Source of the DNA: a virus
IMG/VR virus record: IMGVR_UViG_3300022841_000021
Span: 1-51,285 of that record
DNA: 51,285 nucleotides
Strand: one strand, 5' to 3'
Shown: in pieces, positions 1 to 51,285 of the stretch
How positions within the stretch are numbered: position 1 is the stretch's first letter
Layout of the letters: every line of letters begins with the position of its first letter
The notes under the pieces: generated by a model
What the model saw: the letters and a program-made list of their open reading frames with translations, nothing else
Told to the model about the DNA's origin: nothing
Databases searched by the model: none
Made by a program: the position numbers and the translations under genes

Positions 1-75
1 TGTTAGGAGTTGTCTGACCACTAAATAATTTGCCTCAGTGCTAAATTTTTCAACGCAGTCGCCTAATATTACGGA

Positions 76-152
76 GTTTAAAGAAGTTTAAAGTTTTTTT
101 GTATATTTGTGACAGAGGGATATTTTTGTATCATACTATAATACTATCTTTG
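76..152 (+). promoter_or_regulatory. Cluster of Bacteroidota-type promoter boxes
   Basis: Three matches to the -7 consensus TAnnTTTG occur: TATATTTG at 102-109, TATTTTTG at 121-128 and TATCTTTG at 145-152. A direct repeat GTTTAAAG lies just upstream around 76-93. Transcription from the last box would start near 158-160 and run through the structured region into the gene at 417. Which box is used cannot be told; the -33 elements are poor. Confidence 0.5.
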
Positions 153-190
153 TATAACAATATAAGGTACGAACTAAAGTTTTTGGATGT

Positions 191-382
191 TCTCTACTCT
201 AGGGTTCTCTTATATATAAGTTCTTTGCTTGAAGATAAACGATAATACCCTACATCTTAAAGGTGGAATATTATAAACTGTATCAGCAGTTGCGTTTATT
301 GTAGAGGTGTGATGACAGGTATTGCTAGGTAGCTCCTAAATTATCAAAAATATTCCATAACTGAAATTTGGACAAAGAACTT
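191..382 (+). ncRNA. Candidate structured RNA or 5' leader
   Basis: Helices read from the sequence: 191-197 with 301-307 (one G-U); 234-241 with 293-300 (one G-U); 242-247 with 269-274; 276-280 with 287-291; 326-329 with 335-338; and a perfect 10-bp match of 218-227 (AAGTTCTTTG) with 373-382. The second to fourth form a compact three-way junction with only one unpaired base at two of its joints and none at the third. The 10-bp helix crosses 191-197/301-307, so the two form a pseudoknot or alternate. I recognise no known RNA family. AT-rich DNA gives short helices by chance, so this is a candidate. Confidence 0.4.
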
Positions 383-416
383 TTAATTTAAAACCAATAA
401 TTAAATAAATAATAAG

Positions 417-581
417 ATGAAAAAAAACCTAGTAAAAACAAAGAAAGAAGGCGGGACAGTAGGTAGTTTTGTTAGATTACCAATAGCTTTAAAAGAAGAG
501 GCTCAAATTTGGTGCATTAAAAATAAGAAAAGTTTAACTGATATCATAATTAAAGGTATCGAAAATGAAATAAAAAAATAA
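417..581 (+). CDS. Small ribbon-helix-helix-like protein
   Basis: A 54-residue basic protein. Residues 18-50 look like a CopG/Arc ribbon-helix-helix unit: a short strand (SFVRLP), then a helix (ALKEEAQIWCIKN), a turn and a second helix (SLTDIIIKGIEN). Such proteins dimerise and bind operators. The start follows the leader RNA region, and the TAA stop overlaps the ATG of the next gene, so it is co-translated with the operon. A role in controlling element A late genes is an inference. Confidence 0.6.
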   Translation: MKKNLVKTKKEGGTVGSFVRLPIALKEEAQIWCIKNKKSLTDIIIKGIENEIKK

Positions 582-823
582 TGACAAAGCTATCGATAAG
601 ACATAGTAGAATTTCACCAAACGTATCAGTTTCTCTAATCAAGGATTCTAGTACAGGAATTATGATTTGGAGATATAGGTTTACCGAAAGCAGTAAAGCC
701 AATATACATCTAAGACAAAAGTTCATAGATTATACTCACGACCAGTTTAGGTCTATAGAAACATTTAGAAGCTATATAGAAAGAGAAATAGAATCTAAAA
801 AAAGAAAATTAGAAAACGCATGA
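581..823 (+). CDS. Hypothetical phage protein
   Basis: 80 residues, strongly basic with a C-terminal Lys/Arg-rich helix. I do not recognise a family. The start overlaps the preceding stop and its own TGA overlaps the ATG of the VRR-NUC gene, so it lies in a tightly packed operon. The middle (SVSLIKDSSTGIMIWRYRF) reads as beta strands, which could suit a nucleic-acid-binding fold, but nothing decisive is visible. Confidence 0.55.
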   Translation: MTKLSIRHSRISPNVSVSLIKDSSTGIMIWRYRFTESSKANIHLRQKFIDYTHDQFRSIETFRSYIEREIESKKRKLENA

Positions 824-1149
824 AGTCAGAAGCAAGAATACAGCAGGAGATAGTTATGTTTTTTAACAACGAATACCCTGAGTTAAGAGGGTGTTTATGT
901 TATAACAACAATAATTCTACTGGGGCTTACCGAGGTAAGGTAAATAAATTCCTTGGAGTCGTTAAAGGTCGTTCTGATATGGTTTTATACTATAATGGAA
1001 ATTCCTATATGTTAGAGCTAAAAAACGAAAAAGGTAGGCAAAGCCTCGCTCAAAAAGAATGGCAAGAGTTAATGGTTTTTCACGGATTTGAATACGCAGT
1101 TATTCGTTCGTTAGAAGATTTTAAAGAAATACTAAATATAATACTATAA
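820..1149 (+). CDS. VRR-NUC domain nuclease
   Basis: 109 residues, the size of a stand-alone VRR-NUC domain of the PD-(D/E)xK nuclease superfamily. Seen: an N-terminal helix with E5 and Q9, the GRSD motif at 50-53 (D53 a metal ligand), the LELK signature at 65-68 (E66 and K68 catalytic) and a conserved Q78 with the following EW. Phage members are thought to act as structure-specific nucleases in replication or recombination, possibly on branched DNA before packaging. It lies between the basic 80-residue protein and a DUF3310-like gene. Confidence 0.85.
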   Translation: MKSEARIQQEIVMFFNNEYPELRGCLCYNNNNSTGAYRGKVNKFLGVVKGRSDMVLYYNGNSYMLELKNEKGRQSLAQKEWQELMVFHGFEYAVIRSLEDFKEILNIIL

Positions 1150-1153
1150 AAAC

Positions 1154-1492
1154 ATGTCACAAAAAGATATAGAAGAAGAGGCAAGAGAAAGAAGACAAAG
1201 AATAATTGCACAGAATGGACCATCAGGTATTCATTACTATAAAGATTCAGGTATTTACGTAACTAATAGTTCGAATATATCTATAAAGGAACCTAATAAA
1301 TACAAAGTAAAGTGCAAAGGTGTAGAAATAGACGTCTACGATGTTTTAACCGCCTTTAACGTAACAAACCCAGCAATTCAACACGCAATAAAGAAATTAT
1401 TAAAAGGAGGAACTAGGGGTTACAAGGACGAAAAACAAGACTATACAGAGTCTATTGAAGCTATTAATAGAGGTATAGAACTAATTAAATAA
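1154..1492 (+). CDS. DUF3310-like protein, copy A
   Basis: 112 residues. The C-terminal half (about 45-110) resembles the DUF3310 (nucleotide-kinase-like) phage family: a segment NPAIQHAIKKLLKGG followed by a helix with D and E residues and a final IEAINRGIELI. It is a paralogue of the protein encoded at 32994-33380 in element B; the N-terminal 40 residues differ. The two genes share 42 identical bases (1366-1407). The biochemical role of such short stand-alone proteins is not established. Confidence 0.65.
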   Translation: MSQKDIEEEARERRQRIIAQNGPSGIHYYKDSGIYVTNSSNISIKEPNKYKVKCKGVEIDVYDVLTAFNVTNPAIQHAIKKLLKGGTRGYKDEKQDYTESIEAINRGIELIK

Positions 1493-1495
1493 TAT

Positions 1496-1576
1496 ATGGC
1501 ATATATAAACTACTGGCTATTTCCCGTAATGTCACCATGCGGAACTTTTGTAACTTATAAAAAAATGTATTACTAA
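1496..1576 (+). CDS. Possible 26-residue ORF
   Basis: A short frame fills the gap between the DUF3310-like gene and the next gene, and its TAA overlaps the ATG at 1576, the same stop-start arrangement as its neighbours. The product (MAYINYWLFPVMSP...) is hydrophobic and aromatic and matches nothing I know. It is supported only by its fit and spacing. Confidence 0.3.
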   Translation: MAYINYWLFPVMSPCGTFVTYKKMYY

Positions 1577-1953
1577 TGAATAAATTAAACGAAAATCAAA
1601 TTGAGAATTTAAGCGGAGCAATATTAACAGGATTTGAGCATTGTCACTACCTAGAAGAAATGGTAAAAGCAAAAGTATTTGCACCCGCAGCACTTAATCA
1701 AGTAAAAAAAACTCTAAAGCATTTAATGTTTTTAGAAGAAAGCTTTTACAACCAAGTAGAAGCTATGGATGAAGATAATTTAGCTGACAAAATAATGTCA
1801 AACAAATTAGATTATGTAAAAAGGCACTTAAATAAGTACCATAATAGTAAGTATATAAAATTTCAACAAATAGAAGTAGCTTTTGACTTAGACCCTGTGA
1901 GATTGGCGGGTATATCAGATAAGATACTTCAAGAAAACGGAGCAAAAAAATAA
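1576..1953 (+). CDS. Hypothetical helical phage protein
   Basis: 125 residues, predicted mostly helical and amphipathic, with no recognised motif. It overlaps the next gene by one base (TAATGG). It lies in the block between the nuclease and the portal gene, where phages usually encode small DNA-metabolism or packaging accessory proteins. Confidence 0.55.
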   Translation: MNKLNENQIENLSGAILTGFEHCHYLEEMVKAKVFAPAALNQVKKTLKHLMFLEESFYNQVEAMDEDNLADKIMSNKLDYVKRHLNKYHNSKYIKFQQIEVAFDLDPVRLAGISDKILQENGAKK

Positions 1954-2174
1954 TGGAAGTAAGCGAAGCTTGTCAAATTTGCTTTAAAAAAGAAATTAAA
2001 GTCTACCCTGTGAAAGTCGGGGGGACTTTCCGTATTGAAGTAAAAGAAGGTCAAAATAAACCTGTAAGATATAATAAACCTGTTAAAGCAGGTATAGATA
2101 CGGGAAAAGCTATGGCTAGTACGTATATTTTTCTAGCTAAAAAAATTCTAAAAAAAGAAACATACCTTATTTAA
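1953..2174 (+). CDS. Hypothetical small basic protein
   Basis: 73 residues, rich in Lys and Val. Residues 14-45 (EIKVYPVKVGGTFRIEV...) look like paired beta strands, followed by a C-terminal helix. This resembles small DNA-binding or AP2-like folds only loosely. It is the last gene before the portal protein. Confidence 0.5.
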   Translation: MEVSEACQICFKKEIKVYPVKVGGTFRIEVKEGQNKPVRYNKPVKAGIDTGKAMASTYIFLAKKILKKETYLI

Positions 2175-2211
2175 AATTTTTAGCGTACTTTTGGAGGAAA
2201 TCTGTAAAGGT

Positions 2212-3519
2212 ATGCCATTGAATATTATTCAAAAATTAAGAAAACTAACGTGGACAAGAGATTCTTCAGGAAATAACTGGTACGTTAAGAACGGTGGGGA
2301 CGGCTTTGGTTCTATCGAAGGTATGACTAATTTGCAAATTGCTCAAAATCACCCTATATTAACACCTTCACTTCTTTTTATATCAAAACTATTTAGCCAG
2401 GCAGAATTTAAGGTTAGGAATAAGGATACTAAAAAAGAAGAAAAAAACCATTGGTTGATTAAACTATTAAACAACCCAAACTCTTACCAAACAAAATCAG
2501 ACTTCTTAGAAAGTTTACAGTTTAGTCAAATCGCTCAAGGTAAAGCAGTAGGTTACTTGAAGAGACCTATTGGTTTTTCAGACGCACAGGATATAGACTC
2601 AATATATCTTTTAGACTCTGATTTAATAGAGTGGCCACAAAACTATAAATCCAAAATGGTTTCTAAAGTTGCTTCAAAAACCATTGACTCTCATAAAATA
2701 AAATACGATAAAGATGGTGAAAACTTAACTATTCAAGTAAAAGACTTAATTTTCTTTTATGATTTACCTAACGGATTAAATAGAAATTTCTATGACGTTA
2801 AATCTCGTTTAGACGGCTTAAAACAAACTTTAATTAATACAAACGACTCTTTAATAGCTAAGAATATAATTCTTAAAACAAACGGCAAGGAACTTATAAG
2901 TGGCGGGAACAATGAGCACTTTCCTTTGGGTTCAGTTGATAAGGAGAACGCAGAAAGCTTATTGCAGAACAATTATGGTTTAGGTTGGTTTAGAAAAAGA
3001 GGCATTGTTACAAAGGCAAGTATAAACTATCAATCTTTACATATAGCTTTAAGAGACCTAGGTCTTGATGAATCTGTGAAAGTAGACGGTAACTTAATAT
3101 ATACTGCCTTACATATTCCAAAAGATATTATTTCTTTAGAAGCTAAGAAAACAACCTACAACAACTTTAAGGAATCTATGGTTTCTTATATTCAAAACGA
3201 AATGCAGGCTAGTATAAACTCCTTTACTGATGTAATGAATGAGTTGCTTGTAGATACTGAATTTGAGTTAGTTGGTACTTACGAGCATTTACCTATAATG
3301 CAATTCATACTTATTGAGCGTTATGAAGGTATTAGTAAAAAAGCAAAAGCTTTAAACGACTTACTTATGACGGGTATCCCTAAAGAGGTTGCTTTGGAAA
3401 TGTGTGGGTTTGATAAAACACTACAATTAGAAGAAATTCAAGTAATATCAGCATCTACAAATTCAAATATAGAATCAAATCAAAACGAAAATCAAGATGG
3501 AGAAAACGAAGCTGAGTAA
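2212..3519 (+). CDS. Portal protein, element A
   Basis: A HK97-type portal protein that forms the dodecameric ring at one capsid vertex through which DNA passes. The order portal, protease, capsid fixes the identification. Typical features: an early segment placing the protein on the head (NHPILTPSLLFISKLFSQAEFKV), a stem/wing region with LIKLLNNPN, and an acidic, low-complexity C-terminus. A TTG at 2191 would add seven residues, but the ATG at 2212 is preferred because GGAGG at 2193-2197 lies upstream of it. About 435 residues, normal for the family. Confidence 0.85.
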   Translation: MPLNIIQKLRKLTWTRDSSGNNWYVKNGGDGFGSIEGMTNLQIAQNHPILTPSLLFISKLFSQAEFKVRNKDTKKEEKNHWLIKLLNNPNSYQTKSDFLESLQFSQIAQGKAVGYLKRPIGFSDAQDIDSIYLLDSDLIEWPQNYKSKMVSKVASKTIDSHKIKYDKDGENLTIQVKDLIFFYDLPNGLNRNFYDVKSRLDGLKQTLINTNDSLIAKNIILKTNGKELISGGNNEHFPLGSVDKENAESLLQNNYGLGWFRKRGIVTKASINYQSLHIALRDLGLDESVKVDGNLIYTALHIPKDIISLEAKKTTYNNFKESMVSYIQNEMQASINSFTDVMNELLVDTEFELVGTYEHLPIMQFILIERYEGISKKAKALNDLLMTGIPKEVALEMCGFDKTLQLEEIQVISASTNSNIESNQNENQDGENEAE

Positions 3520-3589
3520 AGAGGAGTTAGAAAAAATAATTGCTTTAAAGAAAAAAGCGATTAACGGTAACAAGATTATTAACAAGTAG
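3497..3589 (+). CDS. Possible 30-residue Lys-rich ORF
   Basis: A short frame overlaps the end of the portal gene and stops four bases before the protease gene. The product (MEKTKLSKEELEKIIALKKK...) is a charged single helix. Its position closes the gap between two late genes; no other evidence supports it. Confidence 0.35.
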   Translation: MEKTKLSKEELEKIIALKKKAINGNKIINK

Positions 3590-3593
3590 AATT

Positions 3594-4421
3594 ATGAAGA
3601 TAGAAATTCCACAATACGAAACAAGAAAAGAATTATTTGATTTCTTAATCCTAAACAAGGACACTTTAATTACTCAAAAAAAAAGCGTAATAAAGTTGGC
3701 TGACGGAATAGGATATACTCAATTACCTAAAGAGTATATTGATAGCGTAAATAAATCAACATCTTCAAATGAAAACCCGTCAGAAGTTCAGGTAAAAGTA
3801 GTTATAAATACTACAAACCTACTAGACTCACACGGAGACGTTCACGTAAAAGGTATTTGGAACAAGTCTTTAAAAGAGAATAAAAGAATAATGCATATTC
3901 AGGAACACCAATCAAGTTCTTTTGATAAAATAATATCTAGTGGGGATGACTTAGTTGCTTCGGTAAAAACAATGTCTTGGAAAAGCTTAGGTTATGACGC
4001 TATAGGAAATACTCAAGCACTGGTATTCGACTCAACAGTAAAGGAATCTCGTAATAAATATATGTTCGACCAATACAAACAGGGGTTTGTTACAAACCAT
4101 TCAGTTGGTATGAGGTACGTAAAAATGGAACTTGCAATAAATGACAAGGACTATGAAAAAGAAAAAGGAACTTACGATAAATATATATCTCAAGTAATAA
4201 ATAGTGACGATGCCGAAAAATTAGGTTACTTTTGGGTCGTAACAGAGGCAAAAGTAATTGAAGGCTCGGCTGTCCCTATGGGTAGCAATCCAATTACACC
4301 AACAATAAACACCAAAAGTGAGCCGTCTTTCCTTGATATGATTGGAAAAATAGACACTCACAAGAAAGCCGCACAAGGCACTTTCGATATATTTGATGCA
4401 ATTAGTAAAACAAATTTTTAA
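3594..4421 (+). CDS. Prohead (HK97-type) maturation protease, element A
   Basis: 275 residues. Herpesvirus/HK97-type serine proteases cleave scaffold or capsid delta domains during head maturation. Candidate catalytic residues are H105 (MHIQEHQ) and S170 (TNHSVGMRY), with the usual spacing. The DSHGD segment at 78-82 matches the family's early conserved strand. It sits between portal and major capsid genes. An N-terminal extension of about 60 residues precedes the protease core. Confidence 0.82.
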   Translation: MKIEIPQYETRKELFDFLILNKDTLITQKKSVIKLADGIGYTQLPKEYIDSVNKSTSSNENPSEVQVKVVINTTNLLDSHGDVHVKGIWNKSLKENKRIMHIQEHQSSSFDKIISSGDDLVASVKTMSWKSLGYDAIGNTQALVFDSTVKESRNKYMFDQYKQGFVTNHSVGMRYVKMELAINDKDYEKEKGTYDKYISQVINSDDAEKLGYFWVVTEAKVIEGSAVPMGSNPITPTINTKSEPSFLDMIGKIDTHKKAAQGTFDIFDAISKTNF

Positions 4422-4438
4422 TTTAAAACCAATTTAGT

Positions 4439-5698
4439 ATGACAAAAGAAGAATTTGACGCACTTATTTTAAAGATAGAAGGTTCTATCGGTACGTCTAT
4501 GGACACAAAGTTAAAGGATGCTTTTAAAGAAGTAAATCCAGCTGTCTTAAAAGCAATTAGTGACAATTCAGTTGAGTTGAAAGCTACAATCGAAGCGTTA
4601 GGAAAAACTAACGAAGGATTAAAAACTGCTCAAAAAGAGCAAGGAGGCGTAATTGAAGGCTTACAGGCTGAGATTAACAAATCTAACAAAAACGAAAACC
4701 TATCTTTTAAAGACCAAGTAAAATCTTTACTTACTGAGAATAAAGATAAGTTGACTTCAATGAAGAACGGAGATTCTAAAACTAACGTTCGTATGGCTGT
4801 AAAAGCTGTGGGAAATATGACTTTTGGAAACGTTACGGGTCAAATTCCACAAGGGGAAAGAGAAGCTGGTATCACTAGAGTTGTAAGAAGAAATCCTTTT
4901 ATTGTAGAATTAGTGAACGTAGGTTCAATTACTTCTAACTTATGGGAGTGGGTTCAACAAGCTAATCCAGAAGGAGATGCAGCAATGACTGCGGAGGGTG
5001 CTAAAAAGGCTCAAATCGATTTCGATTTAGTTCTTGCTAGTGCGTCAGTACGTAAAGTTACTGCTTTCATCAAAGTATCTAAAGAGATGTTAGATGATAT
5101 TCCTTTAATTGAAGCTGAAATCAACCAAGAACTTACTGAGGTAATTAATCTTAAAATTGATGCTCAAGTATTATCAGGAGACGGTACGGGTCAAAACTTA
5201 GTAGGTATTAAGGACAACGCAGTAGCGTTTGCACCAGGTAGTTTTGCAACAGGTCAAGCTAATGAGGTTTCTACTCCAAACAACCAAGATGTATTGAGAG
5301 TAGCTATTAATCAGATTGCTATTGCTGAATTTCAGCCAAACTATATTATAATGCACCCATCAGATGCAGCAGCTATGGATTTATCTAAAGCAACTGACGG
5401 TCACTATATATTACCTCCGTTTTCTACAAACGCAAACACGGTAGTAAAAGGTATTCCTATTATTACAAACGTAGGTATGTCTGAAGGAGATTACCTAGTA
5501 GGAGACTTTACTAAATCTGGAGTAAGATTCAGAGAAGGTTTAGTTTTTGATGTAGGTTACGAGAATGATGATTTTACAAAGAATTTTGTAACTATATTAG
5601 CAGAGGCTAGATTAGTTCAGAGAGTAAAATCTAATCACTATCCAGCATTTGTATTAGGAGACTTTGCAACTGATAAAGCAGCTATAGCGAAAGCTTAA
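4439..5698 (+). CDS. Major capsid protein, element A (HK97 fold)
   Basis: 419 residues. Residues 1-110 form a charged helical delta-like scaffold region, and the body from about 120 has the HK97-fold pattern, including RRNPFIVELVNVGSI, the E-loop/strand region and IIMHPSDAA near 300. It follows the protease as expected. The leader at 4415-4433 contains a segment nearly identical to the one before the first gene of element A (381-398). The TAA stop overlaps the next ATG. Confidence 0.9.
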   Translation: MTKEEFDALILKIEGSIGTSMDTKLKDAFKEVNPAVLKAISDNSVELKATIEALGKTNEGLKTAQKEQGGVIEGLQAEINKSNKNENLSFKDQVKSLLTENKDKLTSMKNGDSKTNVRMAVKAVGNMTFGNVTGQIPQGEREAGITRVVRRNPFIVELVNVGSITSNLWEWVQQANPEGDAAMTAEGAKKAQIDFDLVLASASVRKVTAFIKVSKEMLDDIPLIEAEINQELTEVINLKIDAQVLSGDGTGQNLVGIKDNAVAFAPGSFATGQANEVSTPNNQDVLRVAINQIAIAEFQPNYIIMHPSDAAAMDLSKATDGHYILPPFSTNANTVVKGIPIITNVGMSEGDYLVGDFTKSGVRFREGLVFDVGYENDDFTKNFVTILAEARLVQRVKSNHYPAFVLGDFATDKAAIAKA

Positions 5699-5838
5699 TG
5701 GGGTTCTATAAAGATAACACCGTTGAAGTAAAATTTAACGGTGTAATTAAAAGAGTTTCTAAAGAGGTAGCATTAATCTTAAAGAAATCTGGTAAATTAG
5801 ATGGCCAGAAGAAAGAAAAAATAAAAACTGATAAGTAA
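5698..5838 (+). CDS. Small post-capsid protein
   Basis: 46 residues, Lys-rich. Its ATG overlaps the capsid stop and its stop overlaps the next ATG, so it is translationally coupled on both sides. Small proteins at this place occur in many phages (head fibre, decoration or chaperone roles), and element B has a similarly placed 56-residue protein at 41865. Function unknown. Confidence 0.6.
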   Translation: MGFYKDNTVEVKFNGVIKRVSKEVALILKKSGKLDGQKKEKIKTDK

Positions 5839-6494
5839 TGAGTAATATAATTGACGCAACATATTTCGAAAAAGGTTCACTTTATATCCCAAACAACAAG
5901 GATATGAATGCATCCCCTGAAGGAACTCCAACTAATCAAACTGATTTGGATTTTTTTATAATTGAATACGAGCGTGAATTGTTACTTAATGCTTTAGGTA
6001 TAGTATTATATGAAGAATTATTAACAGCACTTGAAGACTTAGATATATCTGCTCAGAAGTGGAAGGATTTAGTCAACGGACTTACTTATGAAAACATAGA
6101 AGGCGTTAAAAAACGCTGGGACGGTTTAATAGGTTACAATAATCAAAGTGTAATTGCTTTTTATATATATACTAAATACCTTAGAAACTATAATGAAACA
6201 TTTGCTACTACGGGAGTGGTTCGTAATGATTCAAAGAACGCTACTAACTATGACGCTACGCCAAAATACATTAAAGCGTATAACTCATTTTTAGAAAAAT
6301 ACCAAGCAGACTTACTACCTCAGCCAAGATTCTATGCAAATAGATTCGGAACAGAGGGTATTGACTGGTATGGTTCCGAGAAAGTACAGGTTTCATTATT
6401 TCAGTTTTTAACTGATTCTAACGAATTAGATGAAACAGCTTTTCCTGATTTTAAGTTTAAGTTCTATGAACAACAAAACTCATTTGGTATATGA
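5838..6494 (+). CDS. Head-tail connector-like protein, element A
   Basis: 218 residues, mostly helical with an early FIIEYERELLLNALG segment and later KYLRNYNETFATTG and YDATPKYIKAYNSFLEKY. This pattern and the position after the capsid gene match a Bacteroidota phage connector family (I would place it near DUF6712). Such adaptors attach to the portal and continue the DNA channel. The assignment rests on position plus general resemblance. It overlaps the next gene by four bases. Confidence 0.6.
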   Translation: MSNIIDATYFEKGSLYIPNNKDMNASPEGTPTNQTDLDFFIIEYERELLLNALGIVLYEELLTALEDLDISAQKWKDLVNGLTYENIEGVKKRWDGLIGYNNQSVIAFYIYTKYLRNYNETFATTGVVRNDSKNATNYDATPKYIKAYNSFLEKYQADLLPQPRFYANRFGTEGIDWYGSEKVQVSLFQFLTDSNELDETAFPDFKFKFYEQQNSFGI

Positions 6495-7006
6495 TTGTAA
6501 CTGAGCACTTCATTCAAGCAATTGTAGATACTATTCCTTCGGTTAGAATCAACCAAAATGTATCTTCTAAACCGAAGTTTCATTGGGGCGATGAAGACGA
6601 GTTGAATAGATACGTGCAGTTAAAGCAAAATGATTCATATCCATTAATTTGGCTTCTTCCTACAACCGATAATTACGAAGGTTCTCTAGGTCAAGAGGTA
6701 ATTAAGGAGTGTTCTTTTATAATAGCAACAAGGGAGACTAGAAAAGAGTTGTTTAATAACGAAAGGTACAAAAAATCATTTGATACGGTGTTACAGCCCT
6801 TAACAGATAAGCTAATACACGGTCTTACAACCTCTTCTATAAGTGATAGGGTTGGTGATAAATGGGAGGTTATGAAGTTTCCAAATTACTCAGCAAGTAG
6901 TGATGAGAACGGAACAATTGACCTTTGGGACGCTATTGGTTTAACAATAGAAGTTAGGTTTCACTCTGATTTAAAATGTATAAAAACTATAAATTATGGC
7001 AGTTAG
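6491..7006 (+). CDS. Head-tail joining or tail-completion protein, element A
   Basis: 171 residues with mixed strands and helices. It lies between the connector and the tail-tube gene, where phages encode neck or tail-terminator proteins. The protein includes a segment of the form YPLIWLLPT and a late strand (LWDAIGLTIEVRFHSDL) like tail-terminator proteins, which end in a strand-rich domain. No specific motif, so the call is positional. Confidence 0.5.
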   Translation: MIVTEHFIQAIVDTIPSVRINQNVSSKPKFHWGDEDELNRYVQLKQNDSYPLIWLLPTTDNYEGSLGQEVIKECSFIIATRETRKELFNNERYKKSFDTVLQPLTDKLIHGLTTSSISDRVGDKWEVMKFPNYSASSDENGTIDLWDAIGLTIEVRFHSDLKCIKTINYGS

Positions 7007-7142
7007 TAAAAAAAAGAAAGTAGCGGTTGCTATTTCTCAATTCACCTTTTCAGGAATCCTGTATAAATTAGGAGATACTTTTACAGGTAAGAAAGGTCAA
7101 ATAGATTCATTAATCATTAAAAATTTAATAAAATGGCAGTAA
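6996..7142 (+). CDS. Small phage protein
   Basis: 48 residues, basic N-terminus (MAVSKKKKVAVAIS), then a strand-rich segment. It overlaps the genes on both sides, starting inside the preceding gene and ending ten bases into the next. Like the small protein after the capsid gene, it has the pattern YKLGDTF.GKKG. Function unknown. Confidence 0.5.
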   Translation: MAVSKKKKVAVAISQFTFSGILYKLGDTFTGKKGQIDSLIIKNLIKWQ

Positions 7143-8068
7143 TAAACACAATAGCCTCAAAATCTGCGGGTTGCGGAGGCTCAACAATTAATACGGGTGA
7201 CTTAGGATGTGATGTAGACTTCGGTCTAGTTATACACGCACTTGGGTTCAAGAAAGGAATTAAAATTCCTAAAACTACAGATATCAATAAAGCGTATATC
7301 GATAAATTAGTACAATCAGGAGATGTAATTCCATTAATGGATGCTTTCTCTTCTGAGCCAACAATGTCTGAAGACACTTTAGAGACTTCACCTTTAGGTG
7401 TTGAGGCTTTAACTTTAAAAGGTCTTCCTAAGTATATGTTGACAATGAAGAAGGGTCAGCATTATTACAAGGAAATGGCTAAGTTGACTGGTTTTGGAAA
7501 CTTAAACTGGGTACTTGGAGATGTAAACGGAAATTGGAAATTCGCAGTAACTACTGAAGGAGATTTTACAGGTTTTACTTGTGGTCAAACATTGGCTTCA
7601 ATCACGGTACCAGCAACGGCTACTGAGACTGAGAAAAAATCTTTTTCTTTTCAGTTAACTGATAGAACTCAAATAGATTCAACTTACGCAGTTGTCTTAG
7701 CTTCTAATCTTTTCCCTATTTCTGATATTTCAGGAGTTAACGGAGTTGCTTTATCTTTTGAAGATGCTAACGGTGCGGTTGTACCTGCTAGCGGGGATAC
7801 TACCTTAAAGGTAAAAGCTTTACTAGATTCTGATAAATATACTGGAGTTGAAGGTCTTAGTGCTTCTAACTTCTCTTACTTAGTTGGTACTACGGAAGAA
7901 ACTCCTACGCTTGTTGATAACGGTGACGGTTTCTACACTTTAACTATCACTGCTTTATCGTCTTCTACTATTTCTTTAAAATTATATGATTCAAGCGAAA
8001 GCGAAAATACTATAATCTTAGAAAGTGAATTGTATAGAAGTAACTTATTAAGCGCAGTAGTAGCTTAG
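7133..8068 (+). CDS. Probable major tail (tube) protein, element A
   Basis: 311 residues. The position after the connectors and before a strong terminator and the tape-measure block fits the major tail protein, which stacks in hexameric rings. The C-terminal 130 residues (about 180-311) read as beta-rich, Ig-like domains with Thr/Ser-rich strands (YTLTITALSSSTISLKL), as in many tail tubes with surface-exposed domains. It is twice as long as the element B tube protein (144 residues). A head-decoration role is possible but less likely. Confidence 0.6.
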   Translation: MAVINTIASKSAGCGGSTINTGDLGCDVDFGLVIHALGFKKGIKIPKTTDINKAYIDKLVQSGDVIPLMDAFSSEPTMSEDTLETSPLGVEALTLKGLPKYMLTMKKGQHYYKEMAKLTGFGNLNWVLGDVNGNWKFAVTTEGDFTGFTCGQTLASITVPATATETEKKSFSFQLTDRTQIDSTYAVVLASNLFPISDISGVNGVALSFEDANGAVVPASGDTTLKVKALLDSDKYTGVEGLSASNFSYLVGTTEETPTLVDNGDGFYTLTITALSSSTISLKLYDSSESENTIILESELYRSNLLSAVVA

Positions 8069-8090
8069 TAGTTTACTTGTAAGTAAATTT

Positions 8091-8127
8091 AAAACCCTTT
8101 CTCAATGCGAGGAAGGGTTTTTTTAAC
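8091..8127 (+). terminator. Intrinsic terminator after tail-tube gene
   Basis: AAAACCCTTTCTC (8091-8103) pairs with GAGGAAGGGTTTT (8109-8121), 13 bp with one G-U, loop AATGC, followed by a T run. It probably reduces expression of the downstream tail genes relative to the abundant tube and capsid proteins. Confidence 0.88.
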
Positions 8128-8136
8128 ACCTATTAT

Positions 8137-8592
8137 ATGTCAAAATTTAATGTATTGGATTACAAAAGAAGGCTTAGTTCATTTCACGTAGAAAAGAATA
8201 TATCAAAAGCAGTAAAAGAAGGTGCTTGGCAAATAATAGACTTAAATAAAATAAATCTAGCTAAGGGATTAAATAGTAAAGGAAGATTAGTAGGTACTTA
8301 CTCCGTGGTAACTCAAAACTACGCTAGAAAAGGAAGAAGACCAAATGAAAGCAAAAAAGCAGGTACTACTTATAATTTTAACTGGACTGGTGCCTTTATT
8401 AATGGAATTTTCATAACTTACAAAAATGATAAAATATCCTTCTCAAGTACAGGACTGGGACTTAGTAAGAAAAATTTTTTTATATTGAGTAACGATTTGT
8501 TAGGGGTTGAGAAAAATAGAAATGAGTTAATAAATTACGATATACTAGCACCTAGGCTGAGAAGGTATTTTAAAACACATATAGGTAAATAA
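8137..8592 (+). CDS. Hypothetical structural or tail-associated protein
   Basis: 151 residues, basic. The segment TGAFINGIFITYKNDKISFSSTG and the end LINYDILAPRLRRYFKTHI resemble a protein commonly found between tube and tape-measure genes of Bacteroidota phages, of unknown function. The start is 10 bases downstream of the terminator T-run, so its mRNA comes from read-through. Confidence 0.5.
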   Translation: MSKFNVLDYKRRLSSFHVEKNISKAVKEGAWQIIDLNKINLAKGLNSKGRLVGTYSVVTQNYARKGRRPNESKKAGTTYNFNWTGAFINGIFITYKNDKISFSSTGLGLSKKNFFILSNDLLGVEKNRNELINYDILAPRLRRYFKTHIGK

Positions 8593-8593
8593 T

Positions 8594-9262
8594 ATGAAAG
8601 AATATTTAGGCTTCGAAGATATACCAGTTTTCAACTTCTACAAGATAGTAGAAACTTCAGACGTTAGGTGGTTTTATAAAAAGTTTAGGTTCGATAAAGA
8701 TATAACTGCGGAAGGTGAGGTAAAATCTGAACTACTAGAAAGATATAAAGAGGTTTACAATGATAGGGTTAAATATACAAATGATATCAAGACAGGCGAG
8801 TATTATAGAAAGCTTAATGAGTTAAGTGATTTGGAGACAAAATTATTTAGAATAACTTCATCATTCGATGTTTTAGTAGAGATTAATTTCGACAATGAAT
8901 TGTTTAACGAGTACGTAGAGTACTTTTCTGAAGATGAAGGATATGTTTTTGTAAAAAAAATAACAAGCAAAGAAATAAGGCTAGAGTACTTGGTATGGTT
9001 AAGGAAAAGGATAAAAGGCTTTAAGACTAAAACAGCCGTTAAGAAAGCAAATTATGCAGATATTTTAAAACCAGCTGAAATTAATTCTAAAAACGCTAAA
9101 TTTGACCCAATCAAAGAAAAGATACTTTTACAGGAATCTTTAGGGGTTACAATAGATATTTATAAATGTCCTTTAATTGAGTGGTGCGCTATGATAATTA
9201 GAGCCGAAGAAAAGTCTAAAGAAGCTAAAGAGCAGGTAGAAAAAATAAAACGTAAAAGATAA
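8594..9262 (+). CDS. Putative tail assembly chaperone, element A
   Basis: 222 residues, charged and helical, immediately upstream of the tape-measure gene, where tail assembly chaperones are encoded. The C-terminus (CPLIEWCAMIIRAEEKSKEAK...) resembles the C-terminal part of the frameshifted chaperone in element B only in general (aromatic helix, then Lys-rich tail). No slippery heptamer is evident, so this may be a single full-length form. Confidence 0.5.
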   Translation: MKEYLGFEDIPVFNFYKIVETSDVRWFYKKFRFDKDITAEGEVKSELLERYKEVYNDRVKYTNDIKTGEYYRKLNELSDLETKLFRITSSFDVLVEINFDNELFNEYVEYFSEDEGYVFVKKITSKEIRLEYLVWLRKRIKGFKTKTAVKKANYADILKPAEINSKNAKFDPIKEKILLQESLGVTIDIYKCPLIEWCAMIIRAEEKSKEAKEQVEKIKRKR

Positions 9263-9266
9263 AGGT

Positions 9267-12200
9267 ATGGCAGGTCAAGTTGATGTTATAATTTCAGAGA
9301 AAGCAAGAAGAGAGATAGCTGATGCTACTGTTAGATTAGAGACTTTGCATAGAAAAATACTACAAGTAAATAAGGCAGGTGCTAAAGGAGGTTCGTTGGG
9401 CGTTGGAGGCAACCAGGCTTCAAGTGCTCAATTAGCTAGTTTAAATAAATTAGTTTCAGCAAACAATAGGTTGGCTTCAGCTTCAAATAAAAGCTTATCA
9501 GCGATAAATAGAAACACTGAAGCAACAAGGATTAATACTAGAGAGAATAAAAAGTCTCTAGGAGTTATGAAGGCGTTAAGGGGTGCCGCAGGTGCTTTAG
9601 GATTGGCTTTTGTAGCAATGAAGGTAGCTCAGTTCGGTAAACATATATTTGAACTAGCAAAGACTTTCGATTCACTTAGGTTCGCATTAGAAAGAACTTC
9701 AAAGAACCTTAATGAAGCAGGAATGACTATGAGGTTTATGTTAAAGACATCTTCCGACTTAGGTTTAAACCTGGTAGCTACAACAACAAGATTTATAAAA
9801 TTCGCAGCAGCTGCACGTCAATCTGGTGTTGCAATGAAAGATACTCAGAAGATATTTAAAACAATGGCAACCGCTGGTGCTGTTCTTGGTTTACGTACTG
9901 ATGAGCTAGGTGGTATATTTTTAGCTTTAGAGCAAATGCTTTCTAAAGGAAAGGTAACTACAGAGGAATTGAGAAGACAGTTAGGTGAAAGGCTACCAGG
10001 TGCTTTTGGTATAATGGCAGCTAGTTTAGGGGTTACTCTTCCAAAGCTAGATGAAATGTTAAAAAAAGGAGAGTTACTTTCGGCTGAAGTTTTACCAGGA
10101 TTTGCTGATGCGGTTGAGGTTGCTTTCGGGCTAGATACTGTTGATAAAGTAGAAACTCTTACTGCTGCTCAAAACAGAATGACTACTTCTTGGCAAAACT
10201 TTGTTAAGAATGTAACTGAGTCTGACGGTATTCTTTCTAAAACTTTTAAATTTTTCCTAGACCAAGCTACTCAGGCAATAAACGAGTGGAACGAACTTTT
10301 AAACAATCAAGCCTATATGGACAATAAAAGATTGTCTGCTGGGTTTGACAACGAAACTCAAATAATAAAGTTTCAAGCTAAAAAGAAATTAGAAGATACT
10401 AGAAAAGAGGGTCAAAAACTAGAGGACTTAAATATAAAAATAATAGAATCTAAAGCACTTTTAGAATCTAACGTAAACAATAAGTTAGCTGAAAAAGAGC
10501 TAAGTGACGCAGTATCAGCTAAGCTAGAGTACAATAAAATTTTAGGGGAGTTAGAACAACAAGGTGCTTCTGAAAGATTTAACGCAAGTTTTTCTGCGGT
10601 TGTTGCGGGTCAAAAGCTACTAGACGATGCAAATAAGCGTTTAGAAGGTATAGGGAAAACAAAATCAAAAACAACAGACTCAGAAGGAAACTTCTTTTTT
10701 ACTTACAATAAAAAACAGCAAGCCTCAGCGGATGAAGCTAAGGAAATGATAGAAGACGCTAGGCGTGATTTACAGATACTACAAGGAGCGTTAAATGCTA
10801 CAAGATTATTGGCTGAGAAATCAAAACCAGCCTCTAGCAAGGAAGATGATAAGGGAAAAGGTCAAAAAAACTTAAACGATATAAAAGACCTCGAAAAGAA
10901 GATACAAATAGAAAGGTTACGAAACCAGTTAGAGTACAACAAGGAGGCTATTGGTTTAGAAAGGTACGGGAGCGAACAGAGGTTATTTTTATTAAAGAAA
11001 AACGCAGAGCACTTAGAAAGCATAGCTAGATTAGAATTAGAAGACTCTATTCAAAACGACAAACAAAAAAGAGACTCAAAAATAGAAGCAATTAAAAAAT
11101 CAATAATAGATAAAACATTAGGAGAAAAGAAGGGGAACGACCAGATAACTTTACTGAACAAAGAGTTTACACAAAAGGAAAAACTAGCAACTTTAAAGCA
11201 TGACGGTGAGTTAATAAAAATACAAGAAGACCTAGACTCTGAAATAGAAAGCGAAAGAAAGGACGGCATAAAGAGGAGGCTTCAAACGGTTCAAGCTGGT
11301 TTTGATAAAGAAGAGACTGCTGCAAATGATTTGTTTAAAGCTAGTCAAAAAACCACAAAAGATAGGGAGTTACTAGAAAAAACTCTAACAGATATTGCGT
11401 TCAGGTCTTCAAATGCTAGGATAGATATATTAATAGAGGAGCAGAAGAAACTTTTAGAAGTTGACGGTTTATCTGAAGAGTATATACTTAAAATAAAAGC
11501 CATAATTGCAAAGCTAGACGCTAGCAGGGGGGTACCTGGTTCTAAAAAAATAGACAAAACAGCTCAAGAGCAGTTTGAATCTGATATGGGTTATGTTAAA
11601 GATTTTTCAGATGCTATAGGTAGTATAGGAGACGCTATATTTGATTCAAAGATTGCTAGGATTGACGCAGAGATTCAAGCAGAACAGGACAAGTACGCTT
11701 TACTATTTGCGTTTGCGGAAGGTGACGCAGAGGCTCAGAGGTTATTAGCTATTCAACAAGAAGAGGATATGCAAAGGCTAGAGGCTAAGAAAAGAAAAAT
11801 GCAAAGAAAACAAGCTGTATTTAATAAAGCTCAAGCTTTGGTTGATATCGCAATAAACACAGCGGTAGCTATTTCTAGGATTGTAGCCGAGGGTGGTTTG
11901 TTTTTAGGTTTACCTTTGGTACCGGTTATTGCTACCCTAGGTGCTCTACAAGCCGCAGCTGTACTTGCTCAACCTTTACCTGCTTTTGCTGAAGGTGGTG
12001 TGATGGGTCACGATGGACCAGCATTGGTTGGGGATGGTGGTAAGCAAGAAGTTATACGAACTCCTGACGGAAAAGTGTCTTTAACACCCGCTACTGATAC
12101 AGTTATGAATTTACAAAAAGGTACTGAAATATTTTCATCCGTAGAAAAGTTTAATCAACAAAACCCTAGCGACATGAGTAGTATGTTACACTCCGCTTCC

Positions 12201-12395
12201 TTGTTATCTAGTATTAGTTTAAATCAAAAGAATATTGAGGGAATGTTATCTAGCAAACAAGAATTAGACGAAAGACTTTTGGATGCTATGATTTTAAATA
12301 CAAAGGCGGTTAAAAACTCAAGGTCTAATACTTACGTTAAAACTCAAAAAATCGATATACCACACGAGGTTTGGAAATCTAAATTATTAAATTAA
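9267..12395 (+). CDS. Tape measure protein, element A
   Basis: 1042 residues, a size that would set a tail of roughly 150 nm by the usual ratio for tape measures. The N-terminal 300 residues contain the conserved tape-measure domain (LRGAAGALGLAFVAMK, then the TEELRRQLGERLPGAFGIMAASLGV pattern). Long charged coiled coils fill 370-790, and hydrophobic segments lie near 860-915 (AVAISRIVAEGGLFLGLPLVPVIATLG), as expected for membrane-inserting tape measures. The stop overlaps the next ATG. Confidence 0.92.
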   Translation: MAGQVDVIISEKARREIADATVRLETLHRKILQVNKAGAKGGSLGVGGNQASSAQLASLNKLVSANNRLASASNKSLSAINRNTEATRINTRENKKSLGVMKALRGAAGALGLAFVAMKVAQFGKHIFELAKTFDSLRFALERTSKNLNEAGMTMRFMLKTSSDLGLNLVATTTRFIKFAAAARQSGVAMKDTQKIFKTMATAGAVLGLRTDELGGIFLALEQMLSKGKVTTEELRRQLGERLPGAFGIMAASLGVTLPKLDEMLKKGELLSAEVLPGFADAVEVAFGLDTVDKVETLTAAQNRMTTSWQNFVKNVTESDGILSKTFKFFLDQATQAINEWNELLNNQAYMDNKRLSAGFDNETQIIKFQAKKKLEDTRKEGQKLEDLNIKIIESKALLESNVNNKLAEKELSDAVSAKLEYNKILGELEQQGASERFNASFSAVVAGQKLLDDANKRLEGIGKTKSKTTDSEGNFFFTYNKKQQASADEAKEMIEDARRDLQILQGALNATRLLAEKSKPASSKEDDKGKGQKNLNDIKDLEKKIQIERLRNQLEYNKEAIGLERYGSEQRLFLLKKNAEHLESIARLELEDSIQNDKQKRDSKIEAIKKSIIDKTLGEKKGNDQITLLNKEFTQKEKLATLKHDGELIKIQEDLDSEIESERKDGIKRRLQTVQAGFDKEETAANDLFKASQKTTKDRELLEKTLTDIAFRSSNARIDILIEEQKKLLEVDGLSEEYILKIKAIIAKLDASRGVPGSKKIDKTAQEQFESDMGYVKDFSDAIGSIGDAIFDSKIARIDAEIQAEQDKYALLFAFAEGDAEAQRLLAIQQEEDMQRLEAKKRKMQRKQAVFNKAQALVDIAINTAVAISRIVAEGGLFLGLPLVPVIATLGALQAAAVLAQPLPAFAEGGVMGHDGPALVGDGGKQEVIRTPDGKVSLTPATDTVMNLQKGTEIFSSVEKFNQQNPSDMSSMLHSASLLSSISLNQKNIEGMLSSKQELDERLLDAMILNTKAVKNSRSNTYVKTQKIDIPHEVWKSKLLN

Positions 12396-14668
12396 TGAGC
12401 AGAATAAATCCAATATATTCAGATAGGATAAGATACAAGTTAAATCACAATCCAACGGGTGAGCAGCTAATTCAAGAGCCAAAAGGTTTTAAAGATGATG
12501 ATAATGAGTTTGTAAGAGATAAGGCTTTTAGGGGTATGTTTCTTCAAATGACAAACAACCTAACCTTCTACGGTGACGGTGCTGTTTTTATTGAGGATAT
12601 ATATTTAGAGTTTGGTATTAATGCTGAGTTGATTTTAACAAAAGAAGAAAGAAACCCTGTAACAGATGAGTGGGAGTTAGCCTATAGCGGTTACTTAGAT
12701 TTTTTTACGTACCAAAAAGAAGATTTTGGAATATCTATTAAATTTATTAGTAGCGGTCTTTTAAGGGTTATTAAGGCTAGGCAGAACGAAAAAATAGAGA
12801 TAGATAGACTAGATACCTTAAAAGGTCAAGAGGTAGCTTATTTAGAGCCAAAAACGGTTCTACTTGAGGGTAGAAATATATTTCTAAATACAAAGTTTAC
12901 AACAGATTCCAAGGATAGTGTTAGCACTGCTTTTGGAATGGCTAACTTTAAGGACGGAAACCTGAGAACTGGTAGTTTAGCAGTCCCTTTAACGAAGGTT
13001 TACGCTTCTGATATAAAGGCTCAAGGAGTTTCCAAAGACCTTAGTTTTACAACCTTCCCAGACCAAGGTACAGCTCAGACAATGTTTTATGCAGACAATG
13101 ATAGGGATAAGGATTTAAAGCTTAGTATTAAAACCAGTTTCACAACTGTTGAAAGAAAAATAGAGGATATTAACAACTCAACACTAAGGCTATTCTTAGT
13201 TGTATTTAGCGATAGTACGGAGTATGTATTAAAAGAAAGAATACCTTTATCTGTAAATATAATTAACAATAACTCAGTAATCGTACCAGATATTTCAGTA
13301 GATTATCAGAGCACGGTTAGACTACTTAAGGGAGAGAGCTTATCATTGCAATGGTACGCAAGTGCTAATTTTGGAGGTTTTTTAGACGCAGGAAGTATAG
13401 AGGTTAATTTTACTAATATAATTTCAGAGGTTTTAATAGATGAAAATAGTTCAGTCGTACCAAGTTTGAGTAAGGTTCATTTACCTTTTGAGGTAGCTAA
13501 TAGGTTTTTAAAATTATTCACAGGCAAAGACGACTTATTTAGAAGTAGTATCTTTGGGAGAAAAGACCTAGGCTATACTGAAGATGGCGAAGCTTCTCTT
13601 TTAGGTATGTCTCATGGGTTTTGGATAAGAGGGTTTAGTAAGGATGACCCATCTGAGGTTAATGAAGAAAATAGGTACAAATCATTAACAACCTCTTTTA
13701 AGGATATGTACGAGTCTTACTTTAGCACCTGGAACTTAGGAGCAGGTATTGAGTTAGAGGGGTTTAAGGAGGTGTTTAGAATTGAAAAATTAGATTTCTT
13801 TTTTAATAAAAATATATTAATTAGATTAGGTGAAAAGGTTAACGGAGTATTCGAGTACGTTCAGGTAAATAATGTTAAAAGAAGCCTTGATAAAGATGTT
13901 TTTAACTCAGGTATAGAGTTAGGTTACTCTAAGGGTGGTGATTACGAGGAAGCTGTTGGTCTTGATGAGTACAATACAAAGACAAGTTATACAACTATTA
14001 TAGATAAGGCAGAGACCACATACGAAGCAGTATCAAAGTATAGAGCTGACTCTTACGGTGCTGAATTTGCTAGGAGAAAATCTTACAATAACTTTCCTAC
14101 CGAAGACTCTAAATATGATAACTCTATTTGGTTATTTGATATGAAGAGAAACGCTTTAGATATTGAATTATCTACATTTAGAAACCCGTTAGAGCAAAGA
14201 TTATGGCAAGACGATTTCGAGGTAGCTCCTACAGGGGTATTTAGTCCAAATACTGCTCAGAATTTAAGACTATCTCCTTTTAATATATTACTTAGGCATG
14301 GTTTTCTTCTAGGAGCGGGTCTTGTAAAATACCCTTTAGATTTTATTAGATACGGTAGTTCGGTAGCTAATAGCGGTATGATTACTAAGTTAAAGGGCGG
14401 GTTGGAGTACGCTGAAAACGGTAATATTCAAAACAATAAATTAGAAAAAGCAAGAACAGATGGTGAGACAATAGAGTTTGAATTTAATGTTGACTACGAT
14501 TTATTGCAAAAAGTTAAAGGAAAAAGCGTAATTTTGGGGAAAGAGGTACAAAACTTTTATGGACTTGTATCTTTTAAGAATGAAAACGGTGAAATTGAAG
14601 AAGGCTACTTAGAGAAGCTATCACCAAACGGAGTTGGTAAGTGGACTTTAAGGAAATTTAATACATAA
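12395..14668 (+). CDS. Distal tail or baseplate protein, element A
   Basis: 757 residues directly after the tape measure, where distal-tail and tail-hub proteins lie. It is beta-rich with many short loops. It occupies the same place as the 706-residue product at 47670 in element B, and both are probably baseplate proteins. I see no enzyme motif. It begins at an ATG overlapping the tape-measure stop. Confidence 0.6.
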   Translation: MSRINPIYSDRIRYKLNHNPTGEQLIQEPKGFKDDDNEFVRDKAFRGMFLQMTNNLTFYGDGAVFIEDIYLEFGINAELILTKEERNPVTDEWELAYSGYLDFFTYQKEDFGISIKFISSGLLRVIKARQNEKIEIDRLDTLKGQEVAYLEPKTVLLEGRNIFLNTKFTTDSKDSVSTAFGMANFKDGNLRTGSLAVPLTKVYASDIKAQGVSKDLSFTTFPDQGTAQTMFYADNDRDKDLKLSIKTSFTTVERKIEDINNSTLRLFLVVFSDSTEYVLKERIPLSVNIINNNSVIVPDISVDYQSTVRLLKGESLSLQWYASANFGGFLDAGSIEVNFTNIISEVLIDENSSVVPSLSKVHLPFEVANRFLKLFTGKDDLFRSSIFGRKDLGYTEDGEASLLGMSHGFWIRGFSKDDPSEVNEENRYKSLTTSFKDMYESYFSTWNLGAGIELEGFKEVFRIEKLDFFFNKNILIRLGEKVNGVFEYVQVNNVKRSLDKDVFNSGIELGYSKGGDYEEAVGLDEYNTKTSYTTIIDKAETTYEAVSKYRADSYGAEFARRKSYNNFPTEDSKYDNSIWLFDMKRNALDIELSTFRNPLEQRLWQDDFEVAPTGVFSPNTAQNLRLSPFNILLRHGFLLGAGLVKYPLDFIRYGSSVANSGMITKLKGGLEYAENGNIQNNKLEKARTDGETIEFEFNVDYDLLQKVKGKSVILGKEVQNFYGLVSFKNENGEIEEGYLEKLSPNGVGKWTLRKFNT

Positions 14669-14671
14669 TAT

Positions 14672-16714
14672 ATGTCAAGTAAAATAACAATCTCGCTAAA
14701 TACATTACCTTACGAAAGTTACTTTGTTGAATTAAATAGTTCTTATCAAAATGGATTAAAAGAGACTTTTGAGATTAGAAGATTTGCCTCTTACGAATCA
14801 ACTATAGGTCAAGACAAGCAAATGACATTGTTGAGCTTGCGAAATTCTTTAGTAGCTGATTACAATGCTTCAGGAGTTTTTATAATAGAAATAGATGAAC
14901 TATATACCGAACTATCAATAACACATCCTACTACTGATTTTTTTGAAGAATCAAGGTTTTTTCAGTCAGGGAGTTTAGTAAATAAAACAATAGTAAATAC
15001 TCAAGAAGACCCGTCGATAGTGGTATCTGATTTAATATATAAAGAGGCGGATACGCTTCCTTGTAAGAATATTTTGATAGAAGCAGATACAAACGTATTG
15101 GCTACTGAGTATAAAATAAATGACGGTTCTTTTGTTTCAAATACAGAAAACCCTCTTTCATTTGAACACATTAGAGGTTCGGTTATTTTTTTAACCGTAA
15201 AAGATAATGAAGGCAATGAGGATAGTATAATAAGAAGGGCACCTTATTCTTTGGTTTCTAGTAATATAGAAGTGACTTACGTAAATTCACCACAGGGTGC
15301 TACCGTTACAATAACTGTATCTGATAGTGAAGGTCTTGACATAGAGTACTCTTTAGATAATATAACTTACAAAGAATCTAATACTTATTCAGGATTATTT
15401 GAAGGAGACTATACGGTTTACGTAAGAGACCAACTAGGGTGCGAAGAAAGTAAGGAGTTTACTATTGAATCTTTTGAAGATATCGGTGTAGGAGAAAGAG
15501 TACCTTACTCAGACCTACCAAGCAAGTCCAACTCTATTAGATACTCAAAAATAGTAGATACAACTGATTGTTCAAATTATAAGAACGAAGAAAATACTTT
15601 AACAAGTGATATACCATACGTAGAAAACGCCTGTAGTTATTCTCAATTATTTCAAAGCTGTGATATTATAACTACGCAGTTTAAAACAAACTACCGTGTT
15701 AATAAAGCAACGGTAATTTATATATCAAATACACCTGGACCTACAAAAGGAACTACAATATTTGTAGACCAGCCAGTTGTTCAAAAATCAAACAATACTG
15801 ACTTAAAGGACAGTAGAGACGGTATTATATATAATTTAGAAGGAGCAGGTCAGCAATCAGGTATTTACTTTACAAATGGAAAAACATACAATTACGATAC
15901 GGGAGAGGAGACGGGGGATTACTCTCTTAACGGAAATCTTCCTTCATGGGGTACAATAGGTAATTTCTTATTTTATAATAACGCTTGGTTTGAGATTCTA
16001 AATATAGTTTATGATGATTCTAAATCAGCATACGTATTGGTTATTAATTTAGTTTATACCAATGAAGAAGCGGTTGTAAAACTAAGTAGTATATATAATG
16101 TAGAAAAATACAATATATTTGAATTTGATATCGATATGAGTTTATTTAACGATAAACAAATTCAGGTAAATATAACACAGACGGACGAAAACCTTTCTTT
16201 TGAAGACGAGGTATATTTAAGTGAGATAATAGACATTGCAACCGTTCAAAAAGGAACTATATTAATAGAGTACTACAACGATACGAACACAGATATATTC
16301 TACGCAACAGGTATTATAAATAAAATAAGGATGCCTATAGAGTATCTGGGTGGGGGTTATAGTGATTCTACTGAATCCGAGAAAACGGATTCTAATACTT
16401 ACTTGATAAACGCGGAAGCTTACGAGAATGATACTATATTCTTTAAGTTAATGCCGAAACAGATTATGAGAAAAGTATTTCAAGCCTTGGCTCATAAATT
16501 TGTATTCTTAAACGAAGTACAATATATTAAAGAAGATTCTCCTGAAATAAACCACCTAGTAGGAACTAATTTATATAGGTTGAGTGCTTTAATGACAAAA
16601 GCTAACGCAGTATATACTTCTAAGGGATTAGTACAAGGATTTATTCCTGGTCCGTTCGAAGCACCAGCTTTACTTAATAATGAATCAAACGGTTATATAA
16701 AAATTAAACAATAA
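14672..16714 (+). CDS. Tail or baseplate protein with SprB-like repeat
   Basis: 680 residues. Residues about 199-267 read like the SprB repeat of flavobacterial cell-surface adhesins: strands, then YSLDNITYKESNTYSGL, then EGDYTVYVRDQLGCEES. A weaker similar domain lies at 130-195. The rest is beta-rich with Cys clusters around 300-330 (DTTDCSNYK, ENACSYSQ, QSCD). It lies between the distal-tail and fibre genes, so a role in host contact is likely. The SprB resemblance is my reading of the motif, not a search result. Confidence 0.6.
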   Translation: MSSKITISLNTLPYESYFVELNSSYQNGLKETFEIRRFASYESTIGQDKQMTLLSLRNSLVADYNASGVFIIEIDELYTELSITHPTTDFFEESRFFQSGSLVNKTIVNTQEDPSIVVSDLIYKEADTLPCKNILIEADTNVLATEYKINDGSFVSNTENPLSFEHIRGSVIFLTVKDNEGNEDSIIRRAPYSLVSSNIEVTYVNSPQGATVTITVSDSEGLDIEYSLDNITYKESNTYSGLFEGDYTVYVRDQLGCEESKEFTIESFEDIGVGERVPYSDLPSKSNSIRYSKIVDTTDCSNYKNEENTLTSDIPYVENACSYSQLFQSCDIITTQFKTNYRVNKATVIYISNTPGPTKGTTIFVDQPVVQKSNNTDLKDSRDGIIYNLEGAGQQSGIYFTNGKTYNYDTGEETGDYSLNGNLPSWGTIGNFLFYNNAWFEILNIVYDDSKSAYVLVINLVYTNEEAVVKLSSIYNVEKYNIFEFDIDMSLFNDKQIQVNITQTDENLSFEDEVYLSEIIDIATVQKGTILIEYYNDTNTDIFYATGIINKIRMPIEYLGGGYSDSTESEKTDSNTYLINAEAYENDTIFFKLMPKQIMRKVFQALAHKFVFLNEVQYIKEDSPEINHLVGTNLYRLSALMTKANAVYTSKGLVQGFIPGPFEAPALLNNESNGYIKIKQ

Positions 16715-16720
16715 TTTATA

Positions 16721-19627
16721 ATGAGCAACATAGAACAAACGGTCGCAGCACATTCGAAATGGATTAACTCAGTTATTGAAAATAGTAAGCTACCTTCTGA
16801 GTTGGTTGAGACATTGGATTTAACAGCCTCTACCGAGGTCTCTATAGTTCAAGAAGGAGACCAGGATACCAAGAAAGTTAAAATACCATTGCTTAGAGGT
16901 TTTAAAGGCAATTGGAACTCTACGACAAACTCACCTGAGTTGGTAGACGGAGTTGGTCTACCTGGGGACGTATATACCCTTACTAGCGATTCTACAAGAA
17001 ATCTAGGTAGCGGTAATATAATCTATTTAATAAACGATTTAATTTACTACAACGGCTCTATATGGGTTAAGCTAACTCAATCTCAGATATCTGAAATAGT
17101 AGGTCTTCAAACCGCTTTAGACACTCTTCAGGAAAATATTGACGCAGAAGCTATTACTAGAGGTGACGCAGATACAACTTTACAAAATAACATAAGCACA
17201 GAGGCAACCGCAAGAGCAAGTGCAGATACAACTTTACAAAACAATATAGATTTAAAAGTAGATATTTCAAGTATTGTTGACAACGTAACTGCTGGGGGTG
17301 TAAGCGTTCCTTTATCAGCAGAGCAAGGAAAGATACTAAAAGCAGAAATACTAGCCTTAGCGGGTTCTTTAATACCGCAAGGCAATTGGGATGCAAGTAC
17401 TAATACTCCCGACATTTCAGGAACTACAGAAACAGGTTATTTTTGGATAGTATCGGTTGAAGGTGCTACCGATATTGGTGGAATTACTGATTGGAAAGTA
17501 AATGATTGGGCGATAAAAACCGCAGACGGTTGGGCAAAAATAGATAACACAGATAAAGTTTTAAGCGTAGCTGGTAAGATTGGCGAGGTTGTTTTAGCTA
17601 AAGCAGATGTAGGATTGTCTAATGTAGATAATACAACGGATGCAAATAAACCGATTTCAACCGCACAACAAACTGCCTTAGACTTAAAAGCGAATAAAGC
17701 TTCACCAAGTTTTACAGGAAATGCCAATTTTGCGGGTCTTGTTACAATAAATAATAGACTTGATTTAAACGATGCCTTAAATAATACTTTTATAGGTAGT
17801 AGTGTTGGAGAAAATAACACAACGGGAAGTTCCAACGCAGCTTTAGGCTACCTAAGTTTACAAAATAATACAACTGGAAGTGGAAACGTAGCTTTAGGTT
17901 TCCTAAATTTACAAAATAATACAACGGGAAATAGAAACGTAGCTTTAGGTTTCCAAAGTTTACAAAATAACACAACGGGAAATTCCAACGTAGCTTTAGG
18001 TTACCTAAATTTATATGAAAATACAACGGGAAGTTACAATGTAGCTTTAGGCTACCTAAGTTTACAAAATAACACAACGGGAGGTTCCAACGTAGCTTTA
18101 GGTCTTCAATCGGGTAGATATATAGCAGACGGAAATACTTCAAACGAAACAGGTTCAGAATCTATTTTTATAGGTAGAGATACTAGGGCAAACGCAGACG
18201 GAGAAACAAACCAAATTGTAATCGGAGTTAACGCTATCGGAAACGGTTCTAATACAGTTACTTTAGGAAATTCAAGTATTACAGATAATTACTTTCAAGG
18301 TAACTTAAGAGCTAGTAATTTTATAGGAGACGGTTCTGCTTTGACAAATATGCCTGTAAGTTCTGCACAACAAACCGCCTTAGATTTAAAAGCAAATAAG
18401 GCTTCACCAAGTTTTACAGGGGATGCTACGTTTGGGGGTGCTTTAACAGTAGGTCGTACGTCTGGTTATGGAAATTCAAGAATACAGTCTTTTATAGCTA
18501 CTACTGCAAACTTTGCTACATCTAATTTCCTTGCAGGAGATTCGGCAAATATGGCAGAAGGAGTTGGAGGAGAAATATCTTTTCTAGGTAAGTACGCGAC
18601 AGGTAATGATGATTTAGCTTTTTACGGTGGAATAAAAGGGTTTAAAGAAAACGCTACGGATAATAATACGGCTTGTGCGTTAGGTTTTTATACAAGACAA
18701 AATGCAACGGCACCAACAGAAAGAATGCGTATCAAAGCAAACGGAGATTTCGACTTTAAGTCAGGCAATGCCACGTTTGGGGGAAATGTAATTTTAGATG
18801 ATTCGAGAATTTATTCGGGTTCCTCAAATCAAAGGATAATACTTTCAGGTTCTAATTCAACTTCTTCAACTACTTACCAAGTAATTGAAGGCTATGACTT
18901 TGGTGGTACTGGTTTAGGAGGGGATTATTACGTAGTAATAAATAAAGACGGAACAACACCTACTAACGTTTTTAATATTGATGGAAAAACAGGAAACGCC
19001 ACTTTTGGGGGTAGTGTATTAATTAATCAAACAAGTTCCGTTTATAGTTTTGAGTTATTTCAAACAGGCACCGCTGCAACAAGTTACAATGCTTTAAGAA
19101 TAAGGGGTAACCATACGGATGCTGTTGGGATTATCGGAACTGGGGGTTCTTCAACTGGTAATACTGCGTTTAGAGATAAATTTGTTATTGGTACTCAAAC
19201 AGCACACTCAACTTCATTAGCAACAAGTGATACGGCTAGATATACTATTGATTCAAGCGGAAACCACGACTTTAAATCAGGCAACGCCACTTTTGGGGGT
19301 AATGTAACCGCTTCAAGTTTTGTAGGTACCATACAAGAAAATTTTACCTATTTAGATGCTAATTATACTTTATTAGATAGTGATTACAATTTGCACTCAA
19401 TAAAAACTAATGGAGAATTAACTGTTATCGTACCGTTAGGTTTAGGAATAAATCAGTCTTGGAATTTCAGTAGCGCACTTTTTAATATAAATCTTACACA
19501 TCCATCGGGTGTAACTATAACGACAATTCCTAACGGAAATGCTAACAACCTAAAATGCGAGGGATTGACTAGCGCTAGACTTGTAGCAACTTCAACGGCA
19601 AATGAATATCTATTTATAAAAGGATAA
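16721..19627 (+). CDS. Tail fibre with YadA-like head repeats, element A
   Basis: 968 residues. In order: an N-terminal attachment part (1-150), a coiled-coil-like linker with the repeated TTLQNNI.TEATARA segment, a collar-like domain containing GYFWIVSVEGATDIGG, then YadA/trimeric-adhesin-like 17-residue repeats ALGYLSLQNNTTGSGNV (about 374-460), further repeats of SFTGNATFGG type, and a beta-rich tip. Its residues from about 152 on share almost identical DNA with the fibre at 50310. Receptor binding is the expected role. Confidence 0.8.
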   Translation: MSNIEQTVAAHSKWINSVIENSKLPSELVETLDLTASTEVSIVQEGDQDTKKVKIPLLRGFKGNWNSTTNSPELVDGVGLPGDVYTLTSDSTRNLGSGNIIYLINDLIYYNGSIWVKLTQSQISEIVGLQTALDTLQENIDAEAITRGDADTTLQNNISTEATARASADTTLQNNIDLKVDISSIVDNVTAGGVSVPLSAEQGKILKAEILALAGSLIPQGNWDASTNTPDISGTTETGYFWIVSVEGATDIGGITDWKVNDWAIKTADGWAKIDNTDKVLSVAGKIGEVVLAKADVGLSNVDNTTDANKPISTAQQTALDLKANKASPSFTGNANFAGLVTINNRLDLNDALNNTFIGSSVGENNTTGSSNAALGYLSLQNNTTGSGNVALGFLNLQNNTTGNRNVALGFQSLQNNTTGNSNVALGYLNLYENTTGSYNVALGYLSLQNNTTGGSNVALGLQSGRYIADGNTSNETGSESIFIGRDTRANADGETNQIVIGVNAIGNGSNTVTLGNSSITDNYFQGNLRASNFIGDGSALTNMPVSSAQQTALDLKANKASPSFTGDATFGGALTVGRTSGYGNSRIQSFIATTANFATSNFLAGDSANMAEGVGGEISFLGKYATGNDDLAFYGGIKGFKENATDNNTACALGFYTRQNATAPTERMRIKANGDFDFKSGNATFGGNVILDDSRIYSGSSNQRIILSGSNSTSSTTYQVIEGYDFGGTGLGGDYYVVINKDGTTPTNVFNIDGKTGNATFGGSVLINQTSSVYSFELFQTGTAATSYNALRIRGNHTDAVGIIGTGGSSTGNTAFRDKFVIGTQTAHSTSLATSDTARYTIDSSGNHDFKSGNATFGGNVTASSFVGTIQENFTYLDANYTLLDSDYNLHSIKTNGELTVIVPLGLGINQSWNFSSALFNINLTHPSGVTITTIPNGNANNLKCEGLTSARLVATSTANEYLFIKG
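17175..17897 (+). repeat. Fibre segment shared with element B
   Basis: The coding sequence here aligns without a gap (constant offset 33388) to 50563-51285, with only scattered substitutions. The similarity is highest from 17560 onward. The match continues to the window end, so its right boundary is unknown. This is consistent with recent exchange of host-recognition DNA between the two elements. Confidence 0.9.
17840..18094 (+). repeat. Five 51-bp coding repeats
   Basis: Units start at 17840, 17891, 17942, 17993 and 18044, exactly 51 bp apart, with a sixth unit beginning at 18095. Each encodes 17 residues of the type ALGxLxLQNNTTGxxNV, the left-handed helical head repeat of YadA-type adhesins. 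Variation lies mainly in Tyr/Phe and the residues after TTG. Such tandem coding repeats can change copy number by slippage. Confidence 0.9.
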
Positions 19628-19696
19628 TTAATATAAAAGTTTTCTATAAGAAAACTAATATAGTAACAAATAGTTATAACAATAAGTAAATATAAT

Positions 19697-19759
19697 ATAA
19701 AAAAAATTATAAAAAATTGGAAAACGTCTTTAATGGGATTGGTAATAATCTTTACATAA
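19697..19759 (+). pseudogene. Decayed duplicate of the holin-like gene start
   Basis: The stretch 19661-19750 is a partial tandem copy of 19798-19887 (offset 137). Here the start codon is ATA instead of ATG and the frame ends after 20 codons (IKKIIKNWKTSL...), so it cannot encode the 54-residue product. The flanking TAGTAACAAATAG leader was copied too. Confidence 0.7.
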
Positions 19760-19833
19760 GGAACGCAATAGGATAAGAAAATTAAAAAACCTTTACATAG
19801 TAACAAATAGTTATAACAATAAGTAAATATAAT

Positions 19834-19998
19834 ATGAAAGAAATTATAAGAAATTGGAAAACTTCATTAATAGGATTGGTAATAATTACAGGACTTGCAT
19901 ACTCTGGACTTTCAAATGGCTTTACAATTTCAGAAGCAATAGCTGGACTGATTGCAATTGGATTTTTAAGAGCAAAAGATAAGAAAGATGACAAATAA
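19834..19998 (+). CDS. Small holin-like membrane protein
   Basis: 54 residues with a charged start (MKEIIRNWKTS), one or two hydrophobic segments (LIGLVIITGLAYS, then ISEAIAGLIAIGFL) and a Lys/Asp-rich tail. It opens the lysis cassette upstream of the endolysin, so a holin role is probable. Its last 11 bases overlap the next gene. Confidence 0.6.
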   Translation: MKEIIRNWKTSLIGLVIITGLAYSGLSNGFTISEAIAGLIAIGFLRAKDKKDDK

Positions 19999-20302
19999 AT
20001 TTTTATTAGAAGAAATACACAAAGAGCAGAAAGAACAAGCACAAAAACAATTGCAACTTTCTGCTGACTTTTCTAACTTTATGAATAAACAAGAAGCTTT
20101 TAATAAAAGGGTTACAAGTTTACTTTATAGCGACACAGACACCAACAGCACAGGGTACATTGAAAGTCACAACAAATTAAGTGAAAGAGTTTTAGACTTG
20201 GAAGTGAAAAACAAAGTAACCGCTGGAAAGGTTGCAATTAGTGTGATTATTGTTTCTGCAATAGGAACAGCAGTTTGGAAATTAATATCAATTTTAGACT
20301 AA
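19988..20302 (+). CDS. Coiled-coil protein with C-terminal membrane segment
   Basis: 104 residues: a Gln/Lys-rich N-terminal coiled coil (about 5-75) and a single C-terminal transmembrane helix (about 82-101, VAISVIIVSAIGTAVWKLI). A tail-anchored protein next to holin and endolysin could be a second holin or an antiholin. No family is recognised with certainty. Confidence 0.55.
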   Translation: MTNKFLLEEIHKEQKEQAQKQLQLSADFSNFMNKQEAFNKRVTSLLYSDTDTNSTGYIESHNKLSERVLDLEVKNKVTAGKVAISVIIVSAIGTAVWKLISILD

Positions 20303-20303
20303 A

Positions 20304-20642
20304 ATGAGCCTAAGTAGTAAACAAATTATTTTCAGTAAAAATATAGCAAGTCTTATAGTTTACGCAGATATGATAGGTATAGAATTGACTTTTGGCGATG
20401 CTTATCGTAATGAATTTACACAAAGAGAGTACGTAAGGTTAGGACTTTCTAAAACTATGAATAGTTTACACCGTAAGCGGTTAGCAGTAGATTTTAATTT
20501 CTTTATAGATGGTGAATTAACCTACAACAAAGACCGTTTAATGGATCTTGGCGAGTTTTGGGAAGGATTACACAAAAAAAATAAATGGGGTGGTAGTTTC
20601 TCTCGATTCATTGATACACCGCATTTTCAAATGTCAGAATAG
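20304..20642 (+). CDS. M15-family peptidase endolysin
   Basis: 112 residues, the size of a compact M15/VanY-like D-Ala or L-Ala-D-Glu peptidase. Visible zinc-site residues: H56 and D63 in SLHRKRLAVDF, and H107 in DTPHFQ, with WGG at 95-97 as in the family. It cleaves peptidoglycan stem peptides at the end of infection. No signal peptide is seen, so release depends on the holin. Confidence 0.88.
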   Translation: MSLSSKQIIFSKNIASLIVYADMIGIELTFGDAYRNEFTQREYVRLGLSKTMNSLHRKRLAVDFNFFIDGELTYNKDRLMDLGEFWEGLHKKNKWGGSFSRFIDTPHFQMSE

Positions 20643-20648
20643 TTTTTT

Positions 20649-21101
20649 ATGAAAAATCAAATATGTACATCTTGCAATAAATTAAAAGAAATTAAAAGTT
20701 TTGAGCATCAAAAAAACAGAAAAAACCCTAGAAAAAAGTGTAAAAAATGCAGAATATCTGAAAGAGTTTATACTGATGAGCAAAGAGAGAGTAGAAAGAA
20801 ATATGCATTAGAGCAAAGAAATAATCCTGCATATTTTGAGAAATATAAAAATAGTTCCCTACAAAGAAATTACAATATAAATTTATCTGATTATAAAAAA
20901 ATGCTAAAAAATCAGAAAGAGAGATGTGCAATTTGTAAAAATAAATTTAAAAGCAGTAAAAACACTCACGTAGACCACAATCACAATACATTAAAGGTGA
21001 GAGAATTACTTTGTTCAGGGTGTAACGCAGGTATTGGGTTATTAAAAGAAAATATAAAAACACTTAAAAGTGCAGTAGAATACATAAAAAGACACGAATA
21101 A
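20649..21101 (+). CDS. Endonuclease VII-like HNH protein
   Basis: 150 residues. Zinc-finger-like pairs C6/C9 and C31/C34 open the protein; the second half (from about 88) has the recombination-endonuclease-VII arrangement C93-x2-C96, HVDHNH at 107-112 and C122-x2-C125 with GIG. It sits inside the lysis cassette between endolysin and spanin, a typical place for a free-standing homing-type endonuclease insertion. Confidence 0.8.
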   Translation: MKNQICTSCNKLKEIKSFEHQKNRKNPRKKCKKCRISERVYTDEQRESRKKYALEQRNNPAYFEKYKNSSLQRNYNINLSDYKKMLKNQKERCAICKNKFKSSKNTHVDHNHNTLKVRELLCSGCNAGIGLLKENIKTLKSAVEYIKRHE

Positions 21102-21551
21102 ATGAAACTACAAAATAAATCTTACATCTTTTTATTAATCTTTTTTTTTGGTGGTTGTGTGGCTCGGAAGTCTACAATTGAGTACAAAGAGCGTATTGTT
21201 TTGGACACGATTAAAATTGAAACAATTAAAACAATTATTAAACCAATAAAAGAAACTTTAATAGTTCAGAACCCTTGTGATTCTTTAGGGATTTTAAAGC
21301 AATTTGACAAAGAAATTAAGACAGAATTATCTTCTGTTAGGGTTTACAATGATAAAGGAGTTATAAAAGCAGAAATAAACATAGACAGTTTAAAGCAAGT
21401 TTTAAGAACCGAATTTAAAAGCAACTACATAGCAAAGACAGACACAAAAGAAGTCGAAATTATAAGGTATAAGTACCATTTATGGCTTGTTTTAACATTA
21501 ATAATATCAATTTTACTAAATATATTACTACTAAAAGGAAAAGTATTTTAA
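21102..21551 (+). CDS. Probable one-protein spanin (u-spanin)
   Basis: 149 residues. The N-terminus has a lipoprotein signal (hydrophobic IFLLIFFF, then GGC with C19 as the lipidated Cys) and the C-terminus has a transmembrane helix (about 126-145), with a charged helical linker between. An outer-membrane lipoprotein tied to the inner membrane by its C-terminal helix is the layout of u-spanins, which fuse the two membranes in the last step of lysis. The position at the end of the lysis cassette supports this. Confidence 0.72.
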   Translation: MKLQNKSYIFLLIFFFGGCVARKSTIEYKERIVLDTIKIETIKTIIKPIKETLIVQNPCDSLGILKQFDKEIKTELSSVRVYNDKGVIKAEINIDSLKQVLRTEFKSNYIAKTDTKEVEIIRYKYHLWLVLTLIISILLNILLLKGKVF

Positions 21552-21564
21552 CTAAAAAGCAAAA

Positions 21565-22746
21565 ATGAAAATTCATAAAAATTTAAAAGCACAGGAAGCA
21601 GAATTATTAGGATTTCAAGTTAAGCCAAACGAAAAAAATAGAAAGTCAGCACGTTATTATATTACTATTGAAGATAACGAATACATTACGGAATTAAGAA
21701 GCACCCCAAATAAGCGAAAGTTTATTGAAACACAAAAGAAATTTGATAAAAGCGGAAACGTTATTTCTTCGGTGCAAAAGCTACAGAGTAAGCCGATAGA
21801 TATTCCTGAAAACTTCGAGGTAATTAAAGTATCTACTTCTAAAACCACCGGTCAACAATGGGTGCAATACGCTCCAAAAAAAGGTAATAACGAGAATGAC
21901 TATTTAAAATTAAAAGATGTTATAATTAAGGAGATGAAGACACACGCTCCGAAGTTTCCAAAGTTAAAAAGAGATAAACTAGCAGACGAACACTTACTTG
22001 TTATTGACCCAGCAGACGTACATATAGGAAAGCTTGCAACGTCTTTCGAGTGTGGCGAAGATTATAATAATCAAATAGCAGTACAAAGAGTTTTAGAGGG
22101 CGTAGACGGCATATTACAGAAGTCTAACGGCTTTAATATTGATAAAATACTATTTATAGGAGGTAATGATATACTACATATCGATACTCCCGATAGAAAA
22201 ACAAGCAATGGGACTCAACAAGATACTGACGGAATGTGGTACAACAACTTTCTAATAGCTAAAAGGCTATACATTGAAGTTTTAGAGAAATTAATAGGAA
22301 TAGCAGATGTACACTTTACATTCAACCCGTCAAATCATGATTACACAAACGGTTTCTTTTTAGCTGATGTAATACAAACTTACTTTAAAGACTGTAAGAA
22401 TATAACATTTGATTGTTCTATTGCACACAGAAAGTACTACACCTATCACACAAACTTAATAGGCACAACGCACGGAGATGGTGCAAAACCGCAAGATTTA
22501 CCGTTATTAATGGCGCAAGAGAGTAACGAATGGAGTGCTACAAAACACCGGTACATTTATACACACCACATACACCACAAAACTTCTAAAGATTTCGTAG
22601 GAGTTTGCGTAGAGAGTTTAAGAAGCCCAAGCGGAACGGATAGTTGGCATCATAGGAAAGGGTACGAACACGCACCGAAAGCAGTAGAGGGTTTTTTACA
22701 TTCTAAACTAAACGGGCAAGTCGCGCGCTTAACACATATTTTTTAG
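21565..22746 (+). CDS. Calcineurin-like metallophosphoesterase
   Basis: 393 residues. Residues 1-125 form a separate N-terminal domain. The metal-binding series is complete: DVH at 151-153, GGND at 199-202, SNHD at 256-259, THGD at 302-305 and THHIHH at 333-338. This is a metal-dependent phosphoesterase, probably acting on DNA or a nucleotide. Genes of this kind are found near the end of Bacteroidota phage late operons. A strong terminator follows, closing the late transcript. Confidence 0.85.
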   Translation: MKIHKNLKAQEAELLGFQVKPNEKNRKSARYYITIEDNEYITELRSTPNKRKFIETQKKFDKSGNVISSVQKLQSKPIDIPENFEVIKVSTSKTTGQQWVQYAPKKGNNENDYLKLKDVIIKEMKTHAPKFPKLKRDKLADEHLLVIDPADVHIGKLATSFECGEDYNNQIAVQRVLEGVDGILQKSNGFNIDKILFIGGNDILHIDTPDRKTSNGTQQDTDGMWYNNFLIAKRLYIEVLEKLIGIADVHFTFNPSNHDYTNGFFLADVIQTYFKDCKNITFDCSIAHRKYYTYHTNLIGTTHGDGAKPQDLPLLMAQESNEWSATKHRYIYTHHIHHKTSKDFVGVCVESLRSPSGTDSWHHRKGYEHAPKAVEGFLHSKLNGQVARLTHIF

Positions 22747-22778
22747 CCAATAAACACAATTTTACAATATAGTCTTAC

Positions 22779-22807
22779 AACCCTTATTTCGCATAATAAG
22801 GGTTTTT
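22779..22807 (+). terminator. Terminator of the element A late operon
   Basis: AACCCTTATT (22779-22788) pairs with AATAAGGGTT (22795-22804) around the loop TCGCAT, and a T run follows. Its reverse reading lacks an equally good T run. Confidence 0.85.
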
Positions 22808-22896
22808 ACGTGCTTAAAACCACCTTATTTGTAAGTTATTTTGTAAATAAACTGAAAATAAATAGAAATTATAGTGTTTTATATTGTATTGTATTG

Positions 22897-22904
22897 TATC
22901 TTTG
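22897..22904 (+). promoter_or_regulatory. Promoter of the small-gene cluster
   Basis: TATCTTTG matches the Bacteroidota -7 box. It lies 20 bases before the first ATG of the operon at 22924. The -33 region (around 22875) is only T-rich. The gap between 22747 and 22923 otherwise holds only the terminator. Confidence 0.65.
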
Positions 22905-22923
22905 AAGAAAAAACAAAGGAACT

Positions 22924-23124
22924 ATGAAAGAATTATTAAGTTTAACAGCAAGTAAATTAGTAGAAAATAATTTTAGCGATGAGTGTATTTTAGCTTGTGG
23001 TTCTGTTTTTAAACAAGCATTTATTGAGCAAGGATTTACAAGGGTTCTTTCGAATGAATTTGCTATAGACTCTTTAAAAATAATAATAACCACTTTAAGT
23101 AAAATTAAATATGAACTACTGTAA
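22924..23124 (+). CDS. Hypothetical protein
   Basis: 66 residues, helical, with two Cys near the middle (DECILACGS). First gene of a run of six or seven very small genes between the lysis cassette and the integrase. Function unknown. Confidence 0.55.
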   Translation: MKELLSLTASKLVENNFSDECILACGSVFKQAFIEQGFTRVLSNEFAIDSLKIIITTLSKIKYELL

Positions 23125-23194
23125 AAACAAACTAGAAAGAAAACCCTTAACACTGTGTAATGTTAAGCAGTGCAATAAGTGTAAGATAAAATAA
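23111..23194 (+). CDS. Possible 27-residue Cys-rich peptide
   Basis: MNYCKNK... with four Cys (CNVKQCNKC at the end), as in a small zinc knuckle. It starts inside the previous gene and stops two bases before the next ATG, a spacing that favours translation, but the length makes this uncertain. Confidence 0.4.
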   Translation: MNYCKNKLERKPLTLCNVKQCNKCKIK

Positions 23195-23196
23195 CT

Positions 23197-23466
23197 ATGA
23201 ATACAGATATATTTTTAACCAAAAAAAAGAAAGTAGATTTAACAAAGTGTTATTTTATGCTATGCAAAAGTATTGGAGGAAGCTTATTACTAAGAACTAT
23301 TTACACTTCTAAAGTAGATAAATCGGATGTTATATTTCATTACGAAGATGTTAAAAAAATGAATTGCGTATTTGCTATAAAAAACGATAAGAAAACTTGG
23401 GATAAGTTTAAAACCTTTAAGGGATTTATAAACAGAATAAATAAAGATTTAATTAAACAAAAATAA
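23197..23466 (+). CDS. Hypothetical protein
   Basis: 89 residues, basic, with strand-rich start (CYFMLCKSIGGSLLLRTIYTS) and a Lys-rich end. No motif recognised. Confidence 0.5.
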   Translation: MNTDIFLTKKKKVDLTKCYFMLCKSIGGSLLLRTIYTSKVDKSDVIFHYEDVKKMNCVFAIKNDKKTWDKFKTFKGFINRINKDLIKQK

Positions 23467-23468
23467 TT

Positions 23469-23639
23469 ATGGACATATTTAACATTAATTTACCGTCAGA
23501 CGAAGAGAATAAGAAATTTAAAAAATTAGATTCTTGGTTTGATTTTATGAATAAACAATTCGGAGAAATAGAGGAGAGTAATCACAAGTTACAAGTTAAT
23601 AATCTTCTTAGTGATAACGATATAAACGCAATAGAATGA
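23469..23639 (+). CDS. Hypothetical small acidic protein
   Basis: 56 residues, acidic, single predicted helix in the middle (FDFMNKQFGEIEE). It overlaps the next gene by four bases, so they are probably translated together. Confidence 0.5.
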   Translation: MDIFNINLPSDEENKKFKKLDSWFDFMNKQFGEIEESNHKLQVNNLLSDNDINAIE

Positions 23640-23821
23640 GTACAAAATTTGGTATAATAATACCAGCAACGGGCGAAATAGTAGAAGTGGCTTTTAGAAG
23701 CAACGGTATTCGATTTACAAACCCATTAGCGCACTTACTACCGAACGAAACAAAAGTAGAGCCGTTAAACAACACCGCACAAGGAATTTACACAATCGAA
23801 GACATTAAAAAATCTATATGA
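23636..23821 (+). CDS. Hypothetical small protein
   Basis: 61 residues, beta-rich start (FGIIIPATGEIVEV), followed by a stretch with Pro and Asn (NPLAHLLPNET). No motif recognised. It overlaps the next gene by four bases. Confidence 0.5.
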   Translation: MSTKFGIIIPATGEIVEVAFRSNGIRFTNPLAHLLPNETKVEPLNNTAQGIYTIEDIKKSI

Positions 23822-24018
23822 ATAATTGGAAAGAACGATACGAGAAGTATAAAAAAGGAATGGGCTACAAGAATAAAGACGTTGCAAAACTCTTTAACAA
23901 GAATCTAAACGCAATAGAAAAGGCGGTTTCTTGTGTACCTTTCCCTGAATATTTAAAGCCTGTTATTATAACGTATGAGAGTATGTTAGAGAGTGGGCGG
24001 ATAGTTTATAAAATCTAA
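23818..24018 (+). CDS. Small HTH-like protein
   Basis: 66 residues. Residues 15-45 (MGYKNKDVAKLFNKNLNAIEKAVSC) have the spacing of a helix-turn-helix and the whole looks like a small DNA-binding regulator, perhaps acting near the integrase or excision control. The evidence is the HTH-like pattern only. Confidence 0.45.
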   Translation: MNNWKERYEKYKKGMGYKNKDVAKLFNKNLNAIEKAVSCVPFPEYLKPVIITYESMLESGRIVYKI

Positions 24019-24021
24019 CGT

Positions 24022-24074
24022 AATTGTACAACAATTGAACGGATTAAGTGGGCGAGGATTTTCCGCAGGAAAAT
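24022..24074. repeat. Intergenic inverted repeats
   Basis: Two hairpins lie in the gap after the small genes: AATTGT/ACAATT at 24022-24036 (loop ACA) and ATTTTCC/GGAAAAT at 24058-24074 (loop GCA). Neither has a T run. This unusual GC-richer stretch may be a remnant of a flavobacterial intergenic repeat rather than phage DNA. Confidence 0.35.
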
Positions 24075-24169
24075 ACAAGCCAACGTAAAAATAGAAAAAA
24101 CAAAATAGTAATAATATTAGCAACGTTTGATTTATGTACGTTGTTGGTTACTTTAAAAATTATGAAATT

Positions 24170-24316
24170 ATGATAGAAATTTATGGAATTGCAATTATTT
24201 TAATAATAGGATTTGTTAAAATATCTTGGACTTTGGATGATATAAAGATAGAATCTAGATACAGCAACACCTTGTTAGAAGAACAAAATAAATTAATAAA
24301 AGACAAAAGTAAATAA
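24170..24316 (+). CDS. Small membrane protein
   Basis: 48 residues from the ATG at 24170: a hydrophobic helix (IYGIAIILIIGFVKIS) and a charged tail. A start at 24134 would add twelve residues. The position beside the integrase suggests an accessory or superinfection role, which is a guess. Confidence 0.4.
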   Translation: MIEIYGIAIILIIGFVKISWTLDDIKIESRYSNTLLEEQNKLIKDKSK

Positions 24317-24365
24317 TTTTTATTGTTACCAACTACTTATATCCTCCATTCAATAAATTGAACCA

Positions 24366-25673
24366 TTAAATTACAATATCTATTTTTTCGCTCCAATCTT
24401 TAGGAATATCTGCGTCTATTTTATGAATGTAATTCATTAAACCGCTTTCCGAATCGTGCCCTGTAATTGGCATAAGCTGCTGGATTGCTTCGTTAAAAGA
24501 TAGGTTTTCTTTCGTTCTTAAATATCTAAATAGATTAGTAATATAAGAATGGCGAAAAGAATAAATATTATCTCCTTTTTCTAGAGCTATAGGCGGCTTT
24601 TCTAATAACATTCTAACTTTTAAACGTGTAAATCTTCTAGTAATTGTAGAGCGTTTTTGTTGGTCTGTGGCGTTCCATATTTCGGGAATACCTGAAGGCG
24701 TAATTAAGCTGCACTCTTTATCATAGCTATCTAAATTCATAGCCTTTAAATCTTGTAGTAAAATAGTAGGTATACGCTTTGTCTTTAATGGCTTGTTTTT
24801 GGCTTGGTAATATAATAGTGCATCTTCTAAATTGATATCTTTTATTTTTAGCCTACAAACTTCTACAGGTCTTAAAAAATTATACGCTACAAATTTAACA
24901 ACTAATAAAAGTAAAGGATCGTTTTCTCTTAAAAAATTGGTAACGTCTTTAAGTTGTTTATTTGAAAGCGTTCTGTTTCTTTTTTCTTGGGTTCGTTCTT
25001 TTTCTATGTTTTTTACAAAGTTGTAATCAATTAAAAGAAGCTTCTTTTCCATTACAGAAAATAGCGAAGATAAATCCGCCTTATAATTGTTTCGAGTTCG
25101 TGCGGATGTCTTTTTTAAAATCTCGTTAAGGTATTTAATTACTATTTTCCTAGAAACTAACTTTAAATCCTTTCTTTGGTTTTCCTTACCCAAGTACTTT
25201 AGAAAGCTAAGTGCAGTTTTTTTATAGTCATTATATGTACTTAACGAAACGGTTAATTTAATTTGCTCCAAAGCAAGTTCTAACGCTTCTTTAATGCTTT
25301 TTGGCTTTTCTTTTTCTTCACCACCTAAATTTATAGAATCGTCATTATCAAATGGCGAATAACCGTCTTTTATGAATTCTGTTAAAAGTTTCCGCAATTC
25401 TATCAAAGCTTTATGCCTTGCTTTTTTAGTTTTTAAATAATTTACACCGCCTTTGTAATCTTTTTGTCTTTCTAGTTTTCCTGTTTTAGGATTTCTAAAA
25501 GCCCAGCGCATAAACCAGCTTTTAGATAAAGCGACCTCTTTTTCTTTTTGGGTTAAAGTTTCCCAGTCTTCAATTTTAACACTTCCCGTGTAAAACCCTA
25601 TAGAATGATTTTTGCCCATAAAACGGTATTTCTGTAAAGTTTCTTTTAAAGTTTCTTTTTTCTTTTTTTGCAT
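24366..25673 (-). CDS. int: Tyrosine recombinase integrase
   Basis: 435 residues: N-terminal arm (to about 115), SAM-like core-binding domain (about 125-225) and catalytic domain (about 235-435). Catalytic residues: R268 (LRPVE), a beta-hairpin Lys near 295-299, R374-H375 in YSFRHSY (Tyr replaces the usual first His, as often in Bacteroidota integrases), GH at 405-406 and nucleophile Y415 (MNYIH). It inserts the phage at a tRNA 3' end; the matching core lies just upstream of its start. Confidence 0.93.
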   Translation of the reverse strand: MQKKKKETLKETLQKYRFMGKNHSIGFYTGSVKIEDWETLTQKEKEVALSKSWFMRWAFRNPKTGKLERQKDYKGGVNYLKTKKARHKALIELRKLLTEFIKDGYSPFDNDDSINLGGEEKEKPKSIKEALELALEQIKLTVSLSTYNDYKKTALSFLKYLGKENQRKDLKLVSRKIVIKYLNEILKKTSARTRNNYKADLSSLFSVMEKKLLLIDYNFVKNIEKERTQEKRNRTLSNKQLKDVTNFLRENDPLLLLVVKFVAYNFLRPVEVCRLKIKDINLEDALLYYQAKNKPLKTKRIPTILLQDLKAMNLDSYDKECSLITPSGIPEIWNATDQQKRSTITRRFTRLKVRMLLEKPPIALEKGDNIYSFRHSYITNLFRYLRTKENLSFNEAIQQLMPITGHDSESGLMNYIHKIDADIPKDWSEKIDIVI

Positions 25674-25702
25674 AAAAAAACGGTTTAAAATTAATTAAAC
25701 CG
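25674..25702 (-). terminator. Terminator after the tRNA remnant, upstream of int
   Basis: On the minus strand CGGTTTAA (25702-25695) pairs with TTAAACCG (25688-25681) and is followed by seven T (25680-25674), directly before the integrase ATG. It lies 3' of the tRNA half, so it probably is, or replaces, the tRNA gene's own terminator. It would also block read-through into int. Confidence 0.75.
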
Positions 25703-25724
25703 CTTATTTTAAAGGCTTTGCCTT

Positions 25725-25768
25725 GTAGCGAAATCGGGATTTGAACCCGAGACCTCAGGGTTATGAAT
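25725..25768 (-). other. Attachment core: 3' half of a tRNA(CAT)
   Basis: On the minus strand the sequence reads from the anticodon loop TTCATAA through CCCTGAGGTC, the T arm (GGGTTCAAATCCC) and the acceptor 3' strand ending TTCGCTAC. On the 5' side the anticodon stem fails to pair (CGGA would be expected as AGGG), so no complete tRNA is present. This is the usual phage copy of a tRNA 3' end used by tyrosine recombinases. The exact edges of the core are not determined. Confidence 0.88.
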
Positions 25769-25938
25769 CCGAAAACAAGCGGTTTTTATCGGTATTTAAA
25801 AATTAATTAATACTTGCAAAGTCTTACTATGAGAGTGTTTACAGAGTATCTAGGTGTTTATCTATTTTTAGCGTTAAATGTTGAAAAGTTTACTGTAAAG
25901 TTTCCGCAACGTTTTTACTTTAATACTGTTTAATTTTT

Positions 25939-25946
25939 TATATTTG
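25939..25946 (+). promoter_or_regulatory. Promoter of the first gene of element B
   Basis: TATATTTG ends 24 bases before the ATG at 25971. The 200 bases between the attachment core and this box hold no gene. Confidence 0.65.
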
Positions 25947-25970
25947 AGTGAAAGAAAAAGCTATTACCCT

Positions 25971-26309
25971 ATGAAAAAGAAACAATCATTCTTGCAAAAA
26001 AGAACTATTGAACGTATCGAAAACTTTTGCGGAATTAAAGAACTTACCAAATATCTTAACAGACTTAAAAACAATCAAACCCCAATTAACAAACTTCATA
26101 TTTTAACAACTATTCAATATTATGAAAGTTTGTATTTATATTACGTATCAGTAGAGGATGATTTTATCGACTATAAAGAAAACGCAATGGATACCGTAAA
26201 GTTCTTAAACGAACAAAATCTTTTAAAAGATTGCCAATATTTATGCTTTTTAGTTGACCTTATAAATGATGGCTTAGAATATACTTCTAAAATTAGGCGT
26301 TTAGCTTAA
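25971..26309 (+). CDS. Hypothetical helical protein
   Basis: 112 residues, predicted all-helical. The ATG at 25971 is preferred to an upstream TTG at 25944, which lies inside the promoter box. The gene converges with the repressor gene and overlaps it by nine bases tail to tail. It lies where phages carry accessory lysogeny genes, but no family is recognised. Confidence 0.5.
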   Translation: MKKKQSFLQKRTIERIENFCGIKELTKYLNRLKNNQTPINKLHILTTIQYYESLYLYYVSVEDDFIDYKENAMDTVKFLNEQNLLKDCQYLCFLVDLINDGLEYTSKIRRLA

Positions 26310-26951
26310 CTTTTTAACAATTACTTTACTCTCTTTTAATTCCTTAAAAACTGCTTGAATGTTTAAATTATAAAGCATCAAGGCTCTATCGTTTTTACAT
26401 ATTATTTCGTTATTTAACGCGATATCTTCTTTTATAGAGGCTATGGCGTTTTGATTTTCTTTTAAAGTTTGAAGCTGGTTAAAAATAACGTTTAACTTGT
26501 CGTCTATTTTTAAATCTCTAAAATCTACGTTTTCGGTTACGTCTACATCTGTAGAAACAGAGTTTGCAAACTGTATTATACCTTTTCTTGTTTTTCTTTG
26601 TGGATTATCAATTTCATTATTAAGCACTCTCCTTATACCGCTTTCGTTTAATCCTGTTTGCTTGTGAATTTCGTACGCTTTATAACCTTGCTCTTTTATA
26701 ATACTTATAGCGTTCTTAAACTCCATATGTTCAGCGTAAAGAACCTCTATATCTTCCTTTACATCCTCTTTAAACAGAAAGGAATGTATCGCATCTATTG
26801 TTAAATCTCTAGGGTTTTTACTAGACTTATTTAGTATTTTACCTACTCCAGCCTCTGATACCTTAGTTGCTTTTGCTATACTATAGGCTGAAATGTTGTT
26901 TTTTTCGACATAATCAATGATTTCTCTTACTTTTCTTTCTTTATCTAACAT
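26301..26951 (-). CDS. Lysogeny repressor with two HTH units
   Basis: 216 residues. Two similar helix-turn-helix units lie in tandem: about 18-58 (AYSIAKATKVSEAGVGKIL) and 88-130 (AYEIHKQTGLNESGIRRVL), each followed by NP and a short helix. A charged coiled-coil-like C-terminus (about 145-216) probably makes dimers. It faces the early operon across an AT-rich region with repeated TTTAGTA motifs, as a CI-like repressor would. No LexA-type peptidase domain is visible, so induction would not be by self-cleavage. Confidence 0.75.
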   Translation of the reverse strand: MLDKERKVREIIDYVEKNNISAYSIAKATKVSEAGVGKILNKSSKNPRDLTIDAIHSFLFKEDVKEDIEVLYAEHMEFKNAISIIKEQGYKAYEIHKQTGLNESGIRRVLNNEIDNPQRKTRKGIIQFANSVSTDVDVTENVDFRDLKIDDKLNVIFNQLQTLKENQNAIASIKEDIALNNEIICKNDRALMLYNLNIQAVFKELKESKVIVKKLS

Positions 26952-26986
26952 ATTGGTTTATAGTTAATTAGGGGAGTTATAAAAAA

Positions 26987-27043
26987 TAGTTTAGTATTTT
27001 TACTAAATAAGTGTTGTATTACTTAATTAGTTTAGTATATTTG
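26987..27043. promoter_or_regulatory. Operator and early rightward promoter
   Basis: TTTAGTA at 26990-26996 and TACTAAA at 27001-27007 form an inverted repeat. The motif TTAGTTTAGTAT recurs around 27027-27038, about 41 bp on. The rightward -7 box TATATTTG lies at 27036-27043 with GTTG 19 bases upstream (27013-27016). A protein bound at the second motif would cover the promoter. The repressor's own leftward promoter is probably in the same region. Confidence 0.65.
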
Positions 27044-27128
27044 TAGGGGCTACCAACACAAAGGTAGTTTATAATGTAAAGGTATCAAAATAATATCGTT
27101 AACAAGTATTCAACAAAAAAAATAAACT

Positions 27129-27419
27129 ATGATTTCAAACAAAAACTTAAAAGACATTTTGTCAAGACAAGAAATTACAAGCTACTCTGGTTACACTTCA
27201 TTTACTACAGATGAAAAAGAATTAAACTTCTCCGCTTCTTTAGAGAACGCAAAACTTGTTTTTAGTTGTGCAATGTGGATAGGAACGGATGACGAAGAAA
27301 CGGTATTGACAGAAGAGCAAAAAGATATTATTTACTACACGCTTTTAGCAGCTGCTGAAGAGGAGATAGTAGAAAACGATATAGACCAAGAACACGCATT
27401 AACCTTAATATACTCATAA
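27129..27419 (+). CDS. Early hypothetical protein
   Basis: 96 residues, acidic, with a predicted long helix (YYTLLAAAEEEIVENDI). First gene of the early operon, so possibly an anti-repressor or other early regulator. No family recognised. Confidence 0.5.
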   Translation: MISNKNLKDILSRQEITSYSGYTSFTTDEKELNFSASLENAKLVFSCAMWIGTDDEETVLTEEQKDIIYYTLLAAAEEEIVENDIDQEHALTLIYS

Positions 27420-27421
27420 CT

Positions 27422-27607
27422 ATGGCAACTACACTAAGCACAGAGCGCACAAAGGAACTTTTAACAAGGCTAATCAGCGATGACTACGAAAAGATAGACT
27501 TTGAAATGGATTACATCTACGGTAAGGCAGACGAACTAATAGCACTCGCTTTAAGCTACGGTTTAAATGACCAAGCTAACGCAATGATAAGTAGTAAAAA
27601 CCTCTAA
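27422..27607 (+). CDS. Early hypothetical protein
   Basis: 61 residues, acidic, helical (TKELLTRLISDDYEKIDFEM). It begins two bases after the previous stop. Function unknown. Confidence 0.5.
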   Translation: MATTLSTERTKELLTRLISDDYEKIDFEMDYIYGKADELIALALSYGLNDQANAMISSKNL

Positions 27608-27616
27608 ACATAAAAA

Positions 27617-27850
27617 ATGAAAATCGAAGCATTAAGGTACGAATTAGTAAAAGTAGCAAAAGAAGTGGGTAACCATAAAATAGTTGCAGAAATAGCGGGT
27701 ATAAGTATCGCATACTTAGCACAAATAAGAACAGGTAAAAACGCCAAGTTAGATACAGACGAAAATATTAACTTATTAAGTGCTTTAATTAAAATCTATA
27801 GAAATATAGGTAAGACTAAAATTAACTCTTTAAACAGGGTTTTAAACTAA
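27617..27850 (+). CDS. Small HTH protein (possible Cro-like)
   Basis: 77 residues with an XRE-like helix-turn-helix (about 18-50: HKIVAEIAGISIAYLAQIRTG). It lies in the early operon facing the repressor, the usual place of Cro or a second early regulator. Confidence 0.55.
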   Translation: MKIEALRYELVKVAKEVGNHKIVAEIAGISIAYLAQIRTGKNAKLDTDENINLLSALIKIYRNIGKTKINSLNRVLN

Positions 27851-27853
27851 CTA

Positions 27854-28012
27854 ATGACACAATTAGACCAACATATTATAGCAAGTTTAGATTCTCTTTC
27901 GGATGAAGGAAAAGAGTTTGCGCGTAAGACGTTGGGAGTGTCAAAGCCAATTAGAAAAAAGAAAGATAATACGATTGCAAAACAAAAGATGTTTAAAGCA
28001 TTATTTACCTAA
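27854..28012 (+). CDS. Early small basic protein
   Basis: 52 residues, helical and basic at its end (IRKKKDNTIAKQKMF). The frame is continuous with good spacing to the preceding stop (three bases). An overlapping frame from 27903 is a shadow of this gene. Confidence 0.5.
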   Translation: MTQLDQHIIASLDSLSDEGKEFARKTLGVSKPIRKKKDNTIAKQKMFKALFT

Positions 28013-28022
28013 AAACAAAGAT

Positions 28023-28250
28023 ATGATTGAAATAGGATTAGTAGTAACAATATTAATATCAACGCTAATTATAGTAGGCTATTTATTTAAACTTATAAAA
28101 GACGACAAGCTTACAAAAGAAGATATTAGATACATAAGAGGTATGAATGTTCTTAAAAGTAAACAGTCTTATAGTAAAATAGAAATACAAAAAGCACAAC
28201 AAGACATTGATAGTTATTTAGAATTTAAAAAACAAATAGAAAAGATATGA
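28023..28250 (+). CDS. Small membrane protein
   Basis: 75 residues with an N-terminal transmembrane helix (IGLVVTILISTLIIVGYLF) and a long charged cytoplasmic helix. The ATG at 28023 is preferred over an internal-frame GTG or ATG that runs through the previous gene. Function unknown; early membrane proteins may affect superinfection. Confidence 0.5.
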   Translation: MIEIGLVVTILISTLIIVGYLFKLIKDDKLTKEDIRYIRGMNVLKSKQSYSKIEIQKAQQDIDSYLEFKKQIEKI

Positions 28251-28753
28251 AAAACATTTATGCAAAGATATTGGCAGCCAAAAAGGAGATTGGTACAATA
28301 TCAAAAGACAGTAAAAACCCATTTTTTAAGAGTAATTATTTAAGTCTGAACGGTCTTATAAATGCAGTTGAAGATGTATTGCAGAATCAAGATTTGCTTT
28401 TGTTACAACCTTTAGGAAATGGCGGTGTAAGTTCTATAATATACGATACCGTTAGTGCGGAGCAAGTGGAAAGTTTTATGATGTTGCCAAATATTCAAGA
28501 CCCGCAAAAATTAGGTTCTGCAATTACATATTTTAGAAGATACACTTTGCAAAGTTTGTTAGGATTACAAGCAGAAGATGACGACGGAAACCAAGCTTCA
28601 AAAAAAACTGTAGTTATACCCTCTGAAAAACTAAAGAAGTGTAAAAATTTAGCGGAGTTACAAAGCGTTTTCTTAGGTCTTACGAGAACAGAACAGACCG
28701 CAATGGAAACTTTAAAAAATCAACTTAAAACTACTTTAAATGGGAGCAAGTAA
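28247..28753 (+). CDS. erf: ERF-family ssDNA annealing protein
   Basis: 168 residues. The diagnostic segment GSAITYFRRYTLQSLLGL.AEDDDGN lies at 90-115, and the N-terminal part (SKNPFFKSNYLSLNGLINAVEDVLQ) is also typical. ERF proteins anneal complementary single strands and drive phage recombination, often helping circularise the genome. It overlaps the genes on both sides. Confidence 0.9.
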   Translation: MKNIYAKILAAKKEIGTISKDSKNPFFKSNYLSLNGLINAVEDVLQNQDLLLLQPLGNGGVSSIIYDTVSAEQVESFMMLPNIQDPQKLGSAITYFRRYTLQSLLGLQAEDDDGNQASKKTVVIPSEKLKKCKNLAELQSVFLGLTRTEQTAMETLKNQLKTTLNGSK

Positions 28754-28994
28754 AGAGATGTTTATAGATATGCGAGAGAGAGAATTTACAATTAATACAA
28801 CCTTAAAAATAAAGGGGTTTAATTTAATAGGATTGGAAAACTCTTTACGCCACGATTTCAATGTTATAGACTTTAAAATTATAGCAGACACCGAGAAACT
28901 TTACGCCAATGACGAACAGTTTAAAAAGCTGGTAAAGGCAAAAAAAGAAGCTACTAAGAATTGCGAACTGTATATCAATAGAAACAATGAATGA
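28740..28994 (+). CDS. Hypothetical early protein
   Basis: 84 residues, starting inside the ERF gene. A later ATG at 28758 is possible. It has a strand-helix-strand pattern (TLKIKGFNLIGLENSLRHDFNVIDFKII), as in small ferredoxin-like folds. Function unknown. Confidence 0.5.
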   Translation: MGASKEMFIDMREREFTINTTLKIKGFNLIGLENSLRHDFNVIDFKIIADTEKLYANDEQFKKLVKAKKEATKNCELYINRNNE

Positions 28995-29298
28995 GATACT
29001 TATAAAAATTACAGAATTAATAACAGAGTACGAAAGTGGTAAATGGATTTCTGCTGACAATTTAAAAGTAATGCAAAGGCAATTATCTACAAGTATTTAC
29101 CACCTAACAAAGCACAATATAGAGGCTTTTAACCAATGGAACGGAATAGTCTACAACGAAACCACAAGTAATGCAAAAGCGGTTACAAAGGCAGACCACG
29201 ATGTTCCCGAATTAAGAATGACACGCAAAATATTAGAGGCTGCAAGAGGTGTTAGTATAAGTATGAATAGCGAATTATCAATATTAAAAAAAGAATAG
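28987..29298 (+). CDS. Hypothetical early helical protein
   Basis: 103 residues, two long helices, no Cys. It overlaps the previous gene by eight bases. Its context between the annealing protein and the DUF3127 protein suggests recombination or replication, but nothing specific is seen. Confidence 0.5.
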   Translation: MNEILIKITELITEYESGKWISADNLKVMQRQLSTSIYHLTKHNIEAFNQWNGIVYNETTSNAKAVTKADHDVPELRMTRKILEAARGVSISMNSELSILKKE

Positions 29299-29303
29299 AA
29301 ACT

Positions 29304-29474
29304 ATGATTATTACAAGAGAACAACAAGAGAAGCTAGTAAGTGACTACCACAATGAAAAAGATAGAACAGTAAGCGAACATTTCGCTTTTATTGATGGTA
29401 TGGGTTCGATGTTTAGAATGGTGGATACAATGCTTATTAAAGAGTTAAAAGAACGTAAACAATTAAATAAATAG
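29304..29474 (+). CDS. Hypothetical small protein
   Basis: 56 residues, helical. Starts five bases after the previous stop and ends seven before the next ATG, so it fits the operon. Function unknown. Confidence 0.5.
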   Translation: MIITREQQEKLVSDYHNEKDRTVSEHFAFIDGMGSMFRMVDTMLIKELKERKQLNK

Positions 29475-29481
29475 AAACAAA

Positions 29482-29664
29482 ATGAGTAAAGATTTGAAAA
29501 AAGTAGAGGAAGTAAAAGAAGTTTTAAGCGCAGAGCAACAAAGAGCATTAAGTATTATAATTCAATCGGTTGAAATAGCAACAAAACAGGGTGCTTTTAG
29601 TTTAGACGATGCGGTGGTTATTGGTAATGCAAAGAACTTTTTACAGGAACTAATTAAAAAATAA
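29482..29664 (+). CDS. Hypothetical small protein
   Basis: 60 residues, helical (LSAEQQRALSIIIQSVEIATKQ). Similar small early proteins of Bacteroidota phages are common and unstudied. Confidence 0.45.
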   Translation: MSKDLKKVEEVKEVLSAEQQRALSIIIQSVEIATKQGAFSLDDAVVIGNAKNFLQELIKK

Positions 29665-29669
29665 AAATT

Positions 29670-29768
29670 ATGGAAGAATCAGATTGTTGTGGTGCAGATA
29701 GATGGCTAGGTACAGATGTCTGCAACGAGTGTAAAGAACACGCAGATTTTATAGAATTCGAGGATTAA
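29670..29768 (+). CDS. Small zinc-ribbon-like protein
   Basis: 32 residues with C6-C7 and a C-x2-C pair (VCNECKEH), which could bind one zinc. The start is five bases after the previous stop and the next gene starts 20 bases later. Short but well placed. Confidence 0.5.
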   Translation: MEESDCCGADRWLGTDVCNECKEHADFIEFED

Positions 29769-29788
29769 TAATTAAACAAGTAGAAATT

Positions 29789-30124
29789 ATGGAAGTAGTT
29801 GGAAAAATTAAAGTAGTAGGAGAGTTAGAAACATTTGCAAGCGGATTTACTAAAAAATTATTAGTAGTAACCACAGACGACCAATACCCGCAGAATATCG
29901 CTATTGAGTTTATGAAAGACAAAATAGACTTGTTAAACGGTTATGCAGTCGGTCAAGACGTGAAAGTGTCTATTAATTTAGGTGGTAGAGAGTGGATTAA
30001 CCCGCAAGGCGAAGCAAAGTATTTTAACAGTATTACAGGTTGGAGAATTGAAAAAGCAGAGGGCGCACCCGCACCATTTACACCGCCTACAGTCTTAGAA
30101 AAAGAAGACGATTTACCTTTTTAG
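29789..30124 (+). CDS. DUF3127-like ssDNA-binding protein
   Basis: 111 residues. A small beta-rich, OB-like core (about 1-90) begins with V-GKI-VVGELETFASGFTKK and ends in an acidic tip DDLPF like that of SSB proteins, which recruits partner enzymes. I assign it to DUF3127, a family common in Bacteroidota phages. It closes the recombination part of the early operon and is followed by a strong terminator. Confidence 0.78.
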   Translation: MEVVGKIKVVGELETFASGFTKKLLVVTTDDQYPQNIAIEFMKDKIDLLNGYAVGQDVKVSINLGGREWINPQGEAKYFNSITGWRIEKAEGAPAPFTPPTVLEKEDDLPF

Positions 30125-30139
30125 TTTTGTTAGTTTTTT

Positions 30140-30171
30140 CCCGTGCGTTTTCATAGTTCGCACGGGTTTTT
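30140..30171 (+). terminator. Terminator after the DUF3127 gene
   Basis: CCCGTGCG (30140-30147) pairs with CGCACGGG (30159-30166), a GC-rich 8-bp stem, followed by a T run. It separates the early recombination genes from the replication block. Confidence 0.9.
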
Positions 30172-30187
30172 AAACCCCTATAAAAAT

Positions 30188-30469
30188 ATGAATACATACG
30201 AATGCAGCGACGGTACAAGGCTTAAAAAATCTGTAATAGATAGTTTAGTTAGAAAGGCAAAAGAGCAGAAATTAAGGCAGTTTATAGATGAAAACGGATA
30301 TGTTTTTTGCGAAGAGTGCAAAGTTTCAAACGCTTTTAAATTTGACTGCTCACACGATTTAAGTGTAAAGAAATGCCAGGAGAATGGAACTACAGAACTA
30401 GCGTTCGATGTTAATAATATTTCAATACTATGCAGAAAGTGCCACCAAATTAAAGACAAACTCTATTGA
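30188..30469 (+). CDS. HNH-like zinc protein
   Basis: 93 residues from the ATG at 30188; a longer frame from 30143 would run through the terminator hairpin. C-x2-C pairs (FCEEC and LCRKC) frame CSHDLSV, the pattern of a small HNH nuclease. It is next to RusA, as in many phages where nuclease genes follow the replication genes. Confidence 0.6.
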   Translation: MNTYECSDGTRLKKSVIDSLVRKAKEQKLRQFIDENGYVFCEECKVSNAFKFDCSHDLSVKKCQENGTTELAFDVNNISILCRKCHQIKDKLY

Positions 30470-30789
30470 TTTTAAACATAAAAGCATTAAGCGTAAACCA
30501 AGCGTGGCAAGGCAGAAGATTTAAGACGAATAAATACAAAGCATTTGAGAAAGAAATGTTATTCGTGCTGCCAAATCTAAAGATAAAATTTAAAGGAGAT
30601 TTAAAGGTTACAATACATTACGGTTTTAGTTCAAAATTAAGCGATATAGACAACCCCACAAAATTAGTACTAGATATACTATGTAAAAAATACGGGTTCG
30701 ATGACAGGCAGATTTATGAGTTAAACCAAACTAAAGAAATTGTAAAAAAAGGAAAAGATTTTATATCAATTGATGTAAAAGAATTATAA
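30466..30789 (+). CDS. rusA: RusA-family Holliday junction resolvase
   Basis: 107 residues. The catalytic acidic motif is present: D60, D62-N63 in SDIDNPTK, K66, D70, and the later D79-D80 (FDDRQIYE). Cleaves branched recombination intermediates. The start is TTG at 30466, overlapping the previous TGA; no suitable ATG exists before residue 31. Confidence 0.88.
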   Translation: MILNIKALSVNQAWQGRRFKTNKYKAFEKEMLFVLPNLKIKFKGDLKVTIHYGFSSKLSDIDNPTKLVLDILCKKYGFDDRQIYELNQTKEIVKKGKDFISIDVKEL

Positions 30790-30801
30790 AAAAAAACAAC
30801 T

Positions 30802-31473
30802 ATGAAACTAACAAAAAGAAAAGGCTTTAATTTCTTCAGAAGTTACTTCGATGTTTATAACGAATTAGAAAAAGATTCTGATAAAGTTGCTTTTATAGAT
30901 GCGTTATTAGGTAGGCAATTCTTAGGAGTTAAACCCGAAAACTTAAAAGGGATGGCAAAGTTTGCGTACATATCTCAAACTAACAGTATTGATAGCCAGG
31001 TAAGGGGTTACGAAGATAAAACAAGGACTAAATTAAACCCCTTAGAGGTAAATAATTACACCCCATCTGTAGGGGGTTCGGTAGGGGGTAAGGTAACCCC
31101 TCCCCTACAAGTAGAAGAGAAAGAGAAAGAGAAAGTAAATAATAATACTACTGTGCCTTTGCAAAAAGCAAAGGGGTTGATTGATTTTGATTCTTTGTTA
31201 ATGTTCTTAAACTTAAAAACTGGTAAAAACTTTAGAATAATAAACAAAGCCACACGCCAAAAATTTAATGCAAGGCTAAAAGACAAATACACAAAAGAAG
31301 ATATTAGAAACGCAATTACAAACGCCTGTAAAGATACTTTTCACAAGGAGAACGGTTTTAAATATTTAAACCCTGAATATTTCAGTAGGTCGCAGACGTT
31401 GGATAGTCACGCTTTTAAGAAGATTAACGGAGTAATAGCAGCAGAAGTAAACCCATATTTTCCTAAAAACTAA
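30802..31473 (+). CDS. Replication protein with phage C-terminal domain
   Basis: 223 residues. N-terminal helical domain (about 1-75), a charged linker with Lys/Glu repeats (KEKEKEK), then a C-terminal part (about 125-205) resembling the conserved phage replisome C-terminal domain: LLMFLNLKTGKNFR, then the KEDIRNAIT helix and YLNPEYFSRS. Probably binds the origin or recruits the helicase encoded downstream. Confidence 0.7.
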   Translation: MKLTKRKGFNFFRSYFDVYNELEKDSDKVAFIDALLGRQFLGVKPENLKGMAKFAYISQTNSIDSQVRGYEDKTRTKLNPLEVNNYTPSVGGSVGGKVTPPLQVEEKEKEKVNNNTTVPLQKAKGLIDFDSLLMFLNLKTGKNFRIINKATRQKFNARLKDKYTKEDIRNAITNACKDTFHKENGFKYLNPEYFSRSQTLDSHAFKKINGVIAAEVNPYFPKN

Positions 31474-31478
31474 AAACG

Positions 31479-31985
31479 ATGAGCAACACAAAAAAACTAG
31501 CAAACGAGAAAGAGTTTAGAAACGTTAAAAAAGCGGGTGAAAAATTGCTATGGCGTTTATTACCAGATAAGTCAGGTCAGTATAAAGCGTTTAAGCCTAA
31601 TGAGAACGATTCTAACGCAATTAAATCTATTTTAGGTATGATTAATAGGATTGAAAAAAATAACGTCGCAAACAACACCCTTTTTGCAAAGCTTTATATT
31701 AACTTTTTAACGCAAGAAATTAGATATCACGGTACAACGGTTTTTGATGAAACCATTTTCGCAATTGTAAACGCAAAATTAGACTACTCTTTAGACTCTT
31801 ATTATGCAGCTTTTGTAAATGATTTACACGGCAACCAATATAATAAAATTGTAACAGATGAAACTGAAAAAGAGCAGTTAGAAACTGTTAAAATGGCACA
31901 ACAATTTAAGCAGACTTTTAGCCACGATTTTATAGCACCAAAATTAAACGAAGCAATTAACCACGCAATTTTAAACCTCTCATAA
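31479..31985 (+). CDS. Hypothetical replication-linked protein
   Basis: 168 residues, helical. It lies between the replication protein and the helicase; a helicase loader role is possible on position alone. The stop overlaps the next ATG by one base. Confidence 0.5.
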   Translation: MSNTKKLANEKEFRNVKKAGEKLLWRLLPDKSGQYKAFKPNENDSNAIKSILGMINRIEKNNVANNTLFAKLYINFLTQEIRYHGTTVFDETIFAIVNAKLDYSLDSYYAAFVNDLHGNQYNKIVTDETEKEQLETVKMAQQFKQTFSHDFIAPKLNEAINHAILNLS

Positions 31986-32983
31986 TGTTCAACTTAAACG
32001 AAACACCACAAGAACCAAAAGAGCAAATAGATTACTCTAAATATATTGTTAATTCTGATAGTATAAACAGTAGCGTACAAGCGTTTTTTAATGGCGAAAT
32101 TAAGAAAGGTTATGGTATTGGAATACCTTGTTTTGATGAGTATTTTGTATGTAAAGAAAATGAATTATACGCACTAACAGGAAAGAAAGGAGAGGGTAAA
32201 ACCACAATTAATCAAGCGATACAAATAATGCAATCTATTGTAAATGGTTTAGTGTGGGTTTGTGCTTACCAAGAAAACAAAGACTACTCCCAAAAGATAA
32301 ATTATTTAGACTATTTACTTGGAGAAAGTGCAAACAATGTAAGGTTGAAAAACCCTGAATTATACAACAAAGCAAGTCTTTGGATTGACAAACATTTTAT
32401 CTTTTTAAAGTTAGAAGATATAAGCACCGCTTTAGAGGTAACAAAGCATTTAATAGATTCAGGTGTAGAAGTTCACGCTTTAGTATTAGACCCTATCAAC
32501 TCTTTTATAAGTGGATTTAACACAACAGGCAACGGTTACTCTGACGGAGTAGAAACCGCAAGAAAGGTGCAAAGGTTTGTAGAAGATTACTGTACGGTTT
32601 ACGTTTCTCAGCACCCTAATATGAGAGCGCAAAGAGAAGATAAACCTGTAACTTCTTACGATGCAGAGGGTGGATGGTGGAATAATAAAGCAGATACAAC
32701 GTGGGTTATTAATAGAGAAAAAGGAACGTCTTTAAATAATATAGGAATAGAGAATGTAAGAAATAAACATACAGGAGGGAATAGAACAGACCCAGAAAAC
32801 CCTTTAATTATTGATTGGGATTTTTGTATTATAAATATAATAAAAGGCGGTGAAAAATATCAAAATGTAATACAATATTTAGTACGAAAACACAACCCTT
32901 TAAACTTTGACCACGAATATTTAGAAGAAACAAAAGAGATAATAACAGTAGAGCCAGCGGAAGCGTTTGACGTACCATTTTAA
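31985..32983 (+). CDS. Replicative helicase-like RecA-fold ATPase
   Basis: 332 residues. Walker A GKKGEGKTT at 66-74, Walker B with D169 (VHALVLDP) and a sensor segment VYVSQHPNM near 210. DnaB/T7-gp4-like RecA fold but shorter than full DnaB, with no N-terminal helical bundle. Probably the phage replicative helicase. It precedes DUF3310-like and regulatory genes. Confidence 0.83.
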   Translation: MFNLNETPQEPKEQIDYSKYIVNSDSINSSVQAFFNGEIKKGYGIGIPCFDEYFVCKENELYALTGKKGEGKTTINQAIQIMQSIVNGLVWVCAYQENKDYSQKINYLDYLLGESANNVRLKNPELYNKASLWIDKHFIFLKLEDISTALEVTKHLIDSGVEVHALVLDPINSFISGFNTTGNGYSDGVETARKVQRFVEDYCTVYVSQHPNMRAQREDKPVTSYDAEGGWWNNKADTTWVINREKGTSLNNIGIENVRNKHTGGNRTDPENPLIIDWDFCIINIIKGGEKYQNVIQYLVRKHNPLNFDHEYLEETKEIITVEPAEAFDVPF

Positions 32984-32993
32984 AAAGTAAGAT

Positions 32994-33380
32994 ATGAACA
33001 CACAAGAAAAATATAACGAGTTAATGGAAGCAGCAGAAGAAAGAATGAACATTATAGGACAAAATGGAAACGATGGTTTGGTATACGAAGAGCCAAGCCA
33101 ATACCAAAAAGACCTACAGAAATACTATTCTAAAATAGGCTTAGACGTTGTTAGCGATGTTGCATTCCCAAAAGAAGAAAACAAATACAAGGTGAAGTGC
33201 AAAGGTGTAGAGATTGACGTGTACGATGTTCTATGGGCGTTTGATGTTATAAACCCAGCAATTCAACACGCAATAAAGAAATTATTAAAAGGTGGCGAAA
33301 GAGGATATAAAGACGAATCACAAGATTACAAGGAAGCCGTGCAAAGTATTAACAGAGCAATAGAACTTATAAAAGAATGA
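32994..33380 (+). CDS. DUF3310-like protein, copy B
   Basis: 128 residues, homologous in its last 70 residues to the product at 1154-1492 (YKVKCKGVEIDVYDVL...). The 42 bases 33251-33292 are identical to 1366-1407. An N-terminal part differs and is longer than copy A. Function not established. Confidence 0.65.
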   Translation: MNTQEKYNELMEAAEERMNIIGQNGNDGLVYEEPSQYQKDLQKYYSKIGLDVVSDVAFPKEENKYKVKCKGVEIDVYDVLWAFDVINPAIQHAIKKLLKGGERGYKDESQDYKEAVQSINRAIELIKE

Positions 33381-33580
33381 GATTCACAATAAATAAACTA
33401 TTCACAGAATTGTTTTTGAGTTACAGAACCACACAGACAGAGTTCGGACACCTTACAGACACAAATAAAAACACGGTACACGATTGGATCAAAGAAAAGA
33501 ACCAAATAAAATTTAGCAAACTAGAAGAAATCTGCAAAGAGTTAGGTTTAAAAGTTGAAATAAAAATATCAAAAATATAA
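33377..33580 (+). CDS. Small HTH regulator
   Basis: 67 residues with an HTH-like segment (TQTEFGHLTDTNKNTVHDWIKEKNQ, about 19-43) and a C-terminal strand. It overlaps the previous gene by four bases. Possibly controls late genes. Confidence 0.55.
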   Translation: MRFTINKLFTELFLSYRTTQTEFGHLTDTNKNTVHDWIKEKNQIKFSKLEEICKELGLKVEIKISKI

Positions 33581-33581
33581 A

Positions 33582-33845
33582 ATGAGCGAACACCAACAAC
33601 AATTACAAAGGTGCTTTATATTAATAGACCTTTTAATACAAGAAATAGACACGGTAACAGAGAAGCCTTTGCCTATGACAGTAACGCTAAGAGAACGCTT
33701 AGAACTATCGCAAGAAACGCTTATAGAGCTATTCGAAGACGTGTACGCAAAAAGCAATATAAAACGCACTTCGTTCTTTCAAACGGTACAAGAAAAAGTA
33801 AACTACATAATTAACATTCAAGAAAAAAAATTATTTAAGATATGA
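33582..33845 (+). CDS. Hypothetical helical protein
   Basis: 87 residues, predicted two to three helices. It overlaps the DnaA-like gene by four bases. Function unknown. Confidence 0.5.
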   Translation: MSEHQQQLQRCFILIDLLIQEIDTVTEKPLPMTVTLRERLELSQETLIELFEDVYAKSNIKRTSFFQTVQEKVNYIINIQEKKLFKI

Positions 33846-34330
33846 TTAGCAGAAAAGAAATTATAGAGGTTTTAAAAAAGGATATTAGCAAAGCGTTTGG
33901 AGTAGACTTTAACGAAACAACAAACAAAAGCAGAAAAAGAGAATTTGTAGATGCTCGGTTAGTATTCGCACAAGTGTGTAGATATCATTTAAAGATGAAA
34001 TACAGACAGATTGGCGAATTGATAAACAAAGACCACGCTACAATAATACACTATCTAAATAGCTACGATGGGCATTACAAATATGATTCTGTTTTTAAAG
34101 AGAACGTAGATAAATTAGTTATAGACGACTATTTAATAACGGATGACTTACTAATAAACCACGAGTTAAAAAGACTAGAGTTAAAAGTGCATAATCTAAA
34201 AATGCGTTTAAGCGATACAAAAGAAGTAGAAAAGTACAAGGCGAAGCAATTAATAAACAACGTTTTAAACTCATACAATATTTTAGGGCTTAGCAATCTG
34301 CAAAATAATTTAATTATAATGCCTAGTTAA
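33842..34330 (+). CDS. DnaA domain IV-like protein
   Basis: 162 residues. Residues 30-75 carry the DnaA domain IV signature: YRQIGELINKDHATIIHYL, with DHATIIH at 64-70. The AAA+ domain of DnaA is absent. Stand-alone domain IV proteins occur in phages as DNA binders, perhaps recruiting replication proteins or competing with host DnaA. The remaining 90 residues are charged and helical. Lies just before the hairpin region and terminase. Confidence 0.75.
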   Translation: MISRKEIIEVLKKDISKAFGVDFNETTNKSRKREFVDARLVFAQVCRYHLKMKYRQIGELINKDHATIIHYLNSYDGHYKYDSVFKENVDKLVIDDYLITDDLLINHELKRLELKVHNLKMRLSDTKEVEKYKAKQLINNVLNSYNILGLSNLQNNLIIMPS

Positions 34331-34338
34331 ATAAACAT

Positions 34339-34430
34339 AACTTCTTAGTATCACAAAGGGCGCAATAAGAAACCAAGCTACTTAATTAGGGTGTAGAATG
34401 GTGGGTGTTACCGATGTATACTAAGAAGTT
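34339..34430. ncRNA. Hairpin element upstream of the terminase genes
   Basis: AACTTCTTAGTAT (34339-34351) pairs perfectly over 13 bp with 34418-34430, enclosing 66 bases. Inside, ACCA (34372-34375) pairs with TGGT (34399-34402) and CTAC (34378-34381) with GTAG (34393-34396), separated by AG opposite AA. The AAGTT end is followed by TTTCATTT, which is not a good terminator. It could be an RNA, or DNA acting as origin or packaging site next to terS. Orientation unknown. Confidence 0.5.
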
Positions 34431-34501
34431 TTCATTTATTTACAAACAAAACAGTACTTTACAATACAAATAGATTACCTTTATATCGTAAAACACCCCT
34501 T

Positions 34502-34666
34502 ATGTTCATATATCGAATAAAGAGAAACGGAGTTCACCACGATTATTCTATAGAGTATAGTTGTAAGGCTTTGGCTCTAAAATGGTATAAAGAGCAAGGT
34601 AAGGAGTTAGCAAAGTTAAGTAATAGAGATTTAATACTTTTTAATAACAGTTTAAGAGATAGATAA
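34502..34666 (+). CDS. Hypothetical small protein
   Basis: 54 residues, starts with MFIYRIKRNGVHHDYS and is basic and helical afterwards. The stop overlaps the next ATG. First gene of the late operon of element B. Confidence 0.5.
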   Translation: MFIYRIKRNGVHHDYSIEYSCKALALKWYKEQGKELAKLSNRDLILFNNSLRDR

Positions 34667-35094
34667 TGGCACACCCTACAAGAATTTTCCACAAGCCTGA
34701 AGAGATAGAAAAAGCCTTTAACGAATATAAAGAAGATATAAAGGAACAGTCTAAAGAATGGTTAAAAATTCAGTATGTAGGTAAAGATGGTGAGAGAAAA
34801 GCTGATGGGCAAAAAGTACCCTTAACAATGGAAGGATTCGAGCGTTTTTGTTATGATAGATACGGAGTTGTAGAGCAATATTTTAAAAATCAAGACGGTT
34901 ATTATGATGTCTTCATTCCTATCTGTTCGCGTGTAAGAAAAGAAATAAGAGAAAACCAAATAACAGGCGGTCTTTTAGGTTTCTATAACCCTAGTATTAC
35001 ACAACGTTTAAATAGTTTAGTAGATAAGACGTCTACGGAGTTAAGTGGTGGTTTGAATATTCCAGATATTCCTGATATTAGTGAAAGAAAATAA
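34666..35094 (+). CDS. terS: Terminase small subunit
   Basis: 142 residues. Resembles the gp3-like terminase small subunits of Bacteroidota phages: a helical N-terminus, the segment GQKVPLTMEGFERFC, then FIPICSRVRKEIRENQITGG and GFYNPSITQRLNSL. It recognises the packaging site and loads the large subunit. It directly precedes TerL, whose start lies inside this gene. Confidence 0.83.
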   Translation: MAHPTRIFHKPEEIEKAFNEYKEDIKEQSKEWLKIQYVGKDGERKADGQKVPLTMEGFERFCYDRYGVVEQYFKNQDGYYDVFIPICSRVRKEIRENQITGGLLGFYNPSITQRLNSLVDKTSTELSGGLNIPDIPDISERK

Positions 35095-36295
35095 ATATCT
35101 ATATACGAGAGCTTACTTTAAGATTTTAGACCTTATAAAATCGAACCCTGACGAGAACGTATTTGTTATTCGTGGCGGTCAAGGTGCTTCTAAAACGGTT
35201 AGTATAATACAACTTTTAATACAATCTTTATGCTCAAAAACCCAAGAAGCTACTATTCTTTCTTCTGAACTCTCTAAAATGAAGAGAACGGTTATAAGAG
35301 ATTACAAAAAGATATGTAAAGACTGGGGTGTATTAGATAACGAATACGATTTTAATAAGTCAGAAAGCAAACACGAATACTTTAACGGTTCTTATTTAGA
35401 TTTCTTAGGTGCAGATGTAAACGATGTAGGTAAGGGTTTTAGACGTGATATTCTCTATATCAATGAAGCGGATAAAATGGATGTAGATACTGCGGTTCAG
35501 TTTATATCTAGGGCTGGTCTAACATTAATAGATTACAACCCCGATGCTCTTTTTTGGGGTGACGACTACATAAACGAAAACAACTTTATAACATTAACAT
35601 TTGAAGATAATGAATACTTAGCAAGTAGCGAAGTTAAAAGTATTTTAGACTACAAGCAAAAAGGCTTTTTCGATACTCTTTTACCTACTGAAAGTTTATT
35701 CTCTGATGGTAACGTTAAGAATAAATATTGGTCTAACAAATGGCGTGTTTATGGCTTGGGGTTAGTTGGTAATTTAGACGGTGTAGTGTTTGATAATTGG
35801 AGTATTATTAGTAGCGTTCCTGACGGTGCAAGATTGGTAGGTATTGGTTTGGATTTCGGTTATACAAATGACCCAACGGCTGCAGTTGAAGTATATCAAT
35901 ACGAAGGTAAGAGGGTTTTAAATGAAATAGTATACAGAACAGGAATGCTTAACCACGACATAGCTAAGGTATTACCTATGAATACTTTTGTTTATGCGGA
36001 TAGTGCAGAGCCTAAGTCTATTGAAGAGATAAGAAGGACTGGGGTTAATATTATGCCTGTTACTAAAGGTGCGGATTCTATTATTTTTGGTATTCAAACG
36101 ATGCAAACACAAGAGTATTTAATAACATCTAAGTCTAAGAATGTTTTAAATGAGTTTCAAAAATACATTTGGCAGAAGGATAGGAGAGGAGACACACAGA
36201 ATAAACCCATTGATAAATACAACCACGCAATAGATGCAATAAGGTATCACGAAATGATGGACATAGGCGTTAACAACAAAGTATTCTTTTTTTAA
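35081..36295 (+). CDS. terL: Terminase large subunit
   Basis: 404 residues with GTG start inside the terS gene. Walker A GGQGASKT at 32-39, Walker B LYINEAD at 125-131, and nuclease-domain acids D258 (GLDFGYTND), D307 (VYADSAEP) and the DKYNHAIDAIRY region (D378 and D385). ATP-driven packaging motor with headful or site-specific cutting; the class cannot be settled from sequence alone. Confidence 0.93.
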   Translation: MKENKYLYTRAYFKILDLIKSNPDENVFVIRGGQGASKTVSIIQLLIQSLCSKTQEATILSSELSKMKRTVIRDYKKICKDWGVLDNEYDFNKSESKHEYFNGSYLDFLGADVNDVGKGFRRDILYINEADKMDVDTAVQFISRAGLTLIDYNPDALFWGDDYINENNFITLTFEDNEYLASSEVKSILDYKQKGFFDTLLPTESLFSDGNVKNKYWSNKWRVYGLGLVGNLDGVVFDNWSIISSVPDGARLVGIGLDFGYTNDPTAAVEVYQYEGKRVLNEIVYRTGMLNHDIAKVLPMNTFVYADSAEPKSIEEIRRTGVNIMPVTKGADSIIFGIQTMQTQEYLITSKSKNVLNEFQKYIWQKDRRGDTQNKPIDKYNHAIDAIRYHEMMDIGVNNKVFFF

Positions 36296-36319
36296 ATTAA
36301 CATTATAGATTTTAATGAT

Positions 36320-36327
36320 TATTTTTG
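36320..36327 (+). promoter_or_regulatory. Promoter upstream of portal
   Basis: TATTTTTG lies 26 bases before the portal ATG. A half-site GTATAAATTATA follows (36333-36344), similar to part of the repeats in the promoters at 39496 and 44247. Confidence 0.5.
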
Positions 36328-36353
36328 TTTACAGTATAAATTATAACTATTAG

Positions 36354-37733
36354 ATGGGATTATTTTCAGATATATTTAAGCGAGGTAACACGACAAACAA
36401 GTATAATCAATCATTCTTTAAATGGATGGGTGGTAATGGTAGTGCCTACGATACTAATGCGGTATCTTACATAGAGAAAGGGTATAATATAAACCCTATT
36501 GTTTATAGTGTTATTGCACAAATGGCTACAAAGACTTCTTCTGTGCCTTACACTATTAAAAAGATAGAATCTAAAGAGCAAAAGAGAAAGGCGGACAGAC
36601 TTGTTAAGGCTACAGGTTACGACCTAACACCACAACAACAAGCAAAGCAATTATTAATAGAAACTAAAGCATATTCAGACGAAGAGTTAGATATGCCAAT
36701 CGTTAAGCCAAACCCTTTGCAAACGTGGAGCGAATGGTTAGAGTTATACAAAACATTAATTAGATTAACTGGTAACGTTTATATCTACAAATTAAGTGTA
36801 ACAGAGGGCGCAAACGCTGGTAAAATACTAGGTGTTTACTTGCTACCTTCTCATTTAATGAATATTGTACTAAAACAAAACGCTGATTTAATGAGTTTAG
36901 AAAGCCCTATTAGCGGTTATAAACTAATTAGCGGAGAAACGGATGTAACATTCACAGAAGATGAAGTAACGCATATAAAGTATGCTAATCCAAACTATGA
37001 TACTGACGGCTCACACTTATACGGTTTAAGCCCATTAAGAGCAATCTTAAAGAACATTGAAAGCTCTAACACCGCTTTAGACCTAAACATTAAAACAATG
37101 AATAACGGTGGCGCTTTTGGTTTTATACATTCTAAAGGGCAAACACCGTTAACATCTGACCAAGCGAAAGGAATTAAGGAGCGTATTAAAGATTCTTTTA
37201 ACGATAAAGATAAGTTAAGCCAAATAATGGGCGTATCGGCTGAAATTGGTTTCACTAGAATAGGTATGACTACAGACGAATTAAAGTTGTTTGATTACTT
37301 AAACTTTGACCAAAAGCAAATATGTAACGCGTTAGGTTGGTCTGATAAGCTACTAAATAATGATGCTGGTGCTAAATACGACAATGTAAACCAATTCCGT
37401 AAGCAAGTTGTAGTAGATAATATTATACCAGATTTAAACCTCTTAACAGAAGCTTTTGATACGGATATTTTACCACATTTTAAAGGCTATGAAGATACTT
37501 GTTTAAAGTTTGAGTATTCAGAACTGCCTGAAATGCAACAAGATTTAACCGAAATGATAAACTGGATAAAACCAGCTATAGAGATTGGTTTAATTAATAG
37601 AAACGAAGGTCGTAGTTTTATGAAGCTATCAGTTTCGGATAACGAGCAAATGAATGAAATTACCGTAAACACAGATATACTAACGTTAGAACAGGCTTTA
37701 GACGATTTTCCTAGTGTAGATGGCGGTTTATGA
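36354..37733 (+). CDS. Portal protein, element B
   Basis: 459 residues, HK97-type portal. The segments YNINPIVYSVIAQM, KPNPLQTWSEWLELYKTLIRLTGNVYIY and the late NALGWSDKLLNN region match phage_portal proteins. Overlaps the MuF gene by four bases. Unlike the element A portal, the sequences share no close identity. Confidence 0.9.
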   Translation: MGLFSDIFKRGNTTNKYNQSFFKWMGGNGSAYDTNAVSYIEKGYNINPIVYSVIAQMATKTSSVPYTIKKIESKEQKRKADRLVKATGYDLTPQQQAKQLLIETKAYSDEELDMPIVKPNPLQTWSEWLELYKTLIRLTGNVYIYKLSVTEGANAGKILGVYLLPSHLMNIVLKQNADLMSLESPISGYKLISGETDVTFTEDEVTHIKYANPNYDTDGSHLYGLSPLRAILKNIESSNTALDLNIKTMNNGGAFGFIHSKGQTPLTSDQAKGIKERIKDSFNDKDKLSQIMGVSAEIGFTRIGMTTDELKLFDYLNFDQKQICNALGWSDKLLNNDAGAKYDNVNQFRKQVVVDNIIPDLNLLTEAFDTDILPHFKGYEDTCLKFEYSELPEMQQDLTEMINWIKPAIEIGLINRNEGRSFMKLSVSDNEQMNEITVNTDILTLEQALDDFPSVDGGL

Positions 37734-39328
37734 TAAAACAATACAGAAAGCAATGGTTAAAGTGGCACGGCTCTTATGAGAATAAAGTAAGGGTTATATT
37801 TCAGCGAACTTTTAAAGAGATTGCCAACGATATACCATTTGACAAAATGAGTGTAAACACTTATAAAGCCTACTTAGAAACTCATATTTCTAAAGAAAAG
37901 ATACTAAAATCTTACGTTAAAGTGTATGAGGAAGTCGGTACTGTTCACGGTAAAAGAATAGGTAAGCAAATAAACAAACAAATAAACCAAAAGAATTTTA
38001 CGATTGATGGCTTTTTAAGCGAGTTTCAAAAGACTTTAATGCAATGGCTTGTTAAGAATGGTGGGCGTAGAATCGTAAGCGTTAGGCGTAGTTATGCAGA
38101 GTATTTAACGCAGATAATAACCAAAGGAATAGAAGACGGTAAGTCTATGGCTTTAATAGCTTCTGATATGCAGAAAACTATTAAGAGCAGAAACTTTTAC
38201 AGATGGCAATCGTTAAGGATAGCACGTACCGAAACTACTGCGGCATCAAATTACGCTGCTACTGTATCTTCGTCAGTTAGTGGTGTTCTTATGGATAAGG
38301 TGTGGATTAGTGCGTTAGATAAGCGTACAAGAAGAGCGCCTAAAAGCAGTTACGACCATTACGCAATGAACCGAGTTAGAGTTCCTTTAGATAAACCTTT
38401 TAACGTAAGCGGTGAGAATTTAATGTTTGCGGGTGCGCCTTTAACGGTTGAAGGTAACAGAACGTCAGGCGGTAATGTTATAAATTGTCGTTGTTCCATT
38501 GCACAAGTTGTAAGGAGAGATAGCGATGGTAATATTATGCTTTCAGGTGCTAATAAACCTGTTTCGAGTGGGTTTGTTAAGCCTATTGTACGTACTGTTA
38601 AACCTAATTTAGGTACTGTTAATCCTAATGTATTTAGAGCAGCTAAAACATTAAAAGAAGCAGAAGATAGAATGTTATCTACTGGTAGTGTAAAAAATGT
38701 AAATTTAAAAGGACTTAAAAAAGAAGAGTATAACGAGGTTTTAAGAATATTTGAGAAAGAAAATAAGTTTTCTAAAATGAATTTAGATTCAATAGTAACG
38801 TATAGAAATGCACGAGATGGTGCTAACGCATTATACTCTCCGTCTAATAATAAAATTGCTTTAAATATTTCTAATTTAAGAAAAAGGGTTAAAAATGATA
38901 TCGTATCTTATGAAAATCAACTATTAAAGTATGATAAAATGCTTACAGATTACAAAGATAATTATGTCGGAAACGTAAGATATAACCAAAGACAAGTAAT
39001 TACTAGAATGAACTCGTTAAAAAGGCGTATTAATGTAATAGATAGAAAAATTAAAGACGGAGAAAAGGCAAGATATTGGAGTATTTCAAGTTCTTTTGAA
39101 AATCAAATAGATGCTTTAGGTTCTACTTTTACTCACGAAATAGGGCATTACAGACACTTTAAACAATTAGGTGAAACTAGGTTTTTAGGATATAGCAAAC
39201 TTAGAAGTGTTTCTGAATATGGTAGAACGAATGATAAAGAGTATTTAGCGGAATGGTACACGCATTATAGATATTTTGGAGAACAGGGAGTGCCAGAAGT
39301 ATTATTAAAATTATTTAAATCACTATAA
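37730..39328 (+). CDS. MuF-type head protein with C-terminal zincin-like domain
   Basis: 532 residues. Residues about 95-258 match the SPP1 gp7/MuF family: SLRIARTETTAAS near 161-173 and NCRCSIAQV at 252-260. After a linker with Pro-rich VKPN repeats (280-300), a distinct C-terminal domain (about 305-532) contains HEIGH (469-473) and a downstream acidic helix EYLAEWY (504-510), a zincin metallopeptidase pattern. MuF proteins fused to toxin-like domains are known in temperate phages; the C-terminal domain could be released into the cell with the DNA. Confidence 0.82.
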   Translation: MIKQYRKQWLKWHGSYENKVRVIFQRTFKEIANDIPFDKMSVNTYKAYLETHISKEKILKSYVKVYEEVGTVHGKRIGKQINKQINQKNFTIDGFLSEFQKTLMQWLVKNGGRRIVSVRRSYAEYLTQIITKGIEDGKSMALIASDMQKTIKSRNFYRWQSLRIARTETTAASNYAATVSSSVSGVLMDKVWISALDKRTRRAPKSSYDHYAMNRVRVPLDKPFNVSGENLMFAGAPLTVEGNRTSGGNVINCRCSIAQVVRRDSDGNIMLSGANKPVSSGFVKPIVRTVKPNLGTVNPNVFRAAKTLKEAEDRMLSTGSVKNVNLKGLKKEEYNEVLRIFEKENKFSKMNLDSIVTYRNARDGANALYSPSNNKIALNISNLRKRVKNDIVSYENQLLKYDKMLTDYKDNYVGNVRYNQRQVITRMNSLKRRINVIDRKIKDGEKARYWSISSSFENQIDALGSTFTHEIGHYRHFKQLGETRFLGYSKLRSVSEYGRTNDKEYLAEWYTHYRYFGEQGVPEVLLKLFKSL

Positions 39329-39329
39329 A

Positions 39330-39485
39330 ATGTTAAACAATAGATGTATTAGTTGTAGTAATTATTTAGGTGACTTGTCTTGTATGGCTTTTGATAAAAT
39401 ACCTAATGCAATATTGCAAGGAGAAAACAATCACACAGAACCATTAAAAAACCAAGATAATGATATTGTATTCGAATCAATATAA
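39330..39485 (+). CDS. Small Cys-rich protein beside MuF
   Basis: 51 residues with CISC near 6-9 and a further C18 (DLSCMAF), then KIPNAILQGENNHTEPL and NDIVFESI. I recognise the general pattern as a family of short proteins often beside phage structural or toxin genes. It starts two bases after the MuF stop. Zinc binding or an immunity role is possible but unproven. Confidence 0.55.
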   Translation: MLNNRCISCSNYLGDLSCMAFDKIPNAILQGENNHTEPLKNQDNDIVFESI

Positions 39486-39495
39486 ATAACATTTG

Positions 39496-39559
39496 TATCG
39501 TAAAAGGTATAAATATTATTTATTAATATCGCATTTGCTATAAATTCTATTTATATTTG
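39496..39559 (+). promoter_or_regulatory. Double-repeat late promoter, element B (copy 1)
   Basis: Two repeats, TATCGTAAAAGGTATAAAT (39496-39514) and TATCGCATTTGCTATAAAT (39527-39545), start 31 bp apart, followed by TATATTTG at 39552-39559. The same arrangement recurs at 44247-44310. The box ends eight bases before the protease ATG, giving a very short leader. Confidence 0.72.
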
Positions 39560-39566
39560 TGTAATT

Positions 39567-40238
39567 ATGAGCAAACAAATGAATTTTAAGCAAATAAGTT
39601 TCGACCTAAAGGACTTAGACGAAACAAAAGGAGTTATTAAAGCGTATGCAAATGCCTATAATAATGAAGATTCCGACAAAGATATTTCTGCAATGGGTTC
39701 TTTTACTAAGACAGTAAAGGAAAACTACAAGCGTATTAGGGTGTTAAAAGACCACAACCCTAAAGATATGATAGGCGTTCCCTTGAATATAGATACCGAA
39801 GATTCTTACGGGCTACTTACAACTACTCAATTCAATATGAATAAAGAGATGGGTAGGGATATGTTTACAGACGTTAAATTAATGCACGAAAACGGCTTAA
39901 ATGCTGAATTGTCTATTGGTTATAACGTAATACAAAGAGATGTAAAGAATAAATCTATTATTACAGAATATAAGTTAATGGAGTATTCTTTTTTATCTAG
40001 TTGGGCAGCTAATGAGTTAAGCACCGTGCAAGATATAAAGAGTATTAAAAGTACTTACGGAATACTAGAACTAATAGAGAAGTCTTATGACTTGGACTAT
40101 TCAGATACAAGATTAAAACAGATTGAAGCATTACTAAAATCACTTACTAGTACAGAGCCGTTGATTATTGACACTCCTAACGTTGAGCCGATGAATGCAA
40201 AGTTAATAAGTGAATTTATACAAACATTAAAACATTAA
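39567..40238 (+). CDS. Prohead protease, element B
   Basis: 223 residues, HK97-type. Likely catalytic H63 (LKDHNP) and S116 (LNAELSIGY). The SDKDISAMGSF segment is typical. It precedes the capsid gene by three bases and lacks the long N-terminal extension of the element A protease. Confidence 0.88.
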   Translation: MSKQMNFKQISFDLKDLDETKGVIKAYANAYNNEDSDKDISAMGSFTKTVKENYKRIRVLKDHNPKDMIGVPLNIDTEDSYGLLTTTQFNMNKEMGRDMFTDVKLMHENGLNAELSIGYNVIQRDVKNKSIITEYKLMEYSFLSSWAANELSTVQDIKSIKSTYGILELIEKSYDLDYSDTRLKQIEALLKSLTSTEPLIIDTPNVEPMNAKLISEFIQTLKH

Positions 40239-40241
40239 ACA

Positions 40242-41357
40242 ATGGAATTAAAAGAACAATTAGAAGCGCTAACTCTAAAATTAGAGGGCAAATCTCAAAC
40301 AGAAGTAAAGAACGCAATAGAAGCGTTTGAAGTAAAGCATAGTGAAGCGTTATCTTTAGAAACTAAAGCAATCAAAGAAGAGTTTGCGTTAGAATTGAAA
40401 AAAGTACAAGACCACGCAGATAAATTAGACGTAAAATTACAGGCAAAAATGAAGAGTGAAGTTAAAAACGTAGACAATATTAAGTCTGCAATTATGGAAA
40501 GTGGTAACGAAATCAAAGGATTAAGTAACCAAAAAGTACAAGTTAAAGCAGTAGGAGATATGTCTACGGCTAACTTAACAGGAGATGAGCCAAGAAGTTA
40601 TAATTATGATATTGTTGCTTTTCCTTCGCAGAAAGTAAATGTATCTGACTTAGTAGGTTCTGTAAACATTGATGGCGGTACTTATACCTATACCAAAGAA
40701 ACAGGTTCAGAGGGTTCTATTGGAGCGCAAACAGAAGGAGCAAGTAAGAACGCAAAAGATTATGACTTTGCTACTGTAGACGTTGCAACTGACTTTATCG
40801 CTGGTTTCGCAAGGTATTCTAAGAAAATGAGAAACAACCTTTCTTATATCGCTTCTGCAATTCCAGATTTATTAAGAAGAGATTACTTTAAGGCTGAAAA
40901 CGCTGCATTTAATGCTATTTTAGCTTCTGATGCAACTGCTTCGTCTGAAATTATCACAGGAAAGACTAAGGTAGAGATGTTAGTAAATGAAATCTCTAAA
41001 TTAGAAGATACAGATTACGATGTAACTGGAATAGTTGTAAGACCTTCTGATTACTACAGTATTTTAAAAACTCCTAAAGATGACTTAGCTGCTATCGTAT
41101 CTTACGAAGGTGCAGTATTAAGAGTAAATGGTATTCAGTTGTTAAAAGCTACTTGGGTAGGTGCTAACAAGTACTATGTAGGAGATTGGTCAAGAGTTAA
41201 CAAGATTAACACAGAAGGACTTTCTTTAGAGTTTTCTGATGTTGAAGGGACTAACTTTGTTAAGAACAATATTACCGCAAGAATAGAGAGCCAAACGGCT
41301 TTAGCAGTAGAGCAGCCTTTAGCGTTGATTTACGGAGATTTTACGGCTACTGCATAA
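40242..41357 (+). CDS. Major capsid protein, element B
   Basis: 371 residues with a charged helical delta-like region (about 1-85) and the HK97-fold body. Features: PSQKVNVSDLVGSVNI, GIVVRPSDYYSILKTPKD and a C-terminal strand IYGDFTA. Sequence unrelated by eye to the element A capsid protein. Strong terminator follows. Confidence 0.9.
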   Translation: MELKEQLEALTLKLEGKSQTEVKNAIEAFEVKHSEALSLETKAIKEEFALELKKVQDHADKLDVKLQAKMKSEVKNVDNIKSAIMESGNEIKGLSNQKVQVKAVGDMSTANLTGDEPRSYNYDIVAFPSQKVNVSDLVGSVNIDGGTYTYTKETGSEGSIGAQTEGASKNAKDYDFATVDVATDFIAGFARYSKKMRNNLSYIASAIPDLLRRDYFKAENAAFNAILASDATASSEIITGKTKVEMLVNEISKLEDTDYDVTGIVVRPSDYYSILKTPKDDLAAIVSYEGAVLRVNGIQLLKATWVGANKYYVGDWSRVNKINTEGLSLEFSDVEGTNFVKNNITARIESQTALAVEQPLALIYGDFTATA

Positions 41358-41378
41358 GTAGAATAGTAATATAGTAAG

Positions 41379-41413
41379 AAAGCCCTTTCGTTAAATCGTT
41401 AGGGCTTTTTTTT
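41379..41413 (+). terminator. Terminator after capsid gene
   Basis: AAAGCCCT (41379-41386) pairs with AGGGCTTT (41401-41408) around a 14-base loop; a T run follows. Confidence 0.88.
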
Positions 41414-41435
41414 CATATATTTACATAAAAAAGAT

Positions 41436-41735
41436 ATGAAAAAGTTACTGTTTATTATTGGATTTATTACGCTAATTGGTTGCACGGAAAATACTTATAT
41501 TACAGAGTTAGAAGAAATAGAGGTAGAGAACCCTGTAAGCGATTGCTGGCGTATTATTTCAGCTAATAGTGGTAATCCTCAATGTGAAACGAGATTGAGT
41601 ATAACCGTAGTTCGTGCTGACCTTTTCGGTACTCGAGACGCAAGAGGTTTACTTATTTGTGTTACTAATTCAGAATACACTATAGATAACTTTCGTTTAG
41701 GTCAAACTCTTTGTGATTTATCAATATACAACTAA
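41436..41735 (+). CDS. Lipoprotein moron
   Basis: 99 residues with a signal peptide and lipobox LIGC (C16), then acidic linker and a beta-rich domain with four Cys. It lies between two terminators, so it is a separate unit inside the late operon. Phage-encoded surface lipoproteins often block superinfection. A clear promoter is not seen in the short gap (TATATTTA near 41416). Function inferred from layout. Confidence 0.7.
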   Translation: MKKLLFIIGFITLIGCTENTYITELEEIEVENPVSDCWRIISANSGNPQCETRLSITVVRADLFGTRDARGLLICVTNSEYTIDNFRLGQTLCDLSIYN

Positions 41736-41756
41736 CCAACTTTACACACCTATTAA

Positions 41757-41790
41757 AGCCCTGTCATTAATTTGATAGGGTTTTTTTTAC
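41757..41790 (+). terminator. Terminator after lipoprotein gene
   Basis: AGCCCTGTCA (41757-41766) pairs with TGATAGGGTT (41773-41782), two G-U pairs, loop TTAATT, then a T run. Confidence 0.85.
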
Positions 41791-41809
41791 ACTTGGTTTT
41801 TTTATATCG

Positions 41810-41817
41810 TATATTTG
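41810..41817 (+). promoter_or_regulatory. Promoter restarting the late operon
   Basis: TATATTTG in a context of two TATCG half-sites (41805-41809 and 41825-41829). It lies after the lipoprotein terminator and about 48 bases before the next ATG, so it would restore transcription of the connector genes. Confidence 0.6.
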
Positions 41818-41864
41818 AGTAATATATCGTAATACGCACGTAATTACGAGATAAAAACATTAAA

Positions 41865-42035
41865 ATGATTAAAATAATAAAGGATATTTTTAAGTTAAGT
41901 GAGCAAAAATCTTATAAAATAGGAGATGTAGCAGACTTTGGAGATAAAGACAACAAAAGACTAATAAGCGAGGGCGTAGCGGAGTTAATAGTAAAAGCAA
42001 CAAAAGAGCGCAAAAGAACGATTAAAACAAAGTAA
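41865..42035 (+). CDS. Small post-capsid protein, element B
   Basis: 56 residues, basic end (KERKRTIKTK). Position matches the 46-residue protein after the element A capsid gene. The stop overlaps the next ATG. Function unknown. Confidence 0.6.
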   Translation: MIKIIKDIFKLSEQKSYKIGDVADFGDKDNKRLISEGVAELIVKATKERKRTIKTK

Positions 42036-42505
42036 TGGCATATTTAGATATCATAACGTTAGCAGATGCTAAAACATACCTTAGAATTGACGACACGTTA
42101 ACAGAAGACGATGCGCAAATTACTCGAATGATTAAGGCTTCGCTTTCGCAAATTGAAAGGGTTACTAATTATATTCTGTTTGCACGTTCTAAAAGCTATG
42201 TCGTAGATAATTCTATTGTAAATGTATATGACTATCCAATTAATAGCCTAACAACACCGACAACGGCTACAAGTGTGGAGCGTTCTATTTATACAACTTA
42301 CACAACAACGTTAAGCACGGATTTAAATGTGGTTTTAAACGTTGGTTATGCTGATACTATAAACGTACCAAGTGATTTAATTGAGGTTGCTTACGAAATG
42401 ATAGACTTAATGTATTATTCGCCCGAAACAGGCAAAAGTATAAAAGCAGATTTATCGGAGTTATCTAAAATGATTTTAGGCAATTACACAAGATTTTTTA
42501 TCTAA
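42035..42505 (+). CDS. Head-tail connector (gp6-like)
   Basis: 156 residues. The start YLDIITLADAKTYLRID and the late YEMIDLMYYSPE match the gp6-like connector family, which forms the first ring beneath the portal. The stop overlaps the next ATG. Confidence 0.82.
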   Translation: MAYLDIITLADAKTYLRIDDTLTEDDAQITRMIKASLSQIERVTNYILFARSKSYVVDNSIVNVYDYPINSLTTPTTATSVERSIYTTYTTTLSTDLNVVLNVGYADTINVPSDLIEVAYEMIDLMYYSPETGKSIKADLSELSKMILGNYTRFFI

Positions 42506-42867
42506 TGAGAAGCAGAAAGTTAAGCAAACGTATAGAAATATGGCAAACGTCTAATGTATCGGATGGTTTTGGCGGTAATACTGTAGCAGAAACTTTAATA
42601 ACGTCTTCGTGGGCTGAAATTATAACGCTTAACGATGTAAATAGAAGCACGGATATAGGAATTACCAGCGCAACAAACACAATTAAAGTAAGATTTCGTA
42701 AAAGAAACGATATTACTTACAATGGTTTAAATCAATATTTAAAATACAGAGGGTTTAAATACATTATAAAAAATCAACCTTTTAACGTTAGTTTTAGAGA
42801 TGACATTATAGAGATTATAGCAACTAAAGAGGAGTTAAGGAGTGTTACGCAAATAGAGCCGATATAA
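42505..42867 (+). CDS. Head-tail adaptor (stopper)
   Basis: 120 residues. A typical short adaptor: RSRKLSKRIEIWQ at the start, FGGN, the SWAEI segment and a final strand region (KYIIKNQPFNVS...). This family closes the capsid channel after packaging. Confidence 0.82.
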   Translation: MRSRKLSKRIEIWQTSNVSDGFGGNTVAETLITSSWAEIITLNDVNRSTDIGITSATNTIKVRFRKRNDITYNGLNQYLKYRGFKYIIKNQPFNVSFRDDIIEIIATKEELRSVTQIEPI

Positions 42868-43298
42868 TGTCAGATAAGAGCGTAAAAGGGCTAGTTAAGG
42901 TGTTAAAAGACTTAGAGAAGTTCGGGAAAGAAGCTGATAAAGGAGTTGAAATAGTTACAAAGGCGGTTTCTATGGATATTGTTGCAGATGCGAAGGCTTT
43001 TGCACCTAAAGATTACGGTAAGTTAGCCCAAAGTATAATTTATACTAAAGTAGAAGAGGCTGATTACAAGGTAGTTGTACACGCTCCTTACGGTGCTTAT
43101 GTAGAATTTGGAACTGGTAAAATGGTGCAAGTGCCAGCAGAATTAAAAGAGATTGCAATACAGTTTAAGGGTGCAGGCGTTAAACAAATTAATTTACAAC
43201 CTAGACCGTATTTATACCCAGCTTTTGTAAAAGGGAGAACACAATATTTAAAGGATTTAAAACACCTACTAAAAACATTAACAAATAAATATGATTAA
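42867..43298 (+). CDS. HK97 gp10-like tail completion protein
   Basis: 143 residues. The segment APYGAYVEFGTGKMV and the end QPRPYLYPAF are characteristic. It overlaps both neighbours (one base and eight bases). Confidence 0.85.
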   Translation: MSDKSVKGLVKVLKDLEKFGKEADKGVEIVTKAVSMDIVADAKAFAPKDYGKLAQSIIYTKVEEADYKVVVHAPYGAYVEFGTGKMVQVPAELKEIAIQFKGAGVKQINLQPRPYLYPAFVKGRTQYLKDLKHLLKTLTNKYD

Positions 43299-43725
43299 GC
43301 AATTACCAGACAAATACATACGCAAAGCGGTCTTTAGTGCCGTTAATAATTTGGTGGTTGATACGTTGACCATACCCGCGTTTGATAGTAGGGTTTCAGG
43401 CAACACAATACCGCAACACTTTATACTAATGACAACACAAACGAGCCAAGTAGACCAAATGACTAAATGCGGTGATGTTTGGCAAAGTTCTATTTTAATA
43501 GACGTTGTAACTACGTATGATGGTAGCGGAAACACTGGTAGCCGTTTATTATCTGAAAACATAATAGATGCAGTACGAAATGCTACAAATAACTTAGTTT
43601 TAGACGTAGATAGTGGATTAGTAGTACAGAAACAAATACAAGATTTTCCTAATGATATTGTTACCATTACGGAAAACGAGAATATATTTAGAAAGTTAAT
43701 GCGTTTAGAATTAACCATTAACTAA
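43291..43725 (+). CDS. Tail terminator-like protein
   Basis: 144 residues, DUF3168-like place and layout (mid-region strand, helix SENIIDAVRNATNNL and last strand RKLMRLELTI). It ends the connector block. Confidence 0.65.
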   Translation: MIKQLPDKYIRKAVFSAVNNLVVDTLTIPAFDSRVSGNTIPQHFILMTTQTSQVDQMTKCGDVWQSSILIDVVTTYDGSGNTGSRLLSENIIDAVRNATNNLVLDVDSGLVVQKQIQDFPNDIVTITENENIFRKLMRLELTIN

Positions 43726-43770
43726 CTTAACCCTATACTTTTCCTCGAAGTATGTTTTTTCTTTTTTAGC

Positions 43771-43806
43771 TTTTTTTTCCTCACTATTAATTTAGTGAGG
43801 TTTTTT
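43771..43806. terminator. Bidirectional terminator
   Basis: CCTCACTA (43779-43786) pairs with TAGTGAGG (43793-43800), with T runs on both sides (43771-43778 as A on the opposite strand and 43801-43806). It separates the rightward connector genes from the leftward gene. Confidence 0.9.
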
Positions 43807-43821
43807 ATTTATGCAGTAGTT

Positions 43822-44184
43822 TTATTGTGTTAAAATTAATTCATTACCTATAAGTGTGAAGTATAGGTTTTGTAATTGGTGTACGTGTTTTAAATTAGGA
43901 ATAGTTATACATTGTTTTCCTTGAATTAATATTAATGAATTTCTAACATATCTAATTCTGTATGCTATTTCATTCCTACATAAATACACTTTCTTTAAAT
44001 CCCAAGTAAACCCAAACTTCAACAACCAATCTTCTGTTAATGGTATAGTTTCAATTTTAGATAGTGGGGTTTCTTTAAATTTATAAATATCACAATAAAC
44101 ATTTTCTTTAGTCAGTGATTTAACTATTAAGATGTTTTTAGTGTCTGTTAAATAGTTTCCAATCCTTAATTCGTTTGCTTTCAT
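43822..44184 (-). CDS. MKANELRIGNY-family moron on reverse strand
   Basis: 120 residues from the ATG at 44184; a longer frame to 44232 is less likely because it would include the promoter region. The N-terminus MKANELRIGNYL and the end VHQLQNLYFTLIGNEL are the hallmarks of a family frequent in Bacteroidota phages, of unknown function. It lies antisense inside the late operon with its own promoter and terminator, as a moron. Confidence 0.75.
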   Translation of the reverse strand: MKANELRIGNYLTDTKNILIVKSLTKENVYCDIYKFKETPLSKIETIPLTEDWLLKFGFTWDLKKVYLCRNEIAYRIRYVRNSLILIQGKQCITIPNLKHVHQLQNLYFTLIGNELILTQ

Positions 44185-44203
44185 CGTTTTTATCCTTTTT
44201 AAG

Positions 44204-44233
44204 CAAATATAGTAAAAACCACCACAATACAAA
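44204..44233 (-). promoter_or_regulatory. Promoter of the reverse-strand gene
   Basis: On the minus strand TTTG (44233-44230), an 18-base spacer and TATATTTG (44211-44204) closely match the Bacteroidota -33/-7 consensus. The ATG follows 19 bases later. Confidence 0.82.
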
Positions 44234-44246
44234 ACTTATTTCATAG

Positions 44247-44310
44247 TATCGCAATGGGTATAAATTATAGTTATTAATATCGCATTTGGTATAAATTATA
44301 TTTATCTTTG
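44247..44310 (+). promoter_or_regulatory. Double-repeat late promoter, element B (copy 2)
   Basis: TATCGCAATGGGTATAAAT (44247-44265) and TATCGCATTTGGTATAAAT (44278-44296), starting 31 bp apart, followed by TATCTTTG at 44303-44310. Spacing and sequence match the promoter at 39496-39559; the second repeat starts 25 bases before the -7 box in both. Confidence 0.75.
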
Positions 44311-44336
44311 GTATATAATTATAAAAATATACAAAA

Positions 44337-44771
44337 ATGAGTACTTTTATTAAAGGCGATGCCGTTATTCTATCTATCTGGGATGGTTCAGCTTATTTAC
44401 CAGTAGGTTGTTTAACCTCAAACTCTTTAAGCGTTACAAGAAACGTAATTGAAGCACAGACTAAATGCGCACCTAGTCAGATTATTAGACAAGCGGGTTC
44501 GACAAGTTCAGAAGTTTCTTTCGAAGCAACTTATATTAAAACAGATGCAACAAAAACAGACTTTAACGCACTTTTAGATTTTATAAACGTTGCGCAAGGA
44601 ACTACACAAGATTGGAAAATGACAAGCGACCAAGATGCGCCTGTAGCTTACTATGGCTCTGCGGTTTTGGCTGACTTAGAGATTTCTGCTGCTGCTGGTG
44701 ACGAATTTGCTACTTATAGCGGAACGCTACAAAATAGCGGTTTAATTGTAACTGTAGATCCTAACGCATAA
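44337..44771 (+). CDS. Major tail tube protein, element B
   Basis: 144 residues, beta-rich with YLPVGCLTSNSLSVTRNVIEAQTK at the start and EFATYSGTLQNSG near the end, typical of the tail-tube fold in siphophages. It follows a strong promoter and precedes the chaperone gene. A related protein is encoded at 49846-50310. Confidence 0.85.
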   Translation: MSTFIKGDAVILSIWDGSAYLPVGCLTSNSLSVTRNVIEAQTKCAPSQIIRQAGSTSSEVSFEATYIKTDATKTDFNALLDFINVAQGTTQDWKMTSDQDAPVAYYGSAVLADLEISAAAGDEFATYSGTLQNSGLIVTVDPNA

Positions 44772-45145
44772 TGACAAATAAAATAAAGCTAAATTTTGAG
44801 GGTAAAGAACTGGGTTTTCATTTCGGACTGGGTTTTTTAGGTGAGTTATTGGATAGTTTAGACTGTTCTATTGATGAATTGGATGCGAATATTAAAAATA
44901 ATCCTTTTAAGGTCATTCCTAAATTAATGTATACTTCTTATGCTTATAATCTTGAGAGAGAAGGCAAAGAAGTTGCGTTAAAACTGTATGATTTTATAGA
45001 CTTATTAGATAGTGTTGGCGGTGTAGCTTCTGACGGCGTTAGTTTGTTTTTAGATGCGTTTAGTAACAGTATGACAAAAGACGTACCAGTAGCAAAAAAT
45101 AAAATTCCAACGTCGGGAAAGAAGAGAGCGAACCCAAAGAATTAG
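44771..45145 (+). CDS. Tail assembly chaperone, short (G-like) form
   Basis: 124 residues, lies between tube and tape measure. The heptamer G GGA AAG occurs in frame at 45115-45121, seven codons before the stop. The helical fold and Lys-rich tail fit lambda gpG-like chaperones, which coat the tape measure during tail assembly. The stop overlaps the extended frame. Confidence 0.82.
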   Translation: MTNKIKLNFEGKELGFHFGLGFLGELLDSLDCSIDELDANIKNNPFKVIPKLMYTSYAYNLEREGKEVALKLYDFIDLLDSVGGVASDGVSLFLDAFSNSMTKDVPVAKNKIPTSGKKRANPKN

Positions 45146-45456
45146 ACTGGGCAAGTGATATAATTTCTTTCGCTTTAGGAGAACTAAATACTCCGTCTTT
45201 GTCTTACGTTTACGATATGACGTGGGCGGAGTTTTGTATTAGGCAACACGCTCACAGACGAATAGAAAAAAACGAATGGTATAAGGTTCGTGAGATGGCT
45301 TACGCTTCATTAATAGGTTCTCATATTGACCCTAAGAAGTTACCTAAATCTAAAGATAAGTTTATTCCTTTAGACGGTGAAAGTAACGCAAAAGGTCTAA
45401 GCGATGTTCATAGGAATGCTATTTTAAAGGCTCAAAAACAATATAATAAAAAATAG
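44771..45456 (+). CDS. Tail assembly chaperone, long (GT-like) frameshift form
   Basis: Frameshifting at 45115-45121 would add 111 residues to the first 117, making a 228-residue protein. The added part has an aromatic region (SYVYDMTWAEFCIRQHAHRR) and a basic end. In lambda, the gpG and gpGT forms must be made in a fixed ratio. The downstream frame has no own good start (only TTG at 45199) and so depends on the shift. Confidence 0.82.
45115..45121 (+). promoter_or_regulatory. Programmed -1 frameshift site G GGA AAG
   Basis: Codons TCG GGA AAG in the zero frame give the X XXY YYZ pattern, identical to the slippery heptamer of the lambda G-T site. The -1 frame is open from 45103 to the stop at 45454-45456. 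Confidence 0.88.
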
Positions 45457-45458
45457 TA

Positions 45459-47666
45459 ATGGCAGAATTAAGCGTAGAGATATCCGCAAAAATTGACAGG
45501 TTATTATCGGAGTTAGGTAAAGCAAAAAAAGCTTTAGGCGGTATCGGTGCGGCTGCTGAAAAACTCACAGACAAGTTAAAAAGAGTTGGAGAGAAAATGG
45601 GTAGAATAGGTAAGTCTATGGCTACCTATTTAACGTTGCCTTTGTTAGCAATTGGTGGCGCTGCTATCAAAATGTCTTCGGATTTTACAGAAAGTTTAAA
45701 TAAAGTTGATGTAGCTTTTAAAAGTTCTTCTAAAGAAGTACGTAAATTTGCAAAAACAACTTTAGAAACTTTTGGTATTGCAGAGGGTACTGCCTTAGAT
45801 ATGGCTGCACTTTTTGGAGATATGGGTACTTCTATGGGTATTCCAACAGATAAGGCGGCTATTTTAGCGACTTCTTTAGTTGGTTTGGCTGGAGATATGT
45901 CATCTTTTAAGAACATTAACATTAAAGAGGTTACAACGGCTTTAAATGGTGTTTTTACAGGTGAAACTGAATCTTTAAAAAGAATGGGTATTGTAATGAC
46001 AATAGCCAATCTAAAAGCTTACGCACTTTCAAAGGGTATATCTGGTAACATTGAAGCAATGACACAGGCACAAAAGGTGCAACTTCGTTACGCTTATATT
46101 TTATCAATAACTAAAAATGCACAAGGAGATTTCGCACGGACTAGCGATGGTTCTGCCAATCAAATGAGAATCTTTACGGAATCCGTAAAAGAGCTATCCG
46201 TAGCTTTTGGTGAGATATTATTACCATATTTTACTAAGGCAATTACCTACGTAAACAAATTAGTAAAAGCATTTACAAATTTAAGCCCAACCACAAAAAA
46301 AATAATAGTTGTAGTCGCTGCTTTGGTGGCGGTTGTCGGGCCTTTGTTAATTGGCTTAGGGTTTTTATCAACTACAATAATACCCGCATTAATTACAGGC
46401 TTTACAATTTTAACTGGCCCTATAGGGTTAACTATTGCTGCTATAGCTGCTTTAGGTGTTATAGTTTACAAGAGCTTTGATGCTATTATTGTGAAAGTGG
46501 CTGAATTTTATAATTCTTTTGTAGACGTTTATAATCAAAGTGCTTTATTAAGAGGTATTATCGCAGCGATTGGATTACAGTTTAAAAACGTTTGGACACT
46601 TGCAAAATTTGCTTTTAAGAGTATTTGGGCTTATATGAAAAGCTTTGGCTCTAATGTTATAAATTTATTTAAAAACATAGGTAAGGTTATAACTGGGGTT
46701 TTAGGTTTAAATCCAGCAAAAATAAGCGAAGGAATAATAGGTGCTAAAGATATTATAACTAAAGGTTTATCTAATATAGGTAAAGAAGTTTCTAAATACG
46801 CTAAAGAAGCAGGTGATGAAATAGGCGTAAATATTGCAAAGGCTTTAGATGAAACAGTAAACGGAGAGTTAAAACATAAAACACCACAAGAGATAAAGAA
46901 AAGTTTAACTTCTTTAGGAAACTCACTAAAAGAAACTGCAAAAGAAGTAGGTAATTCTATAGGTATTTCTTTAGCAGACGGAGTTACAGAAGGCTCAACT
47001 AATGGTAGAAGTAAGACAGTAGGATTGAATTTAGATGGTTTATCAAGTGGCGTTAATTCAGAGCCTTTATCTTTACCAATGATGCCTTTAATTGATACCG
47101 AACAGTTTGATATGCAAGCTGCATTAATGAGGGAAAAGGCACAACAATTTAGTGATGGTGTTTCAAATATATTACAAAATGGTGTTTTATCTACATTTGA
47201 ACAATTAGGTAATAATATAGGGATGGCGCTAGCAAATGGCGGTAATGTAATTCAAGCTTTTATGGGTACTATTCTTAGTGCAATGGGAAGTACATTACAG
47301 AAATACGGTTCTTTGGTGGTTGCAGCGGGTATTGCAAGTGAAGCTTTTTCTAAATCTATGAAAAACCCTTTCGGTGGTGGTATTGGAGCTATAATAGCTG
47401 GTACTGCATTAATAGCAATAGGTGGTGCAGTAAAGTCTTTTAGTGGTGGTTTAGGTAAGGGGTCATCTAGCGGTGGTTCTTCGTCTAGGGGTTCAGGTGC
47501 TAGTGATTTTAGCGGTTCAAGTAGCGGTGGAAACTTTGGTGCTTCAAGTGGTTCTAGCGGTCTACAGAACGTAGTATTCGAGATACAAGGCACAAAATTA
47601 GTAGGTGTGTTAAGTAACACACTTTCAAGGAATAGAAGTTTAGGTGGCTCTTTAAGTTTGACATAA
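45459..47666 (+). CDS. Tape measure protein, element B
   Basis: 735 residues, so about 30 percent shorter than the one in element A and implying a shorter tail. The N-terminus has the conserved tape-measure block (KMSSDFTESLNKVDVAFKSSSKEV...), hydrophobic segments lie around 280-340, and the C-terminus is Gly/Ser-rich (about 640-735). The gene starts two bases after the chaperone stop. Confidence 0.92.
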   Translation: MAELSVEISAKIDRLLSELGKAKKALGGIGAAAEKLTDKLKRVGEKMGRIGKSMATYLTLPLLAIGGAAIKMSSDFTESLNKVDVAFKSSSKEVRKFAKTTLETFGIAEGTALDMAALFGDMGTSMGIPTDKAAILATSLVGLAGDMSSFKNINIKEVTTALNGVFTGETESLKRMGIVMTIANLKAYALSKGISGNIEAMTQAQKVQLRYAYILSITKNAQGDFARTSDGSANQMRIFTESVKELSVAFGEILLPYFTKAITYVNKLVKAFTNLSPTTKKIIVVVAALVAVVGPLLIGLGFLSTTIIPALITGFTILTGPIGLTIAAIAALGVIVYKSFDAIIVKVAEFYNSFVDVYNQSALLRGIIAAIGLQFKNVWTLAKFAFKSIWAYMKSFGSNVINLFKNIGKVITGVLGLNPAKISEGIIGAKDIITKGLSNIGKEVSKYAKEAGDEIGVNIAKALDETVNGELKHKTPQEIKKSLTSLGNSLKETAKEVGNSIGISLADGVTEGSTNGRSKTVGLNLDGLSSGVNSEPLSLPMMPLIDTEQFDMQAALMREKAQQFSDGVSNILQNGVLSTFEQLGNNIGMALANGGNVIQAFMGTILSAMGSTLQKYGSLVVAAGIASEAFSKSMKNPFGGGIGAIIAGTALIAIGGAVKSFSGGLGKGSSSGGSSSRGSGASDFSGSSSGGNFGASSGSSGLQNVVFEIQGTKLVGVLSNTLSRNRSLGGSLSLT

Positions 47667-47669
47667 TAT

Positions 47670-49790
47670 ATGAAAAAATTACAATTAAGTTTTATTAGCA
47701 GTTTGCAGCTAAATAACAGTATTATAGTTACTTATAGCGTAGGGGGTGTTAATGGTGATTTAATAGAAACATTTGTAGAGCCTGAAAATGCTAGAGCCTT
47801 TCATCCAGGAATAAATGAATCTACAGAAATACTTGCTATTAATTACGCTAATAGATTTAGATTCGATTATAATGCTGACATCTTTAAAGGTGGTTTAACC
47901 ATCACTAAAACAGGTAGTGTTTTAAATTTAACATCGACAGATACAACCGTAACTTTTCACGCAGTAAGCGGAACGGCTATATCTAGCGGTAAAGTAACTT
48001 ATGTTTTAAGTGATCCTGTTCCTGCACCTTTACCTATACAAAACTTAAAGTACTATTTTGAATTTAACGATGTTGTAGATGTTAGGCATAGAGTGGAAAT
48101 ATTAAGCGCAGAATTTGATGGAGAGCCTACGAAAATCTACGGAAGTTGTAGTTTAGAATATTCAGAAACAGACGACACGTTAGAACCAATAAGAGGTTCG
48201 GGTTTAAAAATAGACTTACAAGCGGATTCTAATTTAACATTCTACGACCTTTATAGCGAAGAGGAGCGCACTTATTCAGTAACCTATAAAAGAGATGCTT
48301 TAGGAACTAATACAACGTTATTTAATGGTTGGTTAAGCCCAGAGGGTATTTATGAAAGCCTAGTAACTGATAAATGGGTAATTTCTTTAGACTGTACAGA
48401 CGGTCTTGGATTCCTTAAAAACTTATCTTACGTAGAAGATGCTAACGGTCTTAGTTTTGTAGGTAAGCAAAGCCTAATTAAAATAGTTTCTAACTGCCTA
48501 AAAAGGACTAAAATAAACTCAAACATATTTGTTGGTATAGATATTTACTACGAGGGTTTACGAAATGACCTTTCTATTTTTGAGAATGTTTACTATAACT
48601 CGGATCGGTTTGTGAAAGACGATAAAGATACAATAATGAATTGTGACGAAGTTCTAAGAAGTGTTTTAGAGCCTTTTGGTGCGGTTATTACGGCTTATAA
48701 AGGGCAATGGCTAATATATAAACCGAACTCTTTAGTAACTGCTACAATACCGTCTTTTTTCGGGTACGACTTTAGCGGAGATAATTTATTAATACCTAAA
48801 AAGAATTTTGATTTTAGAGTTACTTTAGGTAGTCAGATAAACGGTTATTACCCACACCACGTAAACGCCAACCAACAAAAGACAGTTAAAAGTTCTATAG
48901 GTGCTTTTCGTATAAATTACAAGTATGGATTGGTTGATAGTTTAATACTTATAGACCCTTTTACACTATCTGGAAGCGATGGTGGGTTTCAAAGTACTAC
49001 TAAGATAGTACCTACAAGTAGTAGGTTAAAGCTTACCGTAAATACAAGTTGTAACTTTTTAAATAATGAGGGTTTTAGTTCTGATGTAGTTTTAAAAATT
49101 ACTAATGGTGCAGAAACATATTATTTTAACGGTAGTGAATGGGTTACGACTTTGGCTAAAATGCCTTTGCAAGTAAATGGTAGTTTTTTAGCAAGTACAA
49201 GCGCAACACCTATAAACGGAGATTTAAGTGTACTTATACCACAGGTAAATACATATCCTAACTATCTTAATGAGACTGGCGAAGTTTATGTTAGGTTTGT
49301 TATTGATGTCGTTCCATTATCTGCGGAACTTGAGGCAATAGGAGAAAACCATACATTTCAAAGGTTACTAAGACCATCTTCAAAAATTAAGGATATAAAA
49401 CAAGTTTTTAACGGAGATAATCCTACGGATACCTATTATGGTACAATATACGAGTTAGACCAATTTACACCCACAGAGAATTGGAATAGATTAGGGGTCG
49501 AAGAAAAAAAACCAATTCTAAAAATAATGGGAGAGGAGCGTATGAAAATGTATGGTAAACCATTGCAAGTCTATAGCGGTGATATTTTCGGATATTTTGA
49601 TTATTTAAACCTTGCTACTATTAGCAATTTTAACGGTGTTTTTATGGTTACTTCGTATAGCTATGATTGTTTGTCTAACGTAACGTCTATAACCTACGTA
49701 GAAGTTTTAGATACGGACATCTTAGAAGATGTAGATTATCAATTTACTTTAGATTATGGCAACGTTGTAGAGCCAACTATTCGTGGATAA
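47670..49790 (+). CDS. Distal tail or baseplate protein, element B
   Basis: 706 residues, beta-rich, immediately after the tape measure. The middle (about 280-400) includes NCDEVLRSVLEPFGAVITAYKGQWLIY, which resembles the central part of tail hub proteins. The position corresponds to the 757-residue protein of element A. No enzymatic motif is seen. Confidence 0.65.
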   Translation: MKKLQLSFISSLQLNNSIIVTYSVGGVNGDLIETFVEPENARAFHPGINESTEILAINYANRFRFDYNADIFKGGLTITKTGSVLNLTSTDTTVTFHAVSGTAISSGKVTYVLSDPVPAPLPIQNLKYYFEFNDVVDVRHRVEILSAEFDGEPTKIYGSCSLEYSETDDTLEPIRGSGLKIDLQADSNLTFYDLYSEEERTYSVTYKRDALGTNTTLFNGWLSPEGIYESLVTDKWVISLDCTDGLGFLKNLSYVEDANGLSFVGKQSLIKIVSNCLKRTKINSNIFVGIDIYYEGLRNDLSIFENVYYNSDRFVKDDKDTIMNCDEVLRSVLEPFGAVITAYKGQWLIYKPNSLVTATIPSFFGYDFSGDNLLIPKKNFDFRVTLGSQINGYYPHHVNANQQKTVKSSIGAFRINYKYGLVDSLILIDPFTLSGSDGGFQSTTKIVPTSSRLKLTVNTSCNFLNNEGFSSDVVLKITNGAETYYFNGSEWVTTLAKMPLQVNGSFLASTSATPINGDLSVLIPQVNTYPNYLNETGEVYVRFVIDVVPLSAELEAIGENHTFQRLLRPSSKIKDIKQVFNGDNPTDTYYGTIYELDQFTPTENWNRLGVEEKKPILKIMGEERMKMYGKPLQVYSGDIFGYFDYLNLATISNFNGVFMVTSYSYDCLSNVTSITYVEVLDTDILEDVDYQFTLDYGNVVEPTIRG

Positions 49791-49829
49791 TTTCAGTATA
49801 TTTATTTAAACTTTACGATACGTTTTATC

Positions 49830-49837
49830 TATATTTG
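49830..49837 (+). promoter_or_regulatory. Promoter before the tail-tube paralogue
   Basis: TATATTTG ends nine bases before the ATG at 49846, so the transcript could be nearly leaderless. A reversed TATCG motif (CGATA, 49816-49820) lies upstream. Confidence 0.6.
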
Positions 49838-49845
49838 TATTGGAT

Positions 49846-50310
49846 ATGATAAACGGAACTTATAGTATACTTTACTTAGATATTGGCGAGGGCTTCTTAC
49901 CTATTGGATGCCTTACCTCTAACGGATTTTCTGAAAGTGTAGAAACTTTAGATTCTACAAATATAGAGAATGGCGGTTGGAAAACTTACGTATTAACCAA
50001 CCAAGAATATAGCATAGACTTTAGCGGTGTTGCTTTAAATACCCTTTATAATGGCGGAGATACTACTAAATTTTCTTACGATATTCTTAAATTAATTAAG
50101 AGAAACAGACTTTTAATAGATTGGAAAATACAAGACAATCAAGGCAATATTGACAACGGAAAAGGCTATTTAACAGATTTATCTTCTGAAAGTAATATAG
50201 ATGAATTCATAACTTTTAGTGCTACTATTTTAGGCTACGGTATACCAGTTAGCACAAACATTAACCCAATAGATTCGGGGCTAGAATCTCACTTAGAAAC
50301 TTTAATATAA
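49846..50310 (+). CDS. Tail-tube-like protein (second copy)
   Basis: 154 residues from ATG 49846; a TTG two codons upstream overlaps the promoter. It shares the pattern LPIGCLTSNGFSESVETLDSTNI and a late FITFSATILGYG with the tube protein at 44337, so the two are paralogues. Its place between baseplate and fibre suggests a tube-initiator or fibre-linking ring. The stop overlaps the next ATG. Confidence 0.7.
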   Translation: MINGTYSILYLDIGEGFLPIGCLTSNGFSESVETLDSTNIENGGWKTYVLTNQEYSIDFSGVALNTLYNGGDTTKFSYDILKLIKRNRLLIDWKIQDNQGNIDNGKGYLTDLSSESNIDEFITFSATILGYGIPVSTNINPIDSGLESHLETLI

Positions 50311-51285
50311 TGGCAAAGATACAGTATAACGATAAAGTAAATATAATAAGTCAGCCAGTACCCGAAGTAAATAAGGTTACTGCAGCAAACTTAAACGAGA
50401 TAAAAACAAGCGTTAATATCAACGTTGATAATATTGCTTTAAATGCTACAGACTTGTCGTTAAAAGCCGATATAAGCGGAAACAGTAGCGAGATTTTTAA
50501 AATTGCTAATGGTTTGTCTGCTAATGATGCCGTTAATCTTACGCAATTAGACGGATTAGAAACAACTTTACAAAATAACATAAACACAGAGGCAACCGCA
50601 AGAACAACCGCAGATACTACTTTACAATCTAACATTGATTTAAAAGTAGATATTGCGAGCATTGTAGACAACGTAACTTCGGGAGGTGTAAGCGTTCCTT
50701 TATCAGCAGAGCAAGGAAAGATACTAAAAGCAGAAATACTAGCCTTAGCAGGTTCTTTAATACCTCAAGGGAATTGGGATGCAGACACAAATACGCCTGA
50801 CATTACAACAGCAACTGAAACAGGTTATTTTTGGATTGTTTCGGTTGAGGGTGCTACAGATATTGGAGGGATTACTGATTGGAAAGTAAACGATTGGGCT
50901 ATAAAAACTGCTAGCGGTTGGGCTAAAATAGATAACACAGATAAAGTTTTAAGCGTAGCTGGTAAGATTGGAGAGGTTGTTTTAGCTAAAGCAGATGTAG
51001 GATTGTCTAATGTAGATAATACAACGGATGCAAATAAACCGATTTCAACGGCACAACAAACCGCTTTAGACTTAAAAGCTAATAAGGCTTCACCAAGTTT
51101 TACAGGAAATGCCAATTTTGCGGGTCTTGTTACAATAAATAATAGACTTGATTTAAGTGATGCCTTAAATAATACTTTTATAGGTAGTAGTGTTGGAGAA
51201 AATAACACAACGGGAAGTTCCAACGCAGCTTTAGGCTACCTAAGTTTACAAAATAATACAACTGGAAGTGGAAACGTAGCTTTAG
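50310..51285 (+). CDS. Tail fibre, element B (truncated by window end)
   Basis: 325 codons are visible. Residues 1-85 are unique (MAKIQYNDKVNIISQPVPEV...), then the coiled-coil and collar part are near-identical to the element A fibre from its residue 152 on, and the last residues enter the YadA-like repeats. The gene continues past the window end. Confidence 0.85.
   Translation, partial: MAKIQYNDKVNIISQPVPEVNKVTAANLNEIKTSVNINVDNIALNATDLSLKADISGNSSEIFKIANGLSANDAVNLTQLDGLETTLQNNINTEATARTTADTTLQSNIDLKVDIASIVDNVTSGGVSVPLSAEQGKILKAEILALAGSLIPQGNWDADTNTPDITTATETGYFWIVSVEGATDIGGITDWKVNDWAIKTASGWAKIDNTDKVLSVAGKIGEVVLAKADVGLSNVDNTTDANKPISTAQQTALDLKANKASPSFTGNANFAGLVTINNRLDLSDALNNTFIGSSVGENNTTGSSNAALGYLSLQNNTTGSGNVAL
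50563..51285 (+). repeat. Fibre segment shared with element A
   Basis: Colinear copy of 17175-17897 (offset 33388). Identity is almost complete over the last 200 bases, with a few substitutions. The right end coincides with the window end. Confidence 0.9.

Follow-up and report, generated by a model that had tools for sequence, protein, structure and literature searches.

A tRNA-Met attP of a temperate phage in a probably chimeric viral contig joined at a shared tail-fibre stretch

The window analysed here corresponds to a complete virus-collection record, 51,285 bp in length. It contains a leftward gene (24366–25673, minus strand) coding for a 435-aa tyrosine integrase, which falls into the tyrosine recombinase family according to PHROG (phrog_1, E = 7e-27) and Pfam PF00589 (Phage_integrase, E = 1e-5, with a score 1.2 bits under the curated cut-off) and has full-length relatives in other phage contigs with 66–83% identity. 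A terminator 3′ of the integrase gene is plausible. Beside the integrase lie the 3′-terminal 46 nt of a tRNA-Met(CAT) without its 5′ half (25725–25770, minus strand), and a sub-threshold Rfam match to the STnc450 sRNA is located at 25668–25730 on an AT-rich hairpin. On the far side of this tRNA fragment there are a small ORF (25944–26309, plus strand), a divergent HTH repressor (26301–26951, minus strand; PHROG transcriptional repressor, E = 7e-7; Pfam HTH_26) and an early operon (27129–34330, plus strand). The leftward integrase, the tRNA(CAT) 3′ half lacking a 5′ half, and the repressor with the early operon had been noted in the initial annotation, and all of them are indeed present. The late region (34666–51285, plus strand) contains genes assigned with PHROGs to the small and large terminase subunits, portal, capsid, tape measure and tail proteins and the 5′ part of a tail fibre gene, where the contig ends. 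These genes are hereafter attributed to phage B, and the structural genes in the left 17.8 kb of the window to phage A.

The 46-nt stretch is identical to positions 30–75 of the tRNA-Met(CAT) gene from a Flavobacterium metagenome-assembled genome (MAG; contig L040), with a chance expectation of about 1e-21, which makes this MAG a candidate host relative. Neither a tRNA 5′ half next to the 3′ half at the junction nor, according to ARAGORN, an intact tRNA anywhere in the window was detected. A tmRNA identity of the core was considered and rejected, as the Rfam match was below the threshold and is explained by the T-arm, the match to tRNA-Met being exact. The arrangement with a tRNA 3′ half beside the integrase gene and no 5′ half is found in all five integrase relatives in which the att region is covered (L002–L006), and the T-stem pairing of the core is kept among the relatives by paired changes (TCGGG/CCCGA vs ACGGG/CCCGT). 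The exact core or attP was searched for in the other phage contigs and not found. When host genomes were searched for an integrated copy, neither the genome collection nor 396 genomes of the family to which the Flavobacterium MAG belongs contained a close homologue of the integrase, apart from one 40% match in that family, which had no tRNA. In a Sphingobacterium MAG, the same tRNA-Met 3′ end occurs without 5′ halves at three locations (L042, 153–194; L043, 300–341 and 3741–3782), which are possibly att remnants of integrated elements.

The gene order around the junction is shared with related contigs. One of them, the 8,998-bp contig G003 (locus L002), contains in order a homologue of the B tail gene 47670, a homologue of the gene at 49840 (75%), a different fibre and lysis genes, followed by the exonuclease (91%), the integrase (83%), the tRNA 3′ half, a homologue of the small ORF at 25944 (62%), the repressor (68%) and early genes, so that the order of the genes beyond the tRNA fragment matches that in the window. 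The position of the small ORF is kept in relatives, with 37–45% identity in G004, G006 and G007, and G006 likewise has homologues of the early operon, largely in matching order. The late region is colinear with the 35,473-bp contig G012, which contains B's genes from the terminase (86%) through the tail genes in order and then an integrase with 66% identity.

The right end of the window, 51159–51285 (plus strand), is an exact 127-nt copy of the internal stretch 17771–17897, the first base inward of the overlap differing between the two copies. The overlap is located within two homologous tail-fibre genes, namely 16721–19627 and the open 50310–51285. An end repeat of exactly this kind is the pattern expected from a de Bruijn assembly with k = 127 whose path re-enters itself, and the window therefore looks like a lasso-shaped assembly. 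JGI metagenomes are assembled with metaSPAdes, with k up to 127. The contig G009, which belongs to another phage, likewise has an exact 127-nt end overlap, in this case inverted.

Two separate contigs show where the sequences on either side of the overlap lead. The 17,897-bp contig 3300022822_000114 is identical letter for letter and over its whole length to positions 1–17897 of the window, so phage A stops there at the end of the 127-mer. The 20,159-bp contig 3300035698_000302 (G002) corresponds to positions 33054–51285 followed by 17898–19824 with 0 mismatches, which means that phage B crosses the 127-mer and runs on from its tail fibre into the window sequence downstream of A. The end of the latter contig (19824) falls inside a 90-nt stretch, 19660–19749, which is repeated at 19797–19886 with 93% identity upstream of the lysis genes.

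With the exact overlap crossed by this independent sequence, positions 17771–51158 are closed by one k-mer into a circle of 33,388 bp. The tail-fibre ORF stays in frame through the closure and codes for 901 aa, the same protein being obtained from the separate contig. The region 17771–23466 (plus strand) thereby continues phage B past the overlap with the distal tail fibre, the lysis genes and the exonuclease. The exonuclease gene (21565–22746) is 91% identical to that in G003, where it adjoins a B-type integrase. The circle contains one each of integrase, attP, repressor, terminase, portal, capsid, tape measure, tail fibre and endolysin, and reads in the order attP, repressor, early genes, terminase, head, tail, tail fibre, lysis, exonuclease, integrase and attP again. 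No single contig includes the whole circle, the segment 19824–33054 being linked solely through the window and the relatives. A single circular, read-supported genome with one att site, named in the initial annotation as the outcome that would speak against tandem prophages, is thus nearly obtained for phage B, with the closure provided by contigs in place of reads.

The left part of the window (1–17770, plus strand) is the structural half of the different phage A, including portal, capsid, tape measure, tail and proximal tail fibre genes, and is joined to the rest at the shared tail-fibre stretch. The A genes occur in colinear order in two relatives, G009 and G010, both of which encode the terminase past the tail fibre on the opposite strand. 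No large terminase subunit was found among the ORFs of the left set, which the location of the terminase in G009 and G010 would explain. The initial annotation had described two complete late regions; portal, major capsid and tape measure genes are indeed present twice, the left set being without the large terminase subunit and the right one running off the contig in the tail fibre. No Pfam integrase match was obtained in the A-type contigs G001, G009, G010, G013 and G014, with the model scoring even the window integrase just below the cut-off and these contigs possibly incomplete, so the absence of an integrase is not absolute; a weak match was found in the distant A-type contig G011. The search for the missing right end of A with an A-type terminase revealed no contig of A itself. 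The contig G009 was considered as a circular A genome and rejected, since its apparent terminal repeat proved to be inverted. Exact inverted terminal repeats are present in two A-type contigs, 127 nt in G009 (L049–L050) and 1,571 nt in G010 (L051–L052), the latter containing a VRR-NUC gene resembling window positions 820–1149 (noted region 396–1143). In this phage group, such ends could point to long inverted repeats, a segment able to invert or some further effect of assembly.

The tail-fibre sequence common to A (17170–17897) and B (50558–51285) is 92.6% identical over 728 nt, rising to identity, with all 54 differences located before position 17771. From the sequence comparison, this suggests that the receptor-binding part was exchanged recently and that the two phages perhaps share a host. 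A and B also have a small gene in common ahead of the head genes (1285–1493 in A and 33170–33378 in B), with 77% nucleotide identity.

Taken together, the core and the genes around it, the closure seen in a second, separate contig and the matching layout of the relatives very probably mean that the junction is an ordinary attP, belonging to a single temperate phage, the siphovirus-like and tRNA-Met-targeting B, present as free circular or concatemeric DNA, and that A represents a second phage type fused to it by the assembler at the shared tail fibre. The join of A to the integrase side is then probably chimeric, an assembly artefact. The A tail-fibre gene shares at least 127 identical nucleotides with that of B, and the assembler path probably led from A through the shared stretch and round the B circle, to halt on meeting the shared stretch again. 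It is known that de Bruijn assemblers have difficulty in pairing contigs that are separated by a conserved region (PMC11443906). If it acts like other integrases that target tRNAs, the B integrase would use the tRNA-Met core, recombining it with the 3′ half of the tRNA-Met gene of a presumably flavobacterium-like host; integration would restore a complete tRNA next to the integrase, with the repeat remaining next to the repressor.

An unlikely alternative is that A is a true recombinant, sharing with B the fibre part and the lysis–integrase–attP block, in which case A and B would be separate free phages and the junction would still be an ordinary attP. The identity between the two fibres climbs from about 80–90% to 100% at the join, as it does at a recombination boundary, and the assembler did connect A to position 17898 onwards; the relatives of A, on the other hand, have a different right end, in which the terminase is oppositely oriented, and gave no integrase match. 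Two phage types, one temperate and the other probably not, would on this account have swapped the distal receptor-binding fibre and perhaps the lysis–integrase–attP block recently, given at least 127 identical nucleotides, leaving A with the integrase and attP of B, a course of events to which we give little credence.

The reading favoured in the initial annotation, two different prophages in tandem at one tRNA-Met gene, with the attP-like junction as their boundary and identical right ends (distal fibre, lysis genes and integrase), now appears highly improbable. Two structural gene sets do lie within one contig, tandem prophages at one att site have been documented (PMC9934374), and identical right ends could yield the same assembly graph. 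Against it stand the two separate contigs, one of which takes B into the supposed right end of A while the other contains A alone and ends at the shared 127-mer, together with the close A relatives, which gave no integrase match and in which an oppositely oriented terminase follows the tail fibre, and the B-type relative in which the whole int–attP–repressor block accompanies its own tail genes. In addition, no intact tRNA is present in the window. The same contigs and the relative G003 support instead what the initial annotation had offered as its alternative, one circular phage with a free attP. A single real phage or cointegrate genome with both structural sets and one attP, which is how the contig reads as assembled, can be practically dismissed, as the contig end is an internal 127-mer, A alone and B alone are found in separate contigs, and the relatives have one structural set each.

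The outcome is chiefly a correction. Two phages can be fused in a contig whose end is a copy, exactly one k-mer long, of an internal stretch, and the present contig could be mistaken for tandem prophages or for an oversized genome. An uncultured temperate phage whose genome is almost closed and whose attachment site at tRNA-Met is clear was also obtained, and two phages of different types were seen to share tail-fibre sequence.

Phage B resembles the P22/P4-type phages which integrate at tRNA 3′ ends in that the integrase gene adjoins a copy of the tRNA 3′ half, from the anticodon arm to the tRNA end. There is no difference of principle, except that the tRNA of B is Met(CAT) and its integrase is divergent, being close only to those of uncultured phages. 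Among the known phages compared, Leeuwenhoekiella phage vB_LaeS_Arctus_1 (PP314354.1) encodes an integrase at one genome end (31% identity to that of B, 90% query coverage) and an S24-type repressor at the other, a lysogeny-type layout like that of B; its capsid protein, in the comparison made with that of phage A, matches with 30% identity. Phage A is similar to the Flavobacterium phages of the genus Muminvirus (snusmum and hattifnatt), with a 56% identical capsid and a VRR-NUC gene upstream of the head genes, although in the latter the terminase is located directly before the portal, and no integrase is annotated. The arrangement proposed in the initial annotation is known from prophiT36-2a/b of Mycobacterium abscessus, a pair of different phages that meet at a common att site; their chromosomal context has been established, and the attP of each phage was detected in the supernatant (PMC9934374). 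In the window, unlike in that pair, the two phages are joined in the tail fibre, away from the att site.
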